Below are positions 1 through 64,000 of a stretch of 64,000 bases of DNA, piece by piece. Numbering within the stretch: position 1 is the stretch's first letter; each line of letters opens with the position of its first letter. The notes below the pieces were generated by a model. It saw nothing but the letters and a program-made list of their open reading frames with translations. It was not told the DNA's origin and made no database searches. This DNA comes from Herbidospora cretacea (GTDB lineage Bacteria; Actinomycetota; Actinomycetes; Streptosporangiales; Streptosporangiaceae): assembly GCF_001570605.1 (NCBI RefSeq), contig NZ_BBXG01000013.1:124001-188000 (forward strand). The letters are read 5' to 3'. The position numbers and the translations under genes were made by a program.

Positions 1-960
1 TCGGCGGGGGAGCTGCGGCACGCGCTCGACACGCCCGTGCCCGCCGATCGGATCAGCTTCGCCGGGCCGGGCAAGACCGCCGGGGAACTGACGCAGGCGG
101 TCGCGGCCGGTGTGACGGTGGAACTGGAGTCGGAGACGGAACTGGCCAGGGTGCGCGCGATCGGCGCCGGCCTCGGCATCCCCGCCCGGATCGCGATCCG
201 CGTCAATCCCGACTTCACGGTGAAGGGCTCCGGGATGCGCCTGGGCGGCGGGCCGCAGCAGTTCGGGGTCGACGCCGAACGGGTGCCCGGCATGCTCGCC
301 GGGCTGGGCGACGACGTCGACTTCCAGGGCTTCCACGTCTTCGCGGGCTCGCAGAACCTGCGCGCCGACCACATCTGCGAGGCGCAGCGGCGCACCGTGG
401 ACCTGGTCCTCGGGCTCGCCGAGGTGTCGCCGCCCATCCGCTACCTCAACCTCGGCGGCGGGTTCGGCATCCCGTACTCGCGCCGCGACCAGCCCCTCGA
501 CCTGGAGCCGATCGGCGGCAACCTGGCGCGGCTGCTGCGCGAGCGGATCACCCCGCGGCTGCCGGACGCCCGCGTCGTCGTCGAACTGGGGCGCTACCTG
601 GTCGGCGAGGCCGGCGTGTACGTCACCCGGGTCGTCGACCGGAAGGAATCGCGGGGGACGACCTTCGTGGTCGTGGACGGCGGGATGCACCACTACCTGG
701 CGGCCTCGGGCAACCTCGGGCAGGTCATCCGGCGCAACTACCCGATGGCCGTGGCCGACGGCATGGGCCGGCCCGCCGACGGGCCGGTCACCGTGGTCGG
801 CCGCCTGTGCACCCCGCTCGACCTGCTCGGCGACCGGGTGGAACTCCCCAGAGCCGAGATCGGCGACCTGGTCGTGGTGTTCCAGGCCGGCGCATACGGC
901 CTCACGGCGAGCCCCACGGCCTTCCTCGGCCACCCGGCGCCGGCCGAGATCCTCGTGTGA
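1..960 (+). CDS. PLP-dependent decarboxylase, fold type III (5' end outside the window)
   Basis: Only the C-terminal ~319 residues are present; the frame is open to base 1 and the PLP-binding lysine should lie upstream. Visible motifs fit the alanine-racemase/DAP-decarboxylase fold: HVFAGSQN, GGGFGIPY, ELGRYL (phosphate-binding loop, usually EPGR), the active-site Cys-containing CTPLDLLGD and GAYG near the end. The best family match from memory is the branch containing BtrK, VinO and the 'exosortase A system-associated' decarboxylases, which act on free or carrier-bound amino acids; full members are about 400 residues. It lies beside a free-standing condensation protein and the PKS cluster, so it may supply an amine or decarboxylated amino acyl unit; that role is inference. 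LysA-type diaminopimelate decarboxylase is possible but less likely given GGGFGIPY and the neighbours. It ends 7 bases before a hairpin terminator. Confidence 0.8.
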   Translation, partial: SAGELRHALDTPVPADRISFAGPGKTAGELTQAVAAGVTVELESETELARVRAIGAGLGIPARIAIRVNPDFTVKGSGMRLGGGPQQFGVDAERVPGMLAGLGDDVDFQGFHVFAGSQNLRADHICEAQRRTVDLVLGLAEVSPPIRYLNLGGGFGIPYSRRDQPLDLEPIGGNLARLLRERITPRLPDARVVVELGRYLVGEAGVYVTRVVDRKESRGTTFVVVDGGMHHYLAASGNLGQVIRRNYPMAVADGMGRPADGPVTVVGRLCTPLDLLGDRVELPRAEIGDLVVVFQAGAYGLTASPTAFLGHPAPAEILV

Positions 961-966
961 GAAAGG

Positions 967-989
967 GGTGCCGGGCCGGGCCCGGCACC
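967..989. terminator. Perfect hairpin between convergent genes
   Basis: GGTGCCGGGC and GCCCGGCACC form a perfect 10-bp stem around the 3-base loop CGG. It sits in the 31-base gap between the stop of the decarboxylase (958-960) and the stop of the condensation protein (992-994). It can end transcription from both sides. There is no T-run, as is usual for actinobacterial terminators. Confidence 0.8.
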
Positions 990-991
990 GC

Positions 992-2362
992 TCACTCCGG
1001 CAGCGGCACGGTCGCGGGGAACAGCGACGGCGCGACGGTCTGGTGGCCGACGTCCCACAGGTCCTTGAGGCTGGTCTCCGGGGCCGTCGCGGCGACCTGG
1101 ACGCCGAGCGCGATCGTGCGCAGCAGACCGGCCATGCTCTCGGCCGGGATGATCGCCGGGTCGGCGAGCATGAAGACGCTGGTCCGGCCGTTGGCCACGG
1201 TCACCCTGACCCGGAACGGCTGGCCGTACTGCTGCGCCAGCGGCGTCCACGACAGCTCGGCCGGGGTGTCGGCGGTGGCGTCGGACGGCCGGCGGTCGAG
1301 CTGCACGTAGTTGAACCAGCAGCGGAACAGCTGGTTCACCCAGCAGTCGTGCGCCAGGTCGTCGCCGCGCCGCTCGGCGACCTCCGCGGCCAGGGCGGCG
1401 ATCCGGTCGAAGTCGTAGGCGGAGTAGCGGTAGGCCCTCGCCCCGGCCCAGTGGAGACGCTTGACGTGCTCGCCCAGCGGCGCCCCGGGGTCGACCGTCG
1501 CGACGACCGGGACGAGCTGGTTCATCGTGCCGATCACATGGTGGTGTTCCGGCGAGAACCGGTTGGAGGCCATCAGGCTCATCGTCACCGTGTCGGTGTC
1601 GAGGTGCCGGGCCAGCCCGGCGGTGACCAGCGCCATCACCAGCGCGGGCGCGGTGACGCCGAGCCTCTGGGCGGCCAGCGCGGCCAGCCCGCCGAGGCGG
1701 TGCGAGTGGAGGGTGGCCTCGATGCGGTCGCGCTTCTCCTTGGCCGGCAGCGTCGGCAGCGGGTCGGCCAGGACGTCGCCGAGGGTGCGCCGCCAGTACC
1801 GTTCGGAGGCCTCCTGCCGGTCCCGCCACCGCTCGGTGCGCTGCTCGCGGGCCAGTTCCCTCGGGGTCGGGCCGAGTTCGGCGACCGCCCCCGGGTCGGC
1901 GATCAGGGCGCTGAACTGGTCGGTCAGGTGGTTGATCGACCAGATGTCCATGATCAGGTGGGAGAAGGACAGCGCCAGGAACACCGCCGACCCGTTGGTG
2001 GTGATCATGCGCCCGCGCCAGAGCAGGCCGCCCTCCATCGCGAACGGCTCCGCGCAGAGTTCGTCCTTGGTGTCCTCGGGGTCCTCCCAGTCGCGGACCA
2101 CCCGGTCGATCCGCTCGATCGGCAGGTCGGCCGACTCGTGGACGCGCTGCACCGGCTGCCCGTCGACGACGTGGTAGGTGGTGCGCAGCGGCTCGTGCCG
2201 GTCCATCAGCACGCGCAGCGCGTTCTCGACCCGGGCCATCGGCAGTCCCCGCAGGTCGCAGACGATGGGGAGGTTCGCGTCCTGCATCCAGTCGTCGGGA
2301 TAGCGCTCGATCTCGCGCCAGCTGAAGAGCTGGCCGTGGCTGAGGGGGGCGTCGTCGGGCAT
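992..2362 (-). CDS. Free-standing NRPS-type condensation domain protein
   Basis: 456 residues making one condensation (C) domain and nothing else. Motifs in order: C1-like LSHGQLFSW near the N-terminus, C2-like RHEPLRTTY near residue 55, C3-like S-H-L-I-M-D at residues 134-139, YWRRTLGD, and C5-like IGTMNQLVPV. The canonical HHxxxDG is changed: the first His is Ser134 and the Gly is Ile, but the catalytic second His (His135) and the Asp (139) are kept, so activity is plausible. Stand-alone C domains can release polyketides by ester or amide formation, as the enacyloxin enzyme does. No PKS in this window carries a terminal thioesterase, which makes off-loading the leading hypothesis (inference). 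Its ATG is 9 bases after the stop of the upstream membrane protein, so the two are probably cotranscribed. Confidence 0.85.
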   Translation of the reverse strand: MPDDAPLSHGQLFSWREIERYPDDWMQDANLPIVCDLRGLPMARVENALRVLMDRHEPLRTTYHVVDGQPVQRVHESADLPIERIDRVVRDWEDPEDTKDELCAEPFAMEGGLLWRGRMITTNGSAVFLALSFSHLIMDIWSINHLTDQFSALIADPGAVAELGPTPRELAREQRTERWRDRQEASERYWRRTLGDVLADPLPTLPAKEKRDRIEATLHSHRLGGLAALAAQRLGVTAPALVMALVTAGLARHLDTDTVTMSLMASNRFSPEHHHVIGTMNQLVPVVATVDPGAPLGEHVKRLHWAGARAYRYSAYDFDRIAALAAEVAERRGDDLAHDCWVNQLFRCWFNYVQLDRRPSDATADTPAELSWTPLAQQYGQPFRVRVTVANGRTSVFMLADPAIIPAESMAGLLRTIALGVQVAATAPETSLKDLWDVGHQTVAPSLFPATVPLPE

Positions 2363-2371
2363 CGGTGTCTC

Positions 2372-2929
2372 CTAGCGGTTCGTGACGTGCTGCCGTCCGT
2401 GCCAGAGCACGGCGATGGCGACGGCGACGGCGATCTCGGCCATGGTCCCCAGCGTGACCAGGCTGGCCACGTCGGGATGGATCAACGGCAGCCCCCGCAG
2501 ATCCTGCATCAGGCCGAAGGCGGCCAGGCCGGCGTAGGATCCCGCGACGGTCCACGTGAGCCGCACCCTGACCGGCGCGGACCGCACCCAGCCGGTGCGG
2601 CGGGCCAGCGGCCGCAGCACCGCGGCGGACAGCACGACGACCGGCAGCGCGTGCGCCGCCAGGAACGGCGTGATCTCTCCGCCGACGGCGAGCCCGGCCG
2701 CGCCTCCGGCCAGGGTGAGCGCGGAACCCCACCGCAGCGCCGACACCGGTTCGGGCTCGGTCCGCCGCGCCACCACCAGGAGCACGCAGGCCACCAGACC
2801 CGCCGCCCAGACGGCGGACGCGAGCGGATCGACCCCCCGGAGCAGGAGCAGCACGCCGCCGGCGACCACGCAGACCCCGGCCGAGGCGGCCCAGAGCAGC
2901 GCCGGGTCGAATGGCGCCTCTTCTGCCAA
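2372..2929 (-). CDS. Small six-helix membrane protein of unknown function
   Basis: 185 residues, almost entirely hydrophobic, with about six predicted transmembrane segments (roughly residues 9-30, 36-55, 66-85, 91-110, 125-142, 152-178) separated by short Arg-rich loops. I do not recognise a family. The start chosen is TTG at 2929, because AGGGAGA lies 6 bases upstream. It is first in a two-gene leftward unit with the condensation protein and diverges from the PKS operon. Possible roles include export, self-protection or membrane anchoring of the release enzyme; none is shown by the sequence. The lack of an ATP-binding or transporter signature motif argues against a complete transporter on its own. 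Confidence 0.65.
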   Translation of the reverse strand: MAEEAPFDPALLWAASAGVCVVAGGVLLLLRGVDPLASAVWAAGLVACVLLVVARRTEPEPVSALRWGSALTLAGGAAGLAVGGEITPFLAAHALPVVVLSAAVLRPLARRTGWVRSAPVRVRLTWTVAGSYAGLAAFGLMQDLRGLPLIHPDVASLVTLGTMAEIAVAVAIAVLWHGRQHVTNR

Positions 2930-3211
2930 AAGAGTTCTCCCTGGAGATGAATTCTGTGCGGTGCGTCAATTCGATTTCGGCCGCTATTGACGGGTCTTAC
3001 CAGCATCAGAGCTCGCGCGCGGTCATGTCAAGGCGCTCGCGCGGGGCGGTGATGGCAGCTAGCTACTGGCAACAAGGTGCCAGCACGCGATCGTGGCCCG
3101 CTGCGGGGAGCCGCCCGTAGGGTCGCAGTAACTTCCAGTGGTGACCATTTGAATAACGCTGGTGTCCATCGTTTTTCCCGTATGGATATTACGGCCAGAG
3201 GTGGCGCATTC
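2930..3211. promoter_or_regulatory. Divergent intergenic region upstream of the main PKS operon
   Basis: A 282-base non-coding stretch, less GC-rich than its surroundings, between the leftward membrane-protein gene and PKS A. It must hold promoters for both directions. Visible elements: the direct repeat GCTCGCGCG at 3011-3019 and 3035-3043, the inverted repeat CTGGCA-N6-TGCCAG at 3066-3083, a -35-like TTGACG near 2987, and the PKS A Shine-Dalgarno AGGTGG just before 3212. No confident -10 element was found, and no promoter is assigned exactly. Confidence 0.6.
3066..3083. repeat. Inverted repeat CTGGCA-N6-TGCCAG, possible operator
   Basis: Perfect 6-bp arms with a 6-base spacer, 129 bases upstream of the PKS A start codon. 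The arm length and spacing suit a dimeric helix-turn-helix regulator. No cognate regulator gene is in the window, so the assignment rests on symmetry and position only. Confidence 0.4.
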
Positions 3212-11567
<8,356 letters not shown>

Positions 11568-11578
<11 letters not shown>

Positions 11579-14500
11579 GGACAAGCTGCGCGAATATCTC
11601 AAGCGCGCGACCGTCGAGCTGGCGGAGACCCGGCAACGGCTCAGCGACAGCGACGACCGCCGGCACGAACCCATCGCGATCGTCGGCATGGCCTGCCGCT
11701 ACCCGGGCGGGGTCACCAGCCCGGAGGAGCTGTGGGACCTGGTCGCCGCGGGCGGCGACGCCATCGGCGAGATGCCCGCCGACCGAGGCTGGGACGTCGA
11801 CGGCCTCTACGACCCCGACCCGGAGGCGATGGGCAAGTCGTACTCCCGGCACGGCGGTTTCCTCTACGACGCGGGCGACTTCGACAACGCGTTCTTCGGG
11901 ATGAGCCCGCGCACCGCGCTGGCCACCGACCCGCAGCACCGGCTCGTGCTGGAGATCTCCTGGGAGGCGTTCGAGCGGGCCGGCATCGACCCGGCCACGC
12001 TGCGCGGCAGCCTGACCGGGGTCTACGTCGGCAACATGTACAGCGACTACTCCTCGCGGTTCACCGACGGCGCGGTCCCCGAGGGGGTCGAGGGCACGCT
12101 GCTGGTGTCGAGCGCGCCGAGCGTGCTGCCGGGGCGGGTGTCCTACACCTTCGGGCTGGAGGGCCCGTCCATCTCGGTGGACACGGCCTGCTCCTCCTCG
12201 CTGGTCGCCATCCACCTGGCGGTGCAGGCGCTGCGGCGCGGCGAGTGCGCGATGGCCCTCGCGGGGGGCGTCACCGTGATGGCCACCCCCGACTCCTTCG
12301 TCGAGTTCTCCCGCCAGCGCGCGCTCGCCCCCGACGGGCGGTGCAAGTCGTTCTCCGCCGACGCGGACGGCGTGGCCTGGGGCGAGGGCGCCGGCATCCT
12401 GCTGCTGGAGCGGCTGTCGGACGCGCGCCGGGCCGGCCGCCGCGTGCTGGCCGTCATCCGCGGCTCGGCCGTCAACCAGGACGGCGCGAGCAACGGGCTC
12501 ACCGCCCCGAACGGCCCCGCCCAGGAGAAGGTCGTCGAGCAGGCGCTGGCCGACTCCCGGCTGGCCACCCGCGACATCGACGCCGTCGAGGCGCACGGCA
12601 CCGGCACCCGGCTCGGCGACCCGATCGAGGCGGGCGCGCTGCTCGCCACGTACGGGCAGAACCGCCCGAAGGACGGCCCGCTCTGGCTGGGCTCGGTGAA
12701 GTCGAACATCGGCCACTCCCAGGCCGCCGCCGGGGTGGCCGGCATGATCAAGATGGTGCTGGCGATGCGGCACGGCGTGCTGCCCCGCACCCTGCACGTG
12801 GCCGACGCCCAGAGCATCCAGCCCGACCAGGCGGCCCAGGCCGGTCAGGCCGACGGGATCCGGCTGCTGACCAGCGCGCGCCGCTGGTTCCGCGAGGGCC
12901 GCCCGCGCCGGGCCGGCGTCTCCTCGTTCGGCATCGGCGGCACGAACGCCCACGTCATCCTCGAAGAGGCCCCCGAGCAGCCGGAACCCCCGGTCCGGGC
13001 CCCCGCCGTCGCCGGCGCCCCGCACGCGTGGCCGCTCAGCGCCCGCACCGCCACGTCGCTGCGCGAACAGGCCGCCCGGCTGCACGACCTGGTCAGCGCC
13101 GACCCGGCGATCGACCCCGCCGACGTCGCGCACGCCCTCGCGACCCGGCGGGCCGGTTTCGAGCACCGCGCCGTCGTCGTCGGCCACGACAGGGAGGCCC
13201 TGCTGGCCCGCCTCGGCGGGCACCTGCGGAACGAGTGGATCACCGGCACCGCGCCGGACCGCCCCCGGCTGGCGTTCCTGTTCACCGGGCAGGGCGGCCA
13301 GCGGGCCGGCATGGGCCGCGAACTGGCCGCCGCCTCACCGGTCTTCGCCGCCGCGCTCGACGAGGCCTGCGCCGCCCTGGACCGCTACCTGGACCGGCCG
13401 CTCCGCCAGGTCATGTGGGCCGAACCCGGCACGCCGGACGCGGCCCTGCTGAACAAGACCCGCTACACCCAGCCCGCGCTGTTCGCCTACGAGGTGGCCG
13501 CGTACCGGCTGCTCGAATCGCTCGGCGTCACGCCCGACGTCGTGGCCGGTCACTCCGTCGGTGAGTTCGCCGCCGCGCACGTGTCCGGCGTCTGGTCGCT
13601 CGCCGACGCGGCCCGGCTGATCGCCGCCAGGGGGCGGCTCATGCAGGCGCTGGACGTGCCCGGCGCGATGGTCGCCATCGAGGCGGGCGTCGAGGAGGTG
13701 CGGCCCGGCCTCACCGGGCAGGTCGGCCTCGCGGCCGTCAACGGGCCCGCCTCCGTCGTCGTGTCCGGCCCCGAGGAGGCCACGCTCGCGGTGGGGGCGC
13801 GCTGGCGCGAACTCGGCCGCCGCACGCGCAGGCTGCCGGTCAGCCACGCCTTCCACTCGGCGCTGATGGAGCCCGTGCTCGCCGCGTTCGAGGCCGAGCT
13901 GCGCACCGTCCTGTTCACCGAACCGCGGGTCCCGGCCGCCACCAACCTGGGCGGCGACGCCACCTGGACGCAGCCGTCGTACTGGCTGGACCAGATCCGG
14001 CAGGCGGTCCTGTTCCAGCCGATGATCGCCGAGCTGGAGGCGGACGGCGTCCGCGCGTTCCTGGAGGTCGGGCCCGAGGCGGTGCTGGCCGGGATGGCGC
14101 ACGACTGCGTCACCGCCCCCGGCGCGGTGATCGCCTCACTGCACCGGCGGCAGCGTCCCGAGACCGACGCGCTCGTCGACTGCCTGGCGCGGGTGGCCGT
14201 CGCCGGGGTCCCGGTCGACTGGGCGGCGCTGTCGGGCGGCGGCGCGCACGTGGAGCTGCCCACCTACGCCTTCGACCGCGAGCGGTTCTGGCTCAGCTCG
14301 CTCCTGCGCACCGGCGACGTGACCTCGGCCGGGCTGCGCGACGCGGGCCACCCCCTGCTGGCCGCGGCCGTCGACCTCGCCGACGACGGCACCACGGTCC
14401 TCACCGGCCGGCTCGCCGTCTCGTCCGCGCCCTGGCTGGGCGAGCACGTGATGCTCGGCTCGGCCGTGCTGCCCGGCGCGGCGCTGGTGGACCTGGTGCT

Positions 14501-16991
14501 GGACGTGGGCGGCCGGATCGGCTGCGACCGGATCGAAGAGATCATGTTCGAGGCCCCGCTGGTGCTGCCCTCGCGCGGCGCGGTCGACGTGCAGGTCGTC
14601 CTCCAGCACGCCGAGGGCCCCCGCCCGATCCGGGTCTACTCCCGACCCGCCGGGGAGCCGGACGCCGTCTGGACCCGGCACGTCTCCGGCCTCGTCGGCG
14701 CGGCGTCCGCCCCGGTGACGGCCGCCGCCTGGGCCGGCGCCTGGCCGCCCGCCGACGCCGTCCCCCTCCCGGTCGACGGCGGCTACGAGCGGCTGGCCGA
14801 CCTCGGCTACGAGTACGGCCCCGCCTTCCAGGCCGTGCGCGCCCTCTGGCGGCAGGGCGAGGACCTGCTCGCCGAGGTCGCCCTCGACGACGACCAGGAC
14901 GTCGCCGGTTACGGCGTCCACCCCGCGCTCCTGGACGCGATGTTCCACCCGATCCTGCTTGCCGACACCGCCGCCGCCGGGGAGCTCCGCCTCCCGTTCG
15001 AGTTCCGCGGGGTGCGGCTGCTCGCCGCCGGGGCCCGCCGCCTGCGGGTCCGGCTCTCCTCCGTCGACGCCGACGGATGCGCCGTCCAGGCGGCCGACGC
15101 CCTGGGGCAGCCGGTGTTCTCGATGGACTCGCTCCGGGCCCGGACGGTCCCGGCGTCCGCGCTGGCCGCCTCGACCGGCCCGGTGCCGCACGGCGTGGAC
15201 TGGGTGGAGGTGAGCGTGCCCGCCGGGAACGGTTCCGGGTTCGCGTTCCTGGACCCGGAGCACCTGCCGTCGCTGGAGCCCGTCCCCGAGTTCGTGGTGA
15301 CCACCCCGGCCCTCCCGGCCGACGGCGGCGGGAACGTCCCCGCGGCCCTGCGCGACCTGGCCGGTCAGGCGCTCGGCCTGATCCAGGCCTGGGTGTCGGA
15401 CGACCGCTTCGCCGGTTCCCGCCTGGTGTTCCGCACCCGCGCCGACGACCTGGCCGGGGCCGCCGTGACGGGCCTGGTGCGGTCGGCGCAGTCCGAGCAC
15501 CCCGGCAGGTTCGTCCTGCTGGAGGCCGGGCCTGACTTCACCGACTGGAGTTCGGTCGCCGCCGCCGTGGAGGCGGGCGAGTCGCAGCTGACCGCCCGTG
15601 ACGGCGCGCTGCTGGCTCCCCGGCTGGCCCGCCGGACCGCCGGACCGGCGGGCGGGCTCGGCGAGGGCACGGTGCTGGTCACCGGCGGCACCGGCGGCCT
15701 GGGCAGCCTGGTCGCCCGGCGGCTGGTGGAGCGGCACGGCGTCCGGGATCTGCTGCTGGTCTCCCGGCGCGGCCTGGACGCGCCCGGCGCGGGGCTGCTC
15801 GTCTCCCACCTGGGCAGTTACGGCGCCCGGGTGACGGTCGCCGCGTGCGACGTGTCCGACCCGGACGCGCTGGCCGCCGCGCTCGCGCTCGTCCCGCCCG
15901 ACCGGCCGCTCACCGCGGTCGTCCACACGGCCGGGGTGCTCGACGACGCCACCGTCGAAGGACTCACCCCGGCCCGCCTCGACACCGTGTTCGCGCCCAA
16001 GGCCGACGCCGCCTGGCACCTGCACGAACTCACCCGCGACCTGCCGCTGTCGGCCTTCGTGCTGTTCTCCTCGCTGGCCGGCGTGCTCGGCAACCCGGGG
16101 CAGGGCAACTACGCCGCCGCGAACGCGTTCCTGGACGCCCTCGCCGCGCACCGCCGCGAGGCGGGACTGCCCGGGGTGTCGATCGCCTGGGGGCTCTGGG
16201 AGACCGAATCGGGCATGTCCGGCACGCTGACCGAGGCCGACACGGCCCGGCTGGCCCGCGCCGGCATCGCCCCCCTCACCGCCGAGCAGGGCCTCGACCT
16301 CCTGGACGCGGCGCTCGGCAGCGAGGAACCGCTCGTCGTGGCGGCCCGGTGGGACACCGCCGGGCTGCGCGCCAGGGCCGAGGCGGGCGACCTGCCCCCG
16401 ATCGCGCACGGCCTGGTCCGTCTCCCGCGCCGGGTCGCGGCCGGAGGACCGGCGGCCGGACCGGGCACGCCGGGCGGGCTCGGGGAACGGCTGGCCGGAA
16501 TGTCGGAGCCCGACGCGCTGCGCCTGCTCACCGACACCGTCCGCGCCCACGTCGCGGCCGTCCTGGCGCACGGGAATCCCGCCGGCGTCGGCCTCGACCG
16601 GGCCTTCAGCGAACTCGGCTTCGACTCGCTCACCGCGGTCGAACTCCGCAACCGGCTCAACGCCGAGACCGGCCTGCTCCTCCCGGCCACGCTGGTCTTC
16701 GACCACCCGACCGTGAACGCGCTGACCGACTACCTGTTCAAGAGCCTCGCACCGGCCACCCACTCGCCCGTGGAGATGCTGCGCGGCGCGCTGGAACACG
16801 TCGAGTCGATGATCACGGCAGCCGCCGGTGACGCCATCAGGAGCAAGGTCGTCGCGCTCCTGCAGAACGGCCTCAACCGTTTCACCGCCGCCGACGCCGC
16901 GCGCGAGACCGGCGGCGACGACGACGTGGCCGGCCGGATCGACGCGGCCTCCGACGAGGAGATCTTCGCGCTTATCGACAACGAGGGGTGA
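11568..16991 (+). CDS. PKS B: extension module 2, KS-AT-DH-KR-ACP
   Basis: 1807 residues; the ATG at 11568 overlaps the end of PKS A, with GGAAAGG upstream. An N-terminal coiled-coil-like docking helix (residues ~1-30, [12 protein letters not shown]) pairs with the tail of A. Domains: KS ~32-455 (Cys208 in DTACSSS), AT ~565-860, DH ~926-1190, KR ~1367-1550, ACP ~1645-1720 (Ser1687), then a docking tail ending [12 protein letters not shown]. The AT has GHSVGE (Ser663) and HAFH (His760), the malonyl-CoA signature. The DH keeps HxxxGxxxxP (His960) and Asp1123. The KR is B-type (LDD) with Tyr1515. Predicted outcome: one malonyl unit reduced and dehydrated to an E double bond. The KR coding sequence shares a 107-base identical block with PKS C. 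Confidence 0.96.
15669..15775 (+). repeat. 107-base block in the KR of PKS B identical to 21084-21190 in PKS C
   Basis: Both copies cover the KR Rossmann entry (TGGTGGLG through LLLVSRRG) and match base for base by eye, including third positions. The corresponding stretch of PKS A differs at several positions. This suggests recent duplication or gene conversion between modules 2 and 3. Confidence 0.85.
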
Positions 16992-16994
16992 CCG

Positions 16995-19900
16995 GTGACT
17001 ACAGAGGAAAGACTTCGCGACTACCTCAAGCGCGCGATCATCGAGCTGGAGGACACCCGCGAGCACCTCGCGGAACTGGAGGAACGCCGGCACGAGCCCA
17101 TCGCGGTCGTCGGCATGGCCTGCCGCTACCCCGGCGGGGTGACCAGCCCCGAGGAACTGTGGGAGCTGGTGGCCGGCGGCGTGGACGCGATCGGCGAGTT
17201 CCCCACCGATCGAGGCTGGGCCGGCGACCTGTACGACCCCGACCCGGAGGCGGTGGGCAAGTCGTACACCCGCCACGGCGGTTTCGTGTACGACGCGGGC
17301 GACTTCGACGCCGCGTTCTTCGGGATGAGCCCGCGGACCGCGCTGGCCACCGACCCGCAGCACCGGCTCGTGCTGGAGTCGTCGTGGGAGGCGATCGAGC
17401 GGGCCGGCATCGACCCGGCCACCCTGCGCGGCAGCCTCACCGGCGTCTACGTCGGCAACATGTACGAGCACTACTCCGGCCGCTTCATCGGCACCGTCCC
17501 GGGCGCGGTCGAGGGGACGCTGTTCACCTCCAGCGCCTCCAGCGTGCTGTCGGGACGGGTGTCGTACACCTTCGGGCTGGAGGGCCCGTCGATCTCGGTG
17601 GACACCGCCTGCTCGTCCTCGCTGGTGGCGATCCACCTGGCGGTGCAGGCGCTGCGGCGCGGCGAGTGCGAGCTCGCGCTCGCCGGGGGAGCCACCGTGA
17701 TGGCCTCGGCGGAGCCGTTCATCGAGTTCTCCCGTCAGCGGGCCATCTCCGCCGACGGCCGCTGCAAGTCCTTCAGCTCGACCGCCGACGGCGCGGCCTG
17801 GGCCGAGGGGGTCGGCATCCTGCTGCTGGAGCGCCTGTCGGACGCGCGGCGCAACAAGCGGAAGATCCTCGCGGTGGTGCGCGGCTCGGCCGTCAACCAG
17901 GACGGCGCGAGCAACGGCATGACCGCGCCCAACGGCCCCGCCCAGGAGCGGGTCGTGCGGCAGGCGCTGGCCGACGCGCGGCTCGACACCCGCGACGTCG
18001 ACGCCGTCGAGGCGCACGGCACCGGCACCCGGCTCGGCGACCCGATCGAGGCCCAGGCCCTGCTCGCCACCTACGGACGCAAGCGGGGCGCCGACCGGCC
18101 GCTCTGGCTCGGCTCGGTGAAGTCGAACATCGGGCACACCCAGGCCGCCGCCGGGGTGGCCGGCGTGATCAAGATGATCAAGGCGATGGAGCACCGGACC
18201 CTGCCGGTGACCCTGCACGTGGCGGAGCCGACCCCGCATGTGGACTGGTCGTCGGGAGGGGTGCGGCTGCTCACCGAGCCGGTCCCGCTGCCCGCCGACC
18301 GGCTGGTGCGGACGGCCGTGTCGAGCTTCGGGATCAGCGGCACCAACGCGCACCTCATCCTGGAGGAGGCGCCCGCCGCCGAAGCCGAGACCGAGACCGG
18401 GACAGGGACAGGGACAGGGACAGGGACCGAGGCTCCGGCCGCCGGTCCGCTCGTCTGGGTCCTCAACGCCAAGTCCGCCGCCTCCCTGCGCGGCCAGGCC
18501 TCCCGGCTGAGCGGGTTCGCCGGAGGCGCCCCCGAGGCCGACCTGTTCGCGGCCGGCCGGCTCCTGGCCCGCCGCTCCGGCTTCGCCCACCGCGCCGTCG
18601 TCGTCGCCGATGGCCGAGCCGAACTGGTCGCCGCGCTGACCGCCCTCGCCGAGGGCGCCCGGCACCCCGCCGCCGTGGCCGGTGTCGCCCCCGCCGACAC
18701 GCGGCCGGTCTTCGTCTTCCCCGGTCAGGGCTCCCAGTGGGCCGGCATGGCGGTCGACCTGCTCGACTCCAACGAGGCGTTCCGCGCCCAGATGCAGCGC
18801 TGCGAGAAGGCCCTGCGCGTGCACACGGGCTGGTCGGTCACCGGTGTGCTCCGCGCCGACGAGGGCGCGCCGCCCCTGGAGGGCACCGACGTCATCCAGC
18901 CGGTCCTGTTCGCGGTGATGGTCTCGCTGGCCGCGCTGTGGCGCTCGCTCGGCGTCGAACCCGCGGCCGTGGTCGGCCACTCCCAGGGCGAGATCGCCGC
19001 CGCCTGCGTGTCGGGGGCGCTCTCCCTGGAGGACGCCGCGAAGATCGTCGCGCTGCGCAGCCGGGCCCTGCTCCAGCTGAGCGGCACCGGCGGCATGCTC
19101 GCCGTGTCGCTCCCCGCCGGGCGGCTGCGCGACCTGCTGGAGCCGTGGCGGGACCAGATCTGGATCGCGGTGCACAGCAGCCCCGCCGGCTGCGTCGTCG
19201 CCGGAGACGCAGACGCGCTGGACGCGTTCACCGCCGCCCACGGCGGCACCGTCCAGATCCGCCGGATCGTGGTCGACTACGCCTCCCACACCCCGCACGT
19301 CGAAGCGCTCCGCGAGGAGTTGCTGGCCACCCTCGACGGGGTCGCCCCCCGCGCGACCGACATCGCGTTCAGCTCCGCGCACCGGGGCGAGTTCATCGAC
19401 ACGGCCGAGCTGACCACCGCCTACTGGTACGAGAGCCTGCGCAACCCGGTCCTGATCGAGTCGGCCGTCACCGCCTTCGCGGGCGAGGGCACCCCGCTGT
19501 TCATCGAGGCGAGCCCGCACCCTGTCCTCGGCCACGACCTGCGGGAGATCTGCGAGTCGGCCGGGATCACGGCGGGCGTCGCGGCGACCCTGCGCCGGGG
19601 AGCGGGCGACTGGCGCCGCTTCCTGACCGCGCTGGCCGGGGCGTACGTCCTCGGCGCGGAGGTCGACTGGAGCGCCGCCGTCACCCCCGGGCCCGACCGC
19701 AACGTGGACCTGCCGACCTACGCCTTCGAGCGCCGCCGCTACTGGCTGGGCGCGGCGGGACCGGCCGGGATCGCGCCCGCCGGGATCGACGCCTCCGGCC
19801 ACCCGCTGCTCACCGCCGTCGTGCCGACGGCCGACGACGGGTTCCTGCTCACCGGGGAGCTCAGCGCGGCCACCGCGCCGTGGCTGGCCGACCACGCCGT

Positions 19901-22397
19901 GGAGGGCGGCGTGCTGCTGCCGGGCGCGGCCTTCGTCGAACTGGCCCTCGAAGGCGGCGCGCTCACCGGCTGCGACCACCTGGAGGAACTGGTCATCGAG
20001 ACGCCGCTGTTCCTCTCCGAGGGGGACTCCGTACCCGTCCAGGTGATCGTCGGCCCGCCCGACGCCGACGGCCGCCGCTCCGCCGGGGTCTTCTCCCGCA
20101 CCGGCGTGACCTGGACGCGGCACGTGACCGCGCTCCTCGTCACCGGCTCGACGGCCGCGGCCGACCTGCCCTGGGCGACCTCCTGGCCGCCCGCCGACGC
20201 CGAGCCGTTCCCGCTCGACGGCGGCTACGAGCGGCTGGCCGACCTCGGCTACGAGTACGGCCCGGCCTTCCAGGGCGTCCGCGCCATGTGGACCCGGGGC
20301 GCCGAACTGTTCGCCGAGATCGCCACTGACCTGGACGTGACCGGCTTCGGCATCCACCCCGCCGTGCTCGACGCGGCCTTCCAGCCGATGGTGCTGGCCG
20401 CCGGGCCGGGCGGCGGGACGCGCCTGCCGTTCACCTTCCGGGGCGTCAGCCTGCGCGCGGCGGGGGCGACCCTGCTGCGAGTCCGGCTGGTCCCGTCGGG
20501 GGACGACGCGACCGTCGAAGCGGCGGACGCGTCCGGCCGCCCGGTGTTCTCCATCGGCAACCTGCGGGTGCGGAGCGCCCCGGCGCGCACGACCGCCGCG
20601 CGGGGGCCCGTCACGTACGGGACGGACTGGGTGAGGCTCGCCCCGCCGGCCGGGGACGAGACCGCGTTCGTCTTCCTCGGCGCCGGTCCGCTCCCCGCCG
20701 ACGTGCCCGGTCTCGTCGTCGCCACCGTCGCCGCCGACCCGTCGAGCGAGCTGCCGGCCGCGCTGCGCGAGGAGTCGGGCCGGGCGCTGGACCTGGTCCG
20801 GATGTGGGCGGGCGACGAGCGGTTCGCCGCCTCCCGCCTGGTGTTCGTGGTCCGGCCGGGGGACCTGGCCGGCGCGGCGGTGCGCGGGCTGGTCCGCACC
20901 GCGATGTCGGAGCACCCCGGCCGGTTCGTGCTCCTGGAGGCCGAAGAGGGCTTCGCCGACTGGCCCGCCGTGGCGGGCGCGGTCGCGGCGGGGGAGACGC
21001 AGCTCGTGGCGGCCGACGGCGCGCTGCTGGCCCCCCGGCTGGCCCGCCGGACCGCCGGACCCGCGACCGGGTTCGGCGACGGAACGGTGCTGGTCACCGG
21101 CGGCACCGGCGGCCTGGGCAGCCTGGTCGCCCGGCGGCTGGTGGAGCGGCACGGCGTCCGGGATCTGCTGCTGGTCTCCCGGCGCGGCCTCGACGCGCCC
21201 GGCGCGGGCGAGCTGGCCGACGGCCTGGGCGCGCTCGGCGCACGGGTCACGGTCGTCGCGGGCGACGCCGCCGACCGGGACACGCTGGCCGCCGCGCTCG
21301 CGCTCGTCCCGCCCGACCGGCCGCTGACCGGCGTCGTGCACACCGCGGGCGTCCTGGACGACGCGACCGTCGAGGAGATGAACCGCGACCGCCTCGACAC
21401 CGTTTTCGCGCCCAAGGCCGACGCCGCCTGGCACCTGCACGAACTCACCCGCGACCTCTCGCTGTCGGCCTTCGTGCTGTTCAGCTCGCTGGCCGGGACG
21501 CTCGGCAACGCCGGGCAGGCCAACTACGCCGCCGCGAACGTGTTCCTGGACGCCCTCGCCGCGCACCGCCGCGAGGCCGGGCTGCCGGGCCTGTCGATCG
21601 CCTGGGGACTGTGGGACACCGACACCGGCATGACCGGCGGGCTCACCCACGGGGACGTGGCCAGGATGGCCCGCTCCGGCGTCGCGCCGCTCACCCCCGA
21701 AGCCGGCCTGGACCTGTTCGACGCCGCCCTCGGCAGCGCCGAACCGGTGGTCGTCGCCACCAGCTGGGACACCGGCGGGCTGCAGGCCCGCGCCGAACGG
21801 GGCGATCTGCCGCCGATGCTGCTCGGCCTGGTCCGCGCCCCGCGCCGGCAGGCCGCGTCCGGCGCCGCCTCGCCCGCCCCGGTGGGCGGCGACCTGCGGG
21901 GACGGCTGGCCGGAGTGCCCGAGACCGAGGCCAGGCGGCTGCTCACCGACCTCGTCCGCGCCCACGTCGCCGCCGTGCTCGCGCACGGCAGCGCCGACGG
22001 GATCGACGTGGACCGGGCGTTCAGCGAGCTCGGCTTCGACTCCCTGACGGCCGTCGAACTCCGCAACCGGCTCAACACGGAGACCGGCCTGCGGCTGCCC
22101 GCGACGCTCGTCTTCGACCACCCGACCGTCACCGCGCTGACCGGCTACCTGTCCCGGCACCTCGCCCCCGCCGCGCCCTCGCCCGAGGAGACGCTGCGCG
22201 GCGCGCTGGAGCGGGTCGAGGCCGAGCTCGGCTCCCTCAACGGTGAGGCGGACGCGGTCAGGAACAAGCTCGTCGCCATCCTCCAGACCGGCCTGACCAG
22301 GCTCGCGCCCGGCCCGGCCGTCGCGACCGAGGTGGTGGCGAAGATCGGCTCGGCGTCCGACGAGGAGATCTTCGCGCTGATCGACAACGAACTCTGA
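16995..22397 (+). CDS. PKS C: extension module 3, KS-AT-DH-KR-ACP
   Basis: 1800 residues; GTG start at 16995, with GAGGGG 7 bases upstream inside the last codons of PKS B, so translation is probably coupled. N-terminal docking helix (~1-30). Domains: KS ~32-455 (Cys206), AT ~571-865, DH ~934-1195, KR ~1363-1545, ACP ~1640-1715 (Ser1683), C-terminal docking tail ending [12 protein letters not shown]. The AT reads GHSQGE (Ser663) with YASH (Tyr762), the methylmalonyl-CoA signature. DH His967 and Asp1126 are intact; the second motif ends DAAFQ. The KR is B-type (LDD), Tyr1511. Expected product step: a methyl-branched E alkene. A Thr-Gly microsatellite sits in the KS-AT linker. Confidence 0.96.
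18399..18428 (+). repeat. GGGACA hexanucleotide microsatellite in the PKS C KS-AT linker
   Basis: Four perfect GGGACA units and one GGGACC, preceded by two GAGACC-like units. They encode a Thr-Gly dipeptide run after a Glu-Thr stretch, between the KS and the AT of module 3. Six-base units preserve the frame; such low-complexity linkers are tolerated in PKS proteins. Confidence 0.9.
21084..21190 (+). repeat. 107-base block in the KR of PKS C identical to 15669-15775
   Basis: Partner copy of the block in PKS B, in the same position of the KR domain. Flanking KR sequence remains close but not identical. Confidence 0.85.
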
Positions 22398-22440
22398 CCA
22401 CCGTCCCGACCACCCCCTCGCTACTGGAAAGGCTCGACAG

Positions 22441-25400
22441 ATGGGGAACGAGGAAAAACTCCGCGCCTACCTCAAGCGTGTGACCGTCGAACTGACCCAG
22501 ACGCGCCGCCTGCTCGCCGCCGCCGAGGACCGGACCCACGAACCGGTCGCGATCATCGGCATGGCCTGCCGCTTCCCCGGCGGGAGCGAGACGGTCGAGG
22601 GGTACTGGGACATGCTGTCGCAGGGCCGCGACGGCGTCTCCGAGGTCCCGGCCTCGCGCTGGGACATCGACGACTACTACGACCCCGACCCGCGCACCCC
22701 GGCCGCCATGTACACCCGGCACGGCGCGTTCCTGCCGGAGATCGCCACCTGGGACGCCGAGTTCTTCGGCCTGTCCCCGCGTGAGGCGCTCCGCGTCGAC
22801 CCGGTCCACCGGCTCCTGCTGGAGCTGACCTGGGAGGGACTGGAGAACGCGGGCGTCTCCCCGGGCCGGGTGGCGGGCAGCCGCACCGCCGTGATGATCG
22901 GCCTGATGGACACCCTCCAGTACGGCCGTCTCCAGCTCGAACGCCAGGGCCTGGACGCGCTGGCGGACCCCTACCTGGCCGCCGGGGCGTCGGCCAGCGT
23001 CGCCGCCGGGCGGATCGCCTACCAGTTCAACCTGTCGGGCCCGACGCTCACGGTCGACACCGCCTGCTCCTCGTCGCTGATCGCGGTGCACCTGGCCGCC
23101 GAGAGCCTGCGGCGCGGCGACTGCGACCTGGCCGTCGCCGCCGGAGCCTCGCTCACCATCCACCCCACCAATTTCATCCAGGCCTGCGCCGGCGGGATGC
23201 TCTGCCCGGACGGCAGGTGCAAGACGTTCGACGAGGGCGCCGACGGCTACGTGATGGGGGAGGGCGCCGGCCTGGTCGTGCTCGAACCGCTCTCCAAGGC
23301 GATCGCGAACGGCCGCCGCATCCGGGCCGTGCTGCGCGGCTCCGCCGTCAACCAGGACGGCCGCAGCAACGGCCTCACCGCCCCCAGCCGCAGCGCCCAG
23401 GTCGCGGTGATCACCAGCGCGCTGGCCGCCGCAGGCGTCTCGCCCGACGACATCGACCACGTCGAGGCGCACGGCTCCGGCACCCACCTCGGCGACGCGA
23501 TCGAGCTCGGCGCGCTGCACGACGTCTTCGGCGGCCGGTCCGCCGAACGCCCCCTGCGGGTCGGCGCGGTCAAGACCAACATCGGCCACACCCAGGCCGC
23601 CGCCGGGGTCGCCGGGCTGATCAAATCGGTGCTGATCCTGGAGAACCGGCTCATCCCGCGGACCCTCAACCTGACCGCGCCGTCCCCGGCCGTCCCCGCC
23701 GACGGCTCGATCAGGCCGGCCGCCGAGGCGGTGCCGCTGCCCGGCGAGGGCACCCCGCGCCTGGTCGGGGTCAGCTCGTTCGGCCTGTCCGGCACCAACG
23801 CCCACCTGGTGCTCGAATCAGCGCCCACACCCGAGCCGGCGGCGGCGGTCGGGGGGCCGCACGCGCTGCCCCTCTCGGCCGCCGGCGACGCGGCGTTCCG
23901 CGAGCACGCCGCCCGCCTCGCCTCCTGGCTGGAGGACCACCCCGCCGCCGACCTGGCCGACGTCGCGCACACCCTCCGGGTCGGCCGCGCCGAGCACGAC
24001 CACCGCCGCGTCCTGGTCTGCGACGACGTCGCCGAGGCCGTGCGCGGGCTCCGGGGCGCGGCCTCGTCCGGGGCCGCCGCCCGCGTCAAGGGGCGGCCGC
24101 GCGTCGCCTTCCTCCTCCCCGGCGTCGGCGACCAGTACGCCGGCCTCGGCCGGGAGCTCTACCAGTCCGAGCCCGTCTACGCCGAAGCGGTCGACCGCTG
24201 CGTCGAACTCCTCGGGGACGTCGACCTGCGCCCGCTGTTCGAGCCGGCCGAACCGGCCGCCTCTTCCGGAGACCTGGCCGTCCTGCTCGGCCGTGCGCAG
24301 GCCCCGTCGGAGACCGACGACCGGCTGGCGCACGCCGAGGTCGCCCACCCGTTCCTGTTCACCGTCGAGTACGCGCTGGCCCAGTTGCTCGCGCACCGGG
24401 GCGTCCGCCCGGACGCGCTGCTCGGCTACAGCCTCGGCGAGTACGTCGCAGCCACCCTGGCGGGGGTCTTCACCCTGGAGGACGCGCTCCGCGTCGTCAC
24501 CGAACGCGCCCGCCTCATCAGCGCCATCCCGGCCGGGAGGATGGTCGCGGTCGCGGCCGGCGAGGACCAGGTCCGCCCCTACCTCGCCGGGACCGGGGCC
24601 GGGATCGCCGCGCTCAACGGCCCGTCGATGACCGTCCTCAGCGGCGCGCCCGACGAGATCGACGCCGTCACCGAACGGCTGCTCGCCGCGGGCGTCGCCT
24701 GCCGCCCGCTCCGCTCCGCGCACGCCTTCCACTCCTCGCTGCTCGAACCCGCGCGGGAGAAGCTGGCCGCGCTGATCGAGTCGGTGCCGCGGCAGGCCCC
24801 GGCCACCACGATCCTGGGCAACCTCACCGGTCTGCCGATGACCGCCGAACAGGCCACCAGCAGCGCCTACTGGGCCGACCAGCTCGTCAGCACGGTCAGG
24901 TTCGCGGACGCGGTGCGGCACTGCGTCGAGCAGGACATCGACGTGTTCGTCGAACTCGGCGCGGGGCAGACGCTCGGCGGCCTGGTCCGGCAGAACCTCG
25001 CAGGCGGTTCCCGGGCCGCCGTCCTCGGCACCCTGCCGGCCTCCTGGACCGGTGGCGCACCGCGCGACGCCCGGGTCGAACTCCTGGACACCTGCTCCCG
25101 CCTGTGGGAACTCGGCGCGGGCGTGACCTGGGAGCGCGTCCAGCCGGGACCCGGCCGGGTCGTCAGCCTGCCGGCGTACCCGTTCCAGCGGACCCGCTAC
25201 TGGCCCGAGATCGTCGCGGGCAGCAGCTCGCCGGTGCCGTCCACCCGGCCGGCCGGACCCGCGGACCTCTGCTTCGCCCCCTCCTGGCAGCGGGACCCGG
25301 CGCGCCGGGCCGTCCCCGCCGGCCTGCGGCTGGACGGGTCGCTGATCGTGTTCGCCGACCCCGGCGGCGTCGGCGCGGCGCTCGCCGACCGCGCCGCCGC

Positions 25401-27144
25401 GTCCGGCGCGCGGGTCGTCGAGGTGGTCGCCGGGACCGAGCTGCGCCGCGAGGGCCGCCGCCTGGTCATCGACCCCCGCGACCCCGGCCACTACGCCGAG
25501 GTGTTCGCCCTCGCCGATGGCGACGGCCCGCTCCGGGTGGCCCACCTGTGGAGCCTCCTCGCCGACGACCCGCACACCGCCGTCGAACACGGCTTCGACA
25601 GCCTGCTGCTCGCCGCCCAGGCCCTCGGCGACCGGGAAGTGCGGCTGCTGACCGTCACCCGGGGAGCCACCGAGATCCTCGGCGCGGACGCGACGGCCCC
25701 GTACCGGGCCGTGACCCACGGCCTGGGACGCGCGATCCGGCACGAGTACGCGGGCCTGGACTGGACCGGCGTCGACCTCGACCCCGGCGCGCCGGACATC
25801 GACGCCGAGGCCGGTCAGATCGGCTGGGAACTGCTGCTGGACGCCGGCCGCGACGAGGCCGCGCACGACCGGGTCTCCGGCTGGCGGCGCGACCGGCGCT
25901 GGCTGCGCGGCTGGGCCGAGGTGCCCGCGATCGCCGACCCGCCGAAGCCGTGGCGGGAGGACGGCGTCTACCTGATCACCGGCGGCGCCCGCGGCCTGGG
26001 GATGGCACTGGCCCGGCACCTGGTCCGGGCCGGGGTGCGCAGGCTGGCGCTGGTCGGCCGGACCGCGCTCACCCGCGATCCCGGCGTCGACCCCGAGTCC
26101 AGGGCCGGGCGCAGCCTGCGGGACGTCGCGGACCTGGAGGCCGCCGGGGCCGAGGTGCTGCTGCTCACCGCCGACGTCGGAGTCCCCGCCGAGCTGCGGG
26201 CCGCGCTGGAGGGCTGCCGCGACCACTTCGGCACGCTCACCGGCGTCGTCCACGCCGCCGGGCTCCCCGCCGGCGGGATGGCGCAGCGCAGGGCGCTCGC
26301 GGACGCGGGGGCGGTGCTCGCCCCCAAGGTCCTCGCGATGGGCCCGCTGGCCGAACTGGTCGGCCCGGAGACCCCCGCCGACCGGCGGCCCGAACTGCTC
26401 GTCCTGTACTCCTCCGCCGTCACCGCGTTCGGCGGCATCGGCGAGAGCGACTACTGCGCCGCCAACACCGTCCTGGACGCCTACGGCGAGGCGCTCGCCG
26501 CCTCGGCCCCCTCCACCCGGGTCGTGTCGATCGCCTGGGGCCCGTGGCAGCACGACGACTGGCAGGCCGAGAGCCTCAAGTCCGCCACCGGCCTGGCCGA
26601 GCGCGTGCGCGCCTACCGCGAGCGGTACGGCTTCGCCGACGAGGGCGGCTGCGCCCTGCTCGACCGGATCGTGGCCGGTGGGCACGGCAGCGTCCTGGCG
26701 GTCCGGCAGCCGCTCGGCGAGGTGCTCCGCGACTGGTCGGCGATGGTCGACATCGACGCGCTGGTCGGGGCGACCACGGCCGTCTCGCTCAGCGAGCGCT
26801 TCCCGCGCCCCGAGCTCCGCACCGACTACGCCGCCCCCCGGACCGAGGCGGAGACCGCCATCGCCGAGGTGTGGGGCGCCTACCTCGGCATCGACCGGGT
26901 CGGCGTGCACGACCCGTTCTTCGACCTCGGCGGCAACTCCCTGGTCGGGATGGCCATGGTGCTCGCCATCGAGAAGGAACTCGGCGTGCCGATCGCGCCC
27001 GCCGTGCTGTTCGAACACCCGACCGTGGCGGAGTTCGCCGCCGCGGTGGCCGGAGACGCCGCGGAAGGCGCCCGCCAGGCTCTGGACACCAGCTCGGCGC
27101 GGGGGTCGCGGCGTCGCCGCGCCCGCTCGGGGACGCGGAAGTGA
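22441..27144 (+). CDS. PKS D: extension module 4, KS-AT-KR-ACP (hinge between two PKS lineages)
   Basis: 1567 residues; ATG at 22441 with GGAAAGG upstream, after a 43-base gap. The N-terminal docking helix (LRAYLKRVTVEL) matches the tails of A-C, so D receives the chain from C. Domains: KS ~33-455 (Cys209 in DTACSSS), AT ~557-860, KR ~1176-1370, ACP ~1460-1530 (Ser1500 in DLGGNSL). The AT belongs to a different type from A-C: it opens LPGVGDQY, has an insertion containing LLGR, and reads GYSLGE (Ser664) with HAFH (His761). HAFH usually means malonyl, but specificity for this AT class is uncertain and hydroxymalonyl is conceivable. The KR lacks the LDD motif but has SDYCAAN, so it looks active. 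There is no DH. The C-terminus is a short basic tail, unlike the docking tails of A-C. Confidence 0.95.
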   Translation: MGNEEKLRAYLKRVTVELTQTRRLLAAAEDRTHEPVAIIGMACRFPGGSETVEGYWDMLSQGRDGVSEVPASRWDIDDYYDPDPRTPAAMYTRHGAFLPEIATWDAEFFGLSPREALRVDPVHRLLLELTWEGLENAGVSPGRVAGSRTAVMIGLMDTLQYGRLQLERQGLDALADPYLAAGASASVAAGRIAYQFNLSGPTLTVDTACSSSLIAVHLAAESLRRGDCDLAVAAGASLTIHPTNFIQACAGGMLCPDGRCKTFDEGADGYVMGEGAGLVVLEPLSKAIANGRRIRAVLRGSAVNQDGRSNGLTAPSRSAQVAVITSALAAAGVSPDDIDHVEAHGSGTHLGDAIELGALHDVFGGRSAERPLRVGAVKTNIGHTQAAAGVAGLIKSVLILENRLIPRTLNLTAPSPAVPADGSIRPAAEAVPLPGEGTPRLVGVSSFGLSGTNAHLVLESAPTPEPAAAVGGPHALPLSAAGDAAFREHAARLASWLEDHPAADLADVAHTLRVGRAEHDHRRVLVCDDVAEAVRGLRGAASSGAAARVKGRPRVAFLLPGVGDQYAGLGRELYQSEPVYAEAVDRCVELLGDVDLRPLFEPAEPAASSGDLAVLLGRAQAPSETDDRLAHAEVAHPFLFTVEYALAQLLAHRGVRPDALLGYSLGEYVAATLAGVFTLEDALRVVTERARLISAIPAGRMVAVAAGEDQVRPYLAGTGAGIAALNGPSMTVLSGAPDEIDAVTERLLAAGVACRPLRSAHAFHSSLLEPAREKLAALIESVPRQAPATTILGNLTGLPMTAEQATSSAYWADQLVSTVRFADAVRHCVEQDIDVFVELGAGQTLGGLVRQNLAGGSRAAVLGTLPASWTGGAPRDARVELLDTCSRLWELGAGVTWERVQPGPGRVVSLPAYPFQRTRYWPEIVAGSSSPVPSTRPAGPADLCFAPSWQRDPARRAVPAGLRLDGSLIVFADPGGVGAALADRAAASGARVVEVVAGTELRREGRRLVIDPRDPGHYAEVFALADGDGPLRVAHLWSLLADDPHTAVEHGFDSLLLAAQALGDREVRLLTVTRGATEILGADATAPYRAVTHGLGRAIRHEYAGLDWTGVDLDPGAPDIDAEAGQIGWELLLDAGRDEAAHDRVSGWRRDRRWLRGWAEVPAIADPPKPWREDGVYLITGGARGLGMALARHLVRAGVRRLALVGRTALTRDPGVDPESRAGRSLRDVADLEAAGAEVLLLTADVGVPAELRAALEGCRDHFGTLTGVVHAAGLPAGGMAQRRALADAGAVLAPKVLAMGPLAELVGPETPADRRPELLVLYSSAVTAFGGIGESDYCAANTVLDAYGEALAASAPSTRVVSIAWGPWQHDDWQAESLKSATGLAERVRAYRERYGFADEGGCALLDRIVAGGHGSVLAVRQPLGEVLRDWSAMVDIDALVGATTAVSLSERFPRPELRTDYAAPRTEAETAIAEVWGAYLGIDRVGVHDPFFDLGGNSLVGMAMVLAIEKELGVPIAPAVLFEHPTVAEFAAAVAGDAAEGARQALDTSSARGSRRRRARSGTRK

Positions 27145-27155
27145 GGACGCCCGAC

Positions 27156-30100
27156 ATGAGAGCTGAAGACGTTTTCGACGACGAGGGCACCGACATCGCC
27201 ATTGTGGGCATGTCCGGCCGGTTCCCCGGCGCCTCCGGCGTGGCCGACCTGTGGACCGCCATCCGGGCCGGCCGGTCAGGGGTGACCCGCTTCACCGACG
27301 AGGAGCTCCGGGCCGCCGGCGTGCCCGAGGACCTGCTCGCCGACCCCGGTTACGTGAAGGCCGGGGCGGTGATCGACGGGGTGGAGCTGTTCGACGCGGG
27401 CTTCTTCGGGTTCAGCCCGAAGGAGGCGCAGATCCTCGACCCGCAGCACCGGCTCTTCCTGGAGCACAGCTGGGAGGCGCTGGAGGACGCGGGCTGCGAC
27501 CCCACCCGCTTCGACGGCGCGATCGGCGTCTTCGGCGGCTCCGCCTGGAGCTCCTACCTGCAGAACAACCTGGTGCCCAGCGAGGTCAGCGCCGTCATGG
27601 GCGAGCTCGCGGTGGGGCTGGCCAACGACAAGGACTCCCTCACCACCCGGGTCTCCCACACCCTCGGCCTGTCCGGTCCCAGCTACTCCGTGCAGAGCTA
27701 CTGCTCCACGTCGCTCGTCGCGGTCTGCGCCGCCGCCAGCAGCCTGGCCGCCTTCGAGAGCGACCTCGCGCTGGCCGGCGGCGTGGCGGTCGGCGTCCCA
27801 CAGCGGGTCGGCTACCTCTACCAGCAGGGCGGCATCGCCCCGCCCGACGGCGAGTGCCGCGCCTTCGACGCGGACGGTCTCGGCGCGCCGCTCGGCAGCG
27901 GGGTCGGCGTGGTCGCGCTCCGCCGCCTGGAGGACGCGCTCGCCGACGGCGACCAGATCTACGCGGTCATCCGGGGCTGGGCGGTCAACAACGACGCCGG
28001 TCGCAAGGTCGGCTTCACCGCGCCCGGCGTGCAGGGCCAGGCCGCCGTGATGGCCGAGGCGCTCGCCGCCGCCGGTCTGACACCGGCCGACATCGACTAC
28101 GTCGAGGCGCACGGCACCGGCACCGCGCTCGGCGACGCCGCCGAACTGGCCGCGCTCCAGCAGGTGTTCCAGGGCCGGAACCTGCTGGTCGGCTCGGTCA
28201 AGCCCAACGTCGGCCACCTCGACAGGGCCGCCGGCGTGACCAACCTGATCAAGGCGGCGCTCGCGCTCCGGCACGGCGAGATCCCGCCGACCCGCAACCT
28301 GTCCACGCCGAACCCCCAGCTCAGCGCGGGCGATGCCCGGCTCGACGTGGTCACCGCCCTGCGCGCGTGGCCGCCCGCGACCGGCCGGGTCCGCCGGGCC
28401 GGGGTCAGCGCCTTCGGCATCGGCGGCACCAACGCGCACGTCGTGCTGGAGGAGGCCCCGCCGGTCTCCCGGCCGCGGGACACCGCCCGGCCGCAGCTGC
28501 TGATCTGGTCGGCCCGCTCTGCGAAGGCCGCCGACGAGCTGACCGCCGGCCTCGCCGACCACCTCGCCGACACCCCTGACCTGCGGCTCGGCGACGTCGC
28601 CCACACCCTGCGGGCCGGCCGCCGCGTCTTCGAGCACCGCCGGTTCCTGGTCGCCGCCACGGCCGAGGAGGCCGTCGCCGGGATGCGGGACGCCGGTGTG
28701 CTGGGACGCGCGGAGAGCCGCGCCGACCGCCCGGTCGCCTTCCTCATCCCGGGCACCGGCGAGCAGTACCCGGGCCTGGCCGAGGACCTGTACACCACCG
28801 AACCCGCCTTCCGGGCCGCCCTGGACGAGTGCCGCGCGATCCTGCGCACCCGTATGAACGGCGCCGACCCGCTGGAGGAGATGCTCCGCCCCCGCGACAC
28901 CCGTTCGGGCGGCGGCCTGAGCGCCCTGCTCGGCCGCGAGAGCGCCACCTCCGATGCCCTGCCGACCACGCTGCCGACCGCGCTGCTGCACCCCGCGCTC
29001 TTCTCCGTCGAGTACGCCCTGGCCACGACCCTCATCGGCTGGGGCGTCACCCCGTCCGTGCTGGCCGGGTACAGCCTCGGCGAGTACGTCGCCGCCTGCC
29101 TTGCGGGGGTGCTCTCGCTGCCGGACGCGCTGGCGCTGGTCGCCCACCGGGCCAGGCTGATCGACACGCTGCCCGAGGGCGCGATGAGCGCGGTCCCGCT
29201 CGGCGCGGCCGACCTGACCGCCAGGATCGCGCGGGGCGGTGTCGCCGGGATCGACGTGGCCGCCGAGAACGGCCCCGACCTGACCGTGGTCGCGGGCGAG
29301 CCCGCCGCCATGGAGGCGGTCCGGGCGCTGCTGGCCGCCGACGGGATCCCGTGCCGCCCGCTGGCCACCGGGCACGCCTTCCACTCCCGGATGATGGAGC
29401 CGGTCCGCGCCGAGCTGACGGACTGGATCGCCGCCAACGTCGAGCTGTCGGGGCCGCGCGTCCCGTACGTGTCGAACGTCACCGGCGAGCTGATCACCGA
29501 GGCGCAGGCCACCGACCCCGGCTACTGGGCCGAGCACATGTGCGCGCCGGTCAGGTTCGACGCCGTGCTGGGCACGCTGCTGGCGCAGGGCGACCACGCC
29601 CTGCTGGAGTTGGGCCCCGGTCAGTCGCTGGGCGCGATGGTCCGGGCGCACCGCGACTGCCCGCGCGAGCGCTGGCCGCTGGTCGTCGGAACCCTCCCGG
29701 CCGCCGCCGACCCGCGCCCGGCCGGGACGGTGCTCGCCGAGGCCCTCGGGCGGCTCTGGCTGGCCGGCGCCCCGATCGACTGGCCCGGCTACCAGCAGGA
29801 CCGGCCCGCCGCCAAGGTCGGCCTGCCCACCTACCCCTTCCAGCGGGAGCGCTACTGGATCGACGCCCCGGCCGGACGCCCCGCCGAGGCGCCGCGCCTG
29901 GCGGCCGACCCCGAGCCCGACCGTGAGCACGTCCAGCTCCTGGAGTCCCGCTGGGCCGCCGAGGCGCTGCCGGCGGAGACGGACACCGTCGGCCGTCACG
30001 TCCTGTTCGCCGACGGCGCCGGCGTCGCCGAGGCGCTGGCCCAGGCGCTCCGCGCCGACGGCGGCGAGGTCGTGACGGTGCGGGCGGGAGCCTCGTTCGC

Positions 30101-33100
30101 CGAGGTCCCCGGCGGCTTCACCATTGACTTCGCCTCGGCCGCCGACCACGTCGCGCTCGCCCGGCGGCTGGCCGAGGGCGGCCCCTCCGTCGTGGCGGAC
30201 CTGCGCCTCCTCGACCCCGGCCCCGACGGCCCCGAGGGCCCGGACGGCCGGGCCGTCGTGCCGCTGGCCCGGCTGCTCGACGCCTTCGGCGACGACGGCG
30301 GCGACCGGACCCGGGTCGTCGTCGCCACCCTGGGCGGGCAGTCGGTCGCGCCGGGGGAGCACGCCGACCCCGCCCAGGCCGCGGCGGCGACGCTGCCGAT
30401 CATCGGCAACCAGGAGTACCTGGCCCTCGACTGCCGGGGCGTGGACCTGGACCCGCGCGCGAGCGCCGCCGGTCACGCCGACGTCCTGGCCGCCGAGCTG
30501 CGGCGCACGTCGGCCGACGTCCTCGTCGCCTACCGGAACGGCCGCCGCCACGTGCGGGAGTTCGTCCCCGCCTCCGCGTCCAAGGTCCACACGGGCGTGC
30601 GCCCCGGCGGCACCTACCTGATCACCGGCGGGCTAGGCGACGTCGGTCTGCTCGTCGGGGAGCACCTGATCCGGGCCGGCGCGGGCCGGCTGGTCCTGAC
30701 CAGCCGGAGCGGCCCGCGCGGCGACGGCCCCGACCGCCTGCGCGCGCTCGGCGCGGAGGTGCTCACCCCCCGCGTGGACGTCACCGACGCCGCCGCGATG
30801 CGCGCGATGCTCGCCGAAGTGGGCCGGATCGACGGGGTGGTGCACGCCGCCGCCGAGACCGGGCCCGACACCTTCCTCCCGCTCCGCGACGTCACCGAGG
30901 CCGCCGTCGCACGCCACTTCGGCGCGAAGGTCACCGGAGCCCGGGTCCTGGCCGAGGTGCTGGCGGGGGACGAACCGGACTTCTGTCTGCTGTTCTCGTC
31001 CACCTCCTCGATCCTGGGCGGCATCGCGTTCGGCAGCTACTCGGCCGCCAACGCCGCGCTCACCGCCCTGGCCCGGCGGCCGGGATGGCTGGCCGCGAGC
31101 TGGGACACCTGGTCGGTCACGCTGGAGCGCCTCGAAGGCGGCATGGGCGCGACCATGGCGGCCCACTCGATGTCCGCCGCCGAGTCCCTGGCCGCGCTCG
31201 ACCAGGTGATCGCGATCGGCAGGCCCGCCGTCGTGGTGGCCGCGGGCGGCCTGGCCGACCGGCTGCCGAAGGTCGCCGCCGACGTCGCCGCCGGACCGGC
31301 GCACGCCGCCGAGCGGTTCCCCCGCCCCGAGCTGCCGCAGCCCTACAGCCCGCCGCTGACCGGCACCGAGCGCGCGCTGGCCGAGCTGTGGTCGGAGGTG
31401 CTGGGCGTCGAGCCCGTCGGCACCCGCGACAACTTCTTCGACCTCGGCGGCAACTCGCTGGTCGCGCTCCAGATGCTGGCGCTGGTCAAGAAGCGGTTCG
31501 GGGTCGCCGTCCCGACGGTGCTGCTCTTCGAGGCCCCGACCGTCCACCGGCTGGCGGCCATCCTCGACGAACGCGGCGCGACGGCCTCCCCGGCCAAGCC
31601 CGCCCCCAAGCCCGTCGTCAAGCCCGCCCCCGTCGCGGCGACCCGCGACGACGACGACCGGCGGATCGCCATCGTCGGCATGGCCGGCCGGTTCCCCGGC
31701 GCGGGCGACGTGGACGCCTTCTGGCACAACCTCCGCGACGGCGTCGAGTCGATCAGCTTCTTCAGCCCGGACGAGCTGCGGGCCGCGGGCGTCGACGAGG
31801 CCCTCATCCACGACCCCGCCTACGTCCCCGCCCGCCCGGTCCTGGACGACATCGCCGGCTTCGACGCCCAGTTCTTCGGCATCAGCCCCCGCATGGCCGC
31901 CCTCACCGACCCGCAGCAGCGCCTGTTCCTCGAAGTCTGCTGGGAGGCCCTGGAGCACGCCGGCTACGGCGCCCCCGGCCACCGCGGCCGGGTCGGCGTC
32001 TACGGCGGCGCGAACATCAGCACCTACCTGCTCCACATGGGCGAACGCCTGATGCGCGAGGACGAGGACGTCAGCCACTACGAGATCATCATGGGCAACG
32101 ACAAGGACGCCCTCACCACCACCGTCTCCTACCTCTTCGACCTGCACGGCCCGAGCGTCGCCGTCCAGACGTTCTGCTCCACCTCCCTGGTCGCCACCCA
32201 CCTGGCGGTGCAGAGCCTGCGCGCCGGGGACTGCGAGATGGCCCTGGCCGGAGGGGTCTCGATCCGCGTCCCCGACAAGGTCGGCCACGTCTTCGGCCCC
32301 GGCGGCATGGAGTCGCCCGACGGCCACGTCCGCACCTTCGACGCGCAGGCCCGGGGCAGCATGTTCGGCGACGGGGCCGCCGTGGTCCTGCTCAAGCGCC
32401 TGTCGGACGCGGTCAGGGACGGCGACCACATCTGGGCGGTGATCCGCGGCTCGGCGATGAACAACGACGGCGCGCTCAAGGTCGGCTACACCGCGCCCAG
32501 CGTCGTCGGCCAGGCCAGGGTGATCGCCGACGCGATGGCCGACGCCGGGGTCACCGGTGAGGACATCAGCTACGTCGAGGCGCACGGCACCGCCACCGAG
32601 CTCGGCGACCCGATCGAGGTGGCCGCGCTGACCCGCGCGTTCGGCCCGACGGGGGAGACGGGCTACTGCCCGATCGGCTCGGTCAAGACCAACGTCGGCC
32701 ACCTGGACCGCGCGGCCGGCGCGAGCGGCCTGATCAAGACCTCCTACGCCCTGACCAACCAGGTCATCCCGGCGAGCCTGCACTACACGGCCCCCAACCC
32801 GGAGATCGACTTCGACAACAGCCCCTTCTACGTGAACGCCGAGCTCTCCCCGTGGCGGACCCGCGACGGCCGGCCGAGGATCGCCGGGCTCAACTCGCTC
32901 GGGATGGGCGGCACCAACGTGCACATGGTCATCGAGGAGGCCCCGGCGCGGACCGCGAGCGTCGAGGACGCGAAGGGCCGCCGCCACCAGATCCTCCCGG
33001 TGTCGGCCCGCAACGCCGTCGCCGCCGAGGAGGCCGCCCGGCGGCTCGGCGAGCACCTGGCGGCCGCCTCCGGCACCCGGCTGGCGGACGCCGCGTACAC

Positions 33101-36100
33101 GCTCCAGGTGGGCCGCAAGACGTTCGAGCACCGCAAGGTCGTCGTCGCCACCGCCACGGCCGACGCCGCGCGGATCCTCACCGGCGAAGCGGCCCAGGAC
33201 GGCCTGCTCTCCCGGGTCGACACCGTGCAGGGCCGCCAGACGGCGTTCCTGTTCGCGGGCGTCGGCGAGCAGTACCCCGGCATGGTCACCGAGATCTACG
33301 AGCGCGAACCCGCGTTCCGCGCGGCCCTGGACGAGTGCCTGGAGCTGCTGCGCGGGCCGCTCGACGGCGTCGACCTGCCCGGCCTGGTCGCCGGCGGGCG
33401 GGGAGCGGCCGACGACCTGGCCGTTTTGCTCGGCCGGGCCGAGGCCGGGTCGGGGGACGGCCGGGCCGGCACGCTGCGCCGCACCGAGATCGCCCAGCCG
33501 GCCCTCTTCGCCGTCGAGTACGCCCTGGCCCGCACCCTCATGGCCTGGGGCGTCCAGCCCCGGCTGATGCTCGGCTACAGCCTCGGCGAGTACGTCGCGG
33601 CCTGCCTGGCGGGGGTACTCTCGCTGCCGGACGCGATCGCCCTGGTCGCGCACCGGGCGGCGCTGATCGGAGCGTTGCCCGCCGGGTCGATGGTGGCCGT
33701 CTCGATGCCCGCCGAGGACCTGCGCCGCAAGTTCCGGCTGGAGCGGCGCGGCCTGGACCTCGCCGCCGTCAACGGCCCGCAGGTCTCGGTCGTGGCCGGG
33801 CCGGCGGAGGAGACCGAGCGGCTCGTCACCGAGCTGCGCCGGGCCGAGATCCCGTGCCGGGCGCTGGAGACCACGCACGCGTTCCACTCCCGGATGCTCC
33901 AGCCGGTCGCCGGCGAGCTGACCGACTGGGTGAAGGCCAACATCCGGCTGAACCCGCCGGAGCTCCCCTACATCTCCAACCTGACGGGCGAGCTCGCCGA
34001 CGCCGACCTGGTCTGCGACCCGGGATACTGGGCCGAGCACATGTGCGGGACGGTGCGGTTCGGCAAGGGCGTCGAGACGCTGCTGGCCGACCCCGAGCTG
34101 GCCGTGGTCGAGATCGGGCCCGGCCAGTCGCTCGGCGCGCTGGTCCGCGGGGCGGGCTGCCCGCCGAAGCGCTGGCCGCTGATCCTGCACGCGCTGCCCG
34201 GCGCGAGCGACCGGCGGCCGGACGACGAGGCGCTGGCCGGATGCCTGGCCCGCCTCTGGCTGGTCGGCGCGGACCTGGACTGGAACGCCTACCACGGGCG
34301 GCTGCCCGAGACCGGGAACCAGACCGGGAACGCGGGCCTGCCGGGCCGCATCCCGCTGCCGACCTACCCGTTCCAGCGGCGCCGCTACTGGACCGAGGGG
34401 ACACCGGTCGCGGCCGGCCCGAAGGCCGACCGGCCGGCGAAACCGGCGGGCCTGGACGGCGGCAGCATCTTCGACGCGATCACGAGTCTGCCCAAGCTGC
34501 CCGAGGAACAGTGGCTCCACCTGCCGGTCTGGCGGCAGACGGCGGCCCCCGCGCCCAGCGCGGACCGGCCCCGCTCGTGGCTCGTCTTCACCCGCGAGGG
34601 GGCGGCCGACGAGGTGACCGCCGAACTCGCCGCGACCGGCGCGACCGTCATCCCGGTCCGCCCGGGCGAGGGTTACGCCGCCACCGGTGACGGCCGCACG
34701 GTCCGCCCGGGAAGCGTGGCCGACGCGCTCGCGCTCCTGCGCGACCTGCGCGCCGCCGGTCACGGGCTCGACCGGGTCCTGCACCTGTGGACCCTGGAGC
34801 CCGGCGGCGGCACCGTCGAACACGGCCTGCACACCCTGGTCGCCCTGGCGAGGGCGGCGGGGGAGTCCGGCGTCGACGGATGGTCGCTCGACATCGCGGT
34901 CTCCGGCACCCAGGAGGTCCTCCCCGGCGAGGTCCGCGACCCCGACGGGTCGACGCTGATCGGCCCGGCGCTGGTGATCCCCCTGGAGTACCCGAGGGTC
35001 ACCACCCGCTTCATCGACGTCGACACCCCGTCCGGCCTGGTCGCCGAGCTGGCCCGCCCGCAGACCGATCGGATCGTGGCGCTCCGCCGGGGCCGCCGCT
35101 TCCTTCCCGGCTACGAGACCATGGCCACCCCGGACGCCACGCCGCTGCGCGACGGCGGCGTCTACCTGATCACCGGTGGCCTCGGCGGCATCGCGCTCGG
35201 CCTGGCCGAACGGATGGCCCGCGACGTCAAGGCGAAGCTCGTCCTGCTCGCCCGTTCCGGCCTGTCGGGCCGGGCCGAGGCCGCCCGGCGCGTCCAGGCC
35301 GTCCGCGACCTCGGCGGCGAGGTCGAGATCGTGGTCGGGGACGTGTCCGACCCGGCAGCGGTGAAGCGGGCGGTCGACACGGCGGTCGAGCGGTTCGGCG
35401 CGCTCCACGGCGTCCTGCACGCCGCCGGGCTCCCGGCCATGGGCCTGATGCAGTTCAAGCGGCCCAGCGAGCTGGACGCCGTGCTCGCCCCCAAGATCGC
35501 CGGAACCCGGGCGCTGGCCGAGGCGCTCCGCATCGGCGAGCCCGGCGAGGTCGAGCTGGACTTCCTGGCGCTGTTCTCCTCGATCACCTCCGCCACCGGC
35601 GGCGGCCCCGGCCAGGTCGACTACTGCGCCGCCAACGCCTACCTCGACGGCTACGCGCTCCGGCTGGCCGCGACCGGCCGCAAGGTCGTCTCGATCGACT
35701 GGGGCGAGTGGACCTGGAACGCCTGGGAGGCCGGCCTGGCCGGTTACGACGAGGGCCTCCAGACCTTCTTCAAGGAGAACCGGGCCAGGGTCGGCATCGG
35801 CTTCGACGAGGGGTACCGCTCGCTGCTGCGCGCCCTGGCCAGCGGCGAGCCCCGGGTGGTCGTCTCCACCCAGGACTTCGAGACCGTCGTCACCGGCAGC
35901 GCGCTGTTCAACCTGGAGGCGGTGACCGCGCCCGCCACGGCCGGTGGCGGCGGCGACCGGCACCCCCGGCCCGAGCTGGTCACGCCCTACCAGGAGCCGT
36001 CGGGGCCGAAGGAGGAGGCCATCGCGGCCATCTGGGGCGACGCGCTCCGCCTCGACCGGATCGGCGTGCTCGACAACTTCTTCGAACTGGGCGGCAACTC

Positions 36101-36329
36101 GCTGCTCGGCGTCAGCATCGTGGCCGCTCTGCGCCGCGAGTTCGCCCTCGCCGAGCTCCCGCCGCACATCTTGTACGAGGCGCCGACCGTGGCCGCGCTC
36201 GCCACGACCGTCGAGGCCCTCACCTCGGGACCCGCGCCGGGGACGGCGGGCGAGAACGGCGGCAGCCACGTCCGCGCCCAGCTCCGCCGGTCGGGCCTGG
36301 AGTCGTCGGCCTCCCGCCGGCGCCGATGA
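27156..36329 (+). CDS. PKS E: extension modules 5 and 6, KS-AT-KR-ACP twice
   Basis: 3057 residues from ATG 27156 (GAGG about 9 bases upstream); an in-frame GTG at 27141 overlapping the PKS D stop is an alternative. There is no N-terminal coiled coil. Module 5: KS ~11-430 (Cys183 in YCSTSL), AT ~528-830 (GYSLGE Ser640, HAFH His740), KR ~1152-1340 ([15 protein letters not shown]), ACP ~1395-1470 (Ser1434). Module 6: KS ~1504-1935 (Cys1674 in FCSTSL), AT ~2028-2330 (Ser2142, His2241), KR ~2668-2860 (Tyr2823 in DYCAAN), ACP ~2945-3020 (Ser2982, ELGGNSL). Neither module has DH or ER, so both should leave hydroxyl groups. The CSTSL ketosynthases and GGNSL carriers resemble PKS modules common in myxobacteria, cyanobacteria and PKS/NRPS hybrids. 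No thioesterase follows; the protein ends in a basic Ser/Arg tail. Confidence 0.95.
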   Translation: MRAEDVFDDEGTDIAIVGMSGRFPGASGVADLWTAIRAGRSGVTRFTDEELRAAGVPEDLLADPGYVKAGAVIDGVELFDAGFFGFSPKEAQILDPQHRLFLEHSWEALEDAGCDPTRFDGAIGVFGGSAWSSYLQNNLVPSEVSAVMGELAVGLANDKDSLTTRVSHTLGLSGPSYSVQSYCSTSLVAVCAAASSLAAFESDLALAGGVAVGVPQRVGYLYQQGGIAPPDGECRAFDADGLGAPLGSGVGVVALRRLEDALADGDQIYAVIRGWAVNNDAGRKVGFTAPGVQGQAAVMAEALAAAGLTPADIDYVEAHGTGTALGDAAELAALQQVFQGRNLLVGSVKPNVGHLDRAAGVTNLIKAALALRHGEIPPTRNLSTPNPQLSAGDARLDVVTALRAWPPATGRVRRAGVSAFGIGGTNAHVVLEEAPPVSRPRDTARPQLLIWSARSAKAADELTAGLADHLADTPDLRLGDVAHTLRAGRRVFEHRRFLVAATAEEAVAGMRDAGVLGRAESRADRPVAFLIPGTGEQYPGLAEDLYTTEPAFRAALDECRAILRTRMNGADPLEEMLRPRDTRSGGGLSALLGRESATSDALPTTLPTALLHPALFSVEYALATTLIGWGVTPSVLAGYSLGEYVAACLAGVLSLPDALALVAHRARLIDTLPEGAMSAVPLGAADLTARIARGGVAGIDVAAENGPDLTVVAGEPAAMEAVRALLAADGIPCRPLATGHAFHSRMMEPVRAELTDWIAANVELSGPRVPYVSNVTGELITEAQATDPGYWAEHMCAPVRFDAVLGTLLAQGDHALLELGPGQSLGAMVRAHRDCPRERWPLVVGTLPAAADPRPAGTVLAEALGRLWLAGAPIDWPGYQQDRPAAKVGLPTYPFQRERYWIDAPAGRPAEAPRLAADPEPDREHVQLLESRWAAEALPAETDTVGRHVLFADGAGVAEALAQALRADGGEVVTVRAGASFAEVPGGFTIDFASAADHVALARRLAEGGPSVVADLRLLDPGPDGPEGPDGRAVVPLARLLDAFGDDGGDRTRVVVATLGGQSVAPGEHADPAQAAAATLPIIGNQEYLALDCRGVDLDPRASAAGHADVLAAELRRTSADVLVAYRNGRRHVREFVPASASKVHTGVRPGGTYLITGGLGDVGLLVGEHLIRAGAGRLVLTSRSGPRGDGPDRLRALGAEVLTPRVDVTDAAAMRAMLAEVGRIDGVVHAAAETGPDTFLPLRDVTEAAVARHFGAKVTGARVLAEVLAGDEPDFCLLFSSTSSILGGIAFGSYSAANAALTALARRPGWLAASWDTWSVTLERLEGGMGATMAAHSMSAAESLAALDQVIAIGRPAVVVAAGGLADRLPKVAADVAAGPAHAAERFPRPELPQPYSPPLTGTERALAELWSEVLGVEPVGTRDNFFDLGGNSLVALQMLALVKKRFGVAVPTVLLFEAPTVHRLAAILDERGATASPAKPAPKPVVKPAPVAATRDDDDRRIAIVGMAGRFPGAGDVDAFWHNLRDGVESISFFSPDELRAAGVDEALIHDPAYVPARPVLDDIAGFDAQFFGISPRMAALTDPQQRLFLEVCWEALEHAGYGAPGHRGRVGVYGGANISTYLLHMGERLMREDEDVSHYEIIMGNDKDALTTTVSYLFDLHGPSVAVQTFCSTSLVATHLAVQSLRAGDCEMALAGGVSIRVPDKVGHVFGPGGMESPDGHVRTFDAQARGSMFGDGAAVVLLKRLSDAVRDGDHIWAVIRGSAMNNDGALKVGYTAPSVVGQARVIADAMADAGVTGEDISYVEAHGTATELGDPIEVAALTRAFGPTGETGYCPIGSVKTNVGHLDRAAGASGLIKTSYALTNQVIPASLHYTAPNPEIDFDNSPFYVNAELSPWRTRDGRPRIAGLNSLGMGGTNVHMVIEEAPARTASVEDAKGRRHQILPVSARNAVAAEEAARRLGEHLAAASGTRLADAAYTLQVGRKTFEHRKVVVATATADAARILTGEAAQDGLLSRVDTVQGRQTAFLFAGVGEQYPGMVTEIYEREPAFRAALDECLELLRGPLDGVDLPGLVAGGRGAADDLAVLLGRAEAGSGDGRAGTLRRTEIAQPALFAVEYALARTLMAWGVQPRLMLGYSLGEYVAACLAGVLSLPDAIALVAHRAALIGALPAGSMVAVSMPAEDLRRKFRLERRGLDLAAVNGPQVSVVAGPAEETERLVTELRRAEIPCRALETTHAFHSRMLQPVAGELTDWVKANIRLNPPELPYISNLTGELADADLVCDPGYWAEHMCGTVRFGKGVETLLADPELAVVEIGPGQSLGALVRGAGCPPKRWPLILHALPGASDRRPDDEALAGCLARLWLVGADLDWNAYHGRLPETGNQTGNAGLPGRIPLPTYPFQRRRYWTEGTPVAAGPKADRPAKPAGLDGGSIFDAITSLPKLPEEQWLHLPVWRQTAAPAPSADRPRSWLVFTREGAADEVTAELAATGATVIPVRPGEGYAATGDGRTVRPGSVADALALLRDLRAAGHGLDRVLHLWTLEPGGGTVEHGLHTLVALARAAGESGVDGWSLDIAVSGTQEVLPGEVRDPDGSTLIGPALVIPLEYPRVTTRFIDVDTPSGLVAELARPQTDRIVALRRGRRFLPGYETMATPDATPLRDGGVYLITGGLGGIALGLAERMARDVKAKLVLLARSGLSGRAEAARRVQAVRDLGGEVEIVVGDVSDPAAVKRAVDTAVERFGALHGVLHAAGLPAMGLMQFKRPSELDAVLAPKIAGTRALAEALRIGEPGEVELDFLALFSSITSATGGGPGQVDYCAANAYLDGYALRLAATGRKVVSIDWGEWTWNAWEAGLAGYDEGLQTFFKENRARVGIGFDEGYRSLLRALASGEPRVVVSTQDFETVVTGSALFNLEAVTAPATAGGGGDRHPRPELVTPYQEPSGPKEEAIAAIWGDALRLDRIGVLDNFFELGGNSLLGVSIVAALRREFALAELPPHILYEAPTVAALATTVEALTSGPAPGTAGENGGSHVRAQLRRSGLESSASRRRR

Positions 36330-36370
36330 GCGCCATCAGTCAGCAGGACAACCAGAGAAACGGAGAGGTC

Positions 36371-37216
36371 ATGACACTTATCGGTGTGGTGGGCGCCGGC
36401 GTGATGGGCGTCGGCGTGGCCCAGAACCTGGCACAGACCGGCCACGACGTGGTCCTGGTCGACAAGGACGAGGAGATCCTCGCCGCGGCCCGCGCCACCA
36501 TCTGGCGCAACGCCAGGATGAGCCGCCTGATGGGCGGCCCGGCCCTGGACCCCGACGACGTGCTGTCCCGGATCACCACCGCGGTGGGCGCGGAGGCGGT
36601 CGCCAAGGCCGACGTCGTCATCGAGAACGTGACGGAGAACTGGGACGTCAAGCGGGCGGTCTACGAGACGATGGACGCGGTCTGCGGGCCGGACACCGTC
36701 TTCGTGGTCAACACCTCCGCGATCCCGATCACCAAGGTCGCCGCCGTCACCGGCCGCCCCGACAAGGTCGTCGGGGTCCACTTCATGAACCCGGTCCCGG
36801 CCAAGCCGGCGTGCGAGCTGATCCCCGGCTTCCACACCACCGCCGAGACCGTCGAGCGGGTCCGCGACCTGCTGTCGGCGATGGGCAAGAAGGCCATCGA
36901 CGTCAAGGACGCCTGCGGGTTCGTCTCCAACCGGGTCCTGATGCTCACCGTGAACGAGGCCGCGTTCCTCGTGCACGAGGGCGTCGCCACCGCCGAGTCG
37001 GTCGACGAGGTGTTCCGGAGCTGCTTCGGCCACCCGATGGGCCCGCTGGAGACGGCCGACCTCATCGGGGTCGACACCATCCTCTACAGCGTCGAGGTGC
37101 TCTACGAGCACTACGCCGACAGCAAGTACCGCCCCTGCCCGCTGCTCAAGCAGATGACCGACGCGGGCCTGCACGGCCGCAAGTCGGGCCGCGGTTTCTA
37201 CACCTACGCCAACTAA
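36371..37216 (+). CDS. fkbK: 3-hydroxyacyl-CoA dehydrogenase family enzyme for hydroxymalonyl-ACP (FkbK-like)
   Basis: 281 residues. N-terminal Rossmann GAGVMGVG; the 3HCDH signature VHFMNPVPAKPACELI follows near the middle; C-terminal helical domain with GRKSGRGFY. In FK520/ansamitocin-type pathways this enzyme oxidises the C3 hydroxyl of glyceryl-ACP with NAD(P)+ to the aldehyde. The next three genes encode the matching ACP, acyl-CoA dehydrogenase and FkbH, which supports the role. Start choice: ATG 36371 has GGAGAG immediately upstream. An in-frame ATG at 36326 forms an ATGA overlap with the PKS E stop and would add 15 residues. Confidence 0.9.
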   Translation: MTLIGVVGAGVMGVGVAQNLAQTGHDVVLVDKDEEILAAARATIWRNARMSRLMGGPALDPDDVLSRITTAVGAEAVAKADVVIENVTENWDVKRAVYETMDAVCGPDTVFVVNTSAIPITKVAAVTGRPDKVVGVHFMNPVPAKPACELIPGFHTTAETVERVRDLLSAMGKKAIDVKDACGFVSNRVLMLTVNEAAFLVHEGVATAESVDEVFRSCFGHPMGPLETADLIGVDTILYSVEVLYEHYADSKYRPCPLLKQMTDAGLHGRKSGRGFYTYAN

Positions 37217-37226
37217 GGAGTCAGAC

Positions 37227-37475
37227 ATGTCCGGCAACGCCAAGGAACAGATCCTCGACTTCGTCCGCGCCCGATACCCGCAGGCGGAGATCGACGAGAC
37301 CCAGGACATCTTCGCCCTGGGCTTCGTGAACTCGCTGTTCGCCATGGAACTGGTGATGTTCATCGAGAAGACGTTCGAGGTCACCATCCCCAACGACGAA
37401 CTGAAGATCGACAATTTCAGGTCCGCCAACACCATGGCGGAGCTGGTGGACCGGCTTTCGCCCGCGCGGGTCTGA
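37227..37475 (+). CDS. fkbJ: Discrete acyl carrier protein for the glyceryl/hydroxymalonyl unit (FkbJ-like)
   Basis: 82 residues with the phosphopantetheine site in DIFALGFVNSLFAMELV, where the Ser of NSL carries the arm. This variant of the usual DSL motif is typical of ACPs that hold glycerate-derived extender units. FkbH should load it with a glyceryl group; FkbK and FkbI then oxidise it. GGAG lies just after the FkbK stop, giving a 10-base gap, and the next gene begins one base after its stop. Modification is probably by the phosphopantetheinyl transferase encoded four genes downstream. Confidence 0.92.
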   Translation: MSGNAKEQILDFVRARYPQAEIDETQDIFALGFVNSLFAMELVMFIEKTFEVTIPNDELKIDNFRSANTMAELVDRLSPARV

Positions 37476-37476
37476 C

Positions 37477-38625
37477 ATGACGACCCTGGCTGAGACCGCG
37501 CCGGGCGCCCTTCAGGTCACCGACAGGAAGTCCGCCCGCGCGTTCGTCGACACCCACATCGTCCCGTACGCCGACGCGTACGACCGGCAGGGCCGGGTCC
37601 CCGAGGAGCTGCTGGAGCGGATGACCGCCGCCGGGCTCTGGGCCCCCTTCCTCCCCCGGGAGACCGGGGGAGGGGGGATGGACCTGGTCACCCTCGGCGA
37701 GGTCCACGAGGAGGTGGGCCGGGGCTGCTCCTCGGTGCGCAGCCTGCTCACCGTCCACACGATGGTGTCGTGGGCGGTGCAGCGGTGGGGCAGCCCGGCG
37801 CAGCGCGAACAGTGGGTGCCGGCGCTCGGCCGGGGAGACGTGCTCGCCGCGTTCTGCCTGTCCGAGCCCGGCGCCGGCAGCGACGCCTCCGGGATCGCCA
37901 CCAACGTCGTGGAGAAGAACGGCGGCTGGGTCCTCAACGGCGTCAAGAAGTGGATCACCAACGGCCAGCGGGCCGACCTCTTCCTGGTCTTCGCCCGCAC
38001 GGCCACCAGCATCGGCGCGTTCCTGGTCCCCAGGGACAGCCCCGGCGTCGAGGTGACGCCGATCGAGGACATGCTCGGCACCCGGGCGTCGATGATCGCG
38101 GAGATCTCCTTCCGCGACGTCGCGCTCGGCCCGGACGCGCTGCTCGGCCCGAGCGGCTTCACCGCCGGCATGGTGCTGACCGGCACCCTGGACCTCGGCC
38201 GCTACAGCGTGGCGACCGGCTCGGTCGGCATCATCCAGGCCGCGCTGGAGGCCTGCGCCGCCTACGCCTCCCGCCGCACCGTCGGCGGGTCGCTCCTCAA
38301 GGACCTGCCGCTGATCCAGGCGAAGCTCTCCGACATGGTCACCGACGCGCGGGCGGCCCGGCTGCTCGTCGCCGAGGCCGGCCGGCTCAAGGACGCCGGC
38401 GAGGCGTCCACGATCATGGCGACCTGGGTGGCGAAGTACTTCGCCTCCACCGCCGCCGCCCGGCACGCGTCCGAGGCGGTCCAGATCCACGGCGCGAACG
38501 GCTGCGGCCACGACTACCCGGTGGCACGGCTGTACCGGGACGCCAAGGTCATGGAGATCATCGAGGGCAGCAACGAGATCCAGCGCATCACCATCGCCAG
38601 CCAGGCAGAACGGGAGATCATCTGA
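37477..38625 (+). CDS. fkbI: Acyl-CoA dehydrogenase-family oxidase of the extender pathway (FkbI-like)
   Basis: 382 residues covering a whole acyl-CoA dehydrogenase: helical N-domain, FAD-binding central part with FCLSEPGAGSDASG, and C-terminal IIEGSNEIQR, where the Glu is the usual catalytic base. In methoxymalonyl-ACP pathways FkbI takes the ACP-bound aldehyde to the carboxylate, producing hydroxymalonyl-ACP. The ATG follows the ACP stop by one base and the TGA overlaps the next ATG, so it is translationally coupled on both sides. No O-methyltransferase (FkbG) gene is found in the window. Confidence 0.92.
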   Translation: MTTLAETAPGALQVTDRKSARAFVDTHIVPYADAYDRQGRVPEELLERMTAAGLWAPFLPRETGGGGMDLVTLGEVHEEVGRGCSSVRSLLTVHTMVSWAVQRWGSPAQREQWVPALGRGDVLAAFCLSEPGAGSDASGIATNVVEKNGGWVLNGVKKWITNGQRADLFLVFARTATSIGAFLVPRDSPGVEVTPIEDMLGTRASMIAEISFRDVALGPDALLGPSGFTAGMVLTGTLDLGRYSVATGSVGIIQAALEACAAYASRRTVGGSLLKDLPLIQAKLSDMVTDARAARLLVAEAGRLKDAGEASTIMATWVAKYFASTAAARHASEAVQIHGANGCGHDYPVARLYRDAKVMEIIEGSNEIQRITIASQAEREII

Positions 38626-39704
38626 TGACCGTGGTCGACGAAACGCCTCTTGTCGTCCCGGAGAAGCCCGTCCAGGGACGGATCAAGTGCGTGGTCTGGG
38701 ACCTGGACAACACGCTCTGGGACGGCGTGCTGCTGGAGGACGGCGAGGTCACCCTGCGGCCCGCGGTGGCGGCGCACATCCACCGGCTCGACCAGATGGG
38801 CGTGCTGCACTCGATCGCCAGCAAGAACGACCATGACGCCGCCTGGGAGAAGCTGCGCGAGTTCGGCCTCGACGAGATGTTCCTGCACCCGCAGATCAAC
38901 TGGAACGCCAAGTCAGAGTCCGTCGCGCGCATCGCCAAGGCGCTCAACCTCGGGCTCGACGCGTTCGCCTTCGTCGACGACCAGGAGTTCGAACGCGGCG
39001 AGGTCGGCCACGGCCTGCCCGCCGTCACCCTGGTCGACGTCGTCGACCTGGAGGAGGCGCTGGCCCGGCCGGAGTTCATCCCCCGCTTCGTCACCGACGA
39101 GTCGGCCCAGCGCCGCCCCATGTACCAGGCGCAGGCCGCGCGGGACGACCTGGAGTCGGGCTTCGTCGGCACCAACGAGGAGTTCCTGGCCGGGCTGGAG
39201 ATGCGGTTCACCATCGCCCCCGCCGTGCGGGACGACCTCCAGCGGGCCGAGGAGCTGACCGTCCGCACCAACCAGCTCAACTCGACCGGCCGCACCTACT
39301 CCTACGAGGAGCTCGACGAGCTGCGCGAGTCCCCCGACCACCTGCTGCTGGTCGCCTCCCTGACCGACCGGTTCGGCAGCTACGGCAAGATCGGCCTGGC
39401 CCTGGTGGAGAAGGGCGAGAAGGTGTGGCGGCTCAACATGATGCTGATGTCCTGCCGGGTGATGTCCCGCGGCGTCGGCATGGTGCTGCTCAACCACATC
39501 ATGCGGCTGGCCCAGGCGGCCGGGGTGAGCGTGCGCGCCGACTTCGTGGAGACCGGCCGCAACCGGATGATGCAGATCACCTACGCCTTCGCCGGGTTCC
39601 GCGAGGTCGGCAGGGACGGCGTCCACGTGGTGCTGGAGGCCGACCTGAGCACCGTCCAGCCGCCACCGCCCTACGTCCACTTGGAGATCGTCGATGAGCT
39701 TTGA
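38625..39704 (+). CDS. fkbH: FkbH-like glyceryl-ACP synthase/phosphatase (HAD superfamily)
   Basis: 359 residues. HAD motif I DLDNTLW begins at Asp26; motif II region IASKND and motif III FVDD follow; a GNAT-like C-terminal half contains GSYGKIGLALVEK and the conserved MMLMSCRVMSRGVG. FkbH-type enzymes capture 1,3-bisphosphoglycerate, dephosphorylate it and transfer the glyceryl group to a dedicated ACP, starting methoxy- or hydroxymalonyl-ACP synthesis. It lies directly after the FkbK, FkbJ and FkbI homologues, sharing one base with FkbI and overlapping the thioesterase by 11. The presence of a free ACP gene argues for extender rather than starter supply. Confidence 0.95.
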   Translation: MTVVDETPLVVPEKPVQGRIKCVVWDLDNTLWDGVLLEDGEVTLRPAVAAHIHRLDQMGVLHSIASKNDHDAAWEKLREFGLDEMFLHPQINWNAKSESVARIAKALNLGLDAFAFVDDQEFERGEVGHGLPAVTLVDVVDLEEALARPEFIPRFVTDESAQRRPMYQAQAARDDLESGFVGTNEEFLAGLEMRFTIAPAVRDDLQRAEELTVRTNQLNSTGRTYSYEELDELRESPDHLLLVASLTDRFGSYGKIGLALVEKGEKVWRLNMMLMSCRVMSRGVGMVLLNHIMRLAQAAGVSVRADFVETGRNRMMQITYAFAGFREVGRDGVHVVLEADLSTVQPPPPYVHLEIVDEL

Positions 39705-40473
39705 CGACGCGGCGTCCCGGTGGATGCCGTTCGCGGGCCAGACCGGCGCCGGCCCCGGCGCGCTCGCGCTCTACTGCCTGCCGCACGCCGGTGGCGCCGC
39801 CTCCACCTTCCGGAGCTGGCAGCGCGTCCTGCCGGGGGTGGCGGTCCAGCCCATCCAGCTCCCGGGCCGGGACAGCAGGCTGAGAGAGCCCGCCTACGAC
39901 CGGATGGGCCCGCTGGTCTCCGACCTCGCCGAGATCGTCCAGGCGGACGTCTCGCTCGGCTCGATCGACCGCAGGTACGCCCTGTACGGCCACAGCCTCG
40001 GCGCGCTCGTCGCGTTCGAGCTGGCCCGTGAGATCCGCCGCCGCGGTGGCCCGCCGCCGGTGCACCTGTTCGTCTCCGGTTCGGTCGCCCCGCAGCTCGC
40101 CTACGAGGACGGCAAGCCGGTCGGGCAGATGTCCCGGCCCGAGGTCGTCTCGATGCTGCGCGACCTGGGCGGCACGCCGGAGTGGCTGCTGGCCGACCCC
40201 GGCGTGCTGGACATGATCCTCCCGGCCGTGGTCGCCGACTTCACGATCAAGGAGACCTACGAGTACCGCGCGGAGAAGCCGCTGGACATCCCCATCACGG
40301 CCATGCCCAGCACCGACGACGCGCGGATCAAGGCCGAGACCGTGACGCCGTGGGGGGAGCAGACCACCAGGGAGTACGAGCTCCAGCCGTTCGTCGGCGG
40401 CCACTTCGCGGTGTTCGAGCAGGCCGCGCTGGTCCACAAGCTGATCTCCAAAGCCCTGCTCAAATGGATGTGA
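39694..40473 (+). CDS. Type II (editing) thioesterase
   Basis: 259 residues, alpha/beta hydrolase of the external thioesterase type found in PKS/NRPS clusters. Motifs: LPHAGGAAS oxyanion loop near residue 30, GHSLGA with the nucleophile Ser, and a C-terminal GGHFAVFE carrying the catalytic His. Such enzymes clear blocked carrier domains by removing wrong acyl groups. As a discrete protein it is not expected to macrocyclise the product, although it could assist release, since no PKS here has its own thioesterase. It overlaps FkbH by 11 bases and the phosphopantetheinyl transferase by 10. Confidence 0.93.
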   Translation: MSFDDAASRWMPFAGQTGAGPGALALYCLPHAGGAASTFRSWQRVLPGVAVQPIQLPGRDSRLREPAYDRMGPLVSDLAEIVQADVSLGSIDRRYALYGHSLGALVAFELAREIRRRGGPPPVHLFVSGSVAPQLAYEDGKPVGQMSRPEVVSMLRDLGGTPEWLLADPGVLDMILPAVVADFTIKETYEYRAEKPLDIPITAMPSTDDARIKAETVTPWGEQTTREYELQPFVGGHFAVFEQAALVHKLISKALLKWM

Positions 40474-41075
40474 CGGACTCCTTCGTGTGGCGGGTCCACC
40501 TCGATCAGCCGGATGGCGTGAGGTGGGCCCCGCTGCTTTCCGGGCCCGAGCGGGCGCGCGCGGCGGCGCTGGCGACCCCGGTCGAGCGCCGCCGCTTCAC
40601 CGTCGCGCACGGCGTCCTGCGGGCTCTCCTCGGCGGGCTCACCGGCCTGCCGCCGGAGGGTCTCGTATTCGGCGCGGAGCCCGGCGGCCGGCCCTACCTG
40701 GACGGCCGCCCGGTCGACTTCAACCTGTCCCACTCCGAGGAGTGGGCGCTGATCGGGGTGGCCCCGCCGGGCCTGCGGGTGGGCGTCGACGTCGAGCGCG
40801 TCCGCGACGACCTCGACCACCTGGCCATGGCCCGGCACCTGTACCGGCCCGCCGAGGTCGAGCGCCTGACCCGGGCCGCCTCTCCCCGGGAGGAGTACTT
40901 CCGGCTCTGGTGCGCGAAAGAGGCGTACATCAAGGCGACCGGGGCGGGCCTGGCCGGTCTGCGGGACGCGCTGGTGACGCACGAAGGGAACGCGACGGTG
41001 GGTTCGTCGCGTTCCCTTCGCTGGCTCGATGTGGCGCCCGGCTACGCGGGCGCCGTCGTCACCACCACTGTTTGA
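40464..41075 (+). CDS. Sfp-type 4'-phosphopantetheinyl transferase
   Basis: 203 residues from an ATG that overlaps the thioesterase stop. The family motifs are all present: FNLSHSEEW, GVDVER (metal-binding Asp and Glu) and WCAKEAYIKATGAGL. It should convert the apo carrier domains of PKS A-G and the discrete ACP to their holo form, using coenzyme A. Its place as last gene of a nine- to eleven-gene coupled run suggests it is dedicated to this pathway. Six bases separate its stop from the stop of the convergent dehydrogenase gene; no clear hairpin is seen there. Confidence 0.94.
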   Translation: MDVTDSFVWRVHLDQPDGVRWAPLLSGPERARAAALATPVERRRFTVAHGVLRALLGGLTGLPPEGLVFGAEPGGRPYLDGRPVDFNLSHSEEWALIGVAPPGLRVGVDVERVRDDLDHLAMARHLYRPAEVERLTRAASPREEYFRLWCAKEAYIKATGAGLAGLRDALVTHEGNATVGSSRSLRWLDVAPGYAGAVVTTTV

Positions 41076-41081
41076 CCACTG

Positions 41082-42242
41082 TCACGACCGTTGGGACACC
41101 GGCACCACGTACCGGTTGAACACCAGGTCGCGCAGCACGTCGTCACCGCCCTCCACGATCGACACGTACCGCACGTCCCGCAGCAGCTTGCCGATCACCG
41201 AGTCGTGCGTGTACCCCACGCCGCCGAACATCTCCGACGCGGCCGAGGCGATCTGCCAGCCCGTCTGGCCGCAGAACATCTTCGTGGTCAGCGCCGTCTT
41301 CAGCGTGCCCACCCGGAGGAACTCCGCGGCCGCGTCCGGCCGGGCCGCGATCTCGTCGTAGCGGCGGGCCGCGGCCAGGCACTGGTTCGCCATCACGTCG
41401 ATCTGCATCTCGAACTGGCCCAGCTTGGCCGCGAACACCGCGTTCCCGGCCAGGACGGCGCCCTTGACCTGCTTGGTCCTGCCGTACTCCAGGCACACGT
41501 CCCGGATCCGGCGGGCGACGCCGAGCGCCGTGGTGGCGATGAGGATGCGGCTGGCGTTCAGCCCCACCTCCAGCAGCCGCAGCCCGTTGCCGCGCAGCAC
41601 GTTGGCGGCCGGCACCCGGCAGTCGGTCAGCGTCACCTGGTAGGTCGCCGAGGAGCGCAGCCCCAGCACGTCCCAGCGCTTGTCGATCCGGATGCCCGGC
41701 GTGTCCCGGGGGACCAGCACCGCCAGGTAGCCGGCCGGGTCGTGCTCGGCGCGGGCGACCACGACCAGGAACTCGGCGAAGTCGGCGTTCGTGGAGAACG
41801 CCTTCTCCCCGTTCAGCACGACGTCGTCGCCGTCGCGGCGGGCCGTCGTGGTGATCCTGGCCAGCTCGCTGCCGGCGGCGTGCTCGCTGCCGAGCGTCGC
41901 GCAGAACCCGCTCCCGGCCACCAGTTTGCCCAGGTAGTGGTCCCGCAGGTCGGGGGAGCCGTACAGGGAGACCATGCTGGTGGTCAGGACCGGGATGAAC
42001 AGGGTGAACGCGGCGCCGGCGTCGGCGTAGGCGAGTTCGGCGACGATCCGCACGCCGTCCTCCAGGCTGAGGCCGGGGCCGCCGTGCTCCTTCGGCACCC
42101 ACCAGTTCGCCAGACCGGTGTCGGCGAACCGCTCGTACAGCGGGAGCGGCGCCTCGGCCAGCGAGTCGAGGTAGGCGTCCTTGCCGATGAGTTCCCTGCG
42201 CGCGAACGCCTGGACCGCCCGCACGTGCTCCGGCTGCCTCAT
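41082..42242 (-). CDS. Acyl-CoA dehydrogenase-family flavoprotein, second copy in the cluster
   Basis: 386 residues. FAD-binding region [15 protein letters not shown] and [17 protein letters not shown] in the middle; C-terminal [20 protein letters not shown] and [12 protein letters not shown], where Glu is the likely base. It is clearly distinct from the FkbI-like enzyme. It is last in the leftward operon, and its ATG overlaps the stop of the AT-lacking PKS G by four bases, so its action is probably tied to that module's product or extender. Options are oxidation of a carrier-bound extender, alpha,beta-desaturation of the chain, or a tailoring oxidation; the sequence does not decide. Confidence 0.88.
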
Positions 42243-45200
42243 TCGGTCTCCCGTTCGTCGAGCAGCTCGGCCAGGAGGCGCACCGTCGGGCACTCCAGCA
42301 GTCCCGTCACCGGGACCGACGCGTTCAGGGTCTTGCGGATCCTGGTGGTCAGCTCGATCGCGAGGAGCGAGTGGCCGCCCAGCTCGAAGAAGTTGTCGGT
42401 GGCGCCGATCGGCTCGATGCCCAGCACCCGCGACCAGATGTCGGCGAGCGCCTTCTCGGTGCCCTCCCTCGGTTCCACGTAGGGGTTGTTGAGGTCGGGT
42501 CTCGGGTGGCGTTCCTGGTCGTCGGGGGTGTCGTCGGCGCCGTGGATGTCGCCGGTGACCCACTGCGCCAGCCGGCCCTCCAGCGGACCGGTCGAGATGA
42601 CCAGGTGGCCGACCCGGTCGATGGCCGCCAGGGCCCGCTCGAGGACGTCGACGCCTTCGGCCGGGGCCATCGCGAAGCCGACGACGGCCTCGCTGTGGCC
42701 TTCCAGACGGGTGGCGTCGATGCTCCAGGTGTCCCAGTCGACGGTCACCCAGCGCGCGCCGCCCGCCACCCGGGACTGCCGGATGTAGGCGTCCAGCGCC
42801 GCGTTGGCCGCCGCGTACGGCGCGAGCGTCATGCCGCCCAGCACCGCCGCGATGGACGACAGCGTGATCCGCCGGTCGGCTGCGTGCCCGCCGAGCACCT
42901 TCTCCAGCACGTGGAAGCCCTTGACCTTGGTGGCCAAGTGGGCGTCGCACTGGGCGCGGTCCATCAGGTGGGCGAAGTTGAAGTACGCCCCGTCCTGCAC
43001 GCCCGCGCCGTGCACGACCACGTCGATCCCGCCGAACCGCTCGACCGCGGCCTCGACCACGGCCGCCATCCGCTCCTCGTCCGCCACGTCGGCGGACAGG
43101 CAGAGCACGGTCGCGCCCCGGCGCTCCAGGTCCAGGATGTTGTGGATGTGCCGGGCGGTGCGCTCCCCGCCGGGGGGCGTCTGCGCCAGGAACGCCTCCC
43201 ACTCCTCGCGGGGCGGCAGCGGCGACCGGGCGGTGAGGACCAGGTTGCAGCCGTACGCGGCGGCCAGGTGCCGGGAGAGCACGAGGCCGACGTCGCCGAG
43301 GCCGCCGGTGATCAGCACGGTCTCGCCGTTCCTGATCGGGCGGGTCTCGTCGGTCAGCTCCTCGGTCGGGAACGGGTCGTAGGCCCGCACCCAGGTCTCG
43401 CCGGCGCGGACCGCGACCGGGCCCTCGTGCGGGGCCAGGATCGCGGCCAGGATCTGGACGGCGTCGCCGACTGGGTGGCCGGCGGCGTCGACGTCGATGG
43501 TGCGGGCCCGGATCCGGGGGTTCTCCTGGGCCAGGCTGGGGGCCAGCGCCGCCAGCGTGGAGTGCTCCGGGTGGCGCAGGTCCGAGCCGAGCACGCCGAC
43601 CGCCCCCGAGGTGAGCAGGGCGAGCTCGGCGCGCGGCGCGGAACCGCTGTTGTCGACCAGTTCCCTGGCCAGCGCCAGCACGGAGTAGAAGCCGCGGCGC
43701 TGCTCGGCGTCGAAGTGGGCGGACGGGTCGTGACCCGGTCCGGGCTCGGCCGCGGCCAGGCTGAAGCCGTGGACGATCGCGCGGGGCGCGACCAGCAGCG
43801 AGTACATCAGCTCGGCCATGTCGTCGGGCTTGTCCAGCCGGACGGTGAAGTTCCCGGCGTCGTCCTGGTCGAAGCTCTCGCCGCTGCGGACCGCCGTGAC
43901 CTCGGCGCCCGCCGCGTCCAGCCGGTCGATCAGCGCCTCGCCCCGGGCGTCGTCGGCGAAGACCAGCCAGGGACCGGCCGCCCGCAGCCGCTCGTCCAGG
44001 TCGGCGACCGCGAACGGCCGCTGCCGCCAGGTGGGCAGGTACGTCCACTTCGACCGGTCGAAGGTCTTGTCGTTGCTCACCGGGGCGGCCTGCGCGTTCG
44101 GGGTGGCCTTCACCCAGTAGCGGCGCTTCTGCCACGGGTAGGTGGGCAGCTCGACCCTGCGGCCCGCGCCCCGGTGCAGCGCGGTCCAGTCGATCGCGCT
44201 GCCGGCCTGCCACAGCCGGGCCAGCGTGGCCAGCAGCCACTCGGCCGCGGGCACTCCGTCGGCGGGGGCGACGGCGATCTCCTCCGACGTCTGGCCGTTG
44301 TCCTCGCGTGACACCTGCACGCCGAGCCGCCGCAGCCCGTCGGCCAGCGCGCCGACCGCGTCGTGCCGGTCGGTGCCGTCCTCGATGCCGATCACGGCGT
44401 CGACCGCCGCGAGCAGCTCCGGCCACCAGGATTCCGGCACGCCCTCCGGCGTGACCAGGCGCACCTTGGGGTTGCGGCGCTGGGTCTTGGCGTTGATCCA
44501 GCGGGAGGGGTCGGTCAGCGCCACGACCGCGTCGTCGCGGTCGGTGACCACGACCGCGCGCCGCAGCGCGAACCCGCCGCGCGACATCTGCAACGTGAAC
44601 GCGACGTCCGCGATGTCCTCGCCGGAGTCGGCGGCCAGGTGACCGGCCAGGCGCTCGCCGAGTTCGTTCAGCGCGTTCTCGTCGCCCGCCGAGAACGTCA
44701 GCAGGTGCGGGCCCGGCCGGTGGGGGAGGACCGGGCGCGGCGGCGCCTGCTCCAGCACCACGTGCGCGTTGGTCCCGCCGAGGCCGAACGAGCTGACCCC
44801 GGCCCGGCGCGGGTGCGGGCCCTCCGGCCACGGCCGGTGCTCGGTCAGCACGGTGAAGCGGTCCTGCGCGGTGGCCAGCGCCGGGTTCGGCTGGGCGTAG
44901 TCCGGCACGCCCTGGAGCAGCTCGTGCTTGAGGCTCAGCGCGGCCCGCATCAGCCCGGTCACGCCGGAGGCCCGGTCGAGGTGGCCCAGGCTCGGCTTCA
45001 GCGAACCGAGCACGGCCGGGGTCTCGCGCGGCTGGGTGAACACCCGGTTCATCGCGGCCAGCTCGATCGAGTCGCCCAGCATGGTGCCGGTGGCGTGGCA
45101 CTCGACGTAGCCGATGGTGTCGGGTTTGACCCCGGCCACGCCGAGGGCCGTCTCGATCACGTCGGCCTGGCCGTCGACGCCCGGGGCGGTGTAACCGGCC

Positions 45201-46036
45201 CGCATCCGGCCGTCGTTGTTGGAGGCCGAGCCGAGAATGACGGCGTGGATCACGTCGCCGTCGGCGAGCGCGTCGGACATGCGCTTGAGCGCCACCGTGC
45301 CGACGCCGCTGCCCATCACGGTGCCGCCCGCCTCGGCGTCGAAGCTGCGGACCTTCCCGTCGGGCGACATGATGCCGCCCTGCTCGTACAGGTAACCGGC
45401 CGGCTGGGGGAGCGGCGTGAACGCGCCGCCCGCCAGCGCCATGTCGCACTCGTAGGTGAGCAGGCTCTGGCACGCCAGGTGCACCGCCACCAGCGACGTC
45501 GAGCAGAACGTCTGCACCGACACCGCCGGGCCGCGCAGCCCCAGCTTGTACGACACCAGGTTCGCCAGCGAGTCGCGCTCGTTGCCGATCGCCATCAGCA
45601 TCGCGCCGCCCGGCGCGCCCGCCAGGTGGAAGATGTTCTTCACCACGTAGTCGGGGAACCCGCACCCGCCGAACACCGCGACCTGTCCCGGCACGTCGGT
45701 GGGGCAGTAGCCGGCGCCCTCCAGCGCCTCCCACGAGCACTCCAGGAACAGCCGGTGCTGCGGGTCCATCATCTCGGCCTCGCGCGGGTTGATCCCGAAG
45801 ACCCCCGCGTCGAAGTGCTCCAGGCCGTTCAGCGGGCCGCCGATCCGCACGTAGCGCGGGTCGGCGATCTGGCCCGGCTCGACGCCGTTCTCGCGCAGCT
45901 CCTCGTCGGTGATCTCGCGCAGTCCCTTGATCCCGGACAGTACGTTCCGCCACAGGTCGGCGACGCTGTCGGCGCCCGGGAAACGACCGGACATGCCGAT
46001 CAGCGCCACCGCCGAGGCGTAGTCGGTTTCTGTCAT
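42239..46036 (-). CDS. PKS G: module 8, KS-[AT missing]-KR-ACP
   Basis: 1265 residues; ATG overlaps the PKS F stop by four bases. KS ~9-428 has Cys178 in FCSTSL and both catalytic His contexts (ECHATGT, LGHLD), so it looks functional. From residue 430 to the post-AT motif LPTYPWQ (~629) only about 200 residues remain, against about 450 in PKS F. The KS-AT linker and the post-AT segment survive, but the AT core is gone: no GxSxGE and no HAFH. KR ~906-1105 (TGGLGDVG; Tyr1074 in PYAAAN) and ACP ~1185-1255 (Ser1223 in ELGGHSL) follow. There is no docking tail and no thioesterase, so this is probably the last module. Loading must come from an AT in trans, a neighbour's AT, or a pre-formed ACP-bound extender; or the module may pass the chain without extension. 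Confidence 0.93.
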
Positions 46037-49000
46037 GACGTCCTTCCGCTCCGGAGCATGTTCCGCCGCTGTTCGATGCGCGAGGTGCGCTGCTGTTCGC
46101 GCACGTCGGCCGTCTGCTCTTCCTTGGCCTCGCCCGCGGTGGCCGCTTCGGCGAGCGACGAGATCGTGGGCGACTGGTAGAGGATGTGCGGGGGGAGGTA
46201 GGTCAGGCCGAGCGCCTTCCGGACCTCCGTGATGATCTCCATGCCGAGCAGCGAGTTGCCGCCCAGCTCGAAGAAGTTGTCGTGGACGCCGACCGACTCC
46301 AGGCCGAGCGCCTCGGTCCACACCTCGGCGATCTTCTCCTCGGCCTCGTTCTGCGGCTCCACGAACGCGGTCGACAGGTCCGGCCTGGGGTGCCGGCCGA
46401 AGGCGTCCCTGAGCTTCTTGACCGTCGCCTGGTGGCTCTCGATCGAGGACTTGCGGCTCATCGCGACCAGCGGCGCGAAGTCCTGCGTGGAGGCGACCAC
46501 GTGCCGCTCGCCGCTGTTCAGCACCCGGACGAGGGTCTCGAAGCCGTCCTCGAAGCTGAGCCCGAACAGGCCCCGGTACCAGGTGAAGTACTGCTTGGAG
46601 CCCTCGTCGTAGTTCTCCAGGCCCTCCGTCCAGCCGTTCCAGGTCCACTCGCACCAGTCGACCGAGGTGACCAGCGCGCCGGGCAGCGGGTCGCTGAGCG
46701 CGAAGGAGTCCAGGAACGCGTTGGCCGCGCAGTAGTCGACCTGCCCGGCGCCGCCGCCGGTGGCGGAGGTGGTGGAGGAGTAGAGGGCGAGGAAGTCGAC
46801 CGGCACGTCCTTCAGCACCTCGGCCAGGGCCAGCGAACCGGCCACCTTCGGGGCGAGCGTGCGCTCGATGTCGGCCACGGTCTTGAACTGCATCAGGCCG
46901 ACGGCGGGCACGCCCGCGCAGTGCAGGACGCCGTTGAGCCCGCCGAAGTGCTCGATCGCCGCGTCGACGGCCCGGCGCACGTCCGCGACCTTGGACACGT
47001 CTCCGGCCACCGTGACGACCCCGACGCCGGCCGCCTCCAGCCGGCGCAGCCCCTCGACGCGCCGCCGCACCTCGTCGGCGGTGCCGGGGGCGGCCAGGAT
47101 CTGGTTCCACTGGTCCTTCGGCGGGACGGCGGTGCGCCCCATGAGGACCAGGTTGGCCTGGTACTTCCCGGCCAGCAGCTCGGCCATGCCCAGGCCGATG
47201 CCGCCCAGGCCGCCGGTCACCAGGTACGTCCCGCCGCGCCGCACGTCCACGACCGGGTCGGTCCTGTCGATGTTGGCGGCGTCCAGCACCTCGTAGCCCG
47301 GCGTCCAGCGGCGGCCCTCGCGCAGCGCGACGACCTGGTCGTTGGGGTCGGCCCGCAGCTCGGCCAGCAGCCCGCGCAGGGCGGCCGGTCCGGTGCCGGC
47401 GTCGATGTCGATGAGGCGGGTCTTGACCCTCGGGTACTCGACGGGGATGAGCCGGGTCGGGCCGAGCAGCGTGTTGCGCTCGGGGATGACGTCGTCGCCG
47501 GTCAGCACCTTCTGGCTGCCGACGGTGACGATGTCCAGCGCCCAGGCCGGCAGGCCGAGGTCGACGGCGGCCCTGGCGAAGGAGACCAGCGTGTACAGGC
47601 CGCGCTTCAGGCACTCCTGGGTGGCGTCGCCTTCGGCGGGGGCCGGGTCGGCGGTCCACAGGTGCACGACCCGCTCCGGCGTGAATTCACGGCCGCCGAG
47701 CGTCCGCAGGGCGGCGACGACGTCGTCCTGCGAGCCGGGGCGGATGACGAAGCCGTTTGGGGTCTCGGCGTAGGCGTCGCCGGGCCGGACCAGGACGACC
47801 TCGTGGCCGAGCGCGTCCAGCGCGGCGCGGACCGATCCGGTCAGCGTGTCGGCCAGGCCCGCGTCGGTGAAGAGCAGCCACTTGGTCTGCTCCTCCGCGC
47901 GGACGAGCTGCGGCGCGGTCTGCCGCCACACGGGGACGTTGATCCACCGCTCGTCCGGCAGGCGCGGCAGCGCGGTCGCGATGCTGGTGGGGTCGCTCTC
48001 GTCCAGCAGCGGCACGCCGGGCGTCAGCGCCGACTGGTCGATCTCCAGCCAGTAGTCCTGGCGGTCGAAGGGGTAGGTCGGCAGCGGGACCCGGCCGGGC
48101 GTCCAGCCGTCGTGCAGGGCGTCCCAGTCGATCGGGACCCCGGCCAGCCAGAGCTTGGCGACGGCGGTCGCGGTGGCGGCGAGCGTCTCCACCTGGTCGC
48201 CCTGGCCGGGCAGGGTGGTGACGATCAGCGGCCACTGGTTGCGGTCGCAGTCGGGGTGGCCGCGGGTCAGCGCGCCGAGCGACTGCCCGGGGCCGATCTC
48301 GGTCAGCGTCAGGTCGCCGCCGCGCAGCACGTGCGCGAGCCCGGCGCCGAACTCGACCGTCTCGCACATGTGGCGGGCCCAGTAGCCGGGGTCGGTGACG
48401 AGCTCGGCGGTGGCGATCTCGCCGGTGACGTTGCTGACGTACGGGATGGACGGCGGGTTCAGCGTCACGTTGGCGCTGATCCAGGAGGTCAGCTCGGCCG
48501 CGACCGGTTCGAGCATCCGGGAGTGGAAGGCGTGCGTGGTCTGGAGGCGGCGGCAGCCGATCTCCGCCGCCCGCAGCCGCGCGGCGGCGGCCTCGACGCT
48601 CTCCTCCGGCCCGGCCAGCACGAGCTGCGAGCCGGTGCGGACCGCGACGTCGAGGCCGAGGTCGCCGAGCACCGCCTTCAGCCGCTTCTCGTCGGCGGCG
48701 ACGGCCAGCATGCCGCCCTCCGGCTGGGAGGTGATCAGCTTCGCCCGGTAGGCGACCAGCTTGAGCGCGTCGGCCAGCGACAGCACCCCGGACAGGCAGG
48801 CCGCGACGTACTCGCCGAGGCTGTAGCCGACCATGATCTCCGGCTTGACGCCCCAGCTCATCAGCAGCCGGGCCAGCGCGTACTCGGCGACGAAGACGGC
48901 GGGCTGGATGAGGTGCGCGTTCGGGGTCGAGCGCGGGGAGGCGTCCCCGGTCCGCCCGAGCAGCGCGGCCAGGTCGGGGGCGGTCGCGGGCCCGGCCGGG

Positions 49001-50754
49001 ACGAAGACGTCGGACAGCTGGGAGGCCTCGGTGAGGCCCAGCAGGCTGACGCACTCGTCCACGTCCGCCCGGAAGGCGGGCTCCTCCTCGTACAGGGCGG
49101 CGACCATGCCCGGGTACTGCTCGCCGACGCCGGCGATCAGGAACCCGGTCTTGCGGCCGACGGCCGTGTCGGTGCGGCCCAGCGGCCCGGCCGGGTCGGC
49201 GAGCAGCGCGGCGGCCCTGGCGTTGCCGTCGGCGACGATGACCTTGCGGTGGTTGAAGACCTTGCGGCCCTTCTGGAGGGTGTAGGCGACGTCGCCCAGG
49301 TCCAGGCCGGGGTCGGCGGCGACGCGCTCGCCCAGGCGGGCCGCCATCGCCTCGGCGGCGGCGGCCGACCGGGCCGACACCGGGAGGATCTGCCAGCGGC
49401 GGGGCCGCTCCCGGCGCTCGGCCGGGACGGGGGCCTCGACGATGATCGCGTGCGCGTTCGTGCCGCCCATGCCGAGCGAGCTGATCCCGGCGATGCGCGG
49501 CCGGTCGGCGCTGCGCGGCCAGGGGGTGGGCTGGGACGTGACGTAGAACGGGCTGGCCTCGAAGTCGATCTCGGGGTTCGGCGAGGTGTAGTGGAGCGTC
49601 CCGGGGATCAGCTCGTGCCGCAGCGACTGGACGACCTTGATCAGGCCGGTCGCGCCGGAGGCGCGGTCGAGGTGGCCGACGTTCGGCTTGATCGAGCCGA
49701 GGATGCAGTACTGCTTCTTCTCCGTCTGGCCGAACGCCCTGGTCAGGGCCGCGACCTCCATCGGGTCGCCGACCTCGGTGGCGGTGCCGTGCGCCTCGAC
49801 GTAGGAGATCTGCGACGGCTCGATGCCCGCCTTCTCGATCGCCTTGGACACGCAGCGGCGCTGGCCGTCGATGCTGGGGGCCAGGTAGCTGAACTTCATC
49901 GCGCCGTCGTTGTTGATCGTGGAGGCGCGGATCACCGCGAGCACGGTGTCCCGGTCCTCGATCGCCCTGCCCAGGCGCTTCAGCGCGACCACGGCCGCGC
50001 CGTCGCCGAACATGCTGCCGCGGCCCTGCGCGTCGAAGGTCCGCACATGGCCGTCGGGCGACTCCTGGCCGCCCTCCTCCCACAGGTAGCCGGTCCGATC
50101 GGGGATGCGGACCGACACGCCGCCCGCCAGCGCCATGTCGCACTCGTCCCGGCGCAGCGCCTCGCTCGCCAGGTGGACCGCGACCAGCGAGGTCGAGCAG
50201 AACGTCTGCACGGTCACGCTCGGCCCGGACAGGTCCAGCCGGAACGACACGTTCGTGGCCAGCGAGTCCTTGTCGTTGCCGATCATCAGCGCGGACGTGT
50301 CGATGCCCATGGCGAACGCCTGCAGCCGGGTCAGCAGGTAGCCGCTGATGTTCATGCCGGCGAACACGCCGACCGAGCCGCGGCTCTCCGGCGAGCCGTA
50401 CCCGGCCGACTCCAGGACCTCCCACACGCATTCGAGGAAGAGCCGCTGCTGCGGATCGGCCAGCGTGGCCTCGCGCGGGTTGTAGCCGAAGAACGCCGCG
50501 TCGAATCCGCGGATCTCGTCGAGAATCGGCCGGCTCCGGACGTAGTTCGGTTTCGAGAACGTCGCCGCCGGCACGCCCGCCTCGATCAGTTCCTCATCCG
50601 AGAAACGCGTGAAGGATTCGACCCCGGTGCTGATGTTCCGCCAGAACGTTTCGACGTCATTGGCTCCCGGGAATCGACCGGCCATGCCGATGATCGCAAT
50701 ATCGGACTCGTCCGCGGGGTATTGCGAGTCACCAGGTGGATGTTGCTGAGTCAT
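46033..50754 (-). CDS. PKS F: module 7, KS-AT-KR-ACP
   Basis: 1573 residues. The start is set at ATG 50754 because AGGGG sits about 8 bases upstream; ATG 50760 and GTG 50772 are in-frame alternatives with poorer spacing. Domains: KS ~22-440 (Cys186 in FCSTSL), AT ~535-835 (GYSLGE Ser645; HAFH His741; LLGR insertion), KR ~1174-1380 (TGGLGGIG; Tyr1341 in DYCAAN), ACP ~1462-1535 (Ser1501 in ELGGNSL). The tail is basic (RRNMLRSG), like that of PKS E. The module is closely related in layout and sequence to the second module of PKS E, so it probably follows E in the assembly line. No DH or ER is present, so a hydroxyl is expected. It is third in the leftward operon, 42 bases after the exporter permease. 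Confidence 0.95.
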
Positions 50755-50795
50755 CAACATGCCCCTATTCACCGAATTTTTAGGTGGGAATTCTT

Positions 50796-51590
50796 TTAGA
50801 GGAGCCCGCCGCGGCCCCAGCCGCGGGTGAGCCGGCGGATCGCGAACGCGCCGCAGACCAGCGCGATCCCCAGCAGGATCGCCGCGGGCTTCAGGACTCC
50901 GGCGGTGTCACCGGCGACCGCGGCCTGCAGCAACTCCAGGGCCCAGTAGCCGGGGGACGCCTGCGCGGCGACCTGGGCCCACTCCGGCATCAGGCTCAGC
51001 GGCACCAGCGCCCCGCCGAGCGAGCTGAGCGTCAGCGCGCCCACGTCCGTGATCACGCTGAGCTCGCCGTGGCTGCGCACGATCGCGGCCAGCAGCGCGC
51101 CGATCGCCAGCAGCGTGAACGCCCAGAGCAGGATGGCCCCCAGCACCAGCGGGACGTTGCCCGGGATGGGCAGGCCGATGACCAGGCAGCCGTAGATCAG
51201 CAGGATGGTCTGCTGGGCGATCATCACCACGTAGATCGGCAGGGTCTTGCCGATCAGCAGCTCGGCGGCCGGCGCCCGGCTCACCCGGAGCCGGTCCCAG
51301 GTCTTCCAGGTGCGCTCGGCCAGGATGGCGTTGCCCGCGATGGAGATCGCGAACACCGAGAACATGACCAGCAGCCCGGTCACCACCTTGGTGGTGCCGC
51401 CGTCGACCGCCCGCACGTAGAGCGGCTCCAGGACCAGCATCAGGACCATCGGCATGACCACGTAGCTGATCGTCTGGCCGGGGTCGCGGAGCCGGATGAG
51501 CGTGTTGTTGCCGGCCATCGCGCGGATCCGGTGGAGGGACTCGCGCAGGGCAGCGGCCGGCCCGGGACGGTATCCGGTCTCAAGGAGCAT
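50796..51590 (-). CDS. ABC-2 type transporter permease
   Basis: 264 residues with about six hydrophobic segments and the ABC-2 membrane-protein layout (long N-terminal stretch with RDPGQTISYVVMP, then clustered helices, and LSLMPEWAQVAAQASPGYWALE near the last pair). With the ATPase upstream it forms a two-component exporter of the DrrAB type, expected to pump the polyketide out of the cell and so give self-resistance. Its ATG lies inside the ATPase gene (11-base overlap). It is directly followed by PKS F, so export and synthesis are coexpressed. Confidence 0.92.
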   Translation of the reverse strand: MLLETGYRPGPAAALRESLHRIRAMAGNNTLIRLRDPGQTISYVVMPMVLMLVLEPLYVRAVDGGTTKVVTGLLVMFSVFAISIAGNAILAERTWKTWDRLRVSRAPAAELLIGKTLPIYVVMIAQQTILLIYGCLVIGLPIPGNVPLVLGAILLWAFTLLAIGALLAAIVRSHGELSVITDVGALTLSSLGGALVPLSLMPEWAQVAAQASPGYWALELLQAAVAGDTAGVLKPAAILLGIALVCGAFAIRRLTRGWGRGGLL

Positions 51591-52416
51591 CGCTGACCGC
51601 CAGGGATCGGTAGAGGTCGTCCAAGGAGGGGTTGTGGACCTCGATCGTGCTGATCGGCCGCTCGGCGCGGCCCAGCAGGTCGATCAGGGTGGCCGCCGGC
51701 TGCGTGGTGGAGACGCGGACCTCCTCCTCGTTGTCGTGGATCAGCCGCACCTCCCCGGGCAGCCCGTCGACCAGTTCGTCGTAGGTGCCCCGCGCGATGA
51801 TCCGGCCGCTGCGGGCCACCGCGATGGTGGCCTGCAACTCGACCAGTTCGGGCAGGTAGTGCGTGGTGTAGACGATGGCCGCGCCCTCGCCGGCGCGCTG
51901 CTTGACGACGTCGAGCATCGCCTCGCGGGTCTCCAGGTCGGCGCCCGCGGTCGGCTCGTCCAGCAGCAGCAGACCGGGCCGGTTGATCAGCGCGGTGGCC
52001 GCCTGGACGCGCCGCTGCTGCCCGCCGGACAGCGCCGCCGTCCTGCGGTCGATGAACGCGCCGAGCCGGAGCGCGACGGTCAGCTCCTCCACGGCGCTGT
52101 CGAGCGCGGCCCGGCGCAGCCCCGCGAGCTTCCCGAACAGGTTGAGGTGCTCGCGCACGGTGACGGACGGATAGAGCGCGATGTGCTGCGGCGCGACGCC
52201 CACCCGCCCCCTGCTCGCCGACGGCGGGCGCCCGTCGATGGTCACGTGACCGCCGTCCTGACGGACCAGGTACGACACGATCTCCACGAAGGTCGTCTTG
52301 CCCGCGCCGTTGTGCCCGACCAGGCCGACGATCTCGCCGGCCGCCACACTCAGGCTGAATCCGTCCAACGCCAGGACCGGGCCGTATCGCTTGACGAGAT
52401 CAATGGCTTGCAGCAA
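51580..52416 (-). CDS. ABC transporter ATP-binding protein (drug exporter type)
   Basis: 278 residues from a TTG start. Walker A GHNGAGKT, Q-loop VAPQH, signature LSGGQQRR, Walker B LLLLDEPTAG and H-loop TTHYL are all in order; the C-terminal extension resembles that of DrrA-like ATPases. It powers the adjacent permease. The TTG at 52416 is preferred because AAGGAGGTGA lies 4 bases upstream; the in-frame GTG at 52440 has no ribosome site and would place that sequence inside the gene. It is the first gene of the leftward operon, which also contains PKS F, PKS G and a dehydrogenase. Confidence 0.93.
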   Translation of the reverse strand: MLQAIDLVKRYGPVLALDGFSLSVAAGEIVGLVGHNGAGKTTFVEIVSYLVRQDGGHVTIDGRPPSASRGRVGVAPQHIALYPSVTVREHLNLFGKLAGLRRAALDSAVEELTVALRLGAFIDRRTAALSGGQQRRVQAATALINRPGLLLLDEPTAGADLETREAMLDVVKQRAGEGAAIVYTTHYLPELVELQATIAVARSGRIIARGTYDELVDGLPGEVRLIHDNEEEVRVSTTQPAATLIDLLGRAERPISTIEVHNPSLDDLYRSLAVSDAP

Positions 52417-52420
52417 GGTG

Positions 52421-52430
52421 TCACCTCCTT
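52421..52430 (-). promoter_or_regulatory. Near-consensus Shine-Dalgarno AAGGAGGTGA deciding a TTG start
   Basis: On the minus strand AAGGAGGTGA is followed by CACC and TTG. The match to the anti-Shine-Dalgarno end of 16S rRNA is essentially complete. It moves the exporter ATPase start from GTG 52440 to TTG 52416 and predicts strong translation of the first gene of the operon despite the weak start codon. Confidence 0.75.
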
Positions 52431-52723
52431 GAGTGTTCACCTCGAAAAGACTGTGCTTTTCGCATATCCGCGAATGGGGAATTCGGGAATTTGACTGAGG
52501 AAATCGAGTTACCGCTACAGTAGCGGCGGGCGGCCCGGCCGCTATTGGCAGGAAGTGGCCGGAGACAACAGGCCAACGGCCGTTCCCCTAGGGGTGTCCC
52601 CTATTCGCCGGACGCCGTGAAGACAGGGGTTGCGGGTCCAGGTCGGCCGACCTGCGAAAACGGCTGTTTGTGCTTGACAACGGCCAGCTGTTCACGGTGA
52701 CCCGTTGCTGTCAGAATCTCCGG
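52431..52723. promoter_or_regulatory. Divergent intergenic region of the exporter-PKS operon
   Basis: About 290 non-coding bases, AT-richer than the genes around it. It should carry the promoter of the leftward operon and of the rightward GT-C gene. Symmetric elements: CCGCTAC-A-GTAGCGG at 52512-52526, and two abutting palindromes, AACGGCCGTT and CCCCTAGGGG, at 52575-52594, followed by a further CCCCTA. A TTGACA at 52674-52679 has no good -10 partner. No promoter can be placed with certainty. Confidence 0.6.
52512..52526. promoter_or_regulatory. Perfect dyad CCGCTAC-A-GTAGCGG, likely operator
   Basis: Seven-base arms around one central base, about 96 bases upstream of the TTG start of the exporter ATPase. 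Location and symmetry suit a TetR- or GntR-type repressor of the exporter/PKS operon. The cognate regulator is not in the window. Confidence 0.5.
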
Positions 52724-54232
52724 GTGGCTATCGAACGCTCTGACACGAAGTTGCCGGAGGCAGGCGAGAGTCGCCTCAAGGGGCTGCCGCCCGTCGCGGC
52801 GGGCCCGATCGCCGCGCTGGCGGCGTCGCTCGCGGTCCTGCTGACCGCCCTGTCCCTTCGGTACGGGTTCCATCGCGACGAGCTCTACTTCATGGTCGCC
52901 GGCGACCACCCCGACTGGGGCTACGTCGACCAGCCGCCGCTGACCCCGCTGCTGGCCCGCGCGAGCACCGCCCTGCTCGGCGACTCCCCGGCCGCGCTGC
53001 GCGTCGTCGCCACCATCTTCTGTGTGGCCGCGGTCGTGACCGTCGCCCTGATCGCCCGCGAACTCGGCGGCGACCGCCGGGTGCAGACCGTCGCCGCCTG
53101 CTGCGCGGCCGGTTCCGGGATCGTCCTGGGCCTGGGCCACCTGCTCGCCACCGCGACCTTCGACATGCTGGCCTGGCTGGTGATCAGCCTGCTGGTGCTG
53201 CGCCTGCTCCGGACCGGCGACGGCCGCTGGTTCGTGCTGATCGGCGTCGCGGTCGGCGTCGGCATGGAGAACAAGCAGCTCCTCGGGCTGCTGGTGGTGA
53301 CCCTGTTCCTGGCGCTGCTGCTGGTCGGGCCGAGAGACGTGCTGCGCACCCGCTGGCTGCCGATCGGCGCGCTCATCGCCCTGGTCATCGCCGCGCCCAA
53401 CCTGATCTGGAGCGCCGCGAACGGCTGGCCGCAGTTCGCGGTCGCGGCCGGCATCAGCGAGGACGGCGCGGACGACCGCGCGATGCTCCTCCCGCTGCTG
53501 ATCGCGCAGCTCTCCCCGCTGTTCCTCCCGTTCTGGGTGGCCGGCCTGGTCCGCCTGTGGCGGGACCCGTCGGTCCGCTGGGCCCGGCTGATCCCCGTGG
53601 CGACCCTGCTGCTGTTCACCGTCGTGCTGCTCACCGGCGGCAAGGCGTACTACGTCCTGCCCCTGCTGATCGTCTCGATGGCGGCCGGTGCGGCGCCCGT
53701 CGTCGCCCGGGTCCGGCCGCGCGTCCTCGTCGCGGGCATCGCGGTCGCCGCCGCCATCAACGTCGTCATCGGGCTCCCGGTCCTGCCGCCCGCCGCCGCC
53801 GGGCTCCCGAACGCGCTGAACGCCGAGGTGGGGGCGCAGATCGGCTGGCCGCAGTTCGTCGGGTCGGTCGCCGACGCCTGGCGCCAGATCCCCGAGCCCG
53901 ACCGCGCCCGCGCCGTCATCCTCGCCCAGAACTACGGCGAGGCCGCCGCGATCGCCCTCTACGGCCCCCAGCACGGCCTGCCCGCCGCCTACTCGGGACA
54001 CATGAGCTACGCCGACTGGGGCCCGCCCCCGGACAGCGCCGACGGCCCCGTCCTGCTGGTCCACGCCGCCGAGAACCGCTGGATCGCCGCGCGGTTCACC
54101 GACTGCCGCCTCGTCGGCCCGGTCGACATCGGCCACGACATCGACAATCAGCTCAGCGAGAACGTCATCCGGATCTGCGGCGCGGCTCCCGTCGCCTGGT
54201 CCGCCCTCTGGCCGAGTCTGCGGCACAGCTGA
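52724..54232 (+). CDS. GT-C family membrane glycosyltransferase-like protein (ArnT/PMT type)
   Basis: About 502 residues with many hydrophobic helices. The first periplasmic loop has the diagnostic acidic pattern (FHRDELYFM, then GYVDQPPLTP), as in ArnT and dolichyl-phosphate mannosyltransferase-like proteins that use lipid-linked sugars. The C-terminal third is soluble and faces outward. GTG 52724 is the preferred start; an upstream in-frame GTG at 52670 adds residues with no family character. No polyketide sugar genes are nearby, so a role in cell-envelope glycosylation is more likely than tailoring of the polyketide. It marks the probable right border of the cluster. Confidence 0.8.
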   Translation: MAIERSDTKLPEAGESRLKGLPPVAAGPIAALAASLAVLLTALSLRYGFHRDELYFMVAGDHPDWGYVDQPPLTPLLARASTALLGDSPAALRVVATIFCVAAVVTVALIARELGGDRRVQTVAACCAAGSGIVLGLGHLLATATFDMLAWLVISLLVLRLLRTGDGRWFVLIGVAVGVGMENKQLLGLLVVTLFLALLLVGPRDVLRTRWLPIGALIALVIAAPNLIWSAANGWPQFAVAAGISEDGADDRAMLLPLLIAQLSPLFLPFWVAGLVRLWRDPSVRWARLIPVATLLLFTVVLLTGGKAYYVLPLLIVSMAAGAAPVVARVRPRVLVAGIAVAAAINVVIGLPVLPPAAAGLPNALNAEVGAQIGWPQFVGSVADAWRQIPEPDRARAVILAQNYGEAAAIALYGPQHGLPAAYSGHMSYADWGPPPDSADGPVLLVHAAENRWIAARFTDCRLVGPVDIGHDIDNQLSENVIRICGAAPVAWSALWPSLRHS

Positions 54233-54311
54233 TGGAGGCACCGATGAGCGGTCAGAACATGTCACCGGCAGGCCGGTCTCCGGCGGCCCTTCTCCGCTTA
54301 GCCTGGCTGAC

Positions 54312-55001
54312 ATGCGCGTAGGTTGCCTGATCGGGTCAGGCCGCGACTGCGACATCTACGAGGCCGGAGCGGGCAAGGTCATCCGGCGGGCCAAAGACGG
54401 CCGGAGCCTGGAACGCGAGGCGTCCGTCATGCGCCACGCCAGCCGTGGCGGCTTCCCCGCGCCGCAGGTCTACGACGCCGACGGCCCCGACATCCTGATG
54501 GAGCGCCTCGACGGCCCCAGCCTCTTCCAGGACGCCGCCGCCCATCCGTGCCGGGTCTCCGACCACGGCACCCTCCTCGCCGACCTGCTCGAGAAGCTGT
54601 CCGCCGTACGCGCCCCCGGCTGGCTCCCCGCCGCCTGTGTCGGCAACCACCTGCTCCACCTGGACCTGCACCCGCACAACGTGCTGCTCACCGGCGACGG
54701 CCCCCGCGTCATCGACTGGGCCACCGCCGGCCGTGGCGCCTCCGCCGCCGACATCGCCTCCACCTGGCTGGCCCTGGCGTCGGGCCACGTGGAGCCCGAG
54801 CTGCGCCCGAGCCGGGACCTCATGCTGGCGGCCTTCCTCGACCGCGTCGACCGCGAGGCCGCCCGGCCCTACCTGACCGTGATGGCGGAACGCCGCCGTA
54901 CCGACCGCAACGCCGACAACGCGGAGACGGCCGCCATCGACCGCCTCCTCGCCCGCGAACACACGACCCTCGAGGAGGCAGTCAATGGCAGACCGACGTG
55001 A
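54312..55001 (+). CDS. Aminoglycoside phosphotransferase (APH)-fold small-molecule kinase
   Basis: 229 residues. Kinase-like fold with an N-terminal lobe (IGSGRDCDIYEAG, ILMERLDGPS), the catalytic Brenner motif HLDLHPHNVLL and the metal-binding VIDWATA. Substrate unknown; members phosphorylate antibiotics, sugars, choline and others. No ribosome site is visible before the ATG, so it may be leaderless. It overlaps the next gene by 17 bases. It lies outside the PKS operons, and resistance to the polyketide is not supported. Confidence 0.8.
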   Translation: MRVGCLIGSGRDCDIYEAGAGKVIRRAKDGRSLEREASVMRHASRGGFPAPQVYDADGPDILMERLDGPSLFQDAAAHPCRVSDHGTLLADLLEKLSAVRAPGWLPAACVGNHLLHLDLHPHNVLLTGDGPRVIDWATAGRGASAADIASTWLALASGHVEPELRPSRDLMLAAFLDRVDREAARPYLTVMAERRRTDRNADNAETAAIDRLLAREHTTLEEAVNGRPT

Positions 55002-55428
55002 AGTCCGGGTATCTGATGGTGATCGCGAGGCCGCCGTCGCCCACCTGCTGGCCGCCGTGGACGAGGGCCGCCTCAGCCTCGACGAGTACAACGACCGCAT
55101 GAGCCGCGCCTACGCCTCGGTCACCTTCGCCGACCTGGACAACCTCCTCCTCGACCTCCCCAGCCCCCAGACCGCGTCTTCCACGGCCACCGCCACCCAG
55201 ACGAGAGCCCCGGCCGTGGCGGCGGGCGCGTTACCCCGCTGGCTCAAGGTCGTCTGGGTCGCGTGGGCGGCCAAGGTCGCCCTCAACCTGGTGATCTGGG
55301 TCCTGCTCAGCCTCACCGAGGGGGAAGTCCTCTACTTCTGGCCGATGTGGGTCATCTTCCCGCCGGGCCTGACCCTGCTCGGCCTCACCTACGCCGTCTC
55401 GGCCTCCCGGCAGAACGCGCGTCCCTGA
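54985..55428 (+). CDS. DUF1707 and 2TM-domain membrane protein
   Basis: 147 residues. Residues ~5-58 match the DUF1707 (SHOCT-like) pattern: VSDGDREAAVAHL, GRLSLDEYNDRM and a DLDNLLLDLP end. After an Ala/Thr-rich linker come two transmembrane helices (~90-112 and ~118-138). Such proteins are common in actinomycetes and are thought to be membrane-associated regulators, but no mechanism is established. GAGGAGG sits 6 bases before the ATG, which lies inside the kinase gene, so the two are coupled. A hairpin follows the stop. Confidence 0.85.
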   Translation: MADRREVRVSDGDREAAVAHLLAAVDEGRLSLDEYNDRMSRAYASVTFADLDNLLLDLPSPQTASSTATATQTRAPAVAAGALPRWLKVVWVAWAAKVALNLVIWVLLSLTEGEVLYFWPMWVIFPPGLTLLGLTYAVSASRQNARP

Positions 55429-55433
55429 ACGGG

Positions 55434-55461
55434 ACCCCGGCTCACGATCGTGGGCCGGGGT
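55434..55461. terminator. Long hairpin after the DUF1707 gene
   Basis: ACCCCGGC pairs with GCCGGGGT, and the centre CACGATCGTG is itself self-complementary, giving a nearly continuous stem with one T-G mismatch. It begins 6 bases after the stop codon at 55426-55428. Confidence 0.75.
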
Positions 55462-55524
55462 TCCGGCACGGCGGCGGCTGGAGCGTGGCCGCATTGCCCG
55501 AAACGTATCGAGAAGACGGAAGAC

Positions 55525-55670
55525 GTGGCCGCCGACCCCACCCCGCAGGCTCCATGAGGCGGCCGCTCTGTTCGGACTGCTGGCCGCCCCGGCGCGAGTG
55601 CGACGTGAGCAGTCTCGCCGAGCGGGTGGGCGGCGCGCTACCAGGTGGCGTCGGCCCTGTGACCGGGTAG
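55525..55670 (+). pseudogene. Relic of an ArsR/SmtB-family regulator
   Basis: Pieces of a typical ArsR N-terminal half appear in order but in different frames. GTG at 55525 begins VAADPTPQAP and stops; one base over, HEAAALFGLLAAPARV matches the ArsR helix pattern; another shift gives ECDVSSLAERVGGALP, the usual 'GE..V..LAE..G' segment. About ten residues between the last two pieces and the whole C-terminal half (SQHL onwards) are missing. This looks like a gene decayed by several indels, unless the region contains sequencing errors. It lies beside two other damaged genes. Confidence 0.55.
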
Positions 55671-55674
55671 TGCG

Positions 55675-56463
55675 TCACCCCACGGGCAGCAGGGTCGCCA
55701 GCAGGTCGTCCAGGCTGACCAGGCCGGTCACCGTGCCGTCGGGGCCGCGGACGACGGCGAGCTGGCCGTGCGCCTCCTGGAGGGCGGCGACCGCGTCGGA
55801 CACCGTCGTCTCCGGTGACAGCACGGGCAGCGGGTGGCCGAGGCTCGCCGCGCTCACCGCGCTGCCCCTCCTGCGCGCGAGGTAGGCGTCCCGCACGTGG
55901 ACGACCCCGGCGGGCCCGTCCGCGTCGCTGACGATCAGCCGGGTGCGGCCGCTGGCCGCGCTCAGCTCGATCACGTCCTGCGGCGAGGACGCGGCGGGCA
56001 CGGCGACGATGTCCCCGGCCGGGACCACCAGCGGTTCGATCGGGGTGCTGGGGGCGTTCAGCGCCTGGGTGAGGACCACGTGGTCGTCGGCGTCGATCAG
56101 CTTCAGGCGGCGTGACTCCTCCACCAGGCGCTGGAGCTGGTCGCGGGTGCGCGGCGGCGACTCGCCGTCCGTCGGCTGCACCCTGACCGCGCGCAGCAGC
56201 AGGTTGCTGACGCCGTTCAGCACGGTCAGGACCGGCCGGACGAGCATCGTGAAGCCCCGGAACGGCAGCGCCAGCATGGTGGCCGACCGCTCGGGGTGGG
56301 CGATGGCCCACGACTTGGGCGCCATCTCCCCGATGACCATGTGCAGGAACGTCACGATCGCCAGGGCGATGACGAACGCGACCACATGCGCCATCGTGGC
56401 CGACAGCCCGACGGCCTCGAAGGCGGGGGTGAGCGTTCCGGCGATGAGCGGCTCGGAGACGCA
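55675..56463 (-). pseudogene. CNNM/CBS-domain (CorC/HlyC-like) membrane protein, 5' part deleted
   Basis: The reading frame runs from CVSEPLIAGTLTPAF (near 56463) through FLHMVIGEMAPKSWAIA, the conserved end of a DUF21/CNNM domain, then two CBS domains (VVPAGDIVAVPA to VRDAYLA, and VLSPETTVSDA to VSLDDLLATLL), ending LLPVG. About the first 80 residues (start, first helix, and the GAQLGIT segment) are absent. Upstream the frame runs directly into the tail of the neighbouring paralogue. ATG 56394 could still be used, but would start within the membrane domain. Full relatives act as metal-ion or envelope-related transport proteins. Probably inactive. Confidence 0.7.
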
Positions 56464-57726
56464 CCTGGACCTCGACCCGTCGGGGGGCTCCTGCGGTCAG
56501 GGACGGGGTGAGCGGCACCATGAGGACGTCACCCGGCGCGGCGAACCGTTCGAGGTGGTGCAGGATCAGGCCGGCGACGGTGTCGTACTCGTCCAGGTCC
56601 GGCAGTTCGAGACCGGTCTCCAGGGCGATCTCGTCGATGCGGAGGGCGGCGTCGACCGTCCAGCCGTCATCGTCGCGCCTGACCGTGACGATCTCGGCGT
56701 CGTTCTCGTCGGTGATCTCGCCGACGAGTTCACGTCCTCCAACGTCACCAGCCCGGCCAGGCCGCCGTGCTCGTCGACGACGCAGGCGACCTCCTCGCCG
56801 CTCCGGTGCATCTGCGCCACCAGATCCGGCAGGGTGATGGAGAACGGCACGACCAGGACGTCCCTGGCGATGTCGGCGACCTTCGTCGTCGCCGCTCCGG
56901 CGGGCGGGACCCGCACGAGTTCCCGCAGCCCCACGATGCCGACGACCTCGTCCATGCGGGCGCCCATCACCGGATAGTGGGTGTGCCCGTAGCGGGCCAG
57001 GAGCTCGTCGAGCGCGGAGACGGCGGCCGAGCCGCTGATCGTCACGACGTCGACGCGGGGCACCATGACCTCTTCGGCCGTGTGGTCGGAGAAGGCCAGG
57101 GCGCGGGCCAGGATGTCGGCCTGGTCGCCGGGCAGATGCCCGTGGCGCTCCGACTCGCCGATGATGTGGCCGAGCTCCTCCAGGGTCGCGCCGTGGTGGA
57201 GCTCCTCGACCGGCTCGATGCCGATCGCCCGCAGGAGGCGGTTGGCGGAGGCGTCGAACAGCCTGATGACGGGCCCCGCCACGGTCAGATAGACGAGCGT
57301 CGAGCTCGCCAGGGCGCGGGCGAGAGCCTCCGACCTGGCCAGCGCGAGATTCTTGGGCGCCAGCTCGCCGAGGATCATCTGGATGACCGTGGCCACGACG
57401 AACCCGAGGACCAGCGCCACGGCGCCGACCGCGCCGGACGGCACGCCGAGCGCCTCCAGCCCGGGGGCGATGAGCTCGGCGAGGGCGGGCTTGGCGATGA
57501 AACCCACGATCAGAGCGGTGACGGTGATGCCGAGCTGGGCGCCCGACAGCATGAACGACAACCGCTCCAGCACCTTCACGGCGCGAGCGGCCTTCCTGTC
57601 GCCCTCCGCCGCCCTCTGCGTCAGGGCCAGCCGGTCGGCGGTGACGTAGGCGAACTCCTGAGCCACGAAGTAGCCGGTGGCGAGGGTCAGGACGAACACG
57701 GCGACGAGGCCGAGGAGGATGCTCAT
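56464..57726 (-). pseudogene. CNNM/CBS-domain protein (CorC/HlyC-like) with a frameshift
   Basis: Intact start at ATG 57726 with the typical DUF21 domain (GYFVAQEFAYV, GAQLGITVTALIVGF, MILGELAPKN), then CBS domains (VMVPRVDVVTI; EHGGLAGLVTLEDV). Near 56730 the frame breaks: after LEDV the expected ELVGEITDEN, and the CorC/HlyC transporter-associated domain (RRDDDGW, LPDLDEYDTVAG, VLMVPLTPSL), continue only in another frame, down to about 56464. There it joins the truncated paralogue. As sequenced, the protein would end with about 55 out-of-frame residues at 56566. It is either a real one-base deletion or a sequencing error; the adjacent fusion favours real damage. Confidence 0.72.
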
Positions 57727-57855
57727 CCGGGCGTCAGCTCACCAGGTTCGCCGGGATTGTTACCGTCCGCTTCTACGCATCCACTCCTGTCCGATTAGTA
57801 CCTTCTTGGGGTTCCGAACGAGCGGATGCTTACGGTCGTTCCAGGGCCGACCGCG

Positions 57856-58308
57856 TCAGCCGCCGGCGAGTGGCGCCTCGCCGGCGCTGAGGGTCCGCAG
57901 GATGTCGGCCAGCGTCGACAGCTGCTCGGGGGTGAGCGGCCTGAACAGCTCCTCGGCCGCCAGTTCGTAGCCGGCCGTCCAGTCCTGGGCCAGTGCGGCG
58001 CCCTGCGCCGTCACCCGGAGGAGCACGGACCGGCGGTCGCCCGCGCTGGTCTGGCGTTCCAGCAGCCCGTCCCGGACGAGCGCGTCGACCAGGGTGGAGG
58101 CGGTCCCCTGGGCGATGCCCACCGCGAGAGCGAGCTCGGTGAGCCTGACCGGCTGCGAACGCGCCACCTCCACCACCAGGCGCGACCTCGGCGTCGACAC
58201 CCCGTGCTCGCCCAGCCGCTCGTTGAAGTGACGCACGAGCACCTTGGCCGTGCGGCTGAACTCGTCGGCGACCTGTGCCGCGGTCGGCTGCTTCTTCGCG
58301 TTCGGCAT
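57856..58308 (-). CDS. MarR-family transcriptional regulator
   Basis: 150 residues with the winged-helix core of MarR proteins: LTELALAVGIAQGTASTLVDALVRDGLLER, and the wing SAGDRRSVLLRVT. The N-terminal helix contains FSRTAKVLVRHFNERL. GAGGAGG lies 6 bases before ATG 58308, so this start is preferred to upstream in-frame ones. It is divergent from an extended SDR gene, with two palindromic sites between them; most likely it represses that gene and itself in response to a small ligand. Confidence 0.9.
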   Translation of the reverse strand: MPNAKKQPTAAQVADEFSRTAKVLVRHFNERLGEHGVSTPRSRLVVEVARSQPVRLTELALAVGIAQGTASTLVDALVRDGLLERQTSAGDRRSVLLRVTAQGAALAQDWTAGYELAAEELFRPLTPEQLSTLADILRTLSAGEAPLAGG

Positions 58309-58355
58309 CGCCTGCCTCCTCTTGACGCCCTCATCGTACGGGAGGTTACATAGAC

Positions 58356-58369
58356 GTCGATGCATCGAC
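58356..58369. promoter_or_regulatory. Perfect 14-bp palindrome GTCGATGCATCGAC, probable MarR operator
   Basis: Fully symmetric, 47 bases upstream of the MarR start and 78 upstream of the SDR start. MarR dimers bind palindromes of this size. A second, imperfect copy is centred 29 bp away. Confidence 0.65.
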
Positions 58370-58384
58370 ACCGAACTATTCGAC

Positions 58385-58398
58385 GGCTATGCATCGAC
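58385..58398. promoter_or_regulatory. Second, imperfect MarR-type half-palindrome GGCTATGCATCGAC
   Basis: The right half (ATGCATCGAC) is identical to the perfect site; the left half differs at three positions. Centre-to-centre distance of 29 bp puts both sites on nearly the same helix face. Confidence 0.5.
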
Positions 58399-58447
58399 CG
58401 GGCGGGCGCGCACGAGAAGCGCGTCCTCGATCACCAGGAGTGCGATC

Positions 58448-59446
58448 ATGAAGGTCTTCCTCACGGGCGGCAGCGGATTCGTCGGCGGCGCCCTCGTCCA
58501 CCGCCTCCTCGCCGAAGGACACGAGGTCCTGGCGCTCGCCCGATCGAGTTCGAGCGTTCAGCGGGTGCGCGCGGCCGGAGCCGACGCCGTCCCCGGCGAC
58601 CTCGCCGAACTCGGCCGGCCCGGATCCCCGGCCTGGCTCGCCAGGCTGCGCGAGGCCGACGCGGTCGTGCACGTCGCGGCCCACATGGAGTTCTGGGGCC
58701 CCGACGCGCTCTTCGAACAGGCCAACCACGTGCCGGCCCTCGCCCTGCACGCCGCGAGCGTCGAGGCCGGGGTGCGGCGCTTCGTCCTCATCAGCGCCGC
58801 GTCCGTCTCCACCGGCAGCCAACGCCGCCCCGTCGTCGACGAGTCGACACCGGAAGGCCGGCCGAACATCGCCTACAGCCGGGTCAAACTGGCCACCGAG
58901 CGCGCCCTGGTGAAAGCCCCCGGCGGCGACACCGAACTGGTCGTGCTCCGCCCGCCGTTCGTCTGGGGCCGCGGCATGACGACGATCGACGAGATGGCCG
59001 AGGTCGCCGAGGCGGGACGGTTCGCCTGGATCGACCACGGCAGGCACGTCGTCGACTTCGTGCACGTCGAGAACCTGGCCACCGCCGCCGTCCTCGCGCT
59101 CACCCGGGGCCGCCACCGCGGGGTGTACTACGTGACGGACGGCACGCCCATGCCCCTTCGCGACTTTCTCACCCCCTTGCTGGCCACCCGAGGCGTGGAT
59201 CTGTCCAGGAGCCGCAGCGTCCCGCTGGCGATCGCGGCGCCCATAGCCGCGACGATGGACCGCACGGCCCGCCTGCTCCGCCGCAAGACGGCGCCTCCGC
59301 TGACGAACTGGCTGGTGAGCTTCACCGGCCGCGACCGTTCCTACGACATCACCGCCGCGCGCAGGGAGTTGGGCTACTCGCCTGACATGAGCGTGGAGAA
59401 AGGCCTGGCCGAGATGGCCTCTTCCGGGACGACCAGACCGATGTGA
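58448..59446 (+). CDS. Extended SDR: NAD-dependent epimerase/dehydratase family protein
   Basis: 332 residues. N-terminal nucleotide-binding GGSGFVGG and catalytic AYSRVKLATE (Tyr/Lys of YxxxK), with Ser in ISAASVSTGS upstream: a complete extended short-chain dehydrogenase. Closest in pattern to sterol/dihydroflavonol-4-reductase-like members that act on hydroxylated lipids or aromatic compounds; the substrate is unknown. GGAG is 7 bases before the ATG. Divergent from the MarR gene, so probably induced by a compound sensed by MarR. No connection with the PKS is evident. Confidence 0.85.
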   Translation: MKVFLTGGSGFVGGALVHRLLAEGHEVLALARSSSSVQRVRAAGADAVPGDLAELGRPGSPAWLARLREADAVVHVAAHMEFWGPDALFEQANHVPALALHAASVEAGVRRFVLISAASVSTGSQRRPVVDESTPEGRPNIAYSRVKLATERALVKAPGGDTELVVLRPPFVWGRGMTTIDEMAEVAEAGRFAWIDHGRHVVDFVHVENLATAAVLALTRGRHRGVYYVTDGTPMPLRDFLTPLLATRGVDLSRSRSVPLAIAAPIAATMDRTARLLRRKTAPPLTNWLVSFTGRDRSYDITAARRELGYSPDMSVEKGLAEMASSGTTRPM

Positions 59447-59613
59447 CGACCAGAGGCCGGCGGCTCAGCCGTGCGTCATGATCCGTCGAGGCTGAACCCG
59501 GTGGCATCGCTTCTCACGGTGATCGCGTTGCTGCTCACATTTGTGCGCGCTTCTGGGGCTGAGTCGCTCCTGCTGCCGTGACGTCGGGTCACAGCGGTCA
59601 CCCGGCCGGACGG

Positions 59614-60600
59614 TCAGGGACGGATGGCGCCCAGCAGGCGCCCGCGCCAGTAGCCGTCGAGGTCGACCACTTTGACCACGTCGCCCGTCTGGGGGGCGTG
59701 AACCATCTTGCCGTCGCCCGCGTACATCCCCATGTGTCCCAGCCCGTTGCTGAACAGCAGGTCGCCGGGCTGGAGCGCGTCGAGCGAGACGCGCCGGCTC
59801 GCTCCCCAGGCCCACTGGGTGTACGTCGTGCGGGGAAGCTGGACCCCCGCGCTGGCCCATGCGGCCTGGGTGAGGCCGGAGCAGTCCCAGGATCCCGGCC
59901 CCTCGGCTCCGTACTGGTAGGGCTTGCCGATCTGGGCGAAGGCGAACTGCAGCGCGGTCCGGGCGTTTCCCGACGCCGAACCCGTGTACTTGACCCCGGA
60001 GCCGTCGGGGTTGCCGACCCGATAGGTGTTGAGCCGCCTGAGCAGCTTGGTCTGCTCGCGGATGAGCCCTTCGACCTTCTTCTTCTCCTTGCCCACCTTG
60101 TCCCGTGCTGCGTCCGCCTCGGTCAGCACGACCTTGGCCTGGGCACGCTGCTCCCGGAGCTCCACCGAGGTCGCCTCGTACGCGCGCAGCACCTCACTCT
60201 GGGTGCGGGCGATCTGGTCGACCAGGAGCATCCGGGTCATCGCCTGACCGCTGTCGTCAGGGGAGGCGAACATCCGGGCGCCGGCGAACCCGCCGGTCTG
60301 GAAACTGCCCACCGCGAGGGACACCAGCTGCCGCTTGAGCCCGTCGAGATGCTCGTTCTTCTTCTTCAGGGTCGCGCCGAGCGACCGGTACTTCTTGTCC
60401 GCCGCGGCGACCGCCTCCTCGGCCTGGTTGTACTGCTCGACCACCTCGTCGGCCTGTTCGTTGAGCTTGACGAGCTTGGCGCGGACCTGGGGGATGGTGG
60501 GCCTGGGCTCGGCCGCGACCTGGCTCGGACTGGCCACGACGGCGAGCGCGAGACCGCCCGCGATCAACTGGAGGTGTCTGGCTCGCGTCCGTAAGGGCAC
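59614..60600 (-). CDS. Secreted NlpC/P60 peptidoglycan endopeptidase (RipA-like)
   Basis: 328 residues. GTG start with GGAG 8 bases upstream. Signal peptide at residues ~1-30 (LQLIAGGLALAVVASPSQVAA), a long coiled coil at ~35-200 (QADEVVEQYNQAEEAV onward), and a C-terminal NlpC/P60 domain with the catalytic Cys in WDCSGLTQAAW and His in GHMGMYAG; the second His context is KMVHAPQTGD. It cleaves peptide stems of peptidoglycan during growth or division. Codon 3 is TTA, the rare Leu codon that depends on the bldA tRNA in Streptomyces, hinting at developmental control. Divergent from the BlaI-type repressor gene. Confidence 0.92.
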   Translation of the reverse strand: MPLRTRARHLQLIAGGLALAVVASPSQVAAEPRPTIPQVRAKLVKLNEQADEVVEQYNQAEEAVAAADKKYRSLGATLKKKNEHLDGLKRQLVSLAVGSFQTGGFAGARMFASPDDSGQAMTRMLLVDQIARTQSEVLRAYEATSVELREQRAQAKVVLTEADAARDKVGKEKKKVEGLIREQTKLLRRLNTYRVGNPDGSGVKYTGSASGNARTALQFAFAQIGKPYQYGAEGPGSWDCSGLTQAAWASAGVQLPRTTYTQWAWGASRRVSLDALQPGDLLFSNGLGHMGMYAGDGKMVHAPQTGDVVKVVDLDGYWRGRLLGAIRP

Positions 60601-60741
60601 TACTAGGTCTCCTCGTAGATCGGGGTCACGAAATGGTACAGAAGATCCTTGATCTGTATGGCCGGATTGATGCCGGAAGGTATCAATGGAGGTTCCGACT
60701 ACGACCCCGGTGACCATCACGGGGTCAGGGGGGCCGACACG

Positions 60742-61119
60742 ATGCGGGCGATGCGGGGCCTGGGAGATCTGGAAGCCGCGATCATGGACCGGCTCTGGTC
60801 CTACCGCCGCCCGGCGTCGGTCCGGTTCGTCCTGGAGGACCTCCGCCGGCATCGGGAGATCGCGTACACCACCGTGATGACGGTGATGGACAACCTGCAC
60901 ACCAAGGGGCTGCTCCGCCGGGAGCCGGTCGGCCGCGCCTACATCTACGAGCCGGTCGCCTCCAAGGAGGCCTACACCGCCCAGCTGATGCGTGAGGTCC
61001 TCGCGTCGGGCGCCAATCCGGCGGCCACCCTGGTCCACTTCCTGGAGCGGCTCACTCCCGAAGAGGCCGCGGCGCTGGAGGCGGCACTCCGCGTCCATCC
61101 GCCGAAGGGCAGTCCATGA
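60742..61119 (+). CDS. BlaI/MecI/CopY-family repressor
   Basis: 125 residues from ATG 60742 (GGGGGG about 8 bases upstream). Winged-helix pattern LGDLEAAIMDRLW, IAYTTVMTVMDNLHTKGLL and the wing VGRAYIYEPVASKEAY match BlaI/CopY. A C-terminal helix region supports dimerisation. No BlaR1-type M56 sensor protease is adjacent, so it may be ligand- or metal-responsive, or work with a distant sensor. A weak dyad CTAC-N11-GTAG at 60600-60618, over the start of the divergent NlpC gene, could be its site. It converges on the copper ATPase with a 12-base gap. Confidence 0.88.
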   Translation: MRAMRGLGDLEAAIMDRLWSYRRPASVRFVLEDLRRHREIAYTTVMTVMDNLHTKGLLRREPVGRAYIYEPVASKEAYTAQLMREVLASGANPAATLVHFLERLTPEEAAALEAALRVHPPKGSP

Positions 61120-61131
61120 AAGTCGCCGCTC

Positions 61132-63180
61132 TTACGCGGTCCCGGGCCGGAGGTCGAGGCGGCGCAGCAACTGGGCGTTCAGCGCCACCACGATTGTGGA
61201 GAGCGACATGAGGATCGCGCCCACCGACATCGGCATCACGAATCCGACCGGCGCCAGCACCCCCGCGGCTAGCGGGACGGAGATCAGGTTGTAGCCCGCC
61301 GCCCACCACAGGTTCTGCTTCATCTTGCGGAAACCGGCATGGGACAGGTCGATGACCGACAGGACCGACCGCGGGTCGTCGCTCGCGAGCACGACCCCCG
61401 CCGACGCGATGGCGACGTCGGTGCCCGCGCCGATCGCGATGCCCACGTCGGCCTGGGCGAGGGCGGGGGCGTCGTTGACGCCGTCCCCGACCATCGCGAC
61501 GCGGCGCCCTTCGTCCTGCAGCTCCTTGACCTTGTCGGACTTGTCCTCGGGGCGGACACCGGCGAAGTACCGGTCGATGCCGAGGTCGTCGGCCACCGAC
61601 CGGGCGACGGCCTCGGCGTCCCCTGTGATCATGACGACCCGCACGCCGCGTCGGCGAAGGGAGGCGACGGCGTCGCGGGACTCCGGCCGGATCTCGTCGG
61701 CCAGCTTCAGCGCGCCGACGACCTGGCCGTCTGCCAGGACGTGCAGGATCGTGGAACCGTCCGAGCGCCATTCGTCCGCGACGCCGAGTTCCCGGACGTC
61801 TTCCCGCTCCAGCAGATGAGGACCGCCGACCTGGACCCGTCTCCCGTCGACGGTGGCCGCGACCCCGACGGCGGGTGAAGACTCGAAGTCGTCGGCGGAC
61901 GCGACGCGTGCTCCGTGCTCCTTCGCCCCCGCCACGACCGCCCGCGCCAGGGGGTGCTCGCTGTCGGTCTCGGCCGCCGCGCCCAGGGCCAGCACCTCCT
62001 CGACCGTGTGCCCGCCGGCGGGTTCGACGGCGACGACCCTGGGTTCGCCCCGGGTCAGGGTGCCGGTCTTGTCGAACAGCACGGTGTCGACGGTCCGCAT
62101 GCTCTCGAGCGCCAGCCGGTCCTTGATCAGGACACCACCGCGCGCGGCCCGTTCGGTCGCGATCGAGACGACGAGCGGGATGGCCAGCCCGAGGGCGTGC
62201 GGGCAGGCGATCACCAGCACCGTGATCGTCCGGATGACCGCCTCGTCGGGAGCCCCCGCGAGCGACCAGACGCCCGCCGTGACGACGCCCGCCCCCAGAG
62301 CGAACCAGAACAGCCACCCGGCGGCGGTGTCGGCGATGCGCTGCGCCCGGGACGAGGAGTTCTGCGCGTCGGTGACCAGTCGCTGGATGCCCGCGAGCGC
62401 CGTGTCGTCCCCGACGGCCGTCACCCGTACGCGCAGGCCCGAATCGGTCGCCACCGTACCGGCGACGACCTTGTCCCCCTCCGAGCGCCGCACGGTCCGC
62501 GACTCCCCGGTGATCATCGACTCGTCCATGCTCGCGGAACCGCTGACGACGACCCCGTCAGCCGGGACGCGGCCACCCGGGCGAACGACGACGACGTCCT
62601 CAAGCCGCAGGTCAGCGGGCCTGACAGGCACCGTCTGATCCCCGTCGACCCGTTCGGCCTCGTCGGGCAGCAGGGCCGCGAGAGAATCCAGCGCGGACGT
62701 GGTCTGCGCGAGAGACCGCATCTCGATCCAGTGACCCAGCAGCATGATGACGATCAGCAGGGCCAGCTCCCACCAGAAGTCCAGCTGATGATCGAGAAGT
62801 CCGACGGACGCCCCCAGCGACGAGACGAACGCCACGGTGATCGCCAGGCCGATCAGCAGCATCATGCCCGGCTTGCGCGATCGCAGCTCGTCGACCGCTC
62901 CGGTCAGGAAGGGCCGCCCGCCCCAGACGTACATCACGCTGCCGAGCACAGGTGAGATCCAGCGGATCGCGACATGGTCCGGCAGGTGATATCCGATGAT
63001 CATCGCGAACATCCCGGAGCTGAGGACCGTGGGGATCGCCAGGACGAGCATGATCCAGAAGAGCCGCCGGAACCGGGCGACGTGATCGCCGTGCCCGCCG
63101 TGGCCTTCGTGGGACGCATGTCCGGACGCCTCGTGTGACGGGGCGTCGGCATGCACATGGTTCGCGGATGAGTGCACCAT
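61132..63180 (-). CDS. copB: CopB-type P1B copper-transporting ATPase
   Basis: 682 residues. The cytosolic N-terminus is His-rich (residues ~1-35, repeated HxxH clusters) and has no CxxC domain. Transmembrane metal motif CPH in IACPHALGL, phosphorylation site DKTGTLT, TGES actuator loop, and hinge GDGVNDAPAL. CPH plus a His-rich N-terminus is the pattern of P1B-3 (CopB-like) ATPases that expel copper. ATG 63180 is preferred (GGAAGGG upstream). A CsoR-like box lies about 53 bases upstream, pointing to copper induction. Confidence 0.92.
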   Translation of the reverse strand: MVHSSANHVHADAPSHEASGHASHEGHGGHGDHVARFRRLFWIMLVLAIPTVLSSGMFAMIIGYHLPDHVAIRWISPVLGSVMYVWGGRPFLTGAVDELRSRKPGMMLLIGLAITVAFVSSLGASVGLLDHQLDFWWELALLIVIMLLGHWIEMRSLAQTTSALDSLAALLPDEAERVDGDQTVPVRPADLRLEDVVVVRPGGRVPADGVVVSGSASMDESMITGESRTVRRSEGDKVVAGTVATDSGLRVRVTAVGDDTALAGIQRLVTDAQNSSSRAQRIADTAAGWLFWFALGAGVVTAGVWSLAGAPDEAVIRTITVLVIACPHALGLAIPLVVSIATERAARGGVLIKDRLALESMRTVDTVLFDKTGTLTRGEPRVVAVEPAGGHTVEEVLALGAAAETDSEHPLARAVVAGAKEHGARVASADDFESSPAVGVAATVDGRRVQVGGPHLLEREDVRELGVADEWRSDGSTILHVLADGQVVGALKLADEIRPESRDAVASLRRRGVRVVMITGDAEAVARSVADDLGIDRYFAGVRPEDKSDKVKELQDEGRRVAMVGDGVNDAPALAQADVGIAIGAGTDVAIASAGVVLASDDPRSVLSVIDLSHAGFRKMKQNLWWAAGYNLISVPLAAGVLAPVGFVMPMSVGAILMSLSTIVVALNAQLLRRLDLRPGTA

Positions 63181-63232
63181 GCCGGTCAGGTCCCTTCCTT
63201 CGTGGGCCGACGTTCCGGCCGCACGCTCCAAC

Positions 63233-63249
63233 ATACCCCCATGGGGTAT
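63233..63249. promoter_or_regulatory. CsoR-type copper operator ATACCCCCATGGGGTAT
   Basis: A 17-base near-perfect inverted repeat (ATACCCC, three-base centre, GGGGTAT) in the promoter region of the copper ATPase. It matches the A/T-flanked C-run/G-run form bound by actinobacterial CsoR. No csoR gene is in the window. Confidence 0.75.
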
Positions 63250-63381
63250 CTATTCCCTGAGCGACTGACCCATGGAGCCCACAAGCTCCTTCGCGTGCCC
63301 GATCTTGGCGCTCTGGCGGTCTCGGCCATGCTCTCGGTGGGTGGGCCCTGGCTGCGAGTCAAGGTCTCGCCCCGGTCCGGG

Positions 63382-64000
63382 TCACTGCTTGGCGAAGGCG
63401 TCCCCCAGGGACTTCGTGCGGGTGGTGAGGGTCTCGCGGAGGGAGGCGAGTTCCTTCTGGGCCTCGGTGGCGTCGGCGCCCTGGTTGGCCTGGTACGACG
63501 CGACCGCACGGTCGAGGAGGGTGTCCGCCTTTCCACTGGAGAGGAGGTCCTGGTAGAGCTTCTGGTACTGCTCCTCGTAGATCTTCTTGAAGGCGGGCGT
63601 TTCGAGGAAGCGGTCCTTCAGCGTGTGTCCCATGCGCGTTCCGCCACCACCTGGCCGCCGCTGAGCCTGCTCGGGTGCTTGGCTCTGCCCATCAGATCGA
63701 CCTGCGGCCGCGTCCTGTGCACCGGTCGGGTCCGCGGGTCGCCGGTCACCTTGGCGCATGCGGCCGAAACCGCCCATGCTCAACGCATCGTCAGGGCCGG
63801 CGGTCGCGTCGCCGCTGAAGGCGAGGTTCAGGTCCCAGGTGATGACCTTGAACTTCTTGGTCGTGAGGTCGTGCCACAAGTAGTAGTTGCGGCCGGGCCC
63901 TGCCATGTCGTCGAAGTTGAGCAGCATGTTCTGCAGGGCCAGGTAGCGGGCGAACGACTCCACGTCGAGCTTCGCGGCCAAGCCCGCGGCGAACTCCTCG
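63382..64000 (-). CDS. CotH kinase-family protein, C-terminal part (5' end outside the window)
   Basis: About 205 residues, open to the window edge. The segment YLALQNMLLNFDDMAGPGRNYYLW followed by DLTTKKFKVITWDLNLAF is typical of CotH proteins, with the Asp of WDLN the likely metal ligand. A Gln/Pro/Gly-rich low-complexity stretch follows, then helices (KIYEEQYQKLYQDLL, LASLRETL). In other bacteria CotH proteins phosphorylate spore-coat proteins; the function in actinomycetes is not settled. Confidence 0.82.
   Translation of the reverse strand, partial: EEFAAGLAAKLDVESFARYLALQNMLLNFDDMAGPGRNYYLWHDLTTKKFKVITWDLNLAFSGDATAGPDDALSMGGFGRMRQGDRRPADPTGAQDAAAGRSDGQSQAPEQAQRRPGGGGTRMGHTLKDRFLETPAFKKIYEEQYQKLYQDLLSSGKADTLLDRAVASYQANQGADATEAQKELASLRETLTTRTKSLGDAFAKQ

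Follow-up and report, generated by a model that had tools for sequence, protein, structure and literature searches.

A polyketide synthase module without an acyltransferase in Herbidospora cretacea, probably charged by the acyltransferases of its siblings

Introduction

How does a polyketide synthase (PKS) module without an acyltransferase (AT) obtain its extender unit in a line whose other modules keep their ATs? The question is raised by PKS G, encoded in a 64,000-nucleotide stretch of the Herbidospora cretacea genome (contig NZ_BBXG01000013.1; hereafter, the window). A first-pass annotation had described PKS G as an isolated AT-less module and had left three options: direct use of an unusual extender, use of an AT in trans, or no extension at all. 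Here, we compare PKS G with its sibling modules, with its actinomycete homologues and with the butyrolactol line, and weigh these options.

Results

PKS G lacks an AT and keeps its KS, KR and ACP

PKS G is a single open frame of 1265 aa on the minus strand, running from an ATG at 46036 to a stop codon whose last base is 42239. Pfam matched KS, KS-AT linker, KR and ACP in this protein but gave no Acyl_transf_1 match at E<=0.1, compared with 131 bits for PKS F. The distance between GGTNAH and LPTYPW is 210 residues, against 461 in PKS F and 467 and 483 in the two modules of PKS E (E1 and E2); positions 44110-44760 of the window correspond to residues 426-643. The ATs of D, E1, E2 and F all carry GYSLGE and HAFH; a search for GxSxGE and YASH/HAFH-type motifs found neither in PKS G. 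The active-site motifs of the other domains are retained (KS Cys178, His314 and His352; KR Ser/Tyr/Asn; ACP LGGHSL). Thus, the AT is absent and KS-KR-ACP is kept, as the first-pass annotation had proposed, and its claim that the KS-AT linker and the C-terminal AT edge survive likewise held (Table 1).

Table 1 Features of the PKS G locus and its neighbours (positions in the window)
Feature	Position	Strand	Basis
PKS D, KS-AT-KR-ACP, AT GYSLGE/HAFH	22441..27144	+	Pfam and motif
PKS E, two KS-AT-KR-ACP modules, ATs both GYSLGE/HAFH	27156..36329	+	Pfam and motif
3-hydroxyacyl-CoA dehydrogenase homologue (HBDH), presumed hydroxymalonyl-ACP cassette	36371..37216	+	homology
Discrete ACP, presumed hydroxymalonyl-ACP cassette	37227..37475	+	homology
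Acyl-CoA dehydrogenase homologue ACAD1, presumed hydroxymalonyl-ACP cassette	37477..38625	+	homology
FkbH-domain protein, presumed hydroxymalonyl-ACP cassette	38622..39698	+	TIGR01686, 293.8 bits
Discrete thioesterase-like protein (TE)	39694..40473	+	by eye and place in butyrolactol gene order; no NCBIfam match
Second acyl-CoA dehydrogenase homologue ACAD2, directly downstream of PKS G	41082..42242	-	homology
PKS G, KS-(no AT)-KR-ACP, 1265 aa	42239..46036	-	ORF and Pfam; PMC4599437 Table 2 s14-orf135, equal length
ACP domain of PKS G, residues 1196-1259, Ser in LGGHSL	42260..42451	-	Pfam and alignment
KR domain of PKS G, residues 906-1105	42722..43321	-	Pfam and motifs
C-terminal AT edge and post-AT linker of PKS G, residues 589-645	44102..44272	-	alignment
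AT vestige/spacer of PKS G, residues 509-588	44273..44512	-	homologue alignment
KS-AT linker of PKS G, residues 430-508	44513..44749	-	Pfam CurL-like_PKS_C, RhiE-like_linker
KS domain of PKS G, residues 8-426, Cys178, His314, His352 present	44759..46015	-	Pfam and motifs
PKS F, KS-AT-KR-ACP, directly upstream of PKS G, 4-base overlap	46033..50772	-	ORF and Pfam
AT of PKS F, GYSLGE/HAFH	48283..49143	-	motif, Pfam, phmmer

The AT-less architecture is conserved. PKS G was found at 31 other actinomycete loci (L034-L064), and the family counts comprise 28 full-length homologues, with L058 (broken frame) and L061 and L064 (partial) set aside. All 28 lack the AT, with a gap of 173-250 residues and neither AT motif, and all keep the KS Cys and His motifs and the ACP Ser. 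The source genome is a 36-contig draft, but the chance that a sequencing or assembly artefact accounts for the missing AT is negligible, because the homologues in other records share the gap; moreover, KS/KR/ACP proteins of 1261-1265 aa are listed for five type strains in PMC4599437. Identity to the 28 homologues averages 75% in the KS-AT linker and 90% in the ACP (minimum 56%), which is among the best conserved domains, with LGGHSL present in PKS G, in every homologue and in the counterpart from Streptantibioticus cattleyicolor. The spacer between the linker and the C-terminal AT edge is the least conserved stretch (mean 63%, minimum 27.5%); it varies in length and is nearly gone in S. cattleyicolor.

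The region left between the KS and the post-AT motif was also modelled. An AlphaFold2 model of residues 1-652 (12 alignment rows) had a poor KS (mean pLDDT 46.8), and the fold search was therefore restricted to a model of residues 425-652. The latter is a compact alpha/beta unit (pTM 0.76; pLDDT 72-95 as 10-residue block means over local residues 71-200), so that the remaining stretch is, on this model, more than a loose linker. Its best PDB match is the oxazolomycin KS OzmQ KS1 (4oqj; E 4.9e-10, TM 0.56 by model length, rmsd 9.1), with which a sequence profile of the region also aligns over nearly the full length (1-227 of 233); in that search, 4oqj comes second to 7zma. The likeness is to a KS of another line, one served by discrete ATs. 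AT-bearing structures were matched by Foldseek as well, including KS-AT didomains and the zwittermicin ZmaA-AT (4qbu, E 5.8e-5), the matching residues being unresolved in the output; we do not take the latter match as a sign of a hidden AT because the 4qbu structure contains both AT linkers. An AT with alternative catalytic residues was rejected, given a spacer of 80 residues with variable length and a predicted unit far shorter than an AT.

The cluster resembles the butyrolactol line

For the butyrolactol A PKS of Streptomyces sp. TP-A0882, the published tables show no AT in protein 10-18 (1,169 aa; tabulated as KS/DH/KR/ACP) or in the second module of 10-16, and the gene table names no gene as a discrete AT (PMC5355916, PMC5932044). 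In published labelling, C1-C8 took up intact pairs from glucose but none from acetate. By our own count from the published tables, the line has 11 modules for 11 units, and a colinear reading of tables and labelling, which the available text of these papers does not state, implies that C1-C8 stem from hydroxymalonyl and that the AT-less last module adds this unit. As in butyrolactol, an AT-less single-module PKS, placed last on the basis of gene order, would end the polyol line in H. cretacea, and the HBDH-ACP-ACAD-FkbH-TE set, which in butyrolactol follows the last PKS directly, lies alongside; by homology, HBDH, ACP, ACAD and FkbH genes adjoin the line with no O-methyltransferase among these cassette genes. 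The two lines differ in their upstream modules and in the number of polyol units: four hydroxymalonyl units in butyrolactol, compared with five predicted polyol modules here, PKS F being an extra E2-type module.

As 10-18 is known to us as a table entry, kinship was measured through the S. cattleyicolor protein (A18) in the matching gene order, A16-A17-A18-HBDH-ACP-ACAD-FkbH-TE; it is 49% identical to PKS G and joins its KS clade with support 99. In S. cattleyicolor, the AT of the PKS D counterpart has decayed too (GHGVGE), which by motif leaves two live ATs, both in A17, for four polyol modules. The description of PKS G as an isolated case thus applies within the window and overstates the case for the family, in which the AT-less last module recurs. 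A 394-genome sample of the class contained five genomes with a match, the source genome included, and no further butyrolactol-type counterpart.

Related proteins have been tabulated before. The pks-1 cluster of Herbidospora, conserved in five type strains, is very probably the one studied here: Table 2 of PMC4599437 (2015) lists H. cretacea s14-orf135 as a 1265 aa KS/KR/ACP protein. Its product was predicted to be a chain that bears several hydroxyls along with conjugated double bonds and is built from malonyl and methylmalonyl; the text nowhere mentions hydroxymalonyl, and section 10 passes over the missing AT without comment. A KS/KR/ACP protein also ends the butyrolactol-like line t1pks-5 of Streptomyces sp. 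N11-34, as listed in a table of PMC8880029. Our literature search found no earlier comment on AT-less modules loaded by siblings, although one may stand in PMC4611616, on AT-less KS structures, or in the 2015 FEMS paper on the butyrolactol genome.

A KS tree supports descent of PKS G from an AT-bearing module

A KS tree was built from 98 of 103 rows, leaving aside three duplicates of the L053, L056 and L057 PKS G entries and two rows below 400 aa. PKS G, its homologues and A18 form one clade (SH-aLRT 99), whose sister is an AT-bearing GYSLGE module from Tengunoibacter (Chloroflexota; support 99). Elsewhere, E1 groups with the first module of A17 (100), E2 and F with its second (98), and D with the second module of A16 (99); A18, the second module of A16 and the first of A17 were flagged for unusual composition. 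The AT-bearing sister indicates loss from a cis-AT ancestor, in agreement with the first-pass annotation; most simply, the AT would have been lost once, before the Streptosporangiaceae, Pseudonocardiaceae and Streptomycetaceae versions parted. AT labels on the tips came from a scan for the motifs that reached no further than 330 residues from the KS, so some AT-less tips elsewhere in the tree may be false.

Descent from a trans-AT line was rejected on the position of PKS G, whose KS groups with those of E, F and Tengunoibacter, apart from the main Bacillus/Paenibacillus AT-less clades, which we take to be trans-AT lines. The cluster also departs from the trans-AT pattern of AT-less modules with a shared discrete AT, as motif or Pfam evidence shows an AT in each of A-C, D, E1, E2 and F. 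Counter to a cis-AT grouping, the best PDB matches of whole PKS G in phmmer include the KSs of OzmN and OzmQ of the oxazolomycin line.

Sibling ATs share a motif with ATs that use ACP-linked extenders

All four polyol ATs (D, E1, E2 and F) have GYSxG in place of GHSxG, each as GYSLGE; GHSxGE stands in both ATs of A and in those of B and C. Together with both A17 ATs, the polyol ATs share GYS[LV]GE with ZmaA and ZmaF, users of ACP-linked extenders. The third-best PDB relative of the PKS F AT in phmmer (E 2.8e-52) is ZmaA-AT, a hydroxymalonyl-ACP transferase. At the position of the MXW signature of ACP-using ATs (RXR elsewhere; positions read by eye), D has ACR, E1 and E2 PCR, and F GCR, with a non-basic first residue and the third still R. 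Among the ACPs of B-F, those of D/E/F are 37-49% identical to the ACP of PKS G; for B and C the values are 27-28%.

Discussion

Which loader, if any, serves PKS G? The genome search suggested by the first-pass annotation did return discrete ATs, one (G000:C13:109457-110362; L032:5451-6362) that shares the contig of PKS G at a distance of about 55 kb and belongs to an adjoining type II-like cassette, and one on contig C3 that resembles housekeeping FabD. That either loads PKS G in trans, the unit then probably being malonyl, is unlikely. Orthologues of the nearby AT (75-95%) occur in 25 of the 28 G-bearing genomes behind the 31 loci (those of L042, L061 and L064 omitted), 13 of them on the ACAD2 contig at 53-58.5 kb and 12 on separate contigs; yet Actinokineospora, Labedaea and Sphaerisporangium, all with an AT-less G, have none. 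Across 200 genomes of the family, 16 hold both AT and PKS G and one (G572) the AT without G, and there are three G-profile matches without the AT (G503; G448, 74% complete and with a split match; G562, with the KS part only). This co-occurrence makes the AT a candidate, but it stands among SDR, ACP, GcvT, KS/KS and SnoaL-like genes in all five neighbourhoods read of the 25, and G572, without a G match at E<=1e-200, carries that gene set too. Spacer helices that in the model could dock an AT are present in homologues from AT-holding genomes. Of four lineages compared that lack this AT, Actinokineospora, Labedaea and S. cattleyicolor have shortened helices, which a docking role would also fit, but Sphaerisporangium keeps them. 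The best PDB relatives of the discrete AT are malonyl-CoA transacylases and DisD, and its GHSVGE and KVV are like those of S. coelicolor FabD. With its own cassette, and missing from three of 28 G-bearing genomes, it was rejected as the default loader.

Two readings dispense with loading altogether. The KS might condense the chain directly with hydroxymalonyl on the discrete ACP of the presumed extender cassette, which lies within the cluster and has homologues in PKS G clusters elsewhere; AT loss would then be costless. It is unlikely that an ACP-bound extender makes transacylation dispensable in this way, with AT loss tolerated specifically in hydroxymalonyl modules: the strong conservation of the PKS G ACP is unexpected if that domain is bypassed, and we know of no modular PKS that extends AT-free straight from a discrete ACP. 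Of the proposal that PKS G takes an unusual extender directly, the butyrolactol comparison thus upholds the unit and not the AT-free route. AT-less KS units that merely pass the chain on exist in other lines, and PKS G could do likewise or act as a KR/ACP platform, perhaps with ACAD2, which adjoins it at 29 of 31 loci (the exceptions being L057 and L064, which ends within PKS G). Such a non-extending role is very unlikely, as by our count the 11 units of butyrolactol leave none of its 11 modules idle; the KS Cys-His-His, KR and ACP motifs are also conserved, and in S. cattleyicolor no ACAD2 adjoins the counterpart.

We therefore favour loading by sibling ATs, the trans option in a form that differs from the discrete AT. 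PKS G probably arose by AT loss and functions as the last extending module of a butyrolactol-type polyol line. Its ACP would receive hydroxymalonyl in trans from the AT domains of sibling modules (D, E1, E2 or F) that draw on the ACP-bound extender, with PKS F or the second PKS E module as the likeliest donor. The KS would then extend the chain and the KR reduce the beta-keto group before release. The Actinokineospora cluster is consistent with sibling loading: G is AT-less, the D/E1/E2/F modules are all GYSLGE, the extender cassette is present and the G contig has no short AT frame, the two elsewhere in the genome being a FabD-sized frame of 322 aa and the continuation of a large PKS. Several observations point the other way. 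Labedaea and Sphaerisporangium, without the discrete-AT orthologue, have other short AT frames off the G contig, and the hydrophobic MXW signature is only partly present in D, E1, E2 and F. Sibling ATs would also need to reach an ACP on another subunit, unlike ZmaA-AT, which belongs to the PKS that it serves and hands its unit to a downstream ACP (PMC4207774).

PKS G and its homologues thus represent a conserved natural case in which ATs embedded in a cis-AT line probably load a sibling module, with the extender arriving on a carrier protein. One AT-less and several AT-bearing modules in the same line make cross-module AT sharing directly testable. If true, this sharing would explain how butyrolactol-type antifungals contain four hydroxymalonyl units despite fewer working ATs, and nature would thereby provide a template for introducing hydroxylated units with no need to exchange an AT.

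Architecture of PKS G

PKS G overlaps the end of PKS F by four bases. Pfam recognizes in it two KS halves, a KS C-terminal extension, KS-AT linker models, a further Rossmann-like stretch, a KR and a PP-binding domain. Acyl_transf_1 was not found in G at E ≤ 0.1; an AT is present in F, D and both E modules. Between the KS end motif and LPTYPW, G has 210 residues, against 461 in F and 467 and 483 in the E modules. The first-pass annotation, which had described an AT missing between these motifs, was right in its coordinates, distances and motif statements.

This composition is already in print. Table 2 of Komaki et al. (2015, PMC4599437) gives, for cluster pks-1 of Herbidospora cretacea NBRC 15474, a 1265 aa protein as KS/KR/ACP, together with PKSs of 2788, 1807, 1800, 1567, 3057 and 1573 aa. 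These sizes fit G and A–F of the window, A and F if translation begins at a start codon inside the longest frame; section 10 of that paper carries no remark on the missing AT.

Coordinates of PKS G and associated features (window positions unless a locus handle for the flanks of the same contig is given)
Feature	Position	Strand	Description
PKS G	42239-46036	minus	single intact open frame, 1265 aa
ACAD2	41082-42242		acyl-CoA dehydrogenase homologue, directly downstream of G
PLP decarboxylase / condensation-like / carrier / AMP-binding set	1-960, 992-2371, L032:16218-19758		upstream of PKS genes
Type II-like cassette	L031:16110-20002 and L032:1-7614		G000:C13:100.1-111.6 kb

Residues 425–652 of G are predicted to form a compact unit (AlphaFold2, 24 sequences; mean pLDDT 74.6, pTM 0.76). 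The best PDB match of the model is OzmQ KS1 of oxazolomycin (4oqj; Foldseek E 4.9e-10; TM 0.56 by model length), followed by several KS-AT structures, with ZmaA-AT at rank 10; a profile of the region aligns to 4oqj nearly end to end. We read the predicted unit as the KS-AT and post-AT linkers closed over a vestige, whose details are uncertain at an rmsd of 9.1. A disguised AT in this region was rejected in our reading of the model and its matches.

Conservation and origin of the AT-less module

The best 80 of 257 matches in a scan of the genome collection gave 75 loci, 31 of which are actinomycete G loci, from Herbidospora, Nonomuraea, Planobispora, Planomonospora, Acrocarpospora, Microbispora, Sphaerisporangium, Actinokineospora, Labedaea and a Catenulisporales MAG. 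GxSxGE is absent from the frame read in all 31 (broken in L058, partial in L061 and L064). The 28 full-length homologues have 173–250 residues between the KS end and LPTYPW and neither AT motif, and the Cys and His motifs of the KS and the Ser of the ACP are retained in all of them. Mean identity to G is 89% for the KS, 90% for the ACP and 85% for the KR, but just 63% (minimum 27.5%) for residues 509–588, the expected place of the AT. The G profile matched 5 of 394 genomes in a class-wide sample and 19 of 200 in a family sample; the family-sample match in G562 covers the KS alone.

A maximum-likelihood KS tree (98 rows; quick mode, midpoint root, SH-aLRT as the only support measure) places G and its homologues with A18, the last module of the S. 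cattleyicolor megaplasmid cluster (99). The sister of this group, a Tengunoibacter (Chloroflexota) module, retains a GYSLGE AT (99). The ancestor of G was therefore a cis-AT module that lost its AT, in the simplest case a single time. Among the other polyol modules, E1 pairs with A17 m1 (100), whereas E2 and F group with A17 m2 (98) and D with A16 m2 (99). The spacer is nearly all gone in A18 (1154 aa; 138 residues between the motifs), and in A16 m2 (L109:422-10747, S. cattleyicolor pSCATT) GHGVGE replaces GxSxGE and the HAFH part is missing; AT decay therefore hit the polyol line at least twice. Tengunoibacter tsumagoiensis encodes a pair of bimodular PKSs related to the polyol modules (L065:548-19387), which together carry four GYSLGE ATs, and no FkbH-type set was found within the 24.6 kb read around them.

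Gene neighbourhood of PKS G

Most often the genes run ABC transporter, F, G and ACAD2, followed on the opposite strand by PPTase-like, TE, FkbH, ACAD1, ACP and HBDH genes. F does not adjoin G in L056, L057 and L064, and in Actinokineospora the FkbH–HBDH cassette lies farther off, past the first flank, yet within the same cluster as G. ACAD2 adjoins G in 29 of 31 loci (exceptions: Sphaerisporangium L057, and L064, which ends inside G) and was found in 27 of the 28 G genomes searched; it was not seen beside A18.

At the other end of the line, the loading KS of PKS A (3077-11578) has its active-site Cys replaced by Gln ([11 protein letters not shown] type) and its AT reads GHSQGE/YASH, a combination that suggests a propionate-type starter. 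Upstream of the PKS genes lie a PLP decarboxylase, whose best NCBIfam model is an exosortase-associated family, two condensation-domain-like proteins (the 992-2371 one recognized through a partial match to an NRPS model), an AMP-binding enzyme and a carrier protein, possibly a set for attachment of an amine or amino acid. The type II-like cassette adjoining the polyol cluster comprises a monooxygenase, an SDR, an ACP, a GcvT-like protein, a KS/KS-like 744 aa protein, a discrete AT and a SnoaL-like protein.

The probable unit added by PKS G and its proposed loading

Feeding with 13C identified C1–C8 of butyrolactol A as four glucose-derived pairs, unlabelled by acetate and assigned to hydroxymalonyl-ACP, and C9 as derived from propionate (Harunari et al. 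2017, PMC5355916). In the gene table of that paper, the 1,169 aa PKS 10-18 directly precedes HBDH, ACP, ACAD, FkbH and TE, the order also found in S. cattleyicolor. Komaki et al. (2018, PMC5932044) list 10-16 as KS/AT/DH/ER/KR/ACP-KS/KR/ACP, 10-17 as two KS/AT/KR/ACP and 10-18 as KS/DH/KR/ACP. By our tally from the published tables, 11 extension modules serve 6 malonyl, 1 methylmalonyl and 4 hydroxymalonyl units. On a colinear reading, which is ours and not that of the cited papers, 10-18 would add C1–C2 and 10-16 m2 would add C7–C8, both hydroxymalonyl and neither with a listed AT. Consistent with this, the AT of A16 m1, counterpart of the module expected to take methylmalonyl, carries GHSQGE and YASH. 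For the unit that G adds, the published butyrolactol A data carry the most weight. A butyrolactol-like line tabulated for Streptomyces sp. N11-34 likewise ends in KS/KR/ACP (PMC8880029), and the AT-less terminal architecture itself is already known from three published tables. No published account connecting the missing AT with the butyrolactol labelling and with loading by siblings was found in the open-licence literature searched.

The ATs of D, E1, E2 and F and both A17 ATs carry GYS[LV]GE, as do those of ZmaA (hydroxymalonyl-ACP) and ZmaF (aminomalonyl-ACP) in Table 2 of PMC4207774; the five CoA-using ATs of that table have GHSxG, the motif of the ATs of PKS A–C. ZmaA-AT is the third-best PDB relative of the F AT (E 2.8e-52). 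Judged by these motifs, the sibling ATs would be the natural source of hydroxymalonyl for G and would charge its ACP. Actinokineospora is the cleanest example of an AT-less G without the discrete AT orthologue discussed below: its four polyol ATs (D, E1, E2 and F) have GYSLGE, and the FkbH–HBDH cassette is there too. No short AT frame lies on the contig, and of the genome's two such frames one is FabD-sized and the other a piece continuing a large PKS.

The strongest result against loading by siblings is the co-occurrence of G with a discrete AT. Acyl_transf_1 matches 59 times in the 8,280,334-base genome (36 contigs; window, G000:C13:124001-188000), and two of these hits lie in separate short frames (C13:109469-110164 and C3:72009-72827). 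The former, ~55 kb from G, could conceivably dock on the spacer helices of G. Its orthologue occurs in 25 of the 28 G-bearing genomes searched (sharing a contig with ACAD2 in 13 of these 25), and 16 of the 200 genomes of the family sample hold both. Among the four compared lineages without that orthologue (for S. cattleyicolor, none within the 43 kb examined), only Sphaerisporangium keeps the spacer helices; they are shorter in the other three, Actinokineospora, Labedaea and S. cattleyicolor. The case from co-occurrence is weakened, however, by three observations: in the neighbourhoods read, the discrete AT lies in a gene set of its own; its relatives in the PDB are FabD-type enzymes and DisD; and AT-less G occurs without an orthologue of it in Actinokineospora, Labedaea and Sphaerisporangium, although the latter two do carry other short AT frames elsewhere. 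The type II-like cassette recurs in five other neighbourhoods read (monooxygenase well seen in three); SDR, ACP, GcvT, KS/KS and SnoaL-like genes accompany the AT in all five neighbourhoods read, and this set is also present in G572, a genome with no G match. Alternatively, the G KS may use the discrete hydroxymalonyl-ACP directly, but that would not account for how strongly the G ACP is conserved.

The missing AT of PKS G is real, conserved and explicable. On our reading, G is the AT-less but extending last module of a hydroxymalonyl polyol line, and the ATs of its sibling modules most likely charge it.
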